Notes under the pieces: generated by a model | What the model was told of the DNA's origin: nothing | The model's input: the letters and a program-made list of their open reading frames with translations, nothing else | The model's database searches: none | Assembly: GCA_032622095.1 (NCBI GenBank) | Contig: CP136061.1 | Coordinates: 90,016,983 to 90,080,982 of the forward strand | Reading direction: 5' to 3' | DNA: 64,000 bases | Source: Siphonodentalium dalli | Taxonomy: Eukaryota > Mollusca > Scaphopoda > Gadilida > Siphonodentaliidae | Shown here: positions 1 to 64,000 of the stretch, piece by piece | Layout: each line of letters starts with the position of its first letter | How positions within the stretch are numbered: the first letter of the stretch is position 1 | Translations under genes and position numbers: made by a program

Positions 1-490
1 TCTGCTTCAGCAGGTGGGTTTCATGGACATAGTCGGATTATCTGCCTCGTGGCCTCCTCCTCTTCAAGAATTCTAATTATAACCATTAGTTTCAGTGTCC
101 AAGATATATTTGACGGAGATATAATATTTTTTTACCCAAAATATGTATCTCCTATAATAAATATCTTGGACACTGAACACAGCAAGGACCCTCCCAGTTG
201 GGATCAACATTCCCGCCCCGCGCACTCGGTCAAACGCATCAAACACACAGGAGGAAGAAATTAAAATGAATGAGGTCTTACCTTTCAATCGCGAAAGGAC
301 TCGCACGATTGGTCCAAAGATATAATCGCCATTAATTGGCATTTGACAAGTGCGCGTACTCGAGGTATTGCGTACCGATTTTAAAAACGACTTCTTCTAG
401 AATCTTGCAAGCAAGAAATATATAACCATTAGTTTCAGTGTCCAAGATATTTATTATAGGAGATACATATTTTGGGTAAAAAAATATTAT
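1..490 (+). repeat. Arm of a TIR element, shared with 59.0-59.5 and 63.7-63.96 kb
   Basis: The stretch from about 40 to 490 matches, in reverse complement, 59040-59480, and its right half matches 63730-63930 directly. It contains repeated and inverted copies of a 'CAGTGTCCAAGATAT' motif near 97, 161 and 435, so the module is itself a partial palindrome. Short reading frames here on both strands are repeat artefacts. The element name is unknown; whether the 1-490 copy is a solo arm or the end of an element lying to the left cannot be seen. Confidence 0.75.
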
Positions 491-657
491 ATATTTACAA
501 TTGAGTGTAGTTCAGACGATGTTTTCTATGGAGTGGCACGGTCGTTTTGTTCAGATTTTCGGTGATGTCAGTAGAATGCTACATTCCTCCAGTTGGCATA
601 GATCCTGGATACTAACTGATAAGTTTCATGCACCCTAAGAAGTACATAATATGTCTT
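490..657 (+). repeat. Dispersed ~165-bp repeat, copy 1 of 4
   Basis: The segment with 'GTAGTTCAGACGATG' and 'TCTATGGAGTGG', ending near 'CATAATATGTCTT', recurs at about 38705-38880, 43170-43346 and 60571-60731 in the same orientation. No coding potential is visible. Its recurrence inside two other elements (43000-43463 and 59040-63960) suggests it is a mobile or hitch-hiking module. Confidence 0.7.
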
Positions 658-877
658 GAACAACTCTCCGTTTGAACTCAATTGCGCAACTCATGGCTGT
701 GCAGTGTCATATTTGACTCGCATCATAAATTCTAATGTACTCCATTCAAATTTTTTCAACAGGCGATGCTGGTGAATCGAAAACTAAAGTTAGCAGCTGT
801 CGACCAATCAGAATGTGTGCTTTAGCGACAAACATCCGAGCTGAATTATAATCATCTTTAACCTTATCTGTTTTCAG

Positions 878-938
878 ATATGGTTTTCTATCTGAGAGCG
901 TTGAGCCAGTAGAACACAAACCACAGGAGCCAAAATGG
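878..938 (+). CDS. Unidentified gene, penultimate exon
   Basis: Acceptor TCTGTTTTCAG ends at 877 and donor GTGAGT starts at 939. Only one frame is open: one base completing a codon, then 20 codons beginning [10 protein letters not shown] and ending PQEPKW. The exon ends on a complete codon, matching the phase of the next exon. Confidence 0.55.
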
Positions 939-2966
939 GTGAGTGAATTTTATTATACTGTAAAATAATTTTAATTAATTATAAATTTGCACAGAAGTTG
1001 CAGAATGACACAAGTGTGAATGGGTTTGTCGATATGGCACGAGAGCCATTGCGGAAGGAATGACAAACACATTCACATACGTGTCGTTCTATTGCACACC
1101 ATCCGTCCTAAAATCTGTTAATTGAAAACAAAAAGACTTTCAAGATTTATTCAGAGACAGACATGGCTTGTTTAAAGTTTTATATCATAGTCCTGCATCC
1201 ATGGTCGAGGCGAGCATCATTTACGTCGATATCATCCGATTCCACACACATTTGTGGAATCACTTGAAGAAGATGACATGGCCCAGGCCAAGACAACTGA
1301 TTTGTTTATCTTTCAGGAAGAGGCATGTAATAAAAAAAATCCACACCAAATGAAGCAGGGAATTTTGCTCTCTCATTTTATAGAATTACCAGCAGTTTTT
1401 GGTTCACCACCTTACTCAGGCCTCAAAATATGGTGCCGGACATTTGCAGAATGAGGTCCCCAGAGAGTGAATTTTGTGATTCTAACCCGCACAGTGGGCT
1501 AGCATCACTAAATTCACCGATCAATTGCTGTAAGATTTCTTTCTAAGGTCTCTTTCAGATGTCATTTTCTTAGCCATTGCCCACCCAAGTCTGAGTTTAG
1601 TGTGCCTGTCATTTGCAGAATGAGGTCCCCAGAGGGTGAATTTAGTGACGCTATCCCGCATAGCGGGCTAGCATCACTAAATGACTAAATTCACCCTCTG
1701 GGGACCTCATTCTGCTTAGGCCTCATCTTCTTTGGAAAGTTTCTTTGTTATCAAATTTCAAAAGAAACTTCTTCGCATAGATTATATTGCATAATCGAGG
1801 TTCCCAATGGGTTACACCACAATATTCACCATTTGGAAACTTCAATCTGATCCTAGGTTTCCCATAGCAGATAAGCCAATGCAGAGTGAGGTCCCTAGAG
1901 TGTGAATTTGGTGATGCTAGCCTGCTATGTATGATAGTATCATCACCAAATTCACCCTCTGGGGACCTCATTCTGCAAATGACAGGCACACTAAGCTCAG
2001 GCATAGCTGTGGCTAAGTTTTGAGTTAAGCAATGTTGACTGCTGAGTAATGCGCTGATCAAATCTTGCACCAAGTCATGACCCTTGAGCAAGGTCACTTG
2101 TACTGCGCTTTGTTTCGTTGCACCTAGACATGAATTAGAGACCTGGCTTGTTGGATAAGTGTAAGATGTCAAACCATCTGTAAAATGGCAGCAGACATGA
2201 GACTAGATCATGCCATGAATATCTACTCTGGCTAACGCCCGAAAAGATCGTATTCCACCAGTACAAAACCTGGGAACTTTTTGAAGTTTTGACAGGGAAC
2301 CTTATAAAGTCGAAAAATAACAAGGATAACACATTTCTTAGTTATTATGTGTTCCTTAATAATGTACTTCACTGTAGGTAAAGGTCCCAACTCGAAATTG
2401 CATGCTTTTCTGTGACTTTTGTGAGCTGATATCGCAATAAACATTGAATTAATTACCCAGGAGAACATCCATAATTGTAAGCAATGCAAAATCGCTCACA
2501 AAGTCACTTAAATCATGAAATTTCGAGTTGGGACCTTCACCAACAGTTAAGTACATAATTAAGGAACAGATAACAACTAAGAAATATATTCACTGATTTA
2601 TTTTTTCCGAATTTATAAGGTTACCTGTCAAAACTTCAAAAATGTCCCAGGTTTTGTACTGGTGGAATATGATCCAGAGTAGAGATTCCTGGCATGATCT
2701 AGCATGAGACAAGGCGTGGTTCAAGGAAGATAAGCACTATATAAGTGCCATTATTACTATTATTCAGGCTGTGTCAATATCCAACCGAATGAAAATTATC
2801 CTTGTTCTCACTTCAGGAAGCCATGAAGAAGGTCAGATATCTGAACGGAGCAGTAGTCAACACGAAAGGTGAAAGATACACAGAACTCAAAGACAAGAAA
2901 AAAGAAGAGGAAATGAAAGATACGTACATCAACCTAAAACCAGCCAAGAAATATAGGTTCCACTAG
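878..2966 (+). CDS. Unidentified gene, last two exons (5' part lies left of the window)
   Basis: Two exons, 878-938 and 2817-2966, join in phase and end at TAG. Together they encode about 69 residues after an incomplete first codon. The C-terminus is strongly basic, with a Lys/Glu-rich middle and a final [10 protein letters not shown] do not recognise the family; there is no membrane segment or signal peptide in the visible part. A candidate polyadenylation signal AATAAA lies at 3113-3118, about 150 bases after the stop. The intron holds miniature transposons (1436-2010) and a foldback (2203-2702). The call rests on good splice sites at each junction, an open frame and codon-like composition. 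An upstream start must lie outside the window or in an exon I missed. Confidence 0.6.
939..1435. other. Intronic stretch, no feature recognised
   Basis: First part of the intron of the unidentified gene. Two short reading frames around 1168-1454 have no recognisable homology and no supporting splice structure. I see no repeat that recurs in the window. Confidence 0.4.
1436..2010. mobile_element. hAT-type MITE cluster (family D), two or three palindromic units
   Basis: Contains several arms of 'GCAGAATGAGGTCCCCAGAG' and the inverse 'CTCTGGGGACCTCATTCTGC', with GTGATGCTA/TAGCATCAC loops. The same family recurs at 10760, 40084, 47610, 50276, 51815, 53360 and 56345-57082. Here the terminal CAAGCCTTGAAATAG sequences are missing, so ends are approximate. 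The copy lies in an intron. Confidence 0.75.
2203..2702. mobile_element. Large foldback element, ~500 bp
   Basis: 'CTAGATCATGCCATGAAT' at 2203 is answered by a near-inverse ending 'GGCATGATCTAG' at 2702. The arms run roughly 2203-2425 and 2495-2702 and are diverged but clearly inverted copies, including 'CCAGTACAAAACCTGGG' against 'CCCAGGTTTTGTACTGG'. No open reading frame beyond chance. Probably a non-autonomous DNA transposon; no target duplication recognised. Confidence 0.75.
2817..2966 (+). CDS. Unidentified gene, terminal coding exon
   Basis: Acceptor CTCACTTCAG ends at 2816. Fifty codons follow in phase 0, starting [11 protein letters not shown] and ending with TAG at 2964-2966. The final third, stop codon included, is duplicated about 74 bases downstream (see next entry). 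Confidence 0.6.
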
Positions 2967-2972
2967 TCAATT

Positions 2973-3060
2973 CTCCATCGCAGATGAAATGAGAAATACG
3001 TATCTACCTAAAACCAGCCAAGAAATATAGGTTCCACTAGTCCAATTCTTCATCGCAGAT
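2973..3060 (+). pseudogene. Tandem partial copy of the terminal exon, with its stop codon
   Basis: After the stop at 2966, the sequence for ...[10 protein letters not shown]-stop recurs with its TAG at 3038-3040, and the flank 'TTCTCCATCGCAGAT' recurs as 'TTCTTCATCGCAGAT'. The offset is 74-75 bases. The copy contains an early in-frame change relative to the exon (ATGAAAGAT to ATGAGAAAT), so it is not simply usable as coding. It would lie in the 3' UTR. Confidence 0.7.
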
Positions 3061-3112
3061 AGTGTGTGGTGAAAATCTTATCTGTTAATTGCTAACATCG
3101 CCTCAGTTTTTA

Positions 3113-3118
3113 AATAAA
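3113..3118 (+). promoter_or_regulatory. Candidate polyadenylation signal AATAAA
   Basis: Canonical hexamer about 150 bases after the TAG of the terminal exon. Inference from position only. Confidence 0.35.
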
Positions 3119-3173
3119 TTTTAAGTTGCTCTAAAAATCTTCAACTTGACAGGCAACAGTCTAATTATAACTA

Positions 3174-3286
3174 GAGTAATGCCCTAAATAATTGACTCAT
3201 TAACCACAGCAGAATTATGGGTAACTTTTCAGGATTTAGTCGGAAATATGGCTTGTTGCCATTCATCAGAAAGCTCTCAGTGAGTG
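3174..3286. mobile_element. Family C MITE, one arm
   Basis: 'AGTAATGCCCTAAATAATTG' followed by 'CAGCAGAATTATGGGTAAC' matches one arm of the palindromic family at 7079, 15371 and 35221. The second arm is missing. Confidence 0.7.
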
Positions 3287-3419
3287 TCTTGTTGCACGTT
3301 TAAGAGATCCTGGGTGTATTTTTGCACATTACTATGCGACAATGACCAATTCAGCTATAGTCATCACTGCATGACCGTCGTCCATCCATCCATCAACAAT
3401 TCTTTAAACATCTTCTCCA

Positions 3420-4690
3420 AAACCAGGAGCCGAATGGGGTCCTATTTGGTGTGGATGTTCCCTAGGTGATAGGGATTCAGATCTGTTCAAATGAGGTCAC
3501 CTGGTCAAATAGTGGCGGTGTTAGAGACATAACTTATTCCCTTTATTGTAATTCTTTAAAATGTCTTCTTCTCAAGAACCATTAGGGTTACGAAGCTTAT
3601 ATTTGGTATCGAGGGTCATTGGGTGACTGGGATTCATATTTATCCACCGCTCACTACCTCTATTGCCTACATAAAGCCTGCCTAATAAACGTTATGTTTG
3701 TTATGTCAATGTAGCTTTATTAGGTCAACGTAGCTTTATTAGGTTAGTACTACTTCCATGACATCATTGCATATGCAAATTGCGCAGGTAACTAGGGACG
3801 TCAACCGACTTAAATGACCTCATTGTGATTTTGGGACGTTTTTATTGTCCATAATTCGCCATAATTGATACAAAATTCGTTAACGGATATGTGTTTTCGC
3901 TCTAAATCATCTATAAACCATTAGTACAAGGCCAGCTTAGAATAGCTATAAAAAAAACCAACAAACTATTTAACTAATTAATGCTAATTAGTTTGCTTGA
4001 CCTAATAAATGTAAGGGCGTCATCGAGGAAACGAATGTAAAACTGATGAAAATGACAGATTTACTTCACCAAAGGCAAGTTTTGTGCAATGGATAAATAA
4101 AATATGTAGCTGATGTCGCTTAAACGGTTTGTGTCCACTCGGGGTATTTGGCATCTATTGGACTCGGCAGAGCCTTGCCCAATAGATGCTCAAATCCCCC
4201 TCACGGACATAAACAGTTTAAGCAACGACACTAGCTACATACTCTATATTTATTTAAATGAGGTCACCTGGTCAAATAAGGGCGGAGCCAGGGACATAAA
4301 TATTTCCCTCTATAGTAATACCTAAATTGTCTTCTGCTCAAGAACCATTTAGCTTATATTTGGTATGGAGGGTCATTGGGTGACTGGGATTCATATTTGT
4401 TCAAATGGTTCACAGGCTAAAATAGTGGCGGAGTGAGGGATATATCTCTTTCCCTGTGTAGTAATTCTTAAATCATCTTCTTCTCAAGAACCATCAGGGC
4501 TATTTAGCTTATATTTGGTAAATTAGTATCGAGTGTTCTTCGGTGACTGGGATTCAGACTTGTTTAAATGGGGTCATCGAGTCAAATAGGGCGGAGCCAT
4601 TGACATAACTCTTTCCCGCCATTGTAATTCATAACACGTCTTCTTATGAATTATGGGGGCCCAAATTAGCTTATATTTAGTATGGAGGGT
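3420..4690 (-). repeat. Degenerate ~150-bp repeat units
   Basis: Units containing 'AAATGAGGTCACCTGGTCAAAT', a purine-rich stretch and 'TTATATTTGGTATGGAGGGTC' recur near 3480, 4260, 4400 and 4570. They are inverse copies of the units at 55860-56330 and 57660-58300. The block is interrupted by unrelated DNA at 3660-4100 and an inverted repeat at 4104-4245. Copies have drifted and no gene is seen. Confidence 0.65.
4104..4245. mobile_element. Short inverted-repeat element
   Basis: 'ATGTAGCTGATGTCGCTTAAAC' near 4104 is answered by 'GTTTAAGCAACGACACTAGCTACAT' near 4216-4240, and 'GCATCTATTGG' by 'CCAATAGATGC' inside. A diverged relative occurs at 12286-12700. The small reading frame across it is an artefact. 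Confidence 0.65.
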
Positions 4691-5002
4691 CCTTGATTGA
4701 TTTAAATGGGGTCGGCCGGTAAAAAAGGGGCGAGTTGGACACTCCAGATCGTGACAACTACTGACTGTTGTAGTCTTCATTTCTTCATTTCATGTCATAG
4801 TCTTCTGAATGGATATGGCATGGTAATATATTTGAAGAATTTAAGAATATCATACACCTGGGGCCAAAGAAAATTAATTGTCTGTTTGGGTTAAAATTCA
4901 GAAAAATTAGTATTGGAAGTAAAGGCCTAAAAAAATAAAATTATTTGACATATTATTGTTTTTTAATTACACTTCTATGCGATATTTCCATTGAAAATGG
5001 CA

Positions 5003-5113
5003 TTAACCCTTTACCCAACAGAACGGCCCTGTGCCAATGCATTCTCTTATATATGCGAGTCGACCATAGGTCGCCTCGCATATATAAGAGAATGCATTGG
5101 CTTAACACATTAA
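5003..5113. mobile_element. Family A MITE, truncated left end
   Basis: Starts TTAACCCTTTACCCAACAGA and carries the first palindromic core (AATGCATTCTCTTATATATG and inverse). It stops after 'GGCTTAACACATTA', where a different repeat begins. Full copies are at 5516 and 39133. Confidence 0.8.
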
Positions 5114-5515
5114 AAATTACAGTATATTATGCAAATTCATAGCACTTCTACAAAAGAAACAAATCGTAACGTCATTGCACTTTGCTAGATGCTTTTCATA
5201 TGAATAGACTCATAATAAAACACCAATGACTGCTAATTTCGTGTAATAAATCTACACAAATGGTTATATTACCATGCCACAACATACAAGTAAACATCAC
5301 AAAAGAACCAAGTTCAAACTTAGGCAGCTTTAGCAGGCAATTTGTAGTAACCTGTAAATACTTGTTAAACATGGCCTGGAACCTACGTCACAAATCAAAT
5401 CTCTAACCCAAAGCTGTTTTGATTTTAAATTTGTTCAAAACATATATAAGCGTTTGTTTGACGGGATAAACTAGTGCATGACCTGTGGAAATTCACAACG
5501 CACATTAAAAAATCA
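5112..5515 (+). repeat. ~400-bp dispersed repeat, copy 1
   Basis: 'CAGTATATTATGCAAATTCA' through 'GAAATTCACAACGCACATTA' matches 35810-36205 in the same orientation with scattered differences. In this copy family A elements abut both sides. No open frame. Confidence 0.8.
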
Positions 5516-5912
5516 TTAACCCTTTACCCAACAGAAGGGCCCTGTGCCAATGCATTCTCTTATATATGCGAGTCGACCATAGGTCGCCTCGCATATATAA
5601 GAGAATGCATTGGCTTAACACATTAAAATTATAAAATTGTTAAAGAATGTAAGAAAAAATGGTAAAAAGTGTTAAAAAAGATTTTTTTTAGGCCAATGCA
5701 TTCTCTTATATATGCGAGGCGACCTATGGTCGACTCGCATATATAAGAGAATGCATTGGCACTGGGCTAACTGTAACTATCACAATGTGGTCAAGGAGCC
5801 GGTTCCAATGATATCCATATTTGTATGGTTCTATTGAGACAGACCGAAGATAATTTAGGCTGTTGAAGCTTTATTTGGCCGGTTTTGGCCGGTTTGTTGG
5901 GTAAAGGGTTAA
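5516..5912. mobile_element. Family A MITE, complete (TTAA ends)
   Basis: Ends are TTAACCCTTTACCCAACA and its inverse TGTTGGGTAAAGGGTTAA. Inside are two copies of the ~65-bp palindromic core separated by an A/T-rich spacer. TTAA at both ends fits a TTAA-specific transposase such as piggyBac or Kolobok. The nested copy at 42760 confirms TTAA as the target. Confidence 0.85.
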
Positions 5913-6094
5913 TTAAAAATGGCAATGTCACAAGTGAATTATGTCATTTCTTGTGATGTCATTGGGGTTACGTCACTTACTGATCGAGACCGAATTTTCA
6001 ATGGTTGATCTTTCTGCATATCGAGACTTTCATGCATTAATTCTGGATGTTTGGTGAACCAAATTGACACAGAAGTATAACAAATAGAGTAGTC

Positions 6095-6228
6095 AATTAG
6101 TTCCAAGAATTATGTTAAATAATTCACTCTCAAGGCGAGAGATGTTAAGGTAACGTGCACTCGTTTGTTAATGACATCTCTCGCCTCTCGTGAATTATTT
6201 AACATAATTCTCTAAACCAATTGATTAC
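6095..6228. mobile_element. Palindromic element
   Basis: 'AGAATTATGTTAAATAATTCAC' is answered by 'GTGAATTATTTAACATAATTCT', and 'GGCGAGAGATGT' by 'ACATCTCTCGCC', around a short loop at 6150-6165. Confidence 0.7.
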
Positions 6229-6390
6229 TCTCTATTTAATTTGACATATTCTTACAGCTTTTCATAGCTTACTGCCAGATTGAGATAAGATTAGTTTTAA
6301 TTATTGTTACATAAACGGTGATAAACACAATGCTTTGACAGAAAACATCCCATTCTGAGACATCTAAAAATAAAATAAGTATATTTTTTT

Positions 6391-6535
6391 TACCCCTTTC
6401 AGTGCCAAGTCTGATTTTTGTATCAACCCATATTTCCTTCATCATTTTTCAAATTTATTAATTATAATAATGTGATACATTGATGGAAAGAGCTCTAAGA
6501 GCTACAAAAATCGGACTTGGCACTGAAAGGGTTAA
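6391..6535. mobile_element. MITE with ACCCTTTCAGTGCCAAGTC ends, copy 1
   Basis: The left end CCCCTTTCAGTGCCAAGTC and right end GACTTGGCACTGAAAGGGTTAA are inverted. A second copy at 44184-44330 has TTAA at both ends. About 145 bp, non-coding. Confidence 0.8.
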
Positions 6536-7078
6536 TAAAAAAAGGAAAAGAAACATTTCTTGAAAACCACAGAAAGAAAACTTTAAAATAGGGTGGGCAG
6601 GGAAATCAGAACCACAAGTATTTTTTTTCTTTGGCCTAGGAGACAGTAAAATTTAAAAAAACTCAGGAATTTTTTTTTTACTGAGAAATCAATGAGGCAC
6701 ATTTCAAAAGTGGTGCTACCTTACTTTAATTTAAATTCACGCAGTATTATTTTTGGCACGCCCATTAGAACGGAAAGTTTAAATAACAATCTGACAAAAT
6801 TTAACTTTGTAAACTAAACAGTGGTATTAATTGGAGGTTGTAAAGTTGAGCTAAAAATTAAAAAAATAATACTGCATGAATATTTGAGAAAAAACAAAAT
6901 AGTTGTTTATAGTCATAGAAATATATAAATTTATTTGTTGAACAAATATAGCAGTTTCAAAACAAAAATTGATTTTTCTGTTAGTTTTGTAATCTTGTTT
7001 ATTTATTGTATAAATGTAAATAGTACATTCCCTGAAATTACATGAAGAAATCAAGAAAGGCATTTGCCACAATCATTG

Positions 7079-7241
7079 TACAGTAATGCCCTAACCACGG
7101 CAGAATTATGGGTAATTTTTCAGGATAGTCGGAAATATGGCTCTCTCAGTGAGAGCTTTCCGATAAATGGCGACTAAATCCTGAAAAATTACCCATAATT
7201 CTGCTGTGGTTAAGGAGTTGATTATTTAGGGCATTACTGTA
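7079..7241. mobile_element. Family C MITE, internally shortened
   Basis: Starts 'TACAGTAATGCCCT' and ends 'AGGGCATTACTGTA'; arms carry 'CAGCAGAATTATGGGTAA' type sequence and meet at 'GCTCTCTCAGTGAGAGCTTT'. The left arm lacks a segment present in the other copies. Confidence 0.8.
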
Positions 7242-7390
7242 TATGATTCACATTAAGAATCATGTTTTCATTTTCATTGCATTAATTCTATCAATACATC
7301 ATGTCATTGGGTTATGAGATATCAAAGCATCATTCATTCTATAAATACCAGCAGTAAATGTTTCTAATATTCCATTGTCAACATGTATAT

Positions 7391-7850
7391 GTGACCCGCC
7401 ATATCAAATCCAGTCGTAAGTCGGGATTTTTTTTACCCTGTGCCAATGCATTCTCTTATATATGCGAGTCGACCATAGGTCGCCTCGCATATATAAGAGA
7501 ATGCATTGGCCTAACAATTTTTTATCATTTTTTAAAAATAAATGTTTCTTAAATTTTTTAGGACATAAAATCCATTACCCTGCAGGGAGCCCCACACATA
7601 TATAGAAGCATATAGAGGAGTGTAGTCTGCTCATGTTTGTGTGGGGCTCTGTATGGGTGAAATTATAAAATTGTTAAACAATACAAGAAAAAATTATTAA
7701 AATTGTAAAAAATTGTTAGGCCAATGGCCGGCCCAATGCATTCTCTTATATATGCGAGGCGACCTATGGTCGACTCGCATATTTAAGAGAATGCATTGGC
7801 ACAGGGTAAAAAAATCCCACCTTACGACTGGATTTGATATGGCGGGTCAC
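7391..7850. mobile_element. MITE with GTGACCCGCCATATC ends
   Basis: A ~50-base perfect or near-perfect inverted end (GTGACCCGCCATATCAAATC... / ...GATTTGATATGGCGGGTCAC) encloses two palindromic cores of the type found in families A and B plus a small inverted hairpin at 7585-7655. These termini are unlike families A and B although the cores are the same. Confidence 0.8.
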
Positions 7851-7885
7851 ATATAACCTAGAGTATGTATGAATTATGATCTTTA

Positions 7886-8741
7886 ACATTTCCATGACTG
7901 GAGCTTCCTGAATTTGTGCCAATGCATTCTCTTGTATATGTGAGTCTCCCATTGGGAGCCTCACATATATTAGAGAATACATTGGCCTAACTATATTTAC
8001 CTTGACATTGTAAGCCAGTGCATTCTTTTATATCAGGGTTTCCGCTAGGGTAAAAATATTGGGTCCGTTGGATATGACAGACCAGCCATAGGTGATTTTT
8101 TTAATTTAATTTCCAGAAACCCTCATTTCCTTGCACCTGGGAAGATCTAGATAAGTTTTCTGATTAAAAATTTCAATAGAATTTGAGACCAGGAACGAAA
8201 TAATAGATGCATGTAATCAAGTACCGATATTTATTATCTGAAAATTTATAAACAGCAGCAAAAATTCTGATTGCAAATATCAGGCAGCAAATGTAGAGTT
8301 ATCGCTTGTATAACGTATATGATGCGGGAATGAATGCCCTGTTTACAATGTGCCAGTAATTTTTTCACAGAATGTATGGTCGGAAAAAAACTATTTTATG
8401 ATAATGAAAGTCAAAGCTGTATTCGTCTATACATGTATATCCCCTGAATAGATTGGAAATTTCCCATTCCATTAAATGAGATGAGAGGCGTTTGGTATAG
8501 GCTGGTGTCGAGGATCAATTCGGGAGATTAAACGTGTCTGTTGGCTTGCTAATTTACCAGTACTAGGAAAAACTGATTCAAATTATTATTTTTTTTTTCA
8601 TCAATAGTGGGTCCGTTTATAGAGCCTGTATAGCAGAAACCCTGCCCCAATGGGAGACTCGCATATATAAGAGAATGCACTGGAAGTTTGGAACATGATC
8701 TTTAATGCGACACCGGCACAGCTCCCATCATGAAAGGGTTA
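7886..8741. mobile_element. Family B MITE interrupted by another element
   Basis: Begins 'CATTTCCATGACTGGAGCTTCC' and ends 'GCTCCCATCATGAAAGGGTTAA', with core palindromes at 7918-7985 and about 8650-8690. The second core is split by the 8034-8644 insertion. Confidence 0.7.
8034..8644. mobile_element. hAT-like non-autonomous element nested in family B
   Basis: Ends CAGGGTTTCCGCT and AGCAGAAACCCTG are inverted; internal subterminal 'GGGTCCGTTGGA' and 'GGGTCCGTTTATA' also recur. The CAGGG end is typical of hAT elements. It sits inside the core of the family B copy. I could not define an 8-base target duplication, so some flank may be lost. No transposase frame. Confidence 0.65.
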
Positions 8742-8744
8742 AGA

Positions 8745-9410
8745 ATATCAGCGATATTGCAAGTAAAAACGAATTTTACATTCAATTTCAGGATATAAAT
8801 ATCGTTTATCCATGTAAACTCTGTTAATATGAACCAAAAATTCATTTTTGTATGTTTCAGAATTTATGTTGTCAACAAATTTTTTTTAGTGATTATTTTT
8901 CGGTTTTGAATGATATGTGATAGCTATTTAGCAATAGAATTGTTATACCAATTAAAGAATATCATGAATAATAATTTTTTTTAAAACATTCCAGAAGTTT
9001 GATTCATTAGAGATATACACAGAACTGGACACGTGTGTTCCTGGCCTTCAGTTTAAGCATGAGTACGATGTTGTAAAGATTGCACGAAAAGGCCCTGAGT
9101 TCGGTCTTGATTGTTATCCTTCCGCGATTGTAAGAGTGACACAAACTATGGACCATTAACACACGTGTGTTTTTTTTATGTTTTCTGAATAATATTTCCA
9201 TGCCATTTCTTGATCTGATCATTTGTGAAGATGCTGGTATTTTAACATCCGGTGTCATTGTCGAGCTAAACATCATTTACATTGTGAGACATCCACGTTA
9301 TTCCATTCCACATGTGTGTGGACTGGCATGAAAAAGATGACTCGGACCGATTCGGAGGAAGAATGATGTGTTTTCCGTAGTAAACTGGCGTGCAATAAAT
9401 AGTGGGACCT
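8745..9410. other. No gene recognised
   Basis: A+T-rich unique-looking DNA. The 89-codon frame on the minus strand at 9007-9276 has no recognisable motif. Nothing else supportable. Confidence 0.4.
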
Positions 9411-9565
9411 ACAGTAATGCCCTAAATAATCGACTCCTTAACCACAGCAGAATTATGGGTAATTTTTCAGGATTTAGTCGGAAATATGGCTTGTTGCCAT
9501 TCATCGGAAAGCTCTCAGTGAGAGCATTCCGATGAATGGCAACAAGTCATATTTCCGAAAATGTA
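9411..9565. mobile_element. Family C MITE, right part lost
   Basis: Begins 'ACAGTAATGCCCTAAATAATCG' and carries the full left arm and the central 'GAAAGCTCTCAGTGAGAGC'. The right arm stops after 'CATATTTCCG'. Confidence 0.75.
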
Positions 9566-9587
9566 ATGCTTATGTAATTATAAGCCA

Positions 9588-9735
9588 TTAATGTCATTTT
9601 TTGATTAATCTATGAGCCTATAGATGTATCAGTAGATGAACAACATACTTAGAACTTCGCAGAATTATACAGTATGTTGTTCGTCTACTGATACATCTTT
9701 TGGGTCATAGATCAATCAAAAAACGGTGTTGGAAA
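9588..9735. mobile_element. Palindromic element
   Basis: 'TTTTTTGATTAATCTATGA' is answered by 'CATAGATCAATCAAAAAA', and 'GATGTATCAGTAGATGAACAAC' by 'GTTGTTCGTCTACTGATACATC', around a loop near 9650-9670. Confidence 0.7.
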
Positions 9736-10759
9736 AGTTATGACATACAATCGGGGGTTTGTTACACCAACAAAGGATCAGGAAGGACGACATGCATTAG
9801 ATGAGCCGACCATCTTTAATGGCAGTATACCGTGCAGTGAAAATACATAGGCCTATATCAAACTAATTCGCTAATGACAAATTATCTTAATTTTCATTCA
9901 TATATACACTCACTGCATTTAAATGCAAAATGACGATGTTATTCCAGGTTATTCCAGGATTATCGATTCCTTCTGCAATAACACAAGTGACGTTTCAAGT
10001 GATATTCCAAAATACTTATCTGTAAACCAACAAGTTGACATTGTGGTCACTTCAAATTCACTTCTGATTGAAAATATTGAGTATAGCTACATGATCGGCA
10101 TATTGAATGATAATATATATATATAAAATAAATCACAAGGCTTGAAGTATGAAATAATTAAATGACAATATACTTCATGTTTTTACAACATGCCACATGC
10201 CGCCTGTAACACTTTGAAGTTGCCCATCCGATTTGACACTATAACATATTCTATACCAGAAAATCATTAGATCCTACCCATTAGTCCATTAATAGGAGGT
10301 TTTAATGATCAGATATCGACGCTCAAAAGAGGATGTTTTAATATCTTTTTGAAATTTGACAGGCTAGCAAAAATTCAATGATCATCTCTGAGAAAGAGCG
10401 TCCATGCTTCCGTTTTCCAAAGCAGTAGATAATAAAGACGATGGATCCTAGTTGGATTTTCATGAGCTTGTGGCATATAACTTACTGGTGGGTGCTAGCA
10501 TTTTTCTGTTGCCTGTTATATGAAATCTTTTTACTTGTTCGGTGACAAAACAGACAATGCATCTTTAAGGCTTGAGCTCTACACATGTGATATTGTGAGT
10601 TCATCTTCATGCTATCTGCCCAACATTTTTATGAATACAACGAACATATGGCTCAGTGGTGAAAATTTATCTATCACCTGCTATCTGTTGGTAGCATTTA
10701 TCACCGAAAACATTCTGCATATACTGTTGTACTTATCCGTGCGATAGGCTAACTATCGG

Positions 10760-11013
10760 CAAGCCTTGAAATAGTGAGCCTGTCATTTGCAAAATGAGGT
10801 CCCCAGAGGGTGAACTTAGTGATGCTACCCCGCATAGTGGGCTAGCATCACCAAATTCACCCTCTGGGGACCTCATTCTTCTTAGGCCTTAACAGAATGA
10901 GGTTCCCAGAGGGTGAATTTGGTGATGCTAGCCCGCTATGCGGGATAGCATCACTAAATTCACCCTTTGGGAACCTCATTCTGCAAATGACAGGCTCACT
11001 ATTTCAAGGCTTG
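10760..11013. mobile_element. Family D hAT MITE with 8-bp target duplication
   Basis: Perfect 23-base inverted ends starting CAAGCCTTGAAATAGTGAGC. The flanking 8 bases ACTATCGG are duplicated at 10752-10759 and 11014-11021. An 8-base duplication with a CA-starting end fits the hAT superfamily. Two head-to-tail palindromes of the GAATGAGGTCCCCAGAG type lie inside. This copy defines the ends of family D. Confidence 0.9.
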
Positions 11014-11511
11014 ACTATCGGCGAAAATTATCACTGAAGTTCCCCCCCCCCCCCATACAATGTGGCTGAAAAGTGGCAACCGTTCTGTCACATATGCTAC
11101 CTATTGGCGCCATTTATCATTGAAATACTCTTCCACACATTGGCCGAAACAGTTGCTGACCAGTAGAAACTATTCGTCATAAGCTACCTGTCAGCAGCAT
11201 TTATCACTGAAATGGCCCTCCATATACTTGCTGAACTGTGGATACTGATCGGTTACATAATTATGCTACTTATCGGCAGCAGTTATGACTGAAAAGCTCT
11301 TCCATACATTGGCTGAAACAGTAGCTGAACAGTGGAGAATGGTCTGCCATACATATACAGTCCACCCCAGGAGACAGGAGCTATTGCTCTCGCACCCGTA
11401 GGCACTTATAATTTTCATTTCACAGGTGCTAAAATTTGCACTCATCCCTCTCTAGTGTCAAAATGCTTATGGTGACTGTAATTGTTGATTCAATATTGAA
11501 CTATTTTAAGG

Positions 11512-11517
11512 TTTATT
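11512..11517 (-). promoter_or_regulatory. Possible polyadenylation signal for the MEI4-like gene
   Basis: TTTATT on the plus strand (AATAAA on the minus) about 315 bases after the stop, within the array-flanking DNA. Position-only inference; weak. Confidence 0.2.
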
Positions 11518-11830
11518 TAGATCCTATCCCATCTCTGTCTAAATATGGGCATATGAAATAGGATGTAGGTCTATTATCTATCCTACAATGACATTTTGAG
11601 AGAAAAACCCAACTCAGTGAACTTAGTGAAATTATATTATGGGTGCAATATATTACACCATTATGGGTGCAGTTTTTACACCTGTCTTCTGAATTATGGG
11701 AGCAAATAAATGCCCTCACTGTGTTTTCCTCGTGGGAATGACTGCATATATGCTACATATTGGCGGCATTTATCCCTGAAGTGATCCTCCAGACACTGAC
11801 TGAACATTGAAACTGGTCCGTCACATTATG

Positions 11831-12217
11831 CTACCTATCGGTGGCATTTATTACTGAAATGATCCTCCATACACTGTGGCTGAACAGTGGAAACTGGTCC
11901 ACCACATGAACTAAACACGATTCCAACTTATCTTGCATGTCAGAGAGATACACAGCTTTGCCGCCGACACCATTTTTGTCCTTTTCGGGGCATTTTTGCA
12001 CACAGATTTCAAGTATTTTGAAGATGTGAAAAGTTTTTTCATACAAGTTGGGGTCGAGCTTTGAGAATGTGAGTTTTTTTTGACTGATTTGTTGCAGATG
12101 ATCGGAGAGTTTCTTGATTGCCGCTAATAAATTCTGTATTACTGATGAAAAGAGTTTTATTGATGACGCCAGTGTTAACAGAAGGTTAGAGTAATGTTCT
12201 GCTGCCTCAAATGAAGC
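11831..12217 (-). CDS. MEI4: MEI4-like gene, exon 3 (terminal)
   Basis: On the minus strand the acceptor TTTATTTTTTAG precedes 12217. There are 129 codons including the TAG at 11831-11833, running ASFEAAEHYSNLL to WRIISVINATDR. The last ~75 bases are the founder-like unit of the tandem array downstream. Confidence 0.78.
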   Translation of the reverse strand, partial: ASFEAAEHYSNLLLTLASSIKLFSSVIQNLLAAIKKLSDHLQQISQKKLTFSKLDPNLYEKTFHIFKILEICVQKCPEKDKNGVGGKAVYLSDMQDKLESCLVHVVDQFPLFSHSVWRIISVINATDR

Positions 12218-14375
12218 CTAAAAAATAAAAATAAAGTATTAAAATATGAACAAGAAATATAGTCTGATGAGATGTGCATATAGAATATGTAGCTAATGTC
12301 ATCGCTTAGTCAGATGCACGTTTTGCCAGAATTTCCTGGTATTTAAAAATGTATTTTCTCAAAATTTCTTTGTGAAATTTGGTACAAGCAATTATTGTGA
12401 CACAATATTTAAGAACCATCAACCAATTGGATATTATAACCTCATTAACTTTGACTTTTATGGCATGAAAAATATTTAATGTTCAACCTCTCAAATGTAT
12501 TAAAATCCATTGTTTTTGTTGTCTCTTAATAATTGCTCAGATTCTAAAATAATGATGATATAATAAACTCAAGATTTTTTGCAAGATAGATCCAGAGAAA
12601 TTCTTTGTAGAAAATCTCTTGCCATTTTTGGCTGGATTTATGCAAAATGTGCGTCTCCCCCTTAAACTGTTTTCATCTATTGGGCGAAGCTCTGCCGATA
12701 CCAAATTTGTCTAAAATTGCAAAGTATTCTTCAACTTCCTTCTTTCAATTTGAATATTTTAATAAGGAGAATATGGGAAATATCATGATCATCAAATATT
12801 AGGGAATAAGTCACAATGACTTCTACCCCTTGTAAATAATATTACAACAGTTATTATACAGTATTATAAATCTAAACATTTGTATATAATGTTTCTTTTC
12901 AGCGATCGAATTGATATCTAACACCACAATGCTCGTTATCGAAAAGTTCCTTGAATTCTTTCAGAGATTTGGCCTCATCGACATGTTCAGGCAATGTATA
13001 AGAGAATGCACTGGCTTACACAGTCAAGGTAAATATATAAATGTATTCTCTTATATGTGCAAGGCTCCCTATGGGAGACTCACATATATAAGAGAGAATG
13101 CATTTGGCACAGGCTTTTCAAAAAATTTCATGAAGACCCCATCATGGAAGGGTTAATGCAGGGGGATTGTCACCATACCTTCCCTATTTCTGTAGAATTC
13201 TGTATTTTATCAACAAGCAGTTCAGACAGTTTCTGCAGCTGGCCGTCTATATCTTCATCCAGCGTTTCCATCTTATCCACCAGTTCAGCGGTACACACGA
13301 TAATCGGAACAGAATGTTTCCATATTGCTCGGGAATCATTCATTGAGATAGAAGTCAAAATAGCTCTAAGTGAATGTCTCATAGTTTTCTCCTCGAGTTC
13401 GTTGAGTTTCTTGCGACATTTTATATTTTTATTAAGTGCACGTATCTTCATACAGCTCTGTAGGAAATCTTCATTCCTCTTGATGGATTCTTTCATTCTT
13501 AATGGATGTTGAGGGGTTTCTCCAGAAGATGGAGGAGTTGGATAAATCTGTTCTGATGCAGATAGGGAATCTGAAGCTGTGAATATAAAGGTAATAGATA
13601 ACATATCAAAGATGGTGTATCTCTTCCCTTAACTTTCTGGCGCTATTAAGAAATAACTTTTCTCCAATTATTTTCTGTGAATTAGGACAGAATTTTGTAG
13701 AACATTACAGCATATTTGATAAAAAAAACTTTTATGTGAAATAGGTGGAACACCAGATGTTTCTCTTGTGTGTTTTGTTTTGTATTAGTTGAAACTTTAA
13801 GGCATCTTTAAGTAGGCTATTTTATTCTAAACCTATGATCCAGCAGGGGCACCAAAGCAACTGCCCCTCCACCAGGGGCACCAAAGCAACTGCCCCTCCA
13901 CCACAGGGGCACCAAAGCAACTGCCCCTCCACCACAGGGGGGGGGGGCATAAAATGCTCTTTCATTCTTCAAATAACAGCAAAATATATTTCTCAATGTT
14001 GAATCAATTCTCTTGTTAGTCACTTTATAATTCCAATCTTCATGTATGGAGGAAATAAAGATGTAATAATAATAAATTTAATAAACATTAATTCCTACAA
14101 ATCTGAAATTATGGTTGACTATGATATAGATCTATCAATAATTTACCACTGTGGTGTTTGAATGAGCTTGAATCCTCCGATGTGTCTAACTCTTTCAGCA
14201 TCATTTGTTGCTGTAGATGAAGCACCTCAGTCTGCAGACTGTCACATTTAGCTTTCCATTGTGACTGTGACATTCTGTACTTGTTGTATAAACTCTCAGC
14301 GTATACTCTACCCGTCATCCCTTCGGGCTTCGATCTGATCACAGCCAGCGCCACTGCAACTTTTATTCTGTTCAT
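11831..14375 (-). CDS. MEI4: MEI4-like meiosis protein, three exons
   Basis: Exons 14375-14147, 13576-13179 and 12217-11831 join in phase to 338 codons (337 residues plus stop), close to the ~390 residues of vertebrate MEI4. MEI4 works with REC114 and IHO1 on meiotic chromosome axes to promote SPO11 double-strand breaks. The N-terminal VAVALAVIRSKPEG, followed by a spaced W and a heptad-like LQTEVLHLQQQ, matches the conserved start of MEI4 as I remember it. The C-terminal DQFPLFSHSVWRI matches a conserved end motif. The middle is charged and helical with no enzyme motif, as expected. The start at 14373-14375 is the first ATG of the frame; an in-frame TAG lies 12 codons upstream, though a TAG acceptor there could also join a 5' exon. 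A family B MITE ends close to the exon 2 donor. Confidence 0.8.
12218..12984. other. Intron of the MEI4-like gene
   Basis: A+T-rich. A diverged relative of the 4104-4245 element can be traced near 12286-12320 and 12650-12700 ('CTTAAACTG', 'CTATTGGGCGAAGCTCTGCCGA'). Nothing else. Confidence 0.45.
12985..13156. mobile_element. Family B MITE in the MEI4-like intron
   Basis: Contains the diverged core palindrome (ATGTATAAGAGAATGCACTGGC and ATTCTCTTATATGTGC with inverse) and ends 'CATCATGGAAGGGTTAA' at 13156, 23 bases from the exon 2 boundary on the downstream side of its donor. Confidence 0.7.
13179..13576 (-). CDS. MEI4: MEI4-like gene, exon 2
   Basis: Minus-strand acceptor TATATTCACAG before 13576 and donor GTATGG after 13179. 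398 bases: two to complete a Ser/Ala codon, then 132 codons. The protein opens with a Ser/Pro-rich linker, then a Lys/Glu-rich helical stretch (LNKNIKCRKKLNELEEK) and KLSELLVDKIQN. Confidence 0.78.
13617..14104. other. Intron of the MEI4-like gene with a 32-35 bp short tandem
   Basis: 13850-13942 holds three copies of 'CAGGGGCACCAAAGCAACTGCCCCTCCACCA', each a small palindrome, ending in a G-run. 13617-13700 resembles 14443-14530 and 25060-25210, a dispersed repeat with 'TATCTCTTCCCT' and 'AATTATTTTCT'. Confidence 0.6.
14147..14375 (-). CDS. MEI4: MEI4-like gene, exon 1
   Basis: ATG at 14373-14375 begins MNRIKVAVALAVIRSKPEG; 76 codons plus one base end at the donor GTAAAT following 14147. It carries the motif most characteristic of the family. 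Confidence 0.8.
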
Positions 14376-14629
14376 GACTGTTTCTCGCTGTGATTTGAAA
14401 GTCGATTCCTATGATAGAGACCTGCAATATAATTAGAAGACGGTGTATCTCTTCCCTGAAGTTTCTGTACTGATTCAGAGACATAAAAGAATAATTTTGA
14501 GTCCAAGAGACCAGGCATTAGGAAATAATTTGGTTCCATATGCTGGGACAGAAATTGATGCTAATGTATTTTTAGAATGTTACACTGAGCAGCTCTCCTG
14601 TGTTTGTTTTTCAATTGAAAGTCTATATG

Positions 14630-14986
14630 TTAAAGGGGTACTGTACCCCAAATCTGGCCATTTATGGGACCATCTACTTTTATACTCAATAGAATATATG
14701 CAACAAATGAATGAATTTGAGCCATGTGTTTATCGTGCAAAATCCACTCATGTGTACTCTGAACAATGGAAACAACATGTTAATAATAATGAAAAGGAAT
14801 TTATGGCTGGAGTCATAAAATCATTTTCATTATAATTGCCATGTTGTTTGCATCGTTCATAGAGCACATTTGTGTATTTTGGACTCATCCATGGCTCAAA
14901 TTCATTCATTTATTGCATATATTCTGTAGACTATAAAAGGAGATGGTCCCATATATGGCCGGATTTAGTGTACAGTACCCCTTTAA
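14630..14986. mobile_element. MITE with TTAAAGGGGTACTGTAC ends
   Basis: TTAAAGGGGTACTGTACCCC at the left is answered by GTGTACAGTACCCCTTTAA at the right, with longer inverted arms ('GGGACCATCTACTTTTATA' / 'TATAAAAGGAGATGGTCCC'). TTAA at both ends. The 130-codon frame 14443-14835 is made of this element plus a dispersed repeat. Confidence 0.85.
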
Positions 14987-15370
14987 GACTCTTTTAAGTG
15001 AAATATGCTAAACGCGGATGTTTCTCTGGTACTTTTTAAAAATAATATTCAATGAAAACTTGCCTTCAGTCTAAGTGAACCCAATATCAGGGAATCCCAT
15101 TACTTTCAAAAAGTATTACGTGAGTGTCAGCCAACCACAAATTGTGGGCATTCGCTTCAAGATTCAGCCGCATCTAATTAGGAGATAGGTACCTGAAATT
15201 AATAATGCAAAGCGTAGGTGGTGACGTCATACTGCAGGGATTATTGTGCATATCACATTATATACATCATATTCCATAATGTATACCATTTGATGTAGAA
15301 AGCTCCTAAACAGTAAGCATTGTATTATCAACTTACCGAATAAACTGTGAACATGTTGTTTTTGTCAAGG
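14987..15370. other. No feature recognised
   Basis: Unique-looking non-coding DNA upstream of the MEI4-like gene. Its promoter could lie here or nearer to 14380-14450, but I see no defined motif. Confidence 0.3.
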
Positions 15371-15588
15371 TATAGTAATGCTCTAATTAATCGACCTCTT
15401 AACCAAAGCAGAATTATGGGTAACTTTTCAGGATTTAGTCGGAAATATGGCTTGTTGCCATTCATCGGAAAGCTCTCGGGGAGAGCTTTCCGATGAATGG
15501 CAACAAGCCATATTTCCAACTAAATCCTGAAAAGTTACCCTTAATTCTGCTTTGGTTAAGAGGTCGATTAATTAGAGCATTACTGTAC
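15371..15588. mobile_element. Family C MITE, complete palindrome
   Basis: Starts 'TATAGTAATGCTCTAATTAAT' and ends 'ATTAGAGCATTACTGTA'. The two ~105-base arms are nearly exact inverses meeting at 'GAAAGCTCTCGGGGAGAGCTTTC'. It is the best preserved copy of the family in the window. Confidence 0.85.
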
Positions 15589-15808
15589 CAACGTGTGTTT
15601 TGTGTTTAAATTTGATTTGGTCTGTACTGCGGGTCTTAGTATTGTTCTAAATGAAAGGGGAATAACTATATTTCTTATTTGTGAATTATGATGCATTCTG
15701 GGTCAATAACAGGGGAAGTCTTGGTGTGAATCTGAGAATCTCTGTCACTTAGTGCGTCTATAACCGAAAGGTTCCTGCACTACAATATCTACAGATACAG
15801 AGATAGAT

Positions 15809-16252
15809 ACTCTCGGGCTCCAAATAAAAGTGCAGGCCCCAATAATAGTGCAGGGGGGAATTCCATTGAAAGTTAATAAAAGTGCAGACCCAAATAATAG
15901 TGCAGGGGAAACTCTGAGCAAAACATCAACTGAATAAACATATTATTTTTACAGTTCATGTAGGTCAAGTATAGGAATCAACATAGTACGGTATATGTCA
16001 TGCACATGGTGTTTTATTCAGTATTTAAATGTTCACATGTGTGTCATATATTTGAATATGTACATGCATAAATATATAAACTCATCATTTTGGTATCAGA
16101 GTCATATAGAAATCTTGAGTTTGTGCTGATTTCAATTTTCATAGCCTCAAAATTAATAAACGTGCAGACCCAAATAAGCACTGTGCAGGGGGGGGGAATT
16201 TCCCAAGAAAATAATAAACGTGCATGCATGTTTATTTGGAGCCCAAGAGTAC
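15809..16252. mobile_element. TIR element with CTCGGGCTCCAAATAAA ends
   Basis: 'TCTCGGGCTCCAAATAAAAGTGCA' near 15811 is answered by 'TGCATGTTTATTTGGAGCCCAAGAG' ending near 16250. Inside, 'AGTGCAGACCCAAATAATAGTGCAGG' type motifs repeat near both ends. No transposase frame. Confidence 0.65.
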
Positions 16253-16784
16253 TTGGATGGACACTCCTAGCCCCCATTGGTTCTGTATTATGGTAGAATA
16301 TATATATATATTTGGTTCCTCTTCCAAATGGTATACTAGGGAATATGTTGTATATAATGTGATCTGTGCATTCGAAAATTAAGTGGGTCTTTAAACATTC
16401 TGATTATTTTTAAATTGAACTTCTTGCCCCCCAAAAAACCACATCCGCTGGGTAACATGTCACCACACCAAATTTGATTGAAATCAGTTGTGGCCTGGGA
16501 GAAAAATCGCAAACAGACAGATCCTATTCTTTTATATATATTATAGATATTTGGACATTTATGACTTCCCCCCCCCCCCCCCTTAGGCTTAGAGGAATCA
16601 CAGTCAATCATAGATCTGTCGTAGCAAGTACCCTTCTGCAAAACAGTCTGACTGGATGCCAAAAGCCATCATATTGACCGTAGGCTTATTAGTAATTAAT
16701 CCTAAAATGACTTAACAGTAAAACTAATCGTTATTAATATGTATCGATTCCGTGAATTTTTAATTAATTAGGCATAAACAAAAA

Positions 16785-16990
16785 ATAGCTTTGTTTCCGG
16801 TAACCCTCCCCTCCCCTCCTGTATCTACAATACATTAAGGAAGGGCTAGCTGTTATTAGTAATATTACCTTGTGCATTAAGGGAATTTAAAAAAATAAAA
16901 TAAATAAAAAATTTAAGAGGTCTACCCCCCCCCCCCCCCTCCCTACCCTAATGTTTTGCCATTCAGTTACCGGAAACGAAGGTACTTTTT
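16785..16990. mobile_element. Small inverted-end element
   Basis: 'TTTGTTTCCGGTAAC' near 16790 is answered by 'GTTACCGGAAACGAAG' near 16966-16982, enclosing C-runs at 16802 and 16926. Low-confidence boundaries. Confidence 0.5.
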
Positions 16991-19785
16991 TATTTGGCCT
17001 TAGGCTTAGCAATCACTGTCATTGATTGGTCATCATTTATAAATAAATATATTATAAAGCTATAAAGTATAAAAATCATATTAGGTATTTAAACAAGTAA
17101 TATTTTATTCCTTATTACATATACTACAGCTTATATTTATATATCGCATGCTGAGTGAATCGGTGATTGGATCTTAAAAATACTCACAATCATTTTACAT
17201 GATTTGGGATTGGGCCCATTTTGAATTTTTGCCGATTTTGTCCCCTGACGGGCCTGAGCTGACTCCTGTCCTGACTGTCACTGAGTCGAGTGTTAATAAT
17301 ATACCTAAAAATAAAGAATACCGGTTATTTATTACATTATATTTTCGTTGAACTGACCTTTTGGCGGGATAAAAGTGTAGAACAGTTATGGTGTGTGGCT
17401 TAGGAAGCGTTAGATGTAGAAAATGTAAAGATATTTAAATTTTAAAGCAGTCATGACACGACAACTCATACTCATGTGACCTTGACCTTGGGAAATTCCA
17501 CTTTCCGATGTCGCTAGAATATCGGTATTATCGAGCATGGCGTGTGGTTACAAAATTTCTCATTGGGTACGAACTGCTCGCGCACCTGCCTAAAGATCGC
17601 CCAATCTTGAAAGTCTCCACATAACAACAGCATTACTTCCGATAACCATGCAAACTTTTATCGATTCAAATTATTTCCACTAAGCTACTGCATGGACGCA
17701 AAGACGTGGTTATGTGCATCTATATGCCTATATATACAGTTGTTGTGGGGCGCCATATTTATAGCATATAAAATCATGTGCAATTTCGTTTCCTCCCCCA
17801 CATTGGGTTTGAATTTTCGAACCGGTACCTTGAGGCTTTAAATTTGACCATTTTCAAATGATCCAGTACTTAAATGGTCAGAAAATTAGCAACAAATGCT
17901 CATTTCAAAACAATGTCAACCTATTTTCGGTATGAAATTACCACGTTCTGTTATTTGAGGCATGAAATTTGCAACCGTTAAAATGTTTTACCAAAGTTTT
18001 CGGTGAGCTCTAGAAATCCGACGTGTCGACACACGAGTCACTGTTATGATTAGGAACTAACATAAAATTCGAAAATAATATCCCCAACCCACCCACGTAC
18101 CTAATTGAGGTATAGACCGAGAAATTCCATTTGCATGCACTCCCTATATAGGGTTAGAATTTTCCAAAATTTTATGGTATATACCTTAAACTTTCCAACT
18201 GTTGGAAATCTCCATGCAGGCTCTGTAAACATATACACTCAGATTCAAACGGACACAATATGTTATATGGCCCGGGAAATCTCAAAACCTAACACGTACC
18301 CGTTTTAATTGGAAATAAGTACCGGTAAGTAGTAGATGTCTGTGTTTCTAAAGACAACAAATACTGGTTTAAAAACTTTGCAACTATAGCCTGTGATGTG
18401 TCATATGCAGGCATGGAATTTCCAACTGTTGAATATTATGGCCAAATAAGTTGGGATGACCCACCCTGTCGACCGCCATGGTTCAAGTCAGTATTAAATG
18501 TATAGGGCCTAAACTATACGAACAAGGCAGTCTGTAAGCAGGTGTAGCCTATATGGCCTATCTATAACATGCAGAATTAAATTCTGGTATGAAAGCTGCG
18601 AAAACAAATGATGGTCTTGAAAGTAAAATTCGATAGGGCCTATATACCAACGTGAAACCATCGTGTATGCATGATGTGCCTCATAATTTCGAAATCTAGT
18701 CATGCGACGCGAAACTTCATAACTCATAAATCCTCCGATATTAAAATAAAGTATTTTCAAAAGACGAATTATAACAATACTCAATATTGGAGATTAACGG
18801 CGGTCTCATGTATATAACGGTAACTTGTTTATGCACGCTAATCAGCGGGTGATTAACAAACAGGTCCATACACCTCGTTAAGGTGATTAACTCCACTCGG
18901 TGTGAGCTCTACTAAGATCGAAAACGGATTAACTCCTTATATAGGCCTACAATTGGAAACCAAACGGAGATCAAACATATTAATTGGCTTTGATCAACAA
19001 AATAATACTCGGGCGCGTGTATAGCAACGACCAACGGTGGTGTATATATATTGGAAATACTGAAACAAATTCTTCAGTTCAGCGAAAACACAAGCATATT
19101 CATTTTGAATACACAAGCCTACATCTAATACCAAAGTATGTGGTCACAATCTCTCAAATGCAATGGCTTCCAACTGATGAGTTGTTTCAAGAATTAGTGG
19201 TACATCTATATTGTCTGAGTGTGAAATCAGGAAACTATCAAACACTGCAACCCCCTTCGTCATGACAACACCCGTGAATTATAGACCGGAGTCTGCAGTA
19301 AACGTAAATTCCAGAATAAGTTACATTCAGGTAAGTGATTTTATCATTTGTATTTTGTATTTTGTCCCATGTTTAACGTGATCGAAGTTCCAACATTATT
19401 TTAAAGCGTGGCCCCGGGTTTTGGAAACATATTATACATCCATTTATTTCTGGCATTAGTGAACTTTTGAGAAACAAAAATTTACTATTTTCGAAACAAA
19501 ACTATATGAAAACTTCCAATGTTGCATCACAGGCCCCTGGGGGAAATTACTAACATACCAATATAGATTAAACCAGTGTAAAGGTTCCAATGATCGATTT
19601 TGGCTAAAACCACTAATAATTTTCCCCAGGGGCGTGCGTGTTGGAACTTGGACAGTCAAATTTAGGCCTGGATTTTCTTTTCGGAACTCCACTTCTGAGT
19701 TGTTTAGGAAATTAAACAGGGTTTGAGACAAATTGAGTTACATATACTAAATAGATATGGATTATATGACTGCTGTCAGTTTTAT
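16991..19785. other. No gene recognised
   Basis: Unique-looking DNA with weak internal repetition (for example 'GGCATGAAATTTGCAACCGTT', 'TTTCCAACTGTTGGAAAT', 'GGAATTTCCAACTGTTGAA' at 17960-18440). Frames of 65-93 codons show no recognisable motif or splice context. Confidence 0.4.
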
Positions 19786-19787
19786 AC

Positions 19788-22700
19788 ACATAGTCGGATT
19801 CCTTATGTCGAAAAAAATGGTCGCGCGTTTTCGGAATGTTAAAAGCGATATGAGAACAGTTTCTTATATACCACCAGTCTGTCTATTTTCAGAATCTACC
19901 TGTTTCCAGCTTGATATTTTAGTAGAAATAGGTTTATGTGAGGCTTTTGTTTGTGTACCCCTCTATTTTTTCCCGTCCACCTGGTAATAAAAAAACATGC
20001 TATTATGCATAGCAAGTTCGGTAAGTGGCTTTCTTTGTTCTTAGAAATCGGAAAACATGGATAGATCTTGCCACAAGTTACTTAATTACATATCTTAATG
20101 TGGAATTTTATCATAAAATCATCAGATGAATTGTATTTATGACTGCATTTTCAATTTTCTTTCCCAAATATTAAGGTATTGTATATTCTTAAAATCAGCT
20201 ACATCACATATAGACGAACATGAACAATCTACAAGGATATCTTGATCATATGCCACAAACAAAACTTCGATACATCGATTTTTGGTAAAGATATCGCAGA
20301 AAAGCTAACCCTACCCCCTCCTCGCTGATTTTACAAATAAGATTCCTTTGGTCGAAAACAACGGTCGCGCCATTTAGGATTGTCTAAAACGACATGCGAA
20401 CGATTTATTTATCAATAGCGTGTCTACTTTCAGAGTGTACCTGTTTCCAGTTGAAATTTTATTTGGAAAAAAAATAATTTTTGGACTGTTTTAAGAATTT
20501 AAAGAGCGTTTTATTATACAAATATTAATCCTCATAACTAACTTTCTGGTGGATGTGCGAGTTGAAATTAACAAAATTATCAAATATGGCGGTCTACTTT
20601 CAGAGTCTACTTGTTTCCAGTCTGACATTTTAGTGGAAACAAATTGTTTGGACGGTTTAAAATTTTTAAAGAGCGTTTCCTGATTATACAGATATTACCT
20701 AACACGATTAGCTTTTTCATGAATGGTGCGAGTTGAAATTATGCACATATGTCAAGTATGACTCTGAAATGTACTGTTGAGAATGGTGTCGTCAGATAAG
20801 TCTCCGCGGGAAGTGTACTACAGTTGGAAAACTAACGTTGGACCCAATAGAGAGTTTGACAATTTACTCAAATGTTCAGTGGTGGAACTTACTGGCTATC
20901 ATATATGCATGGCTCTTACGTGTAATCTATCGTAACTACAAATTCACTTGCAATATATTCAGGACACCAGATACAATAGTTGATAAAAATGTGGCTCACA
21001 TCAATCATATACATCACAATCACGTGCTTCAGTGATAATGTCCACTATTCTACAAATGTAATGTTTATCATGACTAAAGTTTCAGGATGTCGTTGTAAAA
21101 TTGATTGATGTTTTTTTTTTTCATCAGTTGACAAAATTAATGTTTATTGCCAGGACGAAGTACCGCATAAGACGGAGTTGTGTGCTAACAATTCTGCGAG
21201 TCATATTTCTGTAAGTGTCAGTCAAAACTTTTAGGACATGGGAATATTTTTTTTATTAATTCGTGGCCACGAAATAACTAATTCGTGGCCACGAAATAAC
21301 TAATTGTGATATACGATCGTCAGTCCCATTGTTGTAATGGAAGCGGATAGAGATGATCTGATTGTAGTTTCCACCATATTGGCATGAGCCACGGCGATTT
21401 GAGATAAAGGGTGTTGTAGGATGGCCCGTAAAACATATTAAGTAATCACCCCTTTCACCAACTTGATCCAAAGTTGCCGCCGTCCTGGGGGTGGGCCACA
21501 TAGGGCACCCACGACATCAGTATATCTTGGGGCCACCCTACAGCACCAATTATACCACATCAAACGGTTAAGGGGCCGATAAATTGTATATAGGTGCCAT
21601 ATTTGAACCCATCTGGGGTGGCCATTTTGGATCGGGGATGGTGAAAGCGGGTGAATATTTAGTTTGTCTCACCAGGGGTCACCCTACAACACACTGTATT
21701 CGACCTAAAATGGGGGGGGGGAATTGCATGGTACCATATATGGACCCCTCTGATCAGTTATCATTTTCGCTCGAATGGGTTGAAGGTGTGAACATTTAGC
21801 TTGCTTTGCGAGCCACCGTACAACACCCTTTATTTGATCTATATCGGTCAAGTGACCGAGAAATAATGTGTACCCTATTTGACCCCTTCCGAGCGGCGAC
21901 CATTTTGGATCGGGTATATGGTTGAAAGGTGTGAATATTTATAAGTTTGTTTTTGGACCCACCCTACAAAACCCCTTATTTGACTTAAATCGGCAAATAT
22001 GCCGAGTGAAATGTCATTCCCATTCGATCCCTTGTGGTAAAAACTAATGAATATTCAGTTTGTCTTGGAGCCACCTGACCCGTGTTTCCCCGTTCTCTCT
22101 GGGTTATAGTTTATATCGGACGTTCATATCCCCATAGAGCCCGGGTACACGCCATAATGGGGTTATAGTAGCTTCTCTGCTATCGTACGCATTGTTTCTA
22201 AAACATCATCAAGTGTAACCATACCGTAAAGGTATCTGGATATATGCAAAGGTCAATCAGGTATAATTCGCCACGAATTAGTATTTCGTGGCCACGAAAT
22301 AAAAACAAAACAATTTTCCATGTCCTAAACCATCCACCGTAGCTTATGGATCATTCTGTTTTAGTATTAAATATGGAGAAACCCGACCAGCATCAATGTA
22401 AACAACTACAACAACTCATCTATGCCAATGATATGTTTAGCCATACATGTGGCTATAGGGTGGTATTGTTTAAAAATGTTAACAATGTTATCATGTCCAT
22501 ATGTATTGCTAAATATTGCTGGGCATATATAGATGGTTGTTCTATAATTCCTGGTCGGGTTTTTCAAAATTGGGAGTTTAAATTATGTTCATCTGATGAT
22601 AAAGAAAACGCTTTCTCCGTCCACTCGATATACACCCCCGTGATACATGTTTCACATACTAAATTAACACCTTAGTCAACATAACAAATCACTCCATCAA

Positions 22701-24640
22701 ATCCTTTGCCACAGGAATAAAAATAAATTGTCAGTATAAATAGGCAAGACATCTCTGGACACTTTCTAAGAGATAATTTATTTATAAGAAGATATATATG
22801 TGCATTATGGGCTTGGTCTTATATATAGTACAGCACAGTAAGATGCAAGTGACGCAGTGCGGGGACAATGCTGTGTCGAAGAACATAGTTGATGGGACCC
22901 TTCCATCATCCTTCATAATGTATCATGACTCCATCTGTTGTTAACAAACCATCGACTTCGGCTTAATGGATCGTTCTCACCCCAATAATATACTTGCATG
23001 GCTTTGAACCGATCAACGCTCTGGGCCGTGGTATTTTCCCATCAATTAGATAGTGTCTATAGTCGGATGGTATTGGTTATGTTCAAATGGTGACACAGAT
23101 ATGAAACTGTACATGTTAGTGCCCATTGGACCATTGAGCATTATAATATCGAGAAACTTAGTCTAGGAAATTACCGGGAATTCACTGGAAATTGCAATTG
23201 TAGCTGATAGGGTCGTAATTCAACGTTTGCGTTTCCGATGCAGTTAATACCCAAATGTGAAATTTGAGATATACCTGGCCGTCAAAGTGAACCATATGTC
23301 TTATTTAAGGTTAGCAACGGTTGATAATCAAATGCCACAATGGTGTACTAATCATTAATTCGTATTGCCTTAATTTAGTCAGTGTCTAATTACATGGTGC
23401 TGGTTTTGTTCAAAGTTGGGCACACGTATGTCTAAAACTATGCAGCCATGCTCTGCATATGCCACTGATCATTATAAGATCGGGAGACTTTGCCACCGGT
23501 CCCGATAGCTCATTAGTAACGGTTACTAAGCACCTACTCGGAATTTGCAGGAAAATGCAAATACGGTTTATATCTATTTTACTCATTAAGCTCTACTTTA
23601 GTGGAAATTCGAATTTACTTTATTTTCACAGCTATACACAAAGCGTGGAGATTAACTGTGGTCCGAATATTGATGGTGAATGTTGGGTTTCAGTCGCTGT
23701 ACTGAAGTTGGCCAAATGTAACTGGCGTGGGAAGTGTGAAAGCAAAGCCTATACCGCTATAGTAAAGATCTCAGCTGCACAAAAATGTCCATTTATCAGT
23801 AGCACAAATCCTGCGACAACACAGATTCTCTCAGTGCATGTGGGATAGACTCCGATGATAATATAATATGTAATCACATCGTGAACAGTCTTGTTGTGAT
23901 TATTTTCGTTTGATTCAACATGCTGCATATTATCGAAATTACAAAACCATTCGACACTTATTTTTGCCAATTTCTGTACCTTGAGGCATAACAATATCAT
24001 ATATTGCATCTATTAAATCACGGATAGCTACAGTGGGTCAAACACGAGTGTTAGTCTACATATATAGTTGCGCACGATTTCCAATAAGAGATATTACAAT
24101 CAACGTTTGAGCATAACACAAAATTCTCCATAGGGTTAAGTGTTAAATTTTGATCGCAACTGTACCTAGCAAGAATCATCTGATCACATCCATTCTTTTT
24201 TAAACTACGTCTGTGTTTCATATTTAGTATTTTTTTTAGGAATATCAGTACGCGCATATCATAATACGCAAAATGGCGCCATTTATCCAAAGTACTAGAA
24301 TCTCCACAGGGCTCAGTGTTAAATTTTGATCACAACTGTAGCCAACAAGAATGAACCGATCACATCAAATTTTTTTTAAATACATGTAACGGTCATATCT
24401 AGTAGGTTGGATAAGTTTCAAATTGCACCGATGACCACACACCAGCTGGCACCATCTATCGATTTCTGTAAATACGAAACGCTCTCTAAATTATGTTGAC
24501 CCCGATTTAGGCCGACCCGCCAAAATTCAAGAATGGAAACAAGTCTATCCTGAAAACACACCTACTAGGCATACATAATCCGTTTTCAGATCGCTTTTAA
24601 CAAACCAAAAATGCAAAATGACATAAGGAATCCGACTAAC
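19788..24640. mobile_element. ~4.85-kb element with ~150-bp inverted ends
   Basis: 'AGTCGGATTCCTTATGTC' near 19793, with 'GTTAAAAGCGATATGAGAAC' and 'TCAGAATCTACCTGTTTCCAG' following, is answered on the opposite strand by the block ending near 24640 ('GACATAAGGAATCCGACT', 'GTTTTCAGATCGCTTTTAAC', 'GGAAACAAGTCTATCCTGAAAA'). A degenerate second copy of the arm lies at 20340-20460 and parts recur at 20590. Internal repeats at 24100-24400 and 23100-23560 are also present. Frames of 109 and 129 codons (22346-22675, 23459-23848) lie inside; I recognise no transposase motif. Confidence 0.6.
21231..22328. mobile_element. ~1.1-kb element nested in the 4.85-kb element
   Basis: Ends TTAGGACATGGGAA and TTTTCCATGTCCTAA are inverted, with subterminal 17-base palindromes ATTTCGTGGCCACGAAAT at both ends (21259-21300 and 22289-22302). 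The middle has four or five ~110-base degenerate units with 'GTGAATATTTAGTTTG', 'CACCCTACAACACCC' and 'TTTGATCTAAATCGG'. Confidence 0.7.
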
Positions 24641-25640
24641 ACCCGGGGTGTATGTGCGCGCACAACTATGCGGATATAGTGATGTCAAAATCCCGTGCCA
24701 ATAGGCTTCATAATATGACATAATTATTGTTGGCCTACTTAAAACTAACAGTTGGTTCTAAAATTGTGAAATTATGTTTCTGAGTATGTGCAAATTGTTT
24801 TATTCACACAATAAGATAATACCCAAGTTCAAAAGATAGTAATGAATTTATTAAATGCATAGAATAATAATAATGTAGGCCTACTTATATATATATTATT
24901 TTTTTATGCTTCGTGTACATCGAAAATAGGACCCATCGTTAACGTGAGACCAGAATGATAGATATGATATAGAATATCACCGCACTTGTAACCCAAAATC
25001 TTTATTTCTGCAACTATCTGCTTATATACCCCAACTCGGTGTTATTTAAAGATTGTGCATATGTATCTATTCCCTGAACTTTCAGTTTAGCTCTGTCAGA
25101 GGGATACAATATTTATTTTGAGCCCGAGAGAACAGACAACAAGAGCTTCTATCATTAGGAATTTATTTTTCCAATTATTTTCTATGAAGCGGGACAGAAG
25201 ATTTTGAAAAGAAGTTCTCTAGAATTTTGTTATTGTTATTGCTGTTGGAAGTGCATACTGGAAGAGATAGCGCATCTTTCATAAATTATTGAAATGTTGT
25301 CCTCTTTCTTTCAGACGAGAGGAACAATCATGATTTTCCTCGATGAGGCGATAAAGGCATCGACAAACTACTCTACCTGTACCAGTTGGAACCAGTGATC
25401 TGAAGTAAAGTTACAGAGAAACCGCGATTGCATGTCTTGGCCGAATAGCTTCTCCGACATTATTCATTAGCGGCAGTAAGAAATTCACACATTCAGCAGA
25501 TCAAGAAAGACAGATACCAAGAGTTCACCATGCCTGACATGCCAAATCTACAGATATGATTCTCGCTGAACAATAACAATATGAGTGAAATGGACTAGGC
25601 CCTTCAAGTGTCAATACAGTCAAGTGTCTTGGATGTTCAG
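24641..25640. other. No gene recognised
   Basis: A+T-rich DNA. 25060-25210 carries the dispersed repeat also seen near 13620 and 14450. Nothing coding. Confidence 0.4.
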
Positions 25641-25649
25641 CAGTGACGC

Positions 25650-25832
25650 TGGTATTATATCCAGCCAATACTCCAAGGATTATATAGTAAACAATATCTA
25701 ATCGGGGTTCGCGATTATATCCAGCCAATACAAGGATTATATAGTAAACAATATCTAATCGGGGTTCGCGATTATATCCAGCCAATACTCCAAGGATTAT
25801 ATAGTAAACAATATCTAATCGGGGTTCGCGAC
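25650..25832 (+). repeat. ~60-bp tandem repeat, three units
   Basis: Units of 'ATTATATCCAGCCAATACTC' plus 'AAGGATTATATAGTAAACAA' plus 'TATCTAATCGGGGTTCGCG'; the middle unit lacks a few bases. The 105-codon minus-strand frame is generated by the repeat. Confidence 0.85.
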
Positions 25833-25888
25833 GAGCTATCACATTTTATATAAAGAAGTTTTTCATATATGAAAGTCATGTCAGAGAA

Positions 25889-26038
25889 ATAGTCCAGCAA
25901 ATTAGACTATTCGGATTAAGATATATTTTAATATTTGGACATTTACGATTATCTTAATCCTTATATGAGTAATTAAGATAACGTAAATGTCCAAATATTA
26001 AAATAAATCTTAATCCGAATAGTCTAATCTGTTGGACT
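25889..26038. mobile_element. ~150-bp near-perfect palindrome
   Basis: 'GTCCAGCAAATTAGACTATTCGG' is answered by 'CCGAATAGTCTAATCTGTTGGAC'; arms continue inwards as 'AATATTTGGACATTTACG' / 'CGTAAATGTCCAAATATT' to a short centre near 25965. Likely a MITE or foldback. Confidence 0.8.
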
Positions 26039-26044
26039 AATCAG

Positions 26045-26575
26045 AGAAATGCTCATACTAGAAATAACCATACTGAAAAAATTCTATCCCATATTGAAGA
26101 AAAAATCTTCATGTTACAAATTTTTATTATTTAATAGAGAGGTTTCATATTACAAAGTTCTATTATATATATTGGAGAGATTTTCCTATTTCAAAATTCT
26201 ATTACATATTAGAGAAATATTTATTTTACAAAATTCTATGATATATTAGAGAAATTTTCATATTACAAATTTCTATTATTTATTAAGAGATTTTCATATT
26301 CCCAAAATTTATTTTATATTTCAAAGTTTTCATATTTCAAAGTTTTATTATATATTGGAGAGATTTTCATATTTCAAAATTCTATTACATATTAGAAAAA
26401 TATTTATTTTACAAAATTCTATTACATATTAGAGAAATTTTCATATTACAAATTTCTATTATTTATTAGAGATTTTCATATTCCAAAAAATTATTTTATA
26501 TTTCAAAGTTTTCATATTTCAAAATTTTATTATATATTGGAGAGAATTTCATACTTCAAAATTCCATTTAAGAAA
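26045..26575 (+). repeat. A+T-rich ~34-bp tandem array, block 1
   Basis: Degenerate units of 'ATTTTCATATTTCAAAATTC' plus 'TATTATATATTAGAGAG'. A ~185-base higher-order repeat is visible (26120-26310 against 26310-26550). The same unit family resumes at 27350. Reading frames are artefacts. Confidence 0.8.
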
Positions 26576-27345
26576 TGGATGTTTTTGTTGTTGCTTTCCA
26601 TGGAGTATGGATGCAAGTTTGTCTGGCATTCTGTGTGGAACGAGAAAGCGTTCCCCACATAAAAATGTCAGACCAACTTGCATACATACTCCATGGAAAG
26701 CAACAAAATCAACATCCAGTACTTATATTTACACTCAACCGGGTCAACATCCAGCACTTATATTGACACTCAACCGAGTCAACATCCAGTACTTATATTT
26801 ACACTGAACCGAGTCAACATCCAGTACTTATATTTACACTCAACCGGGTCAACATCCAGTACTTATATTTACACTCAACCGGGTCAACATCCAGTACTTA
26901 TATTTACACTCAACCGAGTCAACATCCATTACTTATATTTACACTCAACCGAGTCAACATCCATTACTTATATTTACACTCAACCGAGTCAACATCCATT
27001 ACTTATATTTACACTCAACCGAGTCAACATCCATTACTTATATTTACACTCAACCGAGTCAACATCCATTACTTATATTTACACTCAACCGAGTCAACAT
27101 CCATTACTTATATTTACACTCAACCGAGTCAACCCGCAGATTAAAATCGCATTTAGCGCAAGCTTCCAATGTTATTCCCATACCTGTAGCTGGTTGCAAG
27201 TTAAATCAACACAATATGGAAGCAAGTATGTGCATAGACTAAAACCTTCATCTATGGTATGGTCAGCGTGCGACGTCACGTGACGTAATTTCGACCAAAC
27301 AACGTCCTGCATTCATGTTCCACAACGCGAATGCATGTGTGAGTG
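26575..27345 (+). repeat. Dispersed repeat with an internal 35-bp array (about 12 units)
   Basis: The flanks 26575-26725 and 27135-27345 match 45592-45925, where the same sequence is present with a single short 'CATCCATTACTTAGTTACACTC' segment. Here that segment is a 35-base unit (ACTTATATTTACACTCAACC plus GAGTCAACATCCATT) repeated about 12 times at 26720-27135. Because 35 is not a multiple of 3, the 201-codon frame cycles through all frames of the unit: an array artefact, not a gene. Inverted 'CATACTCCATGGAAAG' / 'CTTTCCATGGAGTATG' lies at the left. Confidence 0.85.
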
Positions 27346-28760
27346 TAAATATTCCATATTAGAGCTATTTTCATGTTACAAAGCTCTATTATATTTTATA
27401 AAGATTCATATTGCAAAAGTTTTCATATTTCAAAGTTTTATTATATATTGGCGAGATTTTCATATTTCAAAATTCTATTATATATTTGAGAAATATTTAT
27501 TTTACAAAACTCTATCATATATTAGAGACATTTTCATATTAGACATTTCATATTAGAAAATTTTATTATTTATTAGATTATTCTATATTTATTACAGAGA
27601 TTTTCATATTCCAAAATTATAATATCTATTAGAGAGATTTTCATATAACAAAATTCTATATTTATTATACATTTTTTCATATTACAATTACTATTATTTA
27701 TTAGATATATTTACATATTACAGAAATCTTTATTTATTCGAGACATTTCCATATTAAAAAATTCTATTATTTATTAGAAATTTTCATATTAGAAAATTCG
27801 ATATTTATTAGAGATCTTCATATTAGAAATTTCTATATTTATTAGAGAGAATTTCATATTACAAAATTCTATATTTATTAGAGATTTTCATATAACAAAA
27901 TTCTATATTTATTAGAGATTTTCATATTACAAAATTCTATAATTTATTAGAGAGATTTTCATATTACAAAATTCTATTTTTATTAGAGAGATTTTCATAT
28001 TACAAAAATCTTTAATTTATTCGAGACATTTTCATATTACAAATATCTATTATTTATTGGAGATTTTCATATTACAAAATTCTATTATTTATTATGAGAT
28101 TTACATATTACAAAATTCTATATTTATTAGCGAGATTTTCATATTACAAAATTCTATCATATATTAGAGACATTTTCATATTACAAAATTCTATTATTTA
28201 TCAGAGATTTTCATATTACAAAATTCTATTATTTATCCAAGATTTTCATATTACACTATTCTATTATTTATTGGAGATTTTCATATTACAAAATTATATT
28301 ATTTATTATGAGATTTACATATTACAAAATTCTATATTTATTAGCGAGATTTTCATATTACAAAATTCTATCATATATTAGAGACATTTTCATATTACAA
28401 AATTCTATTATTTATCAGAGATTTTCATATTACAAAATTCTATTATTTATCCGAGATTTTCATATTACACTATTCTATTATTTATTAGAGATTTTCATAT
28501 TACAAAATTCTATTATTTATTTGAAAAGAGTTTTTAGTATTTTACAAAATTCAAACTGCAAATATTCTATACTATATTAGAAAAATCTTCATATTTAAAA
28601 TGTCTTTATATATGAAGGTTTCATGCTTCAAAATTCCATTATATATTAAACAATTCTATAACTATTATAGAATAGAGCAAGGTTCATACTACAATTTTAG
28701 AATTTAATTTTGTAAAAGTTTCATATTACACAAAATTCATACAACTTTAGAGAGATCTTC
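27345..28760 (+). repeat. A+T-rich ~34-bp tandem array, block 2
   Basis: About 40 units around 'TTTTCATATTACAAAATTCT' plus 'ATTATTTATTAGAGA'. Two near-identical ~214-base higher-order blocks start at 28094 and 28308. Units degrade towards both edges. Confidence 0.85.
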
Positions 28761-28789
28761 AAATTTCAAAATTCTATTGAGATATATTT

Positions 28790-29440
28790 GTTCTTAAAAG
28801 CATGTCTGATATTTCTTCTTGTTATTAGTGAATCTGTGATATTTTTCATGTTATAAATGAATCTGTTATATTTGTCCTTGTTATAAGTGAATCTGTGATA
28901 TTTTTCCTTGTTAAAAGTGAATCTGTGATATTTTTCCTTGTTAAAAGTGAATCTGTGATATTTCTTCTTCTTATAAGTGAATCTGTGATATTTTCCTTGT
29001 TATAAGTGAATCTGTGATATTTTCCTTGTTATAAGCGAATCTGTGATATTGTTTCTTGTTAAAAGTAAATCTGTGATATTTGTCCTTGTTATAAGTGAAT
29101 GTGATATTGTTTCTTGTTATAAGTGAATCTGTGATATTTTCCTTGTTATAAGCAAATCTGTGATATTTTCCTTGTTATAAGCAAATCTGTGATATTTTCC
29201 TTGTTATAAGTGAATCTGTGATATTTTTTCTTGTTATAAGCAAATCTGTGATATTTGTCCTTGTTATAAGCGAATCTGTGATATTTTTCCTTGTTATAAG
29301 TGAATCTGTGATATTTTTTCTTGTTATAAGCAAATCTGTGATATTGATCTTGAAAGTAAGTCTGTGATATTTTCCTTGTTATAAGTGAATCTGGGATATT
29401 TTTCTCATTACAAGCATGTCTGTGATATTATGGCTGTGAT
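28790..29440 (+). repeat. ~31-bp tandem array
   Basis: About 20 units of 'GTGAATCTGTGATATTTTTC' plus 'CTTGTTATAA', with alternation between GTGAATC, GCAAATC and GCGAATC versions. Confidence 0.88.
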
Positions 29441-29559
29441 TTTTGTTCTTCATATGATGCCTTCTCTATTTTTCTTCATTTATGTTTAATTTGAAAATAA
29501 ATTTCATCTGGCGATAACAATTCTTCTTGATCCTTCCCAATGGAAGGGTTGGGACATTA

Positions 29560-30780
29560 ACCCTTTCTATACTAAAGCATCATTGATGAGTCGTTATCCC
29601 ATAGGAATTGTACAGATAATAAGTTCAACCCTTTCTATACTAAAGCATCATTGATGAGTAGTTATCCCATAGGAATTGTACAGATAATAAGTTTAACCAT
29701 TTCTATACTAAAGCATCATTGATGAGTAGTTATCCCATACGAATTGTACAGATAATAAGTTTAACCCTTTCAATATTAAAGCATCATTAATGAGTAGTTA
29801 TCCAATATGAAATGTTCAGATAATAAGTTTAACCCTTTCTATATTACAGCATCATTAATGAGTAGTTATCCCATAGGAAATGTTCATATACTAAGTTTAA
29901 CCCTCTCTATACTAAAGCATCATTGATGAGTAGTTATCCCATAGGAATTGTACAGATAATAATTTTTAGCCCTTTATATACTAAAGCATCATTGATGAGT
30001 AGTTATCCCATAGGGAATGTTCAGATAACAAGTCTAACCCTTTCTATACTGAAGTATCATTGATTAGTTATCCCATAGGAAATGTTCAAATAATAAGTTA
30101 ACCCTTTCTATACTAAAGCATCATTAGTGAGTAGTTATCCCATAGGGAATGTTCAGATAATAAGTCTAACCCTTTCTATACTGAAGTATCATTGATTAGT
30201 TATCCCATAGGAAATGTTCAAATAATAAGTTAACCCTTTCTATACTAAAGCATCATTGATGAGTAGTTATCCCATATGAAATGTTCAGATAATAAGTTTA
30301 ACCCTTTCTATATTAAAGCATCATTAATGAGTAGTTATCCCATAGGAAATGTTCATATAATAAGTTTAACCCTCTCTATACTAAAGCATCATTGATGAGT
30401 AGTTATCCCATAGGAATTGTACAGATAATAATAAACCCTTTATATACTAAAGCATCATTGATGAGTAATTATCCCATAGGAAATGTTCAAATAATAAGTT
30501 AACCCTTTCTATACTAAAGCATCATTGATGAGTCGTTATCCCATAGGAAATGTTCAGATAATAAGTCTAACCCTTTCTATACTAAAGTATCATTGATGAG
30601 TAGTTATCCCATAGGAATTGTACAGATAATAAGTTTAACTCTTTCTATACTAAAGCATCATTGATGAGTAGTTATCCCATAGGAATTGTACAGATAATAA
30701 GTTTAACCCTTTCTATACTAAAGCATCATTGATGAGTAGTTATCCCATAGGAAATGTTCAGATAATAAGTCTAACCATTT
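29560..30780 (+). repeat. ~67-bp tandem array
   Basis: About 18 units with 'ACCCTTTCTATACTAAAGCA', 'TCATTGATGAGTAGTTATCC' and 'CATAGGAATTGTACAGATAA'. Two alternative versions of the last part (GAATTGTACAG and GAAATGTTCAG) are interleaved, and a multi-unit block recurs around 29970-30120 and 30120-30230. The unit start resembles the 'TTAACCCTTT' ends of the MITEs here. Confidence 0.88.
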
Positions 30781-31166
30781 TTACATAAGATAATACATTG
30801 GCTTAACAATATTTAGAATGCACTGGCACAGGATCTCTAATGCTACATCATCACAGCTCCCATCATTAAAGGTTTAACTTTAACCCTTTCCTGACTGCAG
30901 CATCCTGAAATTTTGCAGAAACCCTGTGCCAATACATTCTCTTGCATATATAAGTCAAGGTTGGGGCGATTACATGCCAATGTAATCGATTACATGATTA
31001 CGATTAAGAGTATACATTGGCCTAACAATAATTACCTTGATCTTGTAAACCAGTGCACTCACTTATATATGCGAGGATCACTATGGGAGACTCACATATA
31101 TAAGAGAATGCATGGCACAGGACCTCTAATGCTGCACCAGCTCAACTCCCGTCATTAAAGGATTAA
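30780..31166. mobile_element. Family B MITE copies
   Basis: A degraded piece at 30780-30875 and a fuller copy 30879-31166 (TTAACCCTTTCCTGACTGCA start, 'CTCCCGTCATTAAAGGATTAA' end) with core palindrome at about 31040-31112. Confidence 0.7.
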
Positions 31167-31279
31167 GGAATCAGCACATGACTTTTTATGGGGGTTGAAT
31201 GTCTAACTTCTACACACCCTGGGAAAAAGTGACAAAACACGAGATCGATTAAAAAACCATTCACTCAATATAAATATAA

Positions 31280-31960
31280 ATAACATGAGGTGTGTACCAG
31301 TGTGTGTGTACACATAATGTCATTTTGATGTCAGCATTATAATCAACATGAGGCATGTGTACCAGTTAGTGTGTACATATATAAATTTAATGTCAGCATT
31401 ATAATCAACATGAGGCCTGTGTACCAGTTAGTGTGTGCATATATAAATTTAATGTCAGCATTATAATCAACATGAGGCCTGTGTACCAGTTAGTGTGTAC
31501 ATATGTAAATGTAATGTCAGCATTATAATCAACATGAGGCCTGTGTACCAGTTAGTGTGTACATATGTAAATTTAATGTCAGCATTATAATCAACATGAG
31601 GCCTGTGTACCAGTTAGTGTGTACATATGTAAATGTAATGTCAGCATTATGATCAACATGAGGCCTGTGTACCAGTTAGTGTGTACATATGTAAATTTAA
31701 TGTCAGCATTATGATCAACATGAGGCCTGTGTACCAGTTAGTGTGTACATATGTAAATGTAATGTCAGCATTATAATCAACATGAGGCCTGTGTACCAGT
31801 TAGTGTGTACATATGTAAATGTAATGTCAGCATTATAATCAACATGAGGCCTGTGTACCAGTTAGTGTGTACATATGTAAATGTAATGTCAGCATTATAT
31901 TCAACATGATGCCTGTGTACCAGTTAGTGTGTACATATGTAAATGTAATGTCAGCATAAA
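31280..31960 (+). repeat. ~62-bp tandem array
   Basis: About 11 units with 'AATGTCAGCATTATAATCAA', 'CATGAGGCCTGTGTACCAGT' and 'TAGTGTGTACATATGTAAAT'. Very homogeneous from 31490 on. Confidence 0.9.
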
Positions 31961-33159
31961 AAGTATAAGATATAAACAAAGAGTTATTTTGCTTGGATTT
32001 TCATGGACTCTTGAAATTGGCATATTGCATGTCAACATAGATGCCCATAATGTCATTTTTGTGTTCAATATTGTGGATACGATATCTTAAATTGAAATGA
32101 GAGCAACATTATTAATTCATGATCTAGAAGATTGAGTCTTTCTTCCCAGCTTAATTATCAAAGTTGCCAAGACAGGGATATTTAATTGAAAAAATGTATT
32201 TCATAAAATATATTTATTCTATTTAATTTACCAAGTTTTGAAGACTTACAGTGTAACATGCCATAACCCTGACATTTCCCAAAGTCAAAATTACTCAATT
32301 TGATTTTGTCGGTCAAATTTTACGAAATATTTTTGTATTGTGGCATAATAATTCAAAAGAAAAAAAGAAGCTACTATTGTTTTTCAAGTATAAATTTGAT
32401 TTTGTTCTTACAACTAGTATCCAGGGAGAGAAAGTCTATCTCTAAGTGATCCACGGTAACAAACATATTACATAGGATAGAGGAATATGTCTATTCTAGG
32501 ACAGCAGCCTAAAGCAGTGTTCAGCGTTGCGTCCTTCCGATGTGCTGGTGGCCTGGAACAATGTGTTCCTTTGTCTGCATTTTACTGTTCCATGTGGGTG
32601 TTCTGAAGAGCTTCCAATTGTAGCTGATAACTTCAATACTTGAATGAATTCTACATTATTACCAACCTGTCATATCCCAACATTTAAATCTTTATTCTCA
32701 CATATACAAGTCGAATTTCCTATGCTTCAGACTGAGATGCCAACTTTGATCAATTGAAAACAATAACCACTGCGGAAACGTCATGACACATCCATGCCAT
32801 ATAAGGTATGTGTTAAGGCTTGTGTTGCATTTAAAGTATACTGTAATATCTATATTATAATTAGTTCATTAATGAATCCATTGCAGCTGTCGGAATGCCT
32901 TACAGCTGTTGCCTATATTCCAATTTCTACACAACATGCAAACGCACAACGTACTGGATGTAACGCATTAATCTGAACACTGCTAAATGGCTTTGACCAA
33001 TGTCCAAATAACAAGTGTTAAATTAGTCCAAGTTTACCTTAGACATAAACCAGCTAATGAAATCGGTTGGGATAATACTGTTTATGTTGATGTCCAGCTC
33101 ATATATCTTTTTATAAAAGACTTTATGCCCGGATCCAGTGGCGGGATTTTTCGATTTAA
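31961..33159. other. No feature recognised
   Basis: Unique-looking A+T-rich DNA without a supportable gene; the 60-codon frame at 32794 has no recognisable features. Confidence 0.35.
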
Positions 33160-33595
33160 ATGAATATTTGTTTATTATAGTGACATTGTGTTACATATAT
33201 AAATGCGTATATACACAACAATAATCGGCAACAACACCCGGCCCATAGGGCCTATAAGTCACTCTATTTCAAAATAAATATAATTATTAATTAATTGCGT
33301 GGCGTCCTTATTAATGTCTGTCTTTCTCTAAATGCACGGAACAGGAATTTAGCAGTTTGTCGTGGAAAGTTATCGAATAAATGTTTGGCCATATAAGTCA
33401 GAGAATTCACACCATTGATGTGGAAACTGGCATTACGAAAAAAATCCATCCGGAAATTATCATATGCGTTGCACTGAAGAAAATGATGGAGCTTGTCTTC
33501 CACAGACTTTGATTGGCAAAACACACATATTCGGTCGACCAAGTCTTCATTTCGCCATCGACCGGTCTCTATGTGTATTGGAAAGAGTGACATCT
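33160..33595 (-). mobile_element. LINE 3' end (non-LTR retrotransposon), zinc-binding tail
   Basis: The minus-strand frame 33593-33291 (100 codons) reads ...IHIETGRWRNEDLVDRICVFC followed by an H and C in the spacing Cys-x2-Cys-x12-His-x4-Cys (HFLQC). This is the zinc-binding tail found after the reverse transcriptase domain in several LINE clades. A 3' UTR-like 'CCTATGGGCCGGGTG' follows. Reverse transcriptase itself is absent: a 5'-truncated copy, as is usual for LINEs. Confidence 0.7.
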
Positions 33596-33599
33596 AACA

Positions 33600-35220
33600 T
33601 TCATAATGATGTATTATAATCTAACTTTCATGTAAAATTACGCATATAATAAGTAGTAAATTTACATTACATTACTACTTTCAGTTGAAAACTTTTGTGG
33701 AGTTCTGAACAAATATAATATTTTCTAAGGAATAAAACGATTTACTGTCACAATTGTGACATTTTATTAGTTATTATATTGGGGATTTTAGGTGAGCAGG
33801 TCAACAATGCTTAACCCCCAAAATAGAAGGATATATAAACAGGGCTTCAACATAAAACAGTATTGTCCCAACCGATTTCACGAGCTGGTTTTCGTCAAAC
33901 GATACTTTGACTGCTTTTAAATAATATTTATTCTGCTCATATCTATTCCATTCTTACATTTCACTAAGACCATTCCGGAAATAATTACATCTTTTCAGCA
34001 ATTTGAAAGACAATACTGAACTACACTTTGTAATATCATTATATAGAAAAAACACATTTAACTTAACAAATTAATGGATTCAAAGGCACTTGATCGCTCA
34101 GTTGACCACCATAATCCCAACAAAGTTTTAAATTCTTATCACAAAATTTTTCTGTAAACACAGTCAGAGGGGGTACTAATAAATGTTCCCTTCACTTGTC
34201 CTCAATTAAACTCAATCTAAATGTGTAATCTACAATGCCCCAGGAATAATTCACAAAGGTATCGCTAAAGATCGACCTATACACCTCAAATATGTAAATT
34301 CACCGTTATTGAATGGCCCATATCTCCTATGAAAGGTGTCTCAAAATGTGAGTTAACTGACTCCACTTATCATGCTAATTTGGTTTGAGCAAATAGGTAG
34401 GGCGAGTCAGAATGCGCTCAACAGGAGACACTCATGTTCAAAATGGGTCAAAGTCGCATGCGTGTCATGTTTGGTAAGGCTCAAATGAAAATAACACTAT
34501 GATTGGTATGTGATTAACCAATGTACATTCTTTGCTGTTATGCACTTAACTTTTTCCTGTGATCTTTGAAAATGGTCATTTGTGTCTTTAACTGGCATTC
34601 ATTTAAGCACAACACTACATGCACGGTCATCTTTTGCATGGTGCATTAGTTTTCAGATAGATAGTCTGTGTGTCAAATTTCATAACAATAGAACCCATAT
34701 TTTGGGGGGGGGATGAAATAATAAGGAGAACTTACATTTATTGAGGTGTTTACATATGTACCTTCTAACTAATGTGTGTCTATGAAACAGCTCGCCTAAA
34801 AATCGACAGACTGAGTGAAACATGAGAAACCATTCTTAGTTAGAAATTACCTTACTCATATATAAATTAATGAAGTACTATTTTTCACACACTGAATTTA
34901 AAACTTAATGAAAACTAGTATGATTCCCGAGTTTATACCAAATGGCAGGGAAATTAGATAGCTATGTAATTGAGTTATATACAATATGGAAGGTTGGATT
35001 GAATAGACAATTACATTTACATGCAGGTAACCAATCTCAATGTTTAAAAATGATAAGTCATGGCAAAACCTTCAATGTTGTAATGCCTGTAATAAATACA
35101 CACATTCACTCGCACATCTCCGTATCCACAACCCTGGATTAATAGTGGTTAATTTTGTAAAACCCAATTATTTAAAATACATGCAGCCAAGTGTTCAAAT
35201 TTTTCAGAAGTCAGCAGACT
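33600..35220. other. No gene recognised
   Basis: Non-coding. One short frame (34942-35142) overlaps nothing recognisable. Confidence 0.35.
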
Positions 35221-35433
35221 ACAGTACTGCCCTAAATAATCGACTCCTTAACCACAGCAGAATTATCGGTAACTTTTCAGGATTTAGACGGAAATATGGC
35301 TTGTTGCCATTCATTGGAAAGCTCTGTGAGAGCTTTCCGGTGAATGGCAACAAGCCATATTCCGACTTAATCCTGAAAAGTTACCCATAATTCTGCTGTG
35401 GTTAAGGAGTCGATTATTTAGATCATTACTGTA
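35221..35433. mobile_element. Family C MITE, complete
   Basis: 'ACAGTACTGCCCTAAATAATCG' to 'CGATTATTTAGATCATTACTGTA'; arms of ~100 bases meet at 'GAAAGCTCTGTGAGAGCTTTC'. Confidence 0.85.
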
Positions 35434-35809
35434 CGTGGTTGTGGTTTTAGGACCAAGGACTTATTTCAGGTTCATTTCAATGATTTCCTATATAAATATC
35501 AATGATTATTTGAAGCGATAAACACCCATATTCACAACAAAATGATGATGCAGTTATGTTCTACTCATTGTAAATTTCATCATAATGGTCTTTAATATCC
35601 AGATGTAACTTCAGGAACAATTCAGAACTGAAATAATCTTTTACGAAAATATTTTTATCAGTTTTAAATTCGAGCAGCAAAGAGCAGGAATTTAAAGTGT
35701 GTGAAATCAAAACTGAGCAAAAAATAGTACTGTGCAAATTTAAATACGAGTAAGGTATATGCAGAAATTATACAAGAAGATAAAAAATAACATCAGATCT
35801 AATCAGCTA

Positions 35810-36205
35810 CAGTATATTATGCAAATTCATAGCACTTCTACAAAAGAAACAAATCGTAACGTCATTCCACTTTACTGGATGCTTTTTATATGAATAGACT
35901 CATAAGAAAACACCGATGACTGCTAATTTCGTGTAATAAATCTACACAAATGGTTATATTACCATGCCACAACATACAAGTAAACATCACAAAATAACCA
36001 AGTTCAAACTTAGGCAGCTTTAGCAGGACATTTGTAGTCACCTGTAAATGGTTGTTAAACATGGCCTGAAACCTACGTCACAAATCAAGTCTCTAACCCA
36101 AAGCTGTTTTGATTTTAAATTTGTTTAAAACATATATAAGCGATTGTCAGATGGGATAAACTTGTACATGATCTGTGGAAATTCACAACGCACATTACAA
36201 ATCAG
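35810..36205 (+). repeat. ~400-bp dispersed repeat, copy 2
   Basis: Matches 5112-5515 base for base apart from scattered substitutions and a few indels; not bounded by family A elements here. Confidence 0.8.
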
Positions 36206-36874
36206 TAATTGTTAAAAACTCCTATTTATATCTGAAATTTACATGGAAAATAGGTATTGATTCTGCACCAATTTTGAACATCATACACACCTTAACCATT
36301 TAATGGATGTTTGTAAAATGCACATAATCCATTGTACTCGTAAGTACAATAACTCCGGCAACAAATATCTAGCTCATCCACTGCATGAGTTCCAGATAGC
36401 AGCTATCCGAATGTCTGAAGCGACGGTTATAGAGATTACATTGTGGCATAGGTTTTGGCCTTGATATAGCAGATATCCGACGGTCAGAGGCGACAGTTTA
36501 GAGATTACATTTAGTGACGTATGTTCCTAACCATGTTCAGATGGCGTGCATCATGAGGATTGCATGTAAAGTGTCATACATATAATAGCATCATGTTTTC
36601 TGCATTTTCTGAGTTACAGTAACTTGAAGTTTATTGTAATTAATTACGGGCAACATGCCTTCATCAACATCAAGCTTACAATCAAGCATTCAGGTAATAT
36701 TTTAATCTTTAGTATTGTTCACTTTTCTATTCCATAACGGCTACTGTGATGGTAATTTCCTTTGAGATTACATCGTTCAGAAATGCTTCCATTGTCAAAA
36801 ATCAAAACGTAATCCTCAACTGGGTTCATTTATACTTAATATTTAACTGATTTAATGGCATGATGGACTTGAGC

Positions 36875-37116
36875 TTCCCAATGTATTCTCTTATATATGC
36901 GAGTCTCCCATAGAGCCTCGTATATATTTAATAGAATACATTGGCCTACAAATATTTACCTTGACCATGTAAGCCAGTGCATTCTCTTATATATGTGAGG
37001 CTCCCTATGGGAGACTCACATATATAAGAGAATGCAGAGAATCACATATGTAAGAGAAACCACTGGCACAGGATCTTTACTGCTGCACCAGCGCAGCTCC
37101 CGTCATGAAAGGTTTA
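36875..37116. mobile_element. Family B MITE
   Basis: Two core palindromes (about 36877-36950 and 36975-37035), the linker 'TTTACCTTGACCATGTAAGCCAGTGC' and the end 'GCTCCCGTCATGAAAGGTTTAA'. Confidence 0.78.
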
Positions 37117-37830
37117 ATGATCGGTTTACCTGCTAAAGCTGCCTGATGGCTTCATCACCATGGTAAGATGGTGCACAATCTTTAAAAACGTTTTATACTA
37201 AACAACTGGCAAATAATCCTCAAACCGACAAAAACAAGTTTTCGAGGCAAAATATAAAATTGTTTTGAAACAATGCAGATCTACTGGTCTCACCTCAGAC
37301 TCACGATATTTAATTCTCTGTTTTAGTCAAAAAGATTTCACGATGTGATATTTAAAATAAAGATTTATATTTAACATTAAGCTAATTAAAAAAACAATTG
37401 AGAAATGAGAATTGTAATTAAGTTACAGAATTATACAAACAAACAATAGCGTTTCTTGATGAATTGTATACACATTTGATGAGAAACATTAAAATAAAAA
37501 CAGAAAATGTTAAGTACAAAACTTACTAAAATTCTAAAATATAAATGAAATGAGCAACAGAAACTTCTCTCATTGAAAATATAGACAGAAAAAAGCAGGA
37601 ATTCTGCACAGACGAGGACAAGATTGAAAGACAGGAGGTGTAATGAAGATAGGAGAGGCCGATATGTCAGAGAAACTAATATGAAAACAAAGAAATTATC
37701 AGGTAAAAATCGTAAATAATATGGACATACAAAAAGAAAAGTTATGGTGGAGAGAGAAGCGAATAAGAGATTCTAAGCATAGCAACTTTCATGGGAACAA
37801 TTTTGGTAAACGTTTGAGAATAATTTATGA
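37117..37830. other. No feature recognised
   Basis: A-rich DNA leading into the 33-bp array. Nothing coding. Confidence 0.35.
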
Positions 37831-37831
37831 T

Positions 37832-38228
37832 AATGCCACGAGTCAAAAACAGCTTATATTTTATAATGCCATGGGTCAAAAACAGCTTATATTCTATAAT
37901 GCCATGAGTCAAAAACAGCTTATATTCTATAATGCCATGAGTCAAAAACAGCTTATATTCTATAATGCCATGAGTCAAAAACAGCTTATATTCTATAATG
38001 CCATGAGTCAAAAACAGCTTATATTCTATAATGCCATGAGTCAAAAACAGCTTATATTCTATAATAATGCCATGAGTCAAAAACAGCTTATATTCTATAA
38101 TAATGCCACGAGTCAAAAACAGCTTATATTTTATGATAATGCCACGAGTCAAAAACAGCTTATATTCTATAATGCCATGGTTCAAAACCAGCTTATATTC
38201 TATAATGCCATGGTTCAAAACCAGCTTG
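37832..38228 (+). repeat. 33/36-bp tandem array, 12 units
   Basis: Unit 'ATAATGCCATGAGTCAAAAACAGC' type plus 'TTATATTCT', 33 bases, with three-base (AAT) expansions giving 36-base units. Lengths divisible by 3 keep both strands open (180 and 158 codons). The homogeneous DNA copies and the open frame on both strands argue for an array rather than selected protein. Confidence 0.85.
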
Positions 38229-38700
38229 CTACATCTAACTGGCAGGTTATGAGGGTAATATAACCTATATAAATGACATGGTGTTGACCATTCCCTTGAC
38301 TACTGAGCATAGATTGTAGTTTGACTTCCAATTATTTCATGGTTCAAAAGACAGACGGCAACTTTAATCAGGGGTAGCACAAACACGTTATGCATAATTT
38401 AACAGAGTTTTCCTTACTTCATGGAGGGTTTATCTCCCTTGGTGACTTGATAAGACTGCTGTTACCGGCGACATTTATCCCACATTTGGTGGACTTCTGC
38501 GATATTAAAGTGATATGAAACACTCCGGTAGGGTGTCAAATAGGAATGTGGAATAATCTTGCTAAAAGTAGTTATATTTTACAAATATTAGATCCAAATT
38601 GAAATGGCACACCATCATTCTTATATATTAAAATAAATGTAGCGACTCTCGATGGTGAAATCATTTTCGTTAGTTTATCGCCGGTAGTTGCGTCCCGAAT
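38229..38700. other. No feature recognised
   Basis: Non-coding spacer between the 33-bp array and the dispersed repeat. Confidence 0.35.
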
Positions 38701-38704
38701 CGAG

Positions 38705-38880
38705 AGGTAAATATTTACAATTGAGCGTAGTTCATACGATGTTTTCTATGGAGTGTTACAGTCGATATGCTTGATATTTTGGGTGATGTTATTAGAATGC
38801 TACATTCCACCTGTTGGCATAGCACCTGAATACTATGTAATCAGTTTCACGCACCCAAATAAGTCCATAATATGTCTTTA
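38705..38880 (+). repeat. Dispersed ~165-bp repeat, copy 2 of 4
   Basis: Same module as 490-657, starting 'ATATTTACAATTGAGCGTAG' and ending 'CATAATATGTCTTT'. Confidence 0.7.
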
Positions 38881-39132
38881 ATATATATACTAAGTGAACA
38901 GAGCCACATTTTGCTCTTATCAAGCGCACAAAATATCAAACACAATTTGTGTATTGAACCTGCCAAGGAAAACAGTTTTTATGGGACTTTTTGGCAAGTA
39001 TGATATAGTGCTTGTTATTGTTGTGAGTATTTATTGGTAATAAACTAATTTGGATAACTAAATAGACTTTTGGTGAAATTCCGTTCTTCGTATCGGATTG
39101 TCCATCTTTAAATATAGCTATACATGTAATAG

Positions 39133-39532
39133 TTAACCCTTTACCCAACAGAACGGCCCTGTGCCAATGCATTCTCTTATATATGCGAGTCGACCATAGG
39201 TCGCCTCGCATATATAAGAGAATGCATTGGCTTAACACATTACAAATTATAAAATTGTTAAAGAATGTAAGAAAAAATGGTAAAAAGTGTTAATGTTTTT
39301 TTTTTTTTAGGCAAATGCATTCTCTTATATATGCGAGGTGACCTATGGTCGACTCGCATATATAAGAGAATGCATTGGCACAGGGCATAACTGTAACTAT
39401 CACAATGTGGTCAAGGAGCCGGTTCCAATGATATCCATTTTTGTATGGTTCTATTGAGACAGACCGAAGATATTTTAGGCTGTTGAAGCTTTATTTGGCC
39501 GGTTTTGGCCGATTTGTTGGGTAAAGGGTTAA
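39133..39532. mobile_element. Family A MITE, complete (TTAA ends)
   Basis: TTAACCCTTTACCCAACAGA to TGTTGGGTAAAGGGTTAA, nearly identical along its length to 5516-5912, with both palindromic cores. Confidence 0.88.
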
Positions 39533-40083
39533 ATCCATGATACACCTAATCTGGTGATATGAGCCCAAGTCAACTTCAAGATTATGTAATGCTCAGTGCA
39601 AACTGCTTTTGACCCATCTTTACTTAAAATTCTTACTGGCATGTAATGAGATGCAGCTGTTTCTACATTAAAAGTTTCACCGAAAACATCCATCTACTTC
39701 AGGCATTGAGTAAATGTTTAGTATAAAACATGTTTTTGATTAATATTTGAGATAAGGCTACTTACTGGTATAAAAAAAAACATCTCTTCAAGTAAATGAA
39801 GGTGTAATGTAGAAACAGTTGCGGAACATGAATGTACAGTTAATAATTGCGAGATATTATGATTTATTTCATGGAAACAAGATAAATTAACATATGAGAA
39901 AAATGGCAGGAGAATTGTGTGGTGCATTGATGGCTGGTTTGTTAACACAGTCAGAGATTGAGATTTCAGGCAATCGATCTATAAGAAAGGGGAGAAGGTG
40001 ATAACAATAATTGAATTTAAAAGGGTAGTCATTAAGAAGGAAACATGCTGATCTGTTCTGAGCTTAATATGAGAAGAGAGTCG

Positions 40084-40245
40084 CAAGCCTTGAAATAGGG
40101 TGTCTCATTCCGCTTACACCTCTGCAGAATGAGGTTCCCAGAGGGTGAATTTGGTGATGCTAGCCCGCTATGCGGGGTAACATCACTAAATTTACCCTCT
40201 GGGGACCTCATTCTGCAAATGACACACACCCTATTTCAAGGCTTG
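40084..40245. mobile_element. Family D hAT MITE, single-palindrome form
   Basis: CAAGCCTTGAAATAGGGTGT and the inverse end ...CACCCTATTTCAAGGCTTG bound one palindrome. Flanks (AGAGTCG / ATTTCCTA) do not show an 8-base duplication, so the insertion is old or rearranged. It lies 3' of the anoctamin stop. Confidence 0.85.
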
Positions 40246-40339
40246 ATTTCCTATTCACTGTGAAATTTTCAGAACTGTGTAATTCCCAATACTATTCTGA
40301 TAAAATGTTCATTATACATGTACCTTTACGTCATGAAAT

Positions 40340-40345
40340 TTTATT
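40340..40345 (-). promoter_or_regulatory. Candidate polyadenylation signal for the anoctamin gene
   Basis: AATAAA on the minus strand about 245 bases after the stop. Position-only inference. Confidence 0.3.
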
Positions 40346-40588
40346 CTACATCTGAAGATATTCATAGTAAGAGTGAAAATTCCTTATTTTCAAAGTTCAA
40401 AAAATTCCAATTGGCCTTTGAAAAAAATTACTTTCTATCATTGCTATCATCATATTTAAAAATATAATAAGAAATTACAACATTTTGTGGCTTTCTTGAA
40501 AGTATTTTTGGCATGAAGATTATTATATATGAGATGGAATCCTGGGAAGCCCAAATCTGACTGTGTCATCACACATTGTTGAGTTCTG

Positions 40589-40843
40589 TTATACAATCTC
40601 GGACTCGTTCCGAGCATTATCTGCACCATTAACTTTACGGTGCGGCTTTCTGTTCTTGACATTTTTGTTGCCGGAGTTTCTCGGCCACAATGCTGTGATA
40701 TCTTTTTCATGCATTCGCTGTAGTTCTGTGTGGAGTATTGCTTCGTTGGTTATATACGCCTCACGGTGAGATTCGGACTTAATTTTGGCCGGCATGTCTG
40801 GGATCAACCACGATATCAGACTGGTTATAACAACCACGACATT
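40589..40843 (-). CDS. Anoctamin, last coding exon
   Basis: Minus-strand acceptor TTATTTACAG precedes 40843; 84 codons and a stop. It begins [18 protein letters not shown], the last transmembrane helix and conserved IPD motif, then a basic cytosolic tail ending NARNESEIV. The tail has [11 protein letters not shown] and a WP, reminiscent of ANO3/4 C-termini. Confidence 0.92.
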   Translation of the reverse strand, partial: NVVVVITSLISWLIPDMPAKIKSESHREAYITNEAILHTELQRMHEKDITALWPRNSGNKNVKNRKPHRKVNGADNARNESEIV

Positions 40844-43800
40844 CTGTAAATAAAATATTTCCACATTTATATATATTATTTTGACTGAAATCAAGAACAA
40901 GGCATTTGGACAGAAAATTAAACAGGCACATGTATAAATATATTTTCACCTACATGCAACATAGGCTCCTGCGAATCACAAATATTTCGTCGAATCAAAC
41001 CTCAAATCGAAATGGGGGGGGGGAGATTTCACATCGAATCGAACCTTGAATCGAATCACCATAATCAAAAGTTCATCGACATTAACATTTTGTTTTCGTC
41101 ACTGGCTATTATATACAAAACATGACGAGTAATTTATCAATTCATCATGGCCCTACACTCTAATAACATAATTATGGAAAATTGAATTGCACTGCGAATA
41201 TTATCAAGAACAAGATTTTGGGGAATTAATGTTTATCATGCAGCATTAATCTTACTTAGGTGCAAGGGCGATAATACAATGTGTTCGACGTGATGGTCCA
41301 GTGCAAAGGGAAGTAATTCAATTTCCAGCTATGACGGTAATTGTTGGAAATCATTGAATAATCATTGCAATTGCTACTGTGAGTGTCATAACTGTGGGAA
41401 ATCTGACACACTGACCTAAGAGTCTAGTAATCCAGATTTGTGTTTTCCCTAATGATTGATACATAATTATACGGTTATCGCATTCTCTCTTCTGTTAAAC
41501 GAGACAAAGCAAAAGTTTTAAAGACTTTTTCGATTATATATTAAGACAAAGTTGCACGAGTCACTTGGTGCGGGAGGGTTCGATAATTTATTAAATCTTT
41601 GCGACCATTTTGAATTGAATGTTTTGTGTGATTTCACTTCGAATCGAATCTGGAATGTTTGCAGGAGCCTAATGCAACATTAGAAACAAACAGTATGTAA
41701 GGTTATTTTAGGGTATCATTTAGGAGGGGGGTATGGTTATAAATAGAATTATAGAGAAAATGGGGTGACAACAATAAGGCATCAGAACACAAAACTATCA
41801 CAAGTATTTTTGAATTTCTTAATTAAACTTATGCTTAGGGCATAAAAAATAAGTTGGACAATTGCCAGAATGTAAATTCTTACCTCAAACAAAACAACGA
41901 AAGGAAATCAAGCTGCTAAATTCTTACCTCAAACACGACAACGAATGCAAATCAAGCCGCTAGATTCTTACCTCAAACACAACAACGAAAGCAAATCGAG
42001 CCGCTAGCACGTGCCAGTAGTGAGAAGAGCTTTTATATCTAACTCCCTCTTCATCCCACGGAGGGTTCCGGAACTCCTTGTACCTAAGCGAAAGAAGAAT
42101 AATAAAAAATTTCTAAATAAGTAAAATGTATATCTCCTATAAGTATCTTGCCCACTAAACTATATTCCTATTCTCAGAAGAAAGGGTTAACAACCCAAGG
42201 TTGAAAACTGTACGAAAATTCTATGGTACGTTTATTCATGGTCAATCAGAATTTTTCCTATATATGATGTATTATCCTTCATGGACCACGTGATCTCCAT
42301 TTTGATATTTTGCCCGGCAGGCCAGGTCATCATTCTTCCTTTCTACTGCGCAGAGCTAAGTTTACTTTTTATTTAAAACAGCATTATTTCCATTTGATTA
42401 TTATTAATTTTATTAGTGAAGTTGACACAAAAATTCACCCTCTGGGAACCTCATTCTGCAAATGAAAAACCCACTATTTGCAGAGTTGAATACTAACCTG
42501 CATATATCAGTTTCGTTAGCTCCAGGAAACGTTGGTGGTTCTTTGAAGTCACTTGTGTTGAAATATGATAGACTGAATTCAGTATACCCATCAAGGCTAC
42601 CATCTGGACTGACTCGTGATGTGTAAACGAAACGGGGTATAAAATCCGAGGTCAGGGAGATAATGAAGGCCTGGAAAGCAGTCAGAAAATTTATATCAAA
42701 GACAACCAATGGAATAATTGTTATTAATCTTTCATGATGGGCGCTGCGCTGGTGCAGCATTAACCCTTTACCCAACAGAAGGGCCCTGTGCCAATGCATT
42801 CTCTTATAGGTCGCCTCGCATATATAAGAGAATGCATTGGCACAGGGCATAACTGTAACCATCACAATGTGGTCAATGAGCCGGTTCCAATGATATCCAT
42901 ATTTGTATGGTTTTATTGAGACAGACCCAAGATAATTTAGGCTGTTGCAGCTTTATTTGGCCGTTTTTGGCCGGTTTGTTGGGTAAAGGGTTAAAGATCC
43001 AGGGACCAGCCTAGAGGTTTCAAATAGGGAGAAGTCACTTCTCCTTGTTTAGTTACGAGGGAGAAGTGAACTGTAATCAGGGAGAAGTAACAATGGCTGA
43101 AGTTAAATTTACACACCAACATCACCCTTCTATGATTTATCGCCGATAGAAGCGTCCCGATCCGAGTAGTAAATATTTACAATTTAGCGTAGTTCAGACA
43201 ATGTTTTCTATGGAGTGGTACGGTCGATTTGCTTGAAATTTTCGGTGATGTTAGTAGAATACTATATTCCTCCAGTTGGCACAGCACCTGATTACTAACT
43301 TATCAGTTGCACGCACGCAAACAAGTACATAATATGTCTTTAAATATGCTGCTGGGACATATACGTACTGGTATATGAGAGAGAAGTCACTTCTCCATGG
43401 GTCAAAAATAGGGAGAAGTGGCACATTCTGGGGAGAAGATGTCACCCTCTAGGCTGGTCCCTGTGAAGATCCTGTGCCAGTGCATTCTCCCATAGGGAAA
43501 CTCGCATATATGAGAATGCCCTGGCACAAGATCCTAATGCTGCACCAGTGTGGCTCCCGTCATGAAAGAGTAAATGTTACTGGCAGGAGATACGGAAAGC
43601 AAATCAATTTGAAGGGTTCTTGAGAATTATGCTCAGTATTTGACAAATTAAAATGTGAAAATAATTCATGATATTGTTTCTTCAAAATTCAGCTTATATA
43701 GGATTTAAACCATTGTAAAATCTCCATTTTCACATAGGGAGATAATGTTAACAAGATCATCATTAAGGCATGACAATATACGCCTGTGGTATTTCCAACA

Positions 43801-46800
43801 AAGGGCCATAACTCTGTTGACATTTGGCAGGCAAAACCAAAATTTGAACTTGACATGTATTTTGGGCTAGTAAACTCACACACCAAATTTCATTCCATTC
43901 AAACTTGCTAAAGTTATCATCCGGAAATGAAAATTGAGTGCAAATTCCAACAAAATGGGCGATAACTCTGGTGAAAATGGGCAGATGGGACCCGAGTTCA
44001 CACTTGACCTGTATTTTGTGCTAGTAAAACCACATAACAAATCTATCCAAAGTTATCATCCGGAAACCAAAATCGAACGGACGGATGGACAGACCAATAA
44101 CATTACATATGTCCCGTTTATTAAAAAAGGGAGTATAAAAAAACTGAGAATACATAAGAAATTTCTAGGATTTGTGCAAATTCTTTAACCCTTTCAGTGC
44201 CAAGTCTAATTTTTGTATCAACCCATATTTTCCTTGATCATTTTTCAAATTTATTGATTATAATAATGTGATACATTGATGGAAAGAGCAAAAATTAGAC
44301 AAAAATTAGACTTGGCACTGAAAGGGTTAAAGGGGAGAGGAAGCAAACAAAGAGTAGGGCTGCAACGATTCAGATCTTTACAATGCGATACAAACTGCAA
44401 TTTTTTGGCAACTGATGGCTGTGAAAACTAGATGAACCACTTAATCATGTTTAGTATATGTATATTCTAATCAGTGTTCACCTCAGCATATTCATTGAAG
44501 TAAGTTACAAGACCTAACTAAAATGACCAAGACACATGGACAGGTATTAGAGGTAGACTATAACAGCTAATATAGTCCCAGATCTGCCCAGAAGGGGAGT
44601 TTTGAGTGGAAAAGTTTGATCTCTGACTTGATAACTCTGCATACATGAATTATTTTTGCATCACATCGCACCCTCCCAATACAATGCATTGCATCATGAA
44701 CTTTAAAACGCGGAATGATGATGAATTATGGCAGCACTAGAAAAGAGACAAAATATTTTTAGAGATCCCAGTTTTCATGGATATCTCAAATTTCAAACAT
44801 CTCAAATACTTTAACCCTTTCATGACGGGAGCTGAGCTGGTGCAGTGCCAGTGCATTCTCTTATATATGCGAGTCTCCCATAGGGAGCCTCACACTCACA
44901 TATATAAGAGAAATCACTGGCTTACAAGATCAAGGTAAATATTGTTAAGCCAATGTATTCTCTTATATGTGCGAGGCTCCCTACGCATATATAAGAGAAT
45001 GCATTGGCACAGGGTTTTGGCAAAATTTCATGAAGCTCCAGTCATGGAAGGGTTAACCTGACCTAAGAGGATGCGGTAATGCATAGAAAATGGATGCTAT
45101 TTACTCAGAAAGTTCCCTATTGTCAGATTACATCAATGAGGATTGATTTATTAATTTTTTATAAGGTGAACACTGGTGTGAAAGAGTTAAGCCTAAATCT
45201 GTCTAAACTAAATACTCATTGACGACTAGTCTCCTTCTGCACTCATATTAAAAATACTCTGTCTGTCGTTTGCTTTTACAACATGAAAATCCCTCCAAAT
45301 GAATGATATACTTTTATAAGTGAATGGGAGAAACCATTTTAAACAAGATGGCTGCTGGCGGTCATGTTTTTTTCCCGAATGAACCCAAAATGACTCGTTC
45401 CCATCTACATGTCAAATGACAGCTATGACAAATTTCATAATGATCCGACCAAAGGTACGACCTGTAGCCCGTGCTAAAGGAAATTGTTGACGCATTACAC
45501 ACGCACACACACACGCACACACACACAGACGACGGACAAAAAGCCAAGGCAATAGCTCAAACTTTACAAAGTAAAGTTGAGCTAAAAATGGATGTTGATT
45601 TGCTTGCGTTTTATAGAGTATGGATGACATTTTGTGTGGAACACGAAAGCGTTACTCACATAACAATTTCAGACCAACTTGCATCCATACTCTATGGAAC
45701 GCAACAAAATTAACATCCATTACTTAGTTACACTCAGCAGAGTCAACTGGAAGATTAAAAGAACATTTAGCGGGCGTTTTCAACGTTATTCTCACAGCAA
45801 GTTGTGTCTACACAATATGGAAGCAAGTAGGGGACATCGTGCGACATCACGTGACATAATTTCGACCAACCAACATCCTGCATTCATGTTCCGCAGCGCG
45901 AATGGATGTGTGATTGTAAATATATAGTATAGAAAGGGTTAACTTACATTTGATATCACTGCTATTCTTGATATTGCATAGAGAACTTGATGCCAAATAC
46001 CTGAAACACATGTCATATAATGTAACAAGACAGTCAATGACTTTTGAGTCACTCACCAGACTGTAAAGACTGAGACGATTGGGACTCTGAAGACCATAAC
46101 AGTCAGTAATTGTCAAAATCACTTAAAACAAGTAGTTGTAAACAGCTTCGGGTTCTCCATAGGGCAGGGATGTCCAGCTTTAAATTTCCAACTACACACC
46201 CCTGACACCCTCTTTTAGAAACGGACATATAAAAATAGATGCTACTTCTGAACCTCGACCTCCAAGTGACAAATGGAAGATTCACCCCTAGCAAGTGATT
46301 TCACTTATTGGTTATATAAGTGGAGCCACACAGATTGGATGAAACAGATTCTTATTGATTATATAAGTGGAGCCACACAGATTGGATGAAACAGATTCTT
46401 ATTGGTTATATAAGTGGAGCCACACAGATAGGATGAAACAGATTATATTGATTATATAAGTGGAGCCACACAGATAGGATGAAACAGATTCTAATGATTA
46501 TATAAGTGGAGCCACACAGATTGGATGAAACAGATTCTTACCTATTTCTACAGCTCTAACAGCAGTTGGACGTCGACTGTTGGTTATCATCATGAAAGCA
46601 TCACTTCTAATCTCAATTATGTTGTTGATTAATGCGAAGATTGGGCCGAGTGGGAAAGCTGCCACGAAAATGGTTAGAAAACCAAACTGAAGTACTGAAA
46701 TGAAAATTATTATTATTTAATATTATATCAAATCAGTTGAATGATTAGTATATTAATATGATACTTATGTACTATGTAATTCGAAAACTTACTCATTTAA

Positions 46801-49800
46801 TTTATTATTATATCAAATCAATTGAATGATTAACATATTAGTTTTTGTACCTATTCATCAGTCTGCTATATATATGTCTACTCATAAGCCTTATTATCAA
46901 ATGGTATGAAGAAGACTTACCCATCTCCATATAATGGTAGAATAATGACATATCATTGATGGGAGTATGAAGAGTTACCCATCTCCATATAATGGTAGAA
47001 TAATGACATATCGTTGATGGAGTATGAAGACTTACCCATCTCCATATACTGGTAGAATAATGACATATCGTTGATGGGAGCCAGATTATAGTCCTTCTCC
47101 CATGGAGTCCTGGCCAGTTTCTCTTCTTCACTCATGTCCGTGCATTTACGTTTAATGAAACGGATCAGCTTCCTAGAATCAAAATTGACAATTTAAAGCC
47201 ACATGGCGGTTTGCGCTCCAAAATACACCTAATATTTGCTTTTGAATTTTTCCCGGTATCAAAATATGTCGATAATTTCCATAAATACTTGAACTACCTT
47301 TCTGCAGGCATTATATGTCCCAGAAAGACGCAATTGGTGTCATTCAAAATACAACTTTGAACACAGTGTTTGGGTCCCAAACAAACAACAGCCATGTGCA
47401 CAGAACAGAAAAGAGCTTTTCATGTTAGTGTATTCCTGATATGATAGAAATAAAGAGTGTTTGTATCATTTCTGTGTGAAAAATTTAAATCAGCTGGAAT
47501 ATGGCTCTGATGATGGAAAGTATTTTTCAGAGCATATGAAGATGGAATATCAATATTTCATGTATTTGTCAGCCTATCTTATACATTCCAACTTATGTAG
47601 ACAAAATTTCGGGCAATCATCACCAAATTCACCCAGTGTATGGGATAGCATCACTAAATTCACCCTCTGGGGACTTCATTCTGCAAATGACAGACACACT
47701 ATTTGCAGGCTTTCGATATTTTACGAAACTGGTTTGGCTTTTTATTAAGATTATAGTCTATATAGACAGAACACGCATCTCAATCAAGAATCATTTATCG
47801 ATTGAGTTGAGACCGACACAAGGATATATTTAACGAAAAACAGAGCTTGAGTGAAATGTGACTATGCGACAACTGCAACAAATACGATATATAAATGATT
47901 CTAGATTATGATGCAAATTGTGTTCTGTATTTATTCTACACTCTTTTATTGAATAAGTTTAATCCATGGCTACCATTGATAGTATAATTACCTTTATTGT
48001 GATTTAAGTCTGATGAAAAACTGGTAATTTTCTGTGCATCACCCGGAGCGAATCGTTAAGACGTCATCGCTCTTGACAATGTCAACACACAGTAGTGGCG
48101 GCTTGTATATATGCAAATATGTGCATACATCTCGCCCATGGGTGTGGAATAAATTGACAGAACACAACGCGAATCTTAATCGAGAGCTTTTATCGAATGA
48201 GTTGCGGATGTAAATGTAACTATGCGCCGCCCGCAACGAGTTCGATAAAAGATTAGAGATTATGATGCAAGTTGTGTTCTGTATTTATTCTACATCATTA
48301 TGTCAGATAAGCTCAAACCATGACTAGCACTTTCGTTGATATTATAGCTACCTTTATTGTGATATAAGTCTGATGAATGATCAGTAATGATTGGAGCCTC
48401 ACCCGAAGCAGATCGTTGACGTAATATACGGCATCTTTCTTGGCGACAACGTCAACAAGAATACTTCTGGCTTGTATTCCAATAGAGGTATACAATAATA
48501 TGTATTCAATGGCTGGAATGCCGTTAAATACATGTGCCTCACGTCAATGTGTGTGGAATTCATTCAAAATAACATATTTGGAACAAGGATTGCCACACGA
48601 AAGACACTATCTTGTATAATATATTTGTATGTTGTTGTTGTACCTGGAGGTTTGGAACTGGGTTTGTTGCTGGGGCAGCAGGAGGTGCCAGATGGATATA
48701 GAAATTGATGAGACATCTTCTGGGTTCACACTCCTTATGTTAGGGATGGGATGGGAGGGACATTATAATGTACTCACGGAACAGCGATCTCCATGAAGTT
48801 ATTTTGGATATACTGTTTGCCAATCATGATTATGGCCAGCTGGATACACAACTCGATGAGACATCCTCCAGGTTCACACTCCTCCTGTCTCGCACCGAAG
48901 ATCGTGTTATATTTACCTGGACGTCCAGTAAATCTGCAAATATACTCAGATAGTAAGTCAACAATGATAATTTCTAGTGGACTCCGGCGCGGCTTGATGG
49001 CAATGATGGTGTTATCATTATTGGAGAATTGAGAATACAAAGATTTTTAATAACGTTTACTGGGGTTTATCATTGGTTTATTTAAGAAATGAATGGAGTT
49101 TGAGGGTGTAACAATGAAGGGTATAACACTGTGGTTATATTGTGCGAACCATGATACTTAATGTGATCCAATGGCCACAGCGACATACCCCGAAGAAGGA
49201 AAGGCTGTAGCGTAACAACCATGCACGCCAACCTTCACTGGCTACCTATCAAAGATCGGATACAATTCAAAATAGCAACATTTGGTTTCCGTCGGATGTT
49301 TGTCTCTGAATCCCTTCCCGAATATATTAACAGTCTGATATATCCATACACTCCCTGGCAAACACTTCGTTCTGGTGAATCGTCCCTTCTCTGCCCTCAA
49401 GGTGCAAATCTTATGACCGTCGGCGACAGAGCTTTCTCTGTGGCTTATCCCGACATTTGGAACTCTCTACCAAATGAAATGCGACAATCTTGCTTGCTAA
49501 CCGATTTTCGATCTGCTTTAAAAACTCACATATTCCGACGACGCTACCCCGACACAAAGAAAACTAACAAAATCGGATTATATATAATTCCACATATCTA
49601 TTGATTATTTTCCAAGTGCATTTCTTGTGTATTTATATAATGTGTAAAGCGCTTAGGGCCCCTTGCGGGGGATAGGTACTATATAAATATAAATATTATT
49701 ATTATTATTATTATACCCATTAATAAAACAATCAAACTAAAATCGTTTCTTACAGTTACAAACTCAGCCCATTTTCTCTTCTGAAATCTATCTGGAGTTT

Positions 49801-52800
49801 GGATATTATACAAGCACAATCTCTTTAAAAAGCCGACGAAAATCCTTTATCGGATGTACGTCTCTCGAACTCTCTATTAAAATTAGGTTCTGTATTCAAG
49901 GGATTCCCCACATTTCATTGGAGAGTGGCAGAGACTGCACACGATTTCATTGGTTTATGGCATAGCAGATCACGTCAGAGATCAGAGGTCAATGACGTGT
50001 TGGTAATTTTCCCACGCATGGTCAAACTCGACTATTATTGGTAAACTGAATACAGGCGATATATCCATAATTCATTTTACTCATCGCAATATAGGAGACA
50101 TCATCTTCAAGTTTTTTCATCACTCAACGATATTCATGACTGATAATGATTATTCTTTTGCATCTAGTTGTATTTATAACTATTTCTAAATACGAAGATT
50201 CTCACAAACATTTACAATGCCAGGAATGCATTTGGGAACTTCAATCTGAGTCTGTCTTCCACAGCAGATAAGGCCATGCAGAATGAGGTCCCCAGAGGGT
50301 GAATTTGGTGATGCTAGCCCTCTATGTGGGATATCGTCACTAAATTCACCCTCTGGGGACCTCATTCTCATTCAGGCCTGGAACATTGGCAATTTGAAGA
50401 ACAGTTACAAAAGCTTCCACTTACCTCCCTTTGAAGAAAGCTATGTAGGCGATAGATGAGTAGTAGTTAACAAACTGGAGAGCGAATAGTTTGAGAGTAA
50501 TGCTGTCATCATATTCATGCTGAGTTCTCAATGCCTCCATATCTGTCAGCCAGAAAGCTAATCTACCATACACCTACAAAAAGGGTCATTATAATTAACA
50601 AACTGGAGAGCGAATAGTTTGAGAGTAATGCTGTCATCATATTTATGCTGAGTTCTCAATGCCTCCATATCTGTCAGCCAGAAAGCTAATCTACCATACA
50701 CCTACAAAAAGGGTCATTATAATTAACAAACTGGAGAGCGAATAGTTTGAGAGTAATGCTGTCATCGTATTCATGCTGAGTTCTCAATGCCTCCATATCT
50801 GTTAGCCAGAAAGCTAATCTACCATACACCTACAAAGAGAGAATAGTTTGAGAGTAATGCTGTCATCGTATTCATGCTGAGTTCTTAACGCCTCAATATC
50901 TGTTAGCCAGAAAGCTAACCTACCATACACCTACAAAGGAACAGTTTGAGAGTAATGCCGTCATCGTATTCATGCTGAGTTCTTAACGCCTCCATATCTG
51001 TTAGCCAGAAAGCTAATCTACCATACACCTACAAAGAGGGTTATTAATAATAAAGGATCATACACCTACAAACTGGAGAGCGAATAGTTTGAGAGTAATG
51101 CTGTCATCGTATTCATGCTGAGTTCTCAATGCCTCCATATCTGTCAGCCAGAAAGCTAACCTACCATACACCTACAAAGAGGGTTATTAAAAATAAAGGA
51201 TCATACACCTCCATATCTGTTAGCCAGAAAGCTAACCTACCATACACCTACAAAGAGAGCGAACAGTTTGAGAGTAATGCTGTCATCGTATTCATGCTGA
51301 GTTCTCAATGCCTCCATATCTGTTAGCCAGAAAGCTAATCTACCATACACCTACAAAGAGGGTTATTAATAATAAAGGATCATACACCTACAAACTGGAG
51401 AGCGAATAGTTTGAGAGTAATGCTGTCATCGTATTCATGCTGAGTTCTCAATGCCTCCATATCTGTCAGCCAGAAAGCTAACCTACCATACACCTACAAA
51501 GAGGGTTATTAAAAATAAAGGATCATACACCTACAAATAGGGACAGAAAGCTAACCTACCATACACCTACAAAAAGGGTTATTAAAAATAATTTATCATA
51601 TACAGTCCACTCCAGTAAATTGCATATCGCTTAGCTGCATAATTCAGATAATTGCATAAAATGTGCATGCACGAAACCATTTTTTTTATAAAAGCATTAA
51701 TTTTTATCCATTTATTTGCATAACGGTCACACTGTATTCCATTTTTATGCATACGAAAATCGCCAACATTTTGCTCAGAAAGGGTAAAAAGTCACCTAAT
51801 GCCAAATGGTGCCATTGTGTCTGACATTTGCAAAATGAGGTCCCCAGAATTTAGTGACGCTAGCCCACAAGGCATGCTGGCGTCACCAAATTCACCCTCC
51901 GGGAACCTCATTCTGCTAAGGTGTAAGCAGAATGAGGTCCCCAGAGGGTGAATTTAGTGACGCTAACCCACAAGGCATGCTGGCGTCAACAAATTCACCC
52001 TCTGGGAACCTCATTCTTCTTAGGCCACAACTGCTATTTGAGATGCTTCCCAAAAGATGAGGCCTAAGCACAATGAGGTCCCAGAGGTGAATTTGGTGAT
52101 GCTAGCTCGCTGTGTGGGGTAGCATCACTAAATTCACCTTCTGGGGACCTCATTCTGCAAATGTCAGACACACTATTTCCAGATTTAATTATGCAACTCA
52201 TGACATATACTAGAAAATAAAAATATTAAAAAATCAACCAATATATGCATAAAACCATCAGAATTGAAAAGGCATTAACTTCAACCTTCATCAGCCAACT
52301 ATATTTAGTACGGCTTGTTTGTTCGTATTTCATTATTTTAATGAATACTAAAGAATACAATTTACTCAACACTACTCCTTTATGGTCAGATGAAACAATG
52401 CGCTTCATATTTGAAAAATATTTGTTCATAATGTCATGTAATATTGATTAATCTTGGCACCTATTTCCCGCATTAAATCTGAAAAGATCAAGATCAAATA
52501 ATATAAATCTAAGTTTACTTACAATATTAAGCACCATAATAATTGCAAGATTAATTAAAGCTGAGGTTGCCGTGGTAACAAGACTAGCATTTTTGTATAT
52601 AATATCACTCTCCATCACTTGTAAGGCAGCCAATGTTGATACTCTGTAAGCAATGACGCCCATCACAGACACTATAGCAAGGGCAGCCTGAAACAGAAGG
52701 ATATGTCATAAGACCCATCACAGACACTATAGCAAGGGCAGCCTGAAACAGAAGGATATGTCATAAGACCCATCAAAAATGCTATAGCAAGGGTGACCTG

Positions 52801-55800
52801 AAATAAATTGATATATAATAATGTAGGTGAGAGCAAAAATTAAAAAATAATGTTTCATAAATTTTGAACTCTTGCTCAGATAAACAAGGATCAATGGAGA
52901 GTTATTATGATGAGAATGGTTTTAACCGAGTCAAAAGGCAAAATTTCATTTGTTGGAACTAATAAGCAATGATAGGTTAACCCTTCCATACATGGAGCTT
53001 TCAGAAATTTTGCGAAAACCCTGTGCCAATGCATTCACTTATATATCCAAGTCTCCCATAAGGAGCCTCGCATATATAAGAGTATACATTGGCCTAACAC
53101 TATTTACCTTGATCTTGTCAGCCAGTGTATTCTCTTATATATGCGAGGCTCCCTATGGGAGACTCGCATATATAAGAGAATGCATTGGAATGGGATCTTT
53201 AATGCTGCACCAGCGCAGCTCCCGTCATGAAAGGGTTAAGATATCTTGTGATAAATCAGGAAAATATATCTGACTCAACTGCCATTTATGGCCAATTTCT
53301 AAGTCTGAATCGTGCCGATATATAGTGTATCTTAAAGTTATGTTGTACATTAGCTAGTCCAAGCCTAGAAATAGTATGCCTGACATTTGCAAAATGAGGT
53401 CCCCAGAGAGTTAATTTAGTGATGCTACCCCAAACAGCAGGCTGGCATCACCAAATTCACCCTCTGGGGACCTCATTCTGCTTAGGCCTCATCTTCTGGG
53501 AAGTATCTATAGTCTCAAACTAACATTGTATTTAGTTACTTTTTCCCTTCTGTTCAATTTCTATATCCCCTAATTTGCAGAAGATAAAATGCGTAATCGA
53601 GGTGACTAATGGGTGAACATCACCAACTTCAACTGGGGAAATTCAATCTATTCCTAGATCTCCCATAGCAGTTGAGGCCTGAGCAGAATGAAATTCCCAG
53701 AAGGAGAATTTGGTGATGCTAGCAAGCTGTGCGAGAGAGCATCACTAAATTCATCCTTTGGGGACCTCATTCTGCAATTGCCAGACACACTATTTCAAGG
53801 CTTGTCTTCTAAGTTAGTTTGATGGAACTTACCATAAAGAACATCAGAGACCAGGAGAAAAGGAAAATAGGAAATCTCTTCCTCCAGAATGGTATGTGTG
53901 GCTCCCGGAGCTGAAGATAAATAAAAGTATCAATGATACTGTAGCTCAATTGGAGAGGGGATAATGTCATACATTACAGTCAATGGAGCGATTAGGAATG
54001 CAGAAAGTGTAAATGTTTGATTGATACCTAGATCACCTGAAGAGCCATATGAAGTTTGGGATCAATTGGATGAAAATATTGGCTGTAGGGCATGCCAAAG
54101 TATTTAGTGATGCAAAGAATAAAATCCAAGATGGCCGCTAGTTTTTAAATGAAATTTGGGAAAATTTGATGACCGATGGAGGCCATTTTTAATCAAAAAA
54201 ATTTGGGGAAAATTTCATCGGATAAGAGATGTGACCTGTAGGGTGTGCTATAGGAAATTGTTGACCCAAGGCAATAGCTCAAACTTGACTTTGTCAAGTT
54301 GATCAAATAAAAACTCACCCCAGTAACTGGGTTATCTCGGAACTCCGTACAACTCTGCAGCCGGGCTAAGTACTCCGGTCGCGGAGGTTGCTGCAAAAGA
54401 ATAACAGTTTTATGTTAGCTTCAATTCAAAACAATATCAAATTTTTTGCGGGAAATAAAAATTGTATCAGCGTGTTTCACAAAGGATGAACATTTGAAAC
54501 ATGGACATTTCTTGAGATTGAGTATTTATCACTTTCATGATGGGAGTAGCGCTGGTGCAGCATTTAAAATCCTGTGCCAGTACACTCTCATATATATGTG
54601 AGGCTCCTTATGGGAGACTCGCATATATAAGAGAATGCATTGGCACAGGGTTTTCGCAAAATTTCAGGAAGCTCCAGTCATGAAATGGGTTAAATTCAGT
54701 TGATATGTTTACCTGACTTCACATTTATATTCTAAGATTCCAGAAGTGCAAAAAACGTAATGATTATGATATACCAGATACGAATAAAGGACGTCAACGT
54801 AATTGACCAATCAGATCATTTGTTCAATTTAGGTTAGATACATTTTTGTATTCTAAAGAACCTTGTGAGCAGTGTTGTGAGTGGTAAAATTTGAATTCAT
54901 TGGATACCATAAAGGTCCAAATAAATAAAAATTCCATATTCTCTCATCACTCTAATGATCTCCTAAAAACCCTCGTCAAACATTTTTTTGAATATTTTCT
55001 GTTTAAAGGTACTCAATCCAATTTGATGGTCCCCATACCATCAGATTCCAACAACATCAACATTTTTTTAAATGCTGCTCCAGTTTTCAGAATATATTAA
55101 TATATTAATTGCCCAAAAATAATGCAAACTACAGTCAACTATAGTATAAAATTGCCCAAAACCTGTTATTTATGAACATTTTGTTCAACAAAATTTTGCC
55201 AGTTTGTCAAATATCTGACACAACTAGAGGTGTGACTGTCCCAATGGGACCAAGGATACCCCCAATGTTTTAAAAATACTAAGATGTTTCACATGTCAGT
55301 AAACATTTAGTTAAAATAATAAAATTTCAGTTCCCATTGCAGGTGCACAACCCTAACCTAATTTTAAACCTATTGACTGAGAAATTTAGGAATAAAAGCT
55401 CTGACAAAATTATGCATGTTGCGAAAATGTTCTAAGTCGAAAAAGGGGGATAACTCCACCCAAACATGTCGGACAGATGTCATAATCGCAGGTGCACAGG
55501 TTCCCATGGTACTAAATATCTGTGCCAAGTTTAAAAACAATTTACCTAAAAATGTAGAAACAAGACAGTCAATGACTGTGGGGTCGCTCACCAGACTGCA
55601 AAGACTGATAAGACTGGGACTCTGGAGACCAAAACAGTCTGCACTTTTTATAATCACTTTAAAAGAAGTAGATTTAAACAGGATATGTGGCTAGAGAGAC
55701 TTTAAGTATGTAGATTGGTGAAAATCAACCTTGAAATTGCCAACTGTACACTACTGATCACCCCCCCCCCCCAAACACAATACATGTATGTCAGACCAAT

Positions 55801-58800
55801 CAGTCAGGTGGTTCCAAGGTAGATGTTTTATAAATTTGGTATTTCAATGATTTTATTAGACACAAAAGTGTTAACTCCCCATAGCCTGCCATTTCTTGAC
55901 AGGTTGACCTCATTGTAACAAATCTGAATCTCAGTCACTAAAGGATCCTCCTGATTCCTCCATACTATATGTAAACTAAATAGTCCAAACTCTCTTGAGA
56001 AGACATTTTAAGAATTACTATAGAGACATATAGTTATGTCCCTGGTCCCACCATATTTAACCTGGTGACCCCATCTGAATAAATTAGAATCCCAGACACC
56101 AAAGAACCCTTCATACATATCATAAATATCAGTAATAGACCTGATAGTCCTTGTGAAGGAAGCATATTAAGAGGGAAACTGACCTACGCTTGGTCCCTAT
56201 TTGATCAGGTGACCCCATTTAAAAAAATCTGAATTGCAGTCAAGGAAGAACATTCCATTCTATATAAGCCAAATAGGTCTTGCAAACATATTTTAAGAAT
56301 TACTCTGCCCTTATTTGACTTTGTGATCCCATTTTCACAAATCTGATAAGGATAAGATTTAAGTTCCCCAGTTGAAGTTGGTGATATTCACCCATTGGGC
56401 ACCTCATTTATGAATTTTATCTTCTGCAAATTAGGGGATATAGAAACTTCCTAGAAGGGAAATTTAACTAACAACAATGTAAATTTGATACTATAGATAC
56501 TTCCCGGAAGATGAGGCCTAAGCAGAATGAGGTCTCCAGAGGGTGAATTTGGTGATGCTAGCCCAATGTGCGGGATAGCATCACAAAAACAGTGTCTGTT
56601 TCCTACATTGTGCATGCCTGGCCTCAAGCAACACAATGTATTATACAATCAAGCCTTGAAATAGTGTGAAAGTGTGTCTGTCATTTGCAGACTGAGGTCC
56701 CCAGAGGGTGAATTTAGTGATGCTATCCTGCACAGCGGGCTAGCATCACCAAATTCACCATCTGGGGACCTCATTCTGCTAGGGCCCCCCAACTGCTATG
56801 GCAGCCCTAGGATCAGATTGAAGTTCCCCAGTTGAAGTTGGTGATGTTCACCCATTGGGCACCTGAATTATGAATTTACCTTCTGCAAATTAGGGCATAT
56901 AGAAACTTCCTAGAAGGGAAATGTAACTAACAACAATGTTAATTTGATACTATAGATACTTCCCAGAAGATGAGGCCTAAGCAGAATGAGGTCTCCAGAA
57001 GGTGAATTTGGTGATGCTAGGCCGCTGTGTGGGATACCATCACTAAATTCACCCTCTGGGGACCTCATTCTGCAAATGACATTAGTCCTGATATGAACAA
57101 TACATGAGAGATTGGGAATTAATATTCTTCTAGCAGATCTGCAGGAATGTTTATAAACATATCAAGATTGACATGATTGTGTCGGCATATGTAAACAACA
57201 AGGGTGCTTCATTGATAACACCATTAATCTCATTTAATTTATGAATGACATGAATACACTCCCTGGGGACTCTGCCTATAGCTACAGAAGAGTTGCCTTG
57301 TAATGGGAATGCACAGATACTAGTATTAAAAGAAATTTACTGAACATTTCTGTACATCTGTCTGTTCATCTTTTCTCCCAAACCCCTGATTTCAGAGGTA
57401 CCTACTCTACCCCCCCCGCCCCCCCCCCCCCCCCCCCCCCCCCCCCCGAAGATGTAATGTCACAAGTTTCTACAAAATTTTAATTAAATGTTTTTTTAAT
57501 TTATTTAAATAAAAAATACTGTATTTACCTGTGAGTTAGGAGATGAGATAGGGTGGAATGCTGTTGGTTGGGGGCAGGGTGGGGTTCTGGGTCATGTGGA
57601 GGGGGTGATAATTTTTTTTGTATGTTATATTGATCAAGGAGTTTCTGAATTTTTTATTATTTTTTGGGGAATTATGGCCCTGGCTCCACCCCTATTTGAC
57701 CCAGTGACCCCATTTGAACAAATCTGAACGAGGAATATAGTTATGGCCCTGGTTTCACAACTGTTTGACACAGTGACCTCATTTGAACAAATCTGAATGA
57801 CAGTCACCTAGGGAACATCCACACCAAATATGATCAAAATGCAAAAATGTAATTTTTTGGTTTTTAGTGGTATGTCCCTGGCTCTGCCCCTAATTGACCC
57901 AGTGACCCAATTTGAACAAATCTGATTCCCAGTCACCCAAGGTCCCTCAGTACCAAATATAACCTAAATCGGCCCAATATTTTTGTAGAAGAAGTCATTG
58001 TAAGAATTACTATGAGTTATGGCCCTGGTTTCTCAACTAATTGACCGGGTGACCTCATTTGAACAAATCTGAACACCAGTCACCCAAGGACCCTCCATAC
58101 CAAATATTAGCTAAATCGGCACAATGGTTATGGACAAGAAGTTGTTGTAAGAATTACTGTGGAGGAATAGAGTTATGGCCCTGGTTTCACAACTATTTGA
58201 CCCAGTGACCTCATTTGAACAAATCTGAATGAGAGTCACCTAGGGAACATCCACACCAAATATGAACCAATTCGGTATGATGGTTTCAGAGGAGAAGATG
58301 TTTTTAAAAAAGTTGACGGACGGACAGACGGCTAGACGGACAGACGGACGGACGGACGACGGACGAGGAGTGATGACTATAGCTCCACCGGAGACTTCGT
58401 CTCAGGTGAGCTAATAAAAGCTCGGACAAAATTATACATGTTGCAAAAAAATTCTAAGTAAAAAAAGGGGGGATAACTCCACCAAAAAAAGTCCAACAGA
58501 CGTCATAATTGCAGGTGCACAGGTTCCCATGGTGGTTGATGTCTGTGCCAAGTTTCACGGAAATTGATAAAAAAAGACTGAGAAAAACTCCGGACAAATT
58601 TGTGTCCACAGACGGACGGAAGAGCTGATTCCAGTATACTCCCCCCCCACAACTTCGTTGCGGGGGGTATAAAAGCCACTTGATTTTAGAGTTATCGATC
58701 TTCATCCGCAATTTGGTCCGAGACCGTCTTCTCGTCGACCTTTTACTGGGCCAATAAAAATTATCGGTGGTGAAAAATAATAGATTTAAAAAAATTGATA

Positions 58801-61800
58801 TCTGATCACTCTGAACTCTGATGAGTGGTTTCCTGGACTCAAATCAAAGAATTTTTGACCCCCGAAAGCAAAGAAATAGTAATTTGCCAGCGTTAATTCG
58901 GATTATGCATCTTTAAAATATTGGATTTGAACAATTAAAATGAATTTGTTTTGTTTTTGGAGAATGTTTTCCAGATTTTGAGAAAAAAATAAAAAAATAA
59001 ATAACCTCCTCCCTCACCTCAAAAATGAGATCTAATATTTATTTACCCAAATATGTATCTCCTATAATAAATATCTTGGACACTGAATGAACTAATGGTT
59101 ATATATTTCTTGCTTGCAAGATCATAGAAGTCGTTTTAAAAATCGGTACGGAGTACCTACAGTACGCGCACTGTCAAACCTAAACAACTTTACCTCTGGA
59201 CCAATCGTGCGAGTCCTTTCGCTATAGAAGCGAATGACAAGTAAGATTTCGATCCTTTTAATTTCTTCCTCCTGTGTGTTTGATGCGTTTGACCGAGTGC
59301 GCGGGCGGGAATGTTGATCCAAACTGGGAGGGCCCTCTGTGTTCAGTGTCCAAGATATTTATTATAGGAGATACATATTTTGGGTAAAAAAATATTATAT
59401 CTCCGTCAAATATATCTTGGACACTGAATGAACTAATGGTTATAATTAGAATTCTTGAAGAGGAGGAGGCCACGAGGCAGAAAAGACCTGCATCCTGTAC
59501 CAAAAAGATTTCTTGGTAGAAAAAAATAGATTATTGTGTCCCATATGCAGTAGCTCAGATAAACCCAAAACAACTGAGCCTCCTAAATGGAAACAACACA
59601 TACCTCATGTGCCCTAATGATCACAGGGTGAAGGTGTCCAGGACAAACATTGGTCATAGGCAAGGGAGATAACTCATTCGTTCATGTTCCTAATAGGATA
59701 AAGGAACCTACCCCCCCCCCCCCCCCCGCTCCTTAGAGGATGAAGCAGCACTAGCACGACATCCAGAGGATGATGACCGGCCCACAAGACATGCAAAAGG
59801 GGCACCGAGGGGAAAACACGGTTATGACACCCCCCCCCCCCCCCAGAAACGCTGAATCAATGCTCATAATGGATCTCGCAAAATGAGTCAATGCTCAGTG
59901 CGGTATGACTAACTTGACAGTATTTTGAGCCCGACCGAGAGACCCAGGGGAGATATGAGAAACCGTTGGGCCCAGACCAATGGGGGGAACCAGGGATACA
60001 CCAGGAAAACATGACGGAGTTGAGCTGATTATGTCCAGAGCACTGGGAATAATGTCCATGGAAAGAAAAAGCATACACATAAGGGAGGGGACCAGGACGG
60101 AAAGAGTGCCTGCCTCCGGTACACCAAGCCAAGTAACTGGAAAATGAAGTGTACGGTCAACCAAGGAGAGGAACTGATACCGCTAATGGAACACTGTCTG
60201 ATCATACGGCCAATCTGTGATGCAATGCACAGGCCTGCATGGTTTCAAATTAATGTGGAACTGAGTTATCGTTTGTCAGGTGGTTTTATAGGTAACCCAT
60301 ACCATAGGTTAGCAGAAAAGTTACACAAACTGTGATAACACGACAACTGGTATTATCAAGCACCGATGGGCATGCGGCAATAATTGTTAAATGTCACAAA
60401 TAAGGTGAGAATCGGTGATCGGTAAATCGGATTAGAATAGAATCACGCCTGTCAAGTGATGTGAAACACTCGGCCAGAGTGAGAACATAGAATTGGAAAA
60501 TATTCGTGGTCAAAGTCGGTACTGTGACAAACACTATAACAAAATGGACTACATACAGGACGCATAGACACCAACGAGCGTAGTTCAGACGATAGTGTCT
60601 ATGGAGCGGAACGGTCAAAATTCATGATATGTTCGGCTAAGTGAGTAGAACGCTAAAGTCCCCTGTGAGATATAGCACCCGCATACTAACTTATCAGGTT
60701 CACACCCACGATCAAGTCCATAATACGTCTAGGTTTGTCTCATAAAAGCGGCCTAATCATTGAATAAAAATCGAACAGATTTGAAGGCCCGAAACTAGAA
60801 AGACTGGTCTCAACAACACCTGGAATACCCCGACGGGATAAGAAGGGAGGTGATAATGGAGGCGAAATAAACTTATTCAGGATCAGTTCCTGATTGTGGC
60901 ACATAGCCAGAGCAATGGGATATGGCAGCAAGCAGACTGACAGAGGAAACCTCAAAGTACAAAGAACGGAGATAATATTGCACTAAACACTCAGTCGAAT
61001 GATTGCAACTTGTCGGCGACAGGAAAAATGAGGTAGCCAAGGCAAGAAAGGGTTCGGAAAAACCGGTATGTGCCGTGACAGCATGAACCTGGATGGACTG
61101 AGGCAGGACCAGCGGTAGCTGCTGTAGAACATCCATCGCTGCGAAGGTGGTGGAAGCCGCGACTACAAATAGAGGAGGCATGCCCACCAACAGACTCCGA
61201 GCCTGCAGCGCAGGCTGTACCAAGTTGACAGAGGAAAATCCATTGTTGCCCGACTCTGTGAAGGTTGTGGAAGCCGCGACTACAAATAGAGGAGGCATAA
61301 CCACCAACCGACTCCGAGCCTGTAGCGCAGGCTGTACCGAGTTGGCAGAGGAAAATCCATCGTTGACCGTCTCTGCGAAGGTTGTGGAAGCCGCGACTAC
61401 AAATAGAGGAGGCATGACCACTAACAGACTGAGCCTGCAGCGCAGGCCTTATCGAGTTGGCAGAGGAAAATCGCCACACGTTGGTGTTTGTTCTTGATAT
61501 GTGGGCCCCATCCAGTCCTTCGGTTGTGGAAAACAGGCGTACTTCTCTGCGGATGGCTCAGGAGGCCTCGACCAATAAGGAGGAGCCATGTCCAGCAATC
61601 GACTCCAGCGGAGGCTCCAAGTTAATGGAGGAAGCAAGGGAAGGGCCACGTTTTCTCTTCCTTGTTCTGTGCTGTTAGTATTGTGCAGGTAATGCATGCA
61701 AAATTGTGCGTAATTGTTATCCTAAGACCGAAGGACTGACCCATCCGAAATAACCCTCATGGAAGGCACTCTCGGATGGGCATGGCGAACTCGGACACGC

Positions 61801-64000
61801 ATCAAACGCTGCCAAATCCAGGGGATGTTGTGACAGCACGTCCTCGTCTCCGAACAGCACCGTCCGTCAAGGAGATGGGGGGAAAGGGGCAAGTATCTCG
61901 ACCAGGTCACTGAGGCAAAATTTCCGGAGCCTCGGAAAGGAAACTAAGTCTAAGTTCTGGCCTAGGAGCCCAAAAGAGGCCAGAAACCGTATGAAGCAAG
62001 GCCACACTGGTGAAGGAAAGAACACAAGTCAATAATAGGGATACATGCCCACCCCCAAACCGGAAGGGACGGATGCCGGAAAAGACTAGACGAATGGAGG
62101 ACAGGTCAGAACCCGTGTGGTAAAATCCCCTGGAGTGGAAGCAGTGGCAGGTGACACATTGAAATGCTAGGCAGGCAATGTGTCAAAAGCGCCGGGGATT
62201 GCGAGCTGTTACGGACCACCGATGTTGTGGTAGCTATGGCAAGTGGCCGGCTGGTGCAGCGATGGAATGAACCCGGACGCACCGGAGGCAGGACCAGTGG
62301 TAGCTGCGCTTGGACGACCATCGCTGCCCTTCTCTGCTGATGGCTCAGGAGGCCGCGACCCAGAGGGAGGAGGCATGTCCAGCAACCGACTCCAGCGGAG
62401 GCTCCAAGTTAATGGAGGAAGCAAGAGAAGGTGCCACGTCAGTAGAGGTGCCACGATCATTGATCTTGATAATCGATAGTCAACAAGAGATTAGAATCGA
62501 TGAAGCATATCTAATAGCAAGGACAGTGGAAGTAGTGCATAATATTCGCACGTGCATAATTTGTATCAGAAACAACCGAGACAGTCCTTCCCATGAAAAA
62601 AATACAGTTTTGTAGACGGGTGTAATTGCACCGGTAATATAATTGTAAGTTGGGGTATCTCAAATCAAAGGTCATTGTGTGACATACCCAAGTCCAGTGA
62701 CACTTTCACATGCCCATAAATTAACGGAGAAGGGAAATGTTCTAAATATATCTTCACATATTTCAATATTGATCCAACGATGACAGTGACCACCAACATT
62801 GTGACCAGGTGGAACAGTGCAAATGGTGAACACCCATGAATAGAAAATTGCGAGTGCATACGGGTGCGAGAGCAATCGCTCCTGTCTCGTGGGAAGGAAT
62901 GCCGGTAATGAGTAATGACTAATGAGCACAATGCATTACAAATATCTTTGCACGATCAACGATCGTTAACCTGTCCATTGGCGATTAAACTGTAAAACAG
63001 GGTATCCAAAGATGTCCGGTACTTTCCGACATCCGAAATAAAGAACTCGGAGTAATTGCAGCCGAAAATGGTAATCGAATATCAGCTGTATCAACGTTTC
63101 ATTGATTATACGATTAATCGTGGCACCCCTACCTGTCGGAGGGAAAAACATTACGAAGTTTACATCGTAAAAGCATTGAGCCTTATGTTCAATGTAGAGA
63201 GAAGAGGCAAGCCACACTGTGGCTATTTTATCTAGCATCCTTGAGGAAAATTATTGTAAAATATTGTAATGTAAAATATTGGAAATAATTAATTAATACA
63301 TTTGGATAGGATTTTGTCAGGGACCAAACTCCAAACTGGAGCTTAGTGTAGACGCCAACACAATATTGCATCCGGTGCAGTGTTAAAAAAAAACCTACGA
63401 GAACCCGAATGACTCGAAAGAGCATCGGTTTATTGAATATTGTTTTATGCAAAAAACGATATTTGTTTGAAGTGATTCTCGTAAACAAAACAAAATGGAA
63501 ATATTTGTTAATGAAATTATCCACCCACGGACCACTGTCATTAATAAGACAGTATAGTAGAATAAAAGATTGTTGAACAATTGTAAAACTGAATTCCGAA
63601 AATTGGAAAACACGTGCGTAGTGCACGAAATTAGGAAACTGCGTGGTTTCGTTCGCAATATCGTAAAGAGAACGTTCATTAAAAATGAACAGATGAAAGA
63701 TGCGACTTATCTTGCGACGTAGAAGAAATAAAAGGATCGAAATCTTACTTGTCATTCGCTTCTATAGCGAAAGGACTCACACGATTGGTCCAGAGGTAAA
63801 GTTGTTTAGGTTTGACAGTGCGCGTACTGTAGGTACTCCGTACCGATTTTTAAAACGACTTCTATGATCTTGCAAGCAAGAAATATATAACCATTAGTTC
63901 ATTCAGTGTCCAAGATATATTTGACGGAGATACACAGACATTATATTTTAATGGTCCTGCATCAACTAAGTATTTACCTCTTCTTTCTGGAAGTTGAGCA
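40589..64000 (-). CDS. Anoctamin (TMEM16 family) membrane protein, 3' half of gene
   Basis: Twelve exons on the minus strand (one cut by the window edge) join with consistent phase to 507 residues. TMEM16 proteins are ten-helix dimers at the plasma or internal membranes acting as calcium-activated chloride channels or lipid scramblases. Visible: the RPEYLAR and NPVTG stretch before helix 3, [14 protein letters not shown] (helix 3), the helix 4-5 region with [27 protein letters not shown] (helix 5), [18 protein letters not shown] (helix 6), [19 protein letters not shown] (helix 7), [10 protein letters not shown] (helix 8), the SDFIPRFVY segment, and ISWLIPDMP near the C-terminus. Of the six usual calcium ligands, five are present (Asn and Glu in QNNFMEI, Glu in YMEM, Glu and Asp in EIRSD); the E of the usual EYxE is Gln. 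Subtype unresolved; my impression is of ANO7 or the ANO3/4/9 group. Introns are full of repeats, and several exon edges are tandemly copied. Confidence 0.95.
40860..41880. other. Anoctamin intron with a repeat-like insert
   Basis: 40960-41670 is bounded by 'CATGCAACATAGGCTCCTGCGAATC' and, inverted, 'GATTCGAATCTGGAATGTTTGCAGGAGCCTAATGCAACAT'. That suggests a ~700-base element with ~25-base inverted ends and repeated TCGAATCGAA motifs. No gene. Confidence 0.55.
41884..41971 (-). repeat. Two tandem copies of an exon 3' edge with donor site, 44-bp units
   Basis: Downstream of the exon 42083-41972, its last ~35 bases (coding [11 protein letters not shown]) and the donor GTAAGAATC recur twice. Donor-equivalent boundaries are at 41972, 41928 and 41884, exactly 44 apart. 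Use of a later donor would add 44 or 88 bases and meet TAG after three added codons. Confidence 0.9.
41972..42083 (-). CDS. Anoctamin, eleventh exon in window
   Basis: Acceptor CTTTCGCTTAG, donor GTAAGA. One base completes Arg, then 37 codons: [13 protein letters not shown] ... [16 protein letters not shown]. This is the extracellular RYxxxRxPPW motif and the start of the last helix, as in the family. Confidence 0.92.
42084..42497. other. Intron with one arm of a family D MITE
   Basis: 'AAATTCACCCTCTGGGAACC' plus 'TCATTCTGCAAATGA' at 42430-42466 lies within 50 bases of the downstream exon's donor. The rest is unremarkable. Confidence 0.6.
42498..42670 (-). CDS. Anoctamin, tenth exon in window
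   Basis: Acceptor ACTGCTTTCCAG, donor GTTAGT. 57 codons plus two bases: [16 protein letters not shown] then an extracellular loop with two N-glycosylation sequons (NTS and NET) ending ETDIC. Phase fits both neighbours. Confidence 0.92.
42760..42994. mobile_element. Family A MITE inside family B, TTAA target duplicated
   Basis: TTAA at 42760-42763 and 42991-42994. The host family B continues from GCA|TTAA to TTAA|AGATCC, so the target TTAA is shown directly. This copy has one shortened core and lacks the middle of the element. Confidence 0.9.
43000..43463. mobile_element. hAT-like element with 18-bp ends, nested
   Basis: CAGGGACCAGCCTAGAGG and its exact inverse bound 464 bases. Flanks TAAAGATC (42992-42999) and TGAAGATC (43464-43471) form an 8-base duplication with one difference. 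Inside, GGGAGAAGTCACTTCTCC-type motifs occur near each end and the ~165-bp dispersed repeat fills 43170-43346. No transposase. Confidence 0.88.
43574..44183. repeat. Degenerate dispersed repeat in intron
   Basis: 43740-44110 contains two diverged copies of a unit with 'AAAGGGCCATAACTCTGTTG' / 'ATGGGCGATAACTCTGGTGA', 'CTTGACATGTATTTTG', 'AAAGTTATCATCCGGAAA' and a terminal 'ACGGACGGATGGACAGA'. It is the SINE-like type I associate with molluscs. Frames across it are artefacts. Confidence 0.6.
44184..44330. mobile_element. MITE with TTAACCCTTTCAGTGCC ends, copy 2
   Basis: TTAACCCTTTCAGTGCCAAG to CTTGGCACTGAAAGGGTTAA, 147 bases with TTAA at both ends; same family as 6391-6535. Confidence 0.88.
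44811..45056. mobile_element. Family B MITE, complete
   Basis: TTAACCCTTTCATGACGGGA to CAGTCATGGAAGGGTTAA with two cores (about 44850-44920 and 44945-45008). TTAA at both ends. Confidence 0.85.
45300..45590 (+). repeat. Dispersed repeat with microsatellite, ends in GTTGAGCTAAAAAT
   Basis: Contains 'AAATTTCATAATGATCCGAC', 'AAGGAAATTGTTGACGCA', an ACAC microsatellite (45503-45525) and 'CAATAGCTCAAACTTTAC'. A diverged copy is at 53940-54310, next to another anoctamin exon. Confidence 0.65.
45592..45935 (+). repeat. Dispersed ~340-bp repeat, single-unit form
   Basis: Matches the flanks of the 26575-27345 array but has no 35-bp expansion: one 'CATCCATTACTTAGTTACACTC' only. Inverted 'ATAGAGTATGGATG' / 'CATCCATACTCTAT' at its left. 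It stops a few bases before an anoctamin donor. Confidence 0.8.
45948..46000 (-). CDS. Anoctamin, ninth exon in window (53 bp)
   Basis: Acceptor ATGTGTTTCAG, donor GTAAGT. Two bases complete Gly, then 17 codons: [17 protein letters not shown], matching the family's GIWxxIL...LAVISNAF stretch. Too short for ORF finding, but phase and homology fit exactly. Confidence 0.9.
46290..46541 (+). repeat. ~46-bp tandem array abutting an exon donor
   Basis: Five units of 'TTATATAAGTGGAGCCACAC' plus 'AGATTGGATGAAACAGATTC' plus 'TTATTGG'. The last unit runs into the donor of the 46694-46542 exon: the donor's own TAAGAATCTG is part of the unit. It is intronic, without exon bases. Confidence 0.88.
46542..46694 (-). 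CDS. Anoctamin, eighth exon in window
   Basis: Acceptor ATTTCAG, donor GTAAGA. Encodes [20 protein letters not shown], then [20 protein letters not shown] and AVRAVEIG: helix 7, the helix 7-8 turn and helix 8 with the calcium ligands Glu and Asp of EIRSD. Confidence 0.93.
46921..47035 (-). repeat. Two tandem copies of an exon 3' edge with donor site, 57 and 58 bp
   Basis: After the exon boundary at 47036, the exon's last ~40 bases ([13 protein letters not shown]) plus donor recur with boundaries at 46979 and 46921. The donors read GTAAGT, GTAACT and GTAAGT. Use of the second donor would add 19 in-frame codons (GKSSYS plus a copy of [13 protein letters not shown]); use of the third shifts frame by one. 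Confidence 0.9.
47036..47172 (-). CDS. Anoctamin, seventh exon in window
   Basis: Acceptor TTTGATTCTAG, donor GTAAGT. One base completes Pro, 45 codons follow, and one base is left. [13 protein letters not shown] is the basic cytosolic segment after helix 6; [11 protein letters not shown] and YQYMEM lead into helix 7. The usual EYxE calcium pair reads QYME here. Confidence 0.93.
47200..47600. other. Intron, nothing recognised
   Basis: Non-coding sequence. The 95-codon plus-strand frame at 47461-47748 runs into a family D MITE and has no recognisable motif. Confidence 0.4.
47610..47705. mobile_element. Family D MITE, partial
   Basis: 'AATCATCACCAAATTCACCC' followed by 'GATAGCATCACTAAATTCAC' and 'CTGGGGACTTCATTCTGC'; one arm mostly lost. 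Confidence 0.65.
47750..48500 (+). repeat. ~390-bp tandem duplication in intron
   Basis: 47800-48130 and 48180-48500 align in order: 'TTATCGATTGAGTTG' / 'TTATCGAATGAGTTG', 'TGATGCAAATTGTGTTCTGT' / 'TGATGCAAGTTGTGTTCTGT', 'CTACCTTTATTGTGAT..AAGTCTGATGAA', then 'ACTTCTGGCTTGTAT' type ends. Copies are diverged. No coding meaning seen. Confidence 0.65.
48692..48736 (-). pseudogene. Decayed partial copy of the adjacent anoctamin exon
   Basis: 43 bases match 48839-48881 of the exon 48933-48778 with seven differences. On the minus strand they read [14 protein letters not shown] against [14 protein letters not shown]. It lies about 40 bases past the exon's donor and has no donor of its own. A relic of the same kind of local exon copying as at the neighbouring exons. 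Confidence 0.8.
48778..48933 (-). CDS. Anoctamin, sixth exon in window
   Basis: Acceptor TATATTTGCAG, donor [26 protein letters not shown] then [20 protein letters not shown] and [11 protein letters not shown]: the extracellular loop and helix 6. The Asn and Glu of QNNFMEI are the helix 6 calcium-site residues. Confidence 0.94.
49150..49720 (+). mobile_element. LINE 3' end in anoctamin intron
   Basis: Frame 49221-49604 encodes [31 protein letters not shown] and [14 protein letters not shown], the conserved C-terminal tail after the reverse transcriptase in CR1/Jockey-like LINEs. A short 3' UTR with 'TGTAAAGCGCTTAGG' and 'CTATATAAATATAAATATT' ends in an ATT repeat (49687-49713), the typical tail. 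The copy is 5'-truncated and lies opposite to the host gene. The frame is intact over 127 codons, so insertion is fairly recent. Confidence 0.9.
49721..50275. other. Intron, nothing recognised
   Basis: Non-coding sequence between the LINE tail and a family D MITE. Confidence 0.4.
50276..50380. mobile_element. Family D MITE palindrome
   Basis: 'CAGAATGAGGTCCCCAGAGG' to 'CTCTGGGGACCTCATTCTC', one clean palindrome 45 bases beyond the donor of the 50573-50425 exon. Confidence 0.85.
50425..50573 (-). CDS. Anoctamin, fifth exon in window
   Basis: Acceptor TTTTTGTAG, donor GTAAGT. 49 codons plus two bases: [20 protein letters not shown], then helix 5 as [17 protein letters not shown]. Only this copy of ten acceptor-bearing copies has the 3' part and a donor. 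Confidence 0.94.
50574..51600 (-). repeat. Array of 3'-truncated copies of the VYG exon, nine extra acceptors
   Basis: The acceptor and exon start (TTTGTAG|GTGTATGGTAGATTAGC) recur with exon starts at 50701, 50829, 50930, 51028, 51171, 51247, 51350, 51493 and 51566. Most copies carry ~105 bases of exon, up to coding ...LFALQFVN, and lack the last 45 bases and the donor. Shorter fragments start at 51247 and 51566. The first two steps are exactly 128 bases. Differences are few, so the copies are young or homogenised. Confidence 0.93.
51601..51810. other. Intron, nothing recognised
   Basis: Starts 'ACAGTCCACTCCAG', a motif also at 11358 ('ACAGTCCACCCCAGG'), possibly ends of one dispersed element. 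No further support. Confidence 0.3.
51815..52185. mobile_element. Family D MITE, three palindromes in a row
   Basis: GCAAAATGAGGTCCCCAGAA, GCAGAATGAGGTCCCCAGAG and CACAATGAGGTCCCAGAG arms each followed by an inverted arm; outer 'GTGTCTGACATTTGC' / 'GCAAATGTCAGACACACTATTT' flank them. It is the longest form in the window. Confidence 0.85.
52523..52687 (-). CDS. Anoctamin, fourth exon in window
   Basis: Acceptor CTTCTGTTTCAG, donor GTAAGT. 55 codons in phase 0/0: [20 protein letters not shown] (rest of helix 3) to [14 protein letters not shown] (helix 4). The GVIxYR motif is conserved in the family. Confidence 0.94.
52688..52800 (-). repeat. Exon 5' edge with acceptor, two extra 55-bp copies
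   Basis: The acceptor and first ~30 bases of the exon recur with exon-start equivalents at 52742 and (diverged) 52797. Steps are 55 bases. Splicing to 52742 would add 55 bases and shift the frame. Confidence 0.9.
52977..53239. mobile_element. Family B MITE, complete
   Basis: TTAACCCTTCCATACATGGA to GTCATGAAAGGGTTAA with two cores (53028-53095, 53125-53190) and TTAA at each end. Confidence 0.85.
53360..53804. mobile_element. Family D hAT MITE, long form
   Basis: CAAGCCTAGAAATAGTATGC start and ...CACACTATTTCAAGGCTTG end. Two palindromes are separated by ~190 bases containing 'CCCCTAATTTGCAGAAGATAA' and 'GGGTGAACATCACCAACTTC'. The same long form makes up 56345-57082. No clear 8-base duplication. 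Confidence 0.85.
53833..53910 (-). CDS. Anoctamin, third exon in window
   Basis: Acceptor TTTATCTTCAG, donor GTAAGT; 26 codons: [20 protein letters not shown] then SLMFFM, the segment entering helix 3. Confidence 0.92.
53930..54310 (+). repeat. Dispersed repeat ending in GTCAAGTTGATCAAATAAAA
   Basis: Diverged copy of the 45300-45590 type, with 'GGAAATTGTTGACCCAAGGCA' and 'CAATAGCTCAAACTTGAC'. It ends within 10 bases of the next exon's donor. Confidence 0.6.
54319..54390 (-). CDS. Anoctamin, second exon in window
   Basis: Acceptor TTCTTTTGCAG, donor GTGAGT. 24 codons in phase 0/0: [20 protein letters not shown] then PVTG. The RPEY...NPVTG stretch is the cytosolic link between helices 2 and 3 in anoctamins. 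Confidence 0.9.
54529..54693. mobile_element. Family B MITE, one core
   Basis: 'CACTTTCATGATGGGAGTAG' to 'CCAGTCATGAAATGGGTTAA' around a single core palindrome at 54580-54645. Confidence 0.8.
54700..55369. other. Intron, nothing recognised
   Basis: Non-coding A+T-rich sequence; the 69-codon frame at 54891 is unsupported. Confidence 0.4.
55370..55690 (+). repeat. SINE-like repeat (GGGGGATAACTCCACC type)
   Basis: 'AAAGCTCTGACAAAATTATG', 'AAAAAGGGGGATAACTCCACC', 'ATCGCAGGTGCACAGGTTCCC' and 'CTGTGCCAAGTTTAA' match 58425-58560 in order. The last part ('AGACAGTCAATGACTGTGGG') also matches 46020-46090. Confidence 0.75.
55850..56330 (+). repeat. Degenerate ~150-bp units
   Basis: Units with 'AGTCACTAAAGGATCCTCC', 'CATACTATATGTAAACTAAA', 'TTAAGAATTACTATAGAGA' and 'CTGGTGACCCCATCTGAA'. 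Same family as 3420-4690 (inverse) and 57660-58300. Confidence 0.65.
56345..57082. mobile_element. Family D MITEs, long form, roughly one and a half copies
   Basis: The right copy starts CAAGCCTTGAAATAGTGTGA at 56650 and runs to 'CTCATTCTGCAAATGAC' near 57080. A partial second copy precedes it at 56345-56625. Both carry 'GTTGAAGTTGGTGATNTTCACCC' in the spacer. Confidence 0.8.
57412..57447 (+). repeat. Long C homopolymer
   Basis: A run of 36 bases that is all C except one G at 57418, followed by CGAAG. Its length in the assembly is unlikely to be exact. Similar shorter runs are at 16569, 16926, 59710 and 59830. Confidence 0.85.
57650..58420 (+). repeat. Degenerate tandem units ending in a GGAC-rich SINE-like tail
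   Basis: Four units with 'AGTTATGGCCCTGGTTTCAC', 'CAGTGACCTCATTTGAACAA', 'ATCTGAA..AGTCACC' and 'CCATACCAAATAT', then 'GACGGACGGACAGACGG' repeats and 'CGTCTCAGGTGAGCTAATAAAA'. The end design recalls widespread molluscan SINE-like repeats (from memory). Confidence 0.75.
58421..58675 (+). repeat. SINE-like repeat (GGGGGATAACTCCACC type), second copy
   Basis: Begins at the end of the previous element; matches 55380-55560, then ends 'ACAGACGGACGGAAGAGC' and a small hairpin CCCCCCCACAACTTCGTTGCGGGGGG at 58643-58667 (loop GTT-type). Confidence 0.75.
60571..60731 (+). repeat. Dispersed ~165-bp repeat, copy 4 of 4
   Basis: 'GAGCGTAGTTCAGACGATAG' to 'AAGTCCATAATACGTCT'; the most diverged and most GC-rich copy, inside the 4.9-kb element. 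Confidence 0.7.
61090..61480. repeat. 117-bp tandem repeat, three units
   Basis: Unit starts 'AAGGTNGTGGAAGCCGCGAC' at 61144, 61261 and 61378. Since 117 = 39 codons, frames stay open on both strands (116 plus-strand, 182 and 162 minus-strand codons). Related, more diverged segments at 61530-61640 and 62290-62420 share 'CGACTCCAGCGGAGGCTCCA' and 'AGTTAATGGAGGAAGCAAG'. Coding status unknown; an ancestral gene or captured exon is possible but unproven. Confidence 0.75.
63978..64000 (-). CDS. Anoctamin, first exon in window (cut by the right edge)
   Basis: Minus-strand reading gives LNFQKEE followed by the donor GTAAAT. The exon ends in phase 0, exactly what the next exon (QPPRPEY...) needs. The family has a W-D-x(n)-F-x-E-E segment just before RPEY/RPQF, so both sequence and phase fit, but only 23 bases are available. 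Confidence 0.65.

What the first reader, a model, noticed from the sequence alone, without database searches (positions are those of the whole stretch)
40589..54390. Tandem arrays start at exon edges again and again in one anoctamin gene
Five separate exons of this gene have one edge copied in tandem into the adjoining intron: the acceptor side of 52687 (55-bp steps) and 50573 (about 128-bp steps), and the donor side of 47036 (57/58 bp), 41972 (44 bp) and 48778 (one decayed copy of internal exon sequence). A sixth exon (46542) is abutted at its donor by a 46-bp intronic array. Unit lengths and sequences are unrelated, so these are independent events. Random intronic minisatellites should not pick splice junctions this often. 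Possible explanations are replication slippage anchored at splice-site polypyrimidine tracts, repair linked to R-loops at splice sites, or selection for decoy splice sites. Other genes in the window show the same tendency.
Basis: partly seen in the sequence, partly recalled or inferred. Interest (0 to 1): 0.85.

Follow-up and report, generated by a model that had tools for sequence, protein, structure and literature searches.

The report
Exon tails copied in tandem into introns
In this large animal genome the last few dozen bases of an exon, together with the splice signal that follows, are often copied head-to-tail into the next intron; this was seen at about one in thirteen sampled exon ends, more than a simple model of random duplication predicts, and why is not known.

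Summary
In the anoctamin gene (minus strand, 11 exons, frame closes) five tandem arrays touch exon edges: four span them (52687, 50573, 47036, 41972), one abuts (46542); the decayed copy near 48778 is also there. Two array stretches searched genome-wide matched only here. I tested generality in 213 exons of kinesin, dynein, CCT and anoctamin-paralogue genes. By simple overlap exon edges are not enriched: 7.5% of donors lie in local duplications, against 10-15% of intron 100-450 nt beyond. But an array that grows from one duplicated unit can cover a donor only if that unit spans it. On that null donors are enriched: 15 of 198, 2.9-4.4 expected, P about 1e-5; second sample alone 4 of 55, P=0.016. 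Acceptors are not (2 of 202). Units are mostly exon (mean 70%) with a median 12 nt of intron. In 12 of 17 arrays use of the next donor would shift frame or meet a stop. Best reading: private minisatellites seeded preferentially in exon-tail/donor DNA and tolerated because spliced out. The cause of the donor bias is open; polypyrimidine slippage is not supported.

The parts
52659..52793 (-). 55-bp array spanning the acceptor of exon 52687-52523; unit = 29 nt of exon start + 26 nt ending in tttcag
   Evidence: TRF; sequence; exon bases 1-29 copied at 52742-52714 (100%) and 5-29 at 52793-52769 (84%)
50467..51591 (-). irregular array of the first 23-110 nt of exon 50573-50425 plus its acceptor; 13 TAG|GTGTATG sites, the exon's own included
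   Evidence: TRF rows; 13 sites and 9 further copies at 93-98% identity
48687..48735 (-). decayed copy of exon bases 51-99 downstream of donor 48778; the exon end and donor are not in the match
   Evidence: 84% identity, E 1.7e-11
46911..47080 (-). 57/58-bp array spanning donor 47036; unit = 45 nt exon tail + 12 nt intron with gtaagt
   Evidence: TRF; exon-tail copies at 95.6% and 97.6%; stretch matched once genome-wide
46304..46540 (-). 46/47-bp intronic array that starts at intron base +2 after donor 46542; the full GT is not in it
   Evidence: TRF; sequence
41873..42006 (-). 44-bp array spanning donor 41972; unit = 35 nt exon tail + 9 nt intron (gtaagaatc)
   Evidence: TRF; copies at 91.7% and 88.6%; stretch matched once genome-wide
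40589..54390 (-). anoctamin gene, the 3' eleven exons: 54390-54319, 53910-53833, 52687-52523, 50573-50425, 48933-48778, 47172-47036, 46694-46542, 46000-45948, 42670-42498, 42083-41972, 40843-40589
   Evidence: joined frame open to the stop; anoctamin-1 E 3.6e-131

Best explanation
These are locus-private minisatellites born by tandem duplication of a short stretch that includes a splice junction. At a donor the duplicated unit is mostly exon tail (12-72 nt, mean 70% of the unit) plus the 5' splice site and a few intron bases (median 12 nt); arrays hold about 2 to 18 copies. The spliceosome uses the exon-proximal donor, so the extra copies stay in the intron and the protein is unchanged; duplications lying wholly inside coding exons are presumably purged. 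On top of this tolerance there is a birth bias: in the sample, units spanning a donor are about five times as frequent as units of the same length starting elsewhere in the neighbouring 450 nt of intron. Shown: arrays, frames, locus-private units, donor excess on the unit-placement null, exon-rich units. Inferred: use of the proximal donor, purging inside exons, and that the excess reflects birth and not retention. The physical cause of the bias is unknown.
For: Donor-spanning arrays 15 of 198 against 2.9-4.4 expected, P about 1e-5, and 14 of 198 without hand-set donors; second sample alone 4 of 55, P=0.016; 17 arrays start in the 88.8 kb of intron beside the same donors. In all 15 the exonic overhang is shorter than the unit, which one search did not require, so each unit holds the junction once. 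h/U mean 0.70, KS against uniform P=0.004. Of the 32 arrays that classed as exon-derived or private intronic, 19 share sequence with an exon match of the same gene, though exon matches are 14.6% of the DNA (at least two of the 19, L086 and the 62-bp array of L098, only because the profile match ran into the intron; on the other side L037, classed intronic, overlaps an exon by 22 nt). Using the next donor shifts frame or meets a stop in 12 of 17 arrays. Donor arrays are not older than intronic ones (median TRF match 95% versus 90%, Mann-Whitney P=0.13), against longer retention. Paralogous loci L102, L165 and L166 share one array at 14.5, 14.5 and 11.5 copies: copy number changes after birth.
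Against: Simple overlap shows no excess at donors (15 of 282 edges touched against about 17 by coverage). The unit-placement null was worked out after the first sample had been seen, and the formal test was run once both samples were in hand. Dynein alone shows little (2 against 1.1-1.2) and anoctamin paralogues 1 against about 0.4. A sensitive exon-copy search finds mostly older, single copies on the acceptor side too (about 7 exons), so the donor/acceptor contrast is weaker for old copies. Intronic arrays are AT-richer than introns (G+C 0.32 versus 0.36), so G+C content does not explain an exon preference. No RNA data.
Confidence: 0.55

Rival explanations
1. No bias at all: this genome makes many minisatellites everywhere; those reaching an exon edge are just those that selection tolerates, and this gene is a lucky cluster.
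For: By coverage, donors (7.5%) and acceptor edges (2-5%) are less covered than deeper intron (10-15% beyond donors, 5-14% before acceptors) and about as much as or more than exon interior (2-5%). Acceptors fit the unit-placement null: 2 seen, 2.3-2.5 expected. In one search, 71 arrays cover 6.1% of 201 kb.
Against: At donors 14-15 spanning units against 2.9-4.4 expected, also in the second sample. Exon-facing ends pile up in the 75 nt before the donor (15) and are few in the next 75-nt bins (1, 5, 3, 4, 2, 2). 27 of 62 arrays have units found at other places in the sample or window, so private intronic births are rarer still.
Confidence: 0.25
2. Selection keeps extra 5' splice sites as decoys or back-ups, for example to recruit U1 snRNP near long introns.
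For: Donor columns are less variable among intronic copies than the rest of the unit: 4 of 108 versus 40 of 482, permutation P=0.033. GT kept in 56 of 61 copies by the first count, three of the five exceptions being L051, whose donor I had set wrongly.
Against: Older cases lack donors: the copy at L147, one of two copies at L163, and the copy near 48778. Array-bearing donors score no lower than others (P=0.66). Distal donor use would break the frame in 12 of 17.
Confidence: 0.1
3. Intron birth: the tandem duplication itself created the intron, as in the AG|GT duplication model.
For: Same raw event, a duplication spanning a splice motif (PMC2891723 and PMC2812944, passages read).
Against: The two window introns with donor arrays run about 200 and 1000 nt beyond the arrays, and a search of each window exon against 700 nt on either side found copies only beside the exon's own edge. 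The far ends of most sampled introns were not fetched; at L050, upstream of the next exon match, a second block of the L051 unit lies inside the intron.
Confidence: 0.03
4. Assembly or collapse artefact.
For: Not excluded by reads; none are available here.
Against: Unit lengths are locus-specific, copies differ in most arrays (TRF match 81-100%), and three paralogous loci carry the same array at 14.5, 14.5 and 11.5 copies.
Confidence: 0.03
5. A mobile element that inserts at donors.
For: Dispersed repeats are common in these introns: 27 of 62 arrays.
Against: Units are host exon tails, and two window stretches searched matched only themselves genome-wide.
Confidence: 0.02

Closest known systems
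Internal tandem repeats at exon-intron boundaries of human genes in segmental duplications (Genome Biol 2009, PMC2812944; abstract and passages seen)
   Same: Tandem repeats overlapping exon-intron boundaries change what is spliced; 27 intron modifications kept after manual inspection
   Different: There: recent human paralogues, repeats retained or turned into introns. Here: ordinary conserved genes, donor-sided excess, units mostly exon tail, extra copies left in the existing intron
Human introns from tandem arrays (Zhuo et al. 2007, PNAS; seen only as a citation in PMC2812944, look-up failed)
   Same: By its title, introns arising from tandem arrays
   Different: Concerns intron origin; content not checked here
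Intron gain by tandem duplication of AG/GY proto-splice sites in Drosophila (PMC2891723; passages seen)
   Same: Duplication of a segment holding a splice motif
   Different: New introns inside exons there; here existing introns gain copies
Ordinary intronic minisatellites (VNTRs; general knowledge)
   Same: Locus-private head-to-tail repeats with variable copy number
   Different: Here the unit preferentially contains the exon end and donor

Membership tests
Minisatellite / tandem repeat array | head-to-tail copies of a unit above about 10 bp | tested here: met
Minisatellite / tandem repeat array | copy number varies | tested here: met
   one case: paralogous loci with 14.5, 14.5 and 11.5 copies; alleles not testable
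Intron gain by tandem duplication | intron flanked by two copies of the duplicated segment, its length equal to the unit | tested here: not met
   for the two window introns with donor arrays only: far longer than the unit, exon copies only beside the exon's own edge; sampled introns were not fetched whole
Tandem alternative splice sites | both sites used in transcripts | not testable with these tools
   no RNA data
Tandem alternative splice sites | distance a multiple of three favoured | tested here: inconclusive
   8 of 17 units
Transposable element | same unit at many loci | tested here: not met
   five window units without match in 174 other loci; two stretches matched once genome-wide

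The most novel reading that the evidence does not exclude
The 5' splice site is itself a hotspot for the birth of tandem duplications in this lineage: a process tied to transcription or splicing at donors repeatedly duplicates the exon tail with the first dozen intron bases, so that roughly 8% of introns in conserved genes carry strings of spare 5' splice sites, possibly kept as decoys for some time.
Probability: 0.3. Interest if true: 0.85.

Novelty: new variant of a known kind. Interest (0 to 1): 0.6.

Why it matters
If confirmed with an annotation, it shows that minisatellite birth is not random with respect to gene structure, gives a steady supply of duplicated 5' splice sites on which alternative splicing could draw, and offers many natural experiments on how the spliceosome picks one of several near-identical donors. 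It also warns that overlap tests with shuffled intervals can hide such a bias when arrays grow away from the exon.

Tried and rejected
Overlap or coverage test: no excess at donors (first seen, 15 of 282 edges against about 17 by coverage). It is told here as evidence against; I think it the wrong null because an array grown from an intronic unit never covers the donor.

G+C-driven births: intronic arrays are AT-richer than introns. Weak donors: no difference. Donor motif as anchor anywhere: of 33 intronic arrays 1 holds GTRAGT (background 3% of windows) and 12 a loose donor-like motif (background 16%); the loose excess is confounded by an AT-rich dispersed family and is not used. Pattern CAGGTAAGT twice at 30-59 nt: 1925 matches against 610 for the reversed pattern, but the places listed (only the first hundred or so) fall in about ten loci, mostly satellite-like, so it is not used. 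A control for the exon-copy search (intronic segments) was not usable: 139 of 426 had hits, which I put down to intronic repeats, against 29 loci for 213 exons; taken at face value it also shows no excess of copies for exons.

Dropped before counts: 80 of 123 kinesin and 72 of 89 dynein matches were used, the best by E-value with near-identical loci left out; one strong dynein match (C3:198517559) was left out by oversight. 42 of 53 CCT matches (two single-exon genes and nine near-identical copies left out). 19 of 32 anoctamin matches (12 of the others belong to this gene). 85 myosin and 14 AMP-binding matches were searched and not used (many similar copies; matches in long single exons). The two paralogous loci L165 and L166 were fetched and kept out of counts. 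Arrays matching the 103-bp palindromic repeat were left out. L009 and L051 donors were set by hand (14 instead of 15 without this); L051 was set a base or two off. L028, counted as a hit, was a wrong donor prediction. L098's other exon has a 62-bp array ending 6 nt inside the acceptor that the later edge set did not count. L114, L147 and L163 look like further donor cases and are not counted.
Full report
What is there. The window lies in a 2.23-Gb genome of nine contigs of 190-301 Mb, evidently chromosomes. The gene is on the minus strand. Eleven exons from 54390 to 40589 join with consistent phases into one open frame of 500 codons, which matches anoctamin-1 at E 3.6e-131. That alignment fixes the exon edges. 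Against these edges, the arrays at 52659-52793 and 50467-51591 span acceptors, those at 46911-47080 and 41873-42006 span donors, and that at 46304-46540 starts at intron base +2. A decayed copy of exon bases 51-99 lies after donor 48778.

Independence. The five units do not resemble each other, nor anything in the 174 other loci. Two stretches were searched in the whole genome and matched once each, here. So they do not look like a mobile element.

Chance within the gene. With equal-length shuffled intervals, four or more spanning arrays have P=0.022; five or more spanning or abutting, P=0.0014; with random placement of the unit, four or more have P=0.0003. The gene was picked because it looked striking, so these need an outside test.

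Outside test. I used Pfam searches to find exons and cut 174 stretches of matches plus 600 nt on each side: 152 kinesin and dynein exons, then 61 CCT and anoctamin-paralogue exons, plus two paralogous loci kept out of the counts. Edges were predicted from the match ends and splice-site scores: 198 donors and 202 acceptors passed. Hand inspection shows the same thing as in the window, for example a 34-bp unit of exon tail plus donor repeated 18.5 times (L022), 64 bp x 5 (L041), 80 bp x 4 (L113), 30 bp x 14.5 (L102), 49 bp x 2.4 in an anoctamin paralogue (L157).

Is it enrichment? By simple coverage, no. Positions 3 nt before donors lie in a local duplication in 14 of 187 cases (7.5%), intron 100-450 nt beyond donors in 10-15%, exon interior in 2-5%; around acceptors 2-5%, with 5-14% in the intron before them. 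But a tandem array grows from one duplicated unit; an array can cover a donor only if that unit contained it. So the fairer comparison is the density of units per base. On that, donors have 15 spanning arrays (14 without two hand-set donors), with 17 arrays starting in 88.8 kb of adjoining intron; expectation 2.9 from intron density or 4.4 pooled; P about 1e-5. The first sample gives 10 against 2.2-3.1, the second 4 against 0.7-1.1 (P=0.016). Kinesin is strongest (8 against 1.1-1.9), dynein weak (2 against 1.1-1.2). Acceptors show 2 against 2.3-2.5. Three TRF thresholds gave the same picture. I reached this null after seeing the first sample, which is a weakness; its key idea (overhang shorter than unit) was noted before the second sample was fetched.

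Anatomy. In all 15 the overhang into the exon is shorter than the unit. Including the two window donors, the exon makes up on average 70% of the unit, which differs from uniform (P=0.004) and is compatible with a birth rate proportional to exon content (P=0.58); the intron part is 2-42 nt, median 12. Of 62 arrays, 27 have units found elsewhere in the sample or window, 13 are private and intronic, 19 share sequence with an exon match of the same gene, and 3 are mixed; exon matches are 14.6% of the DNA. The 19 include L086 and the 62-bp array of L098, whose profile match ran into the intron, and two pairs of rows with the same unit (L050/L051, L130); L037, classed intronic, overlaps an exon by 22 nt.

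Consequences for splicing. In 12 of 17 arrays the next donor would shift the frame or follow a stop; in 5 (L051, L102, L130, L144, 47036) it would stay open. Unit length is a multiple of three in 8 of 17, not clearly more than a third. So in most cases the first donor is probably the productive one; this is inferred. Copy donors are conserved to a degree that just passes a permutation test (P=0.033), but older copies at L147, L163 and 48778 lack donors. I take decoy selection as unproven and less likely.

Birth or retention? Donor arrays are not older than intronic ones (median match 95% versus 90%, P=0.13), so longer survival is not supported, and a higher birth rate is the simpler reading. 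G+C content and donor strength do not explain it. The donor-only excess speaks against polypyrimidine-tract slippage. R-loop or transcription-linked repair remains possible and untested.

Known background. Repeats at exon-intron boundaries that alter splicing are described in human segmental duplications (PMC2812944, passages), and tandem duplication as a source of introns in Drosophila (PMC2891723, passages). In seven full-text searches of the held library (one search was only about the species) I saw in the listings no genome-wide, donor-sided excess of exon-tail arrays; the library lacks most subscription papers, and the listings were capped. The species was not identified.

Noticed in passing
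L102 (C7:207978998-207980338), L165, L166: Three closely similar kinesin loci share one donor array at 14.5, 14.5 and 11.5 copies, showing copy-number change after duplication of the gene.
   Followed up: partly
L102, upstream intron: A 37-bp x 8.9 array in the upstream intron carries 26-27 nt of internal sequence of the next exon (about 92% alike), away from the splice site.
   Followed up: partly
L050 (C4:258496699-258498063): A second block (90 bp x 3.1) of the exon-tail unit of L051 lies further down the same intron.
   Followed up: partly
window 10793-10982; also L028, L036, L055, L071, L158, L164: A dispersed palindromic repeat with units of about 103 bp; each sampled copy matches 45-47 other sources of the sample.
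   Followed up: no
G000 C1:231.98-232.01 Mb: A long satellite with a 26-bp unit containing a perfect donor consensus CAGGTAAGT.
   Followed up: no
G000 C4:274.2-275.5 Mb: Many similar-scoring myosin head exons, suggesting a large myosin gene cluster; similar-scoring dynein loci at C3:24.99, C3:57.83 and C6:62.04 Mb.
   Followed up: no
window 11831-14408, minus strand: Exons of a Mei4 meiosis gene (Pfam PF13971).
   Followed up: no
window 26103-31957: A dense run of minisatellites with 30- to 68-bp units and up to 31 copies, gene context unknown.
   Followed up: no
L147, L163, L114: Three further donor-side copies found by eye, two of them with copies lacking the donor; not counted in the statistics.
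   Followed up: partly
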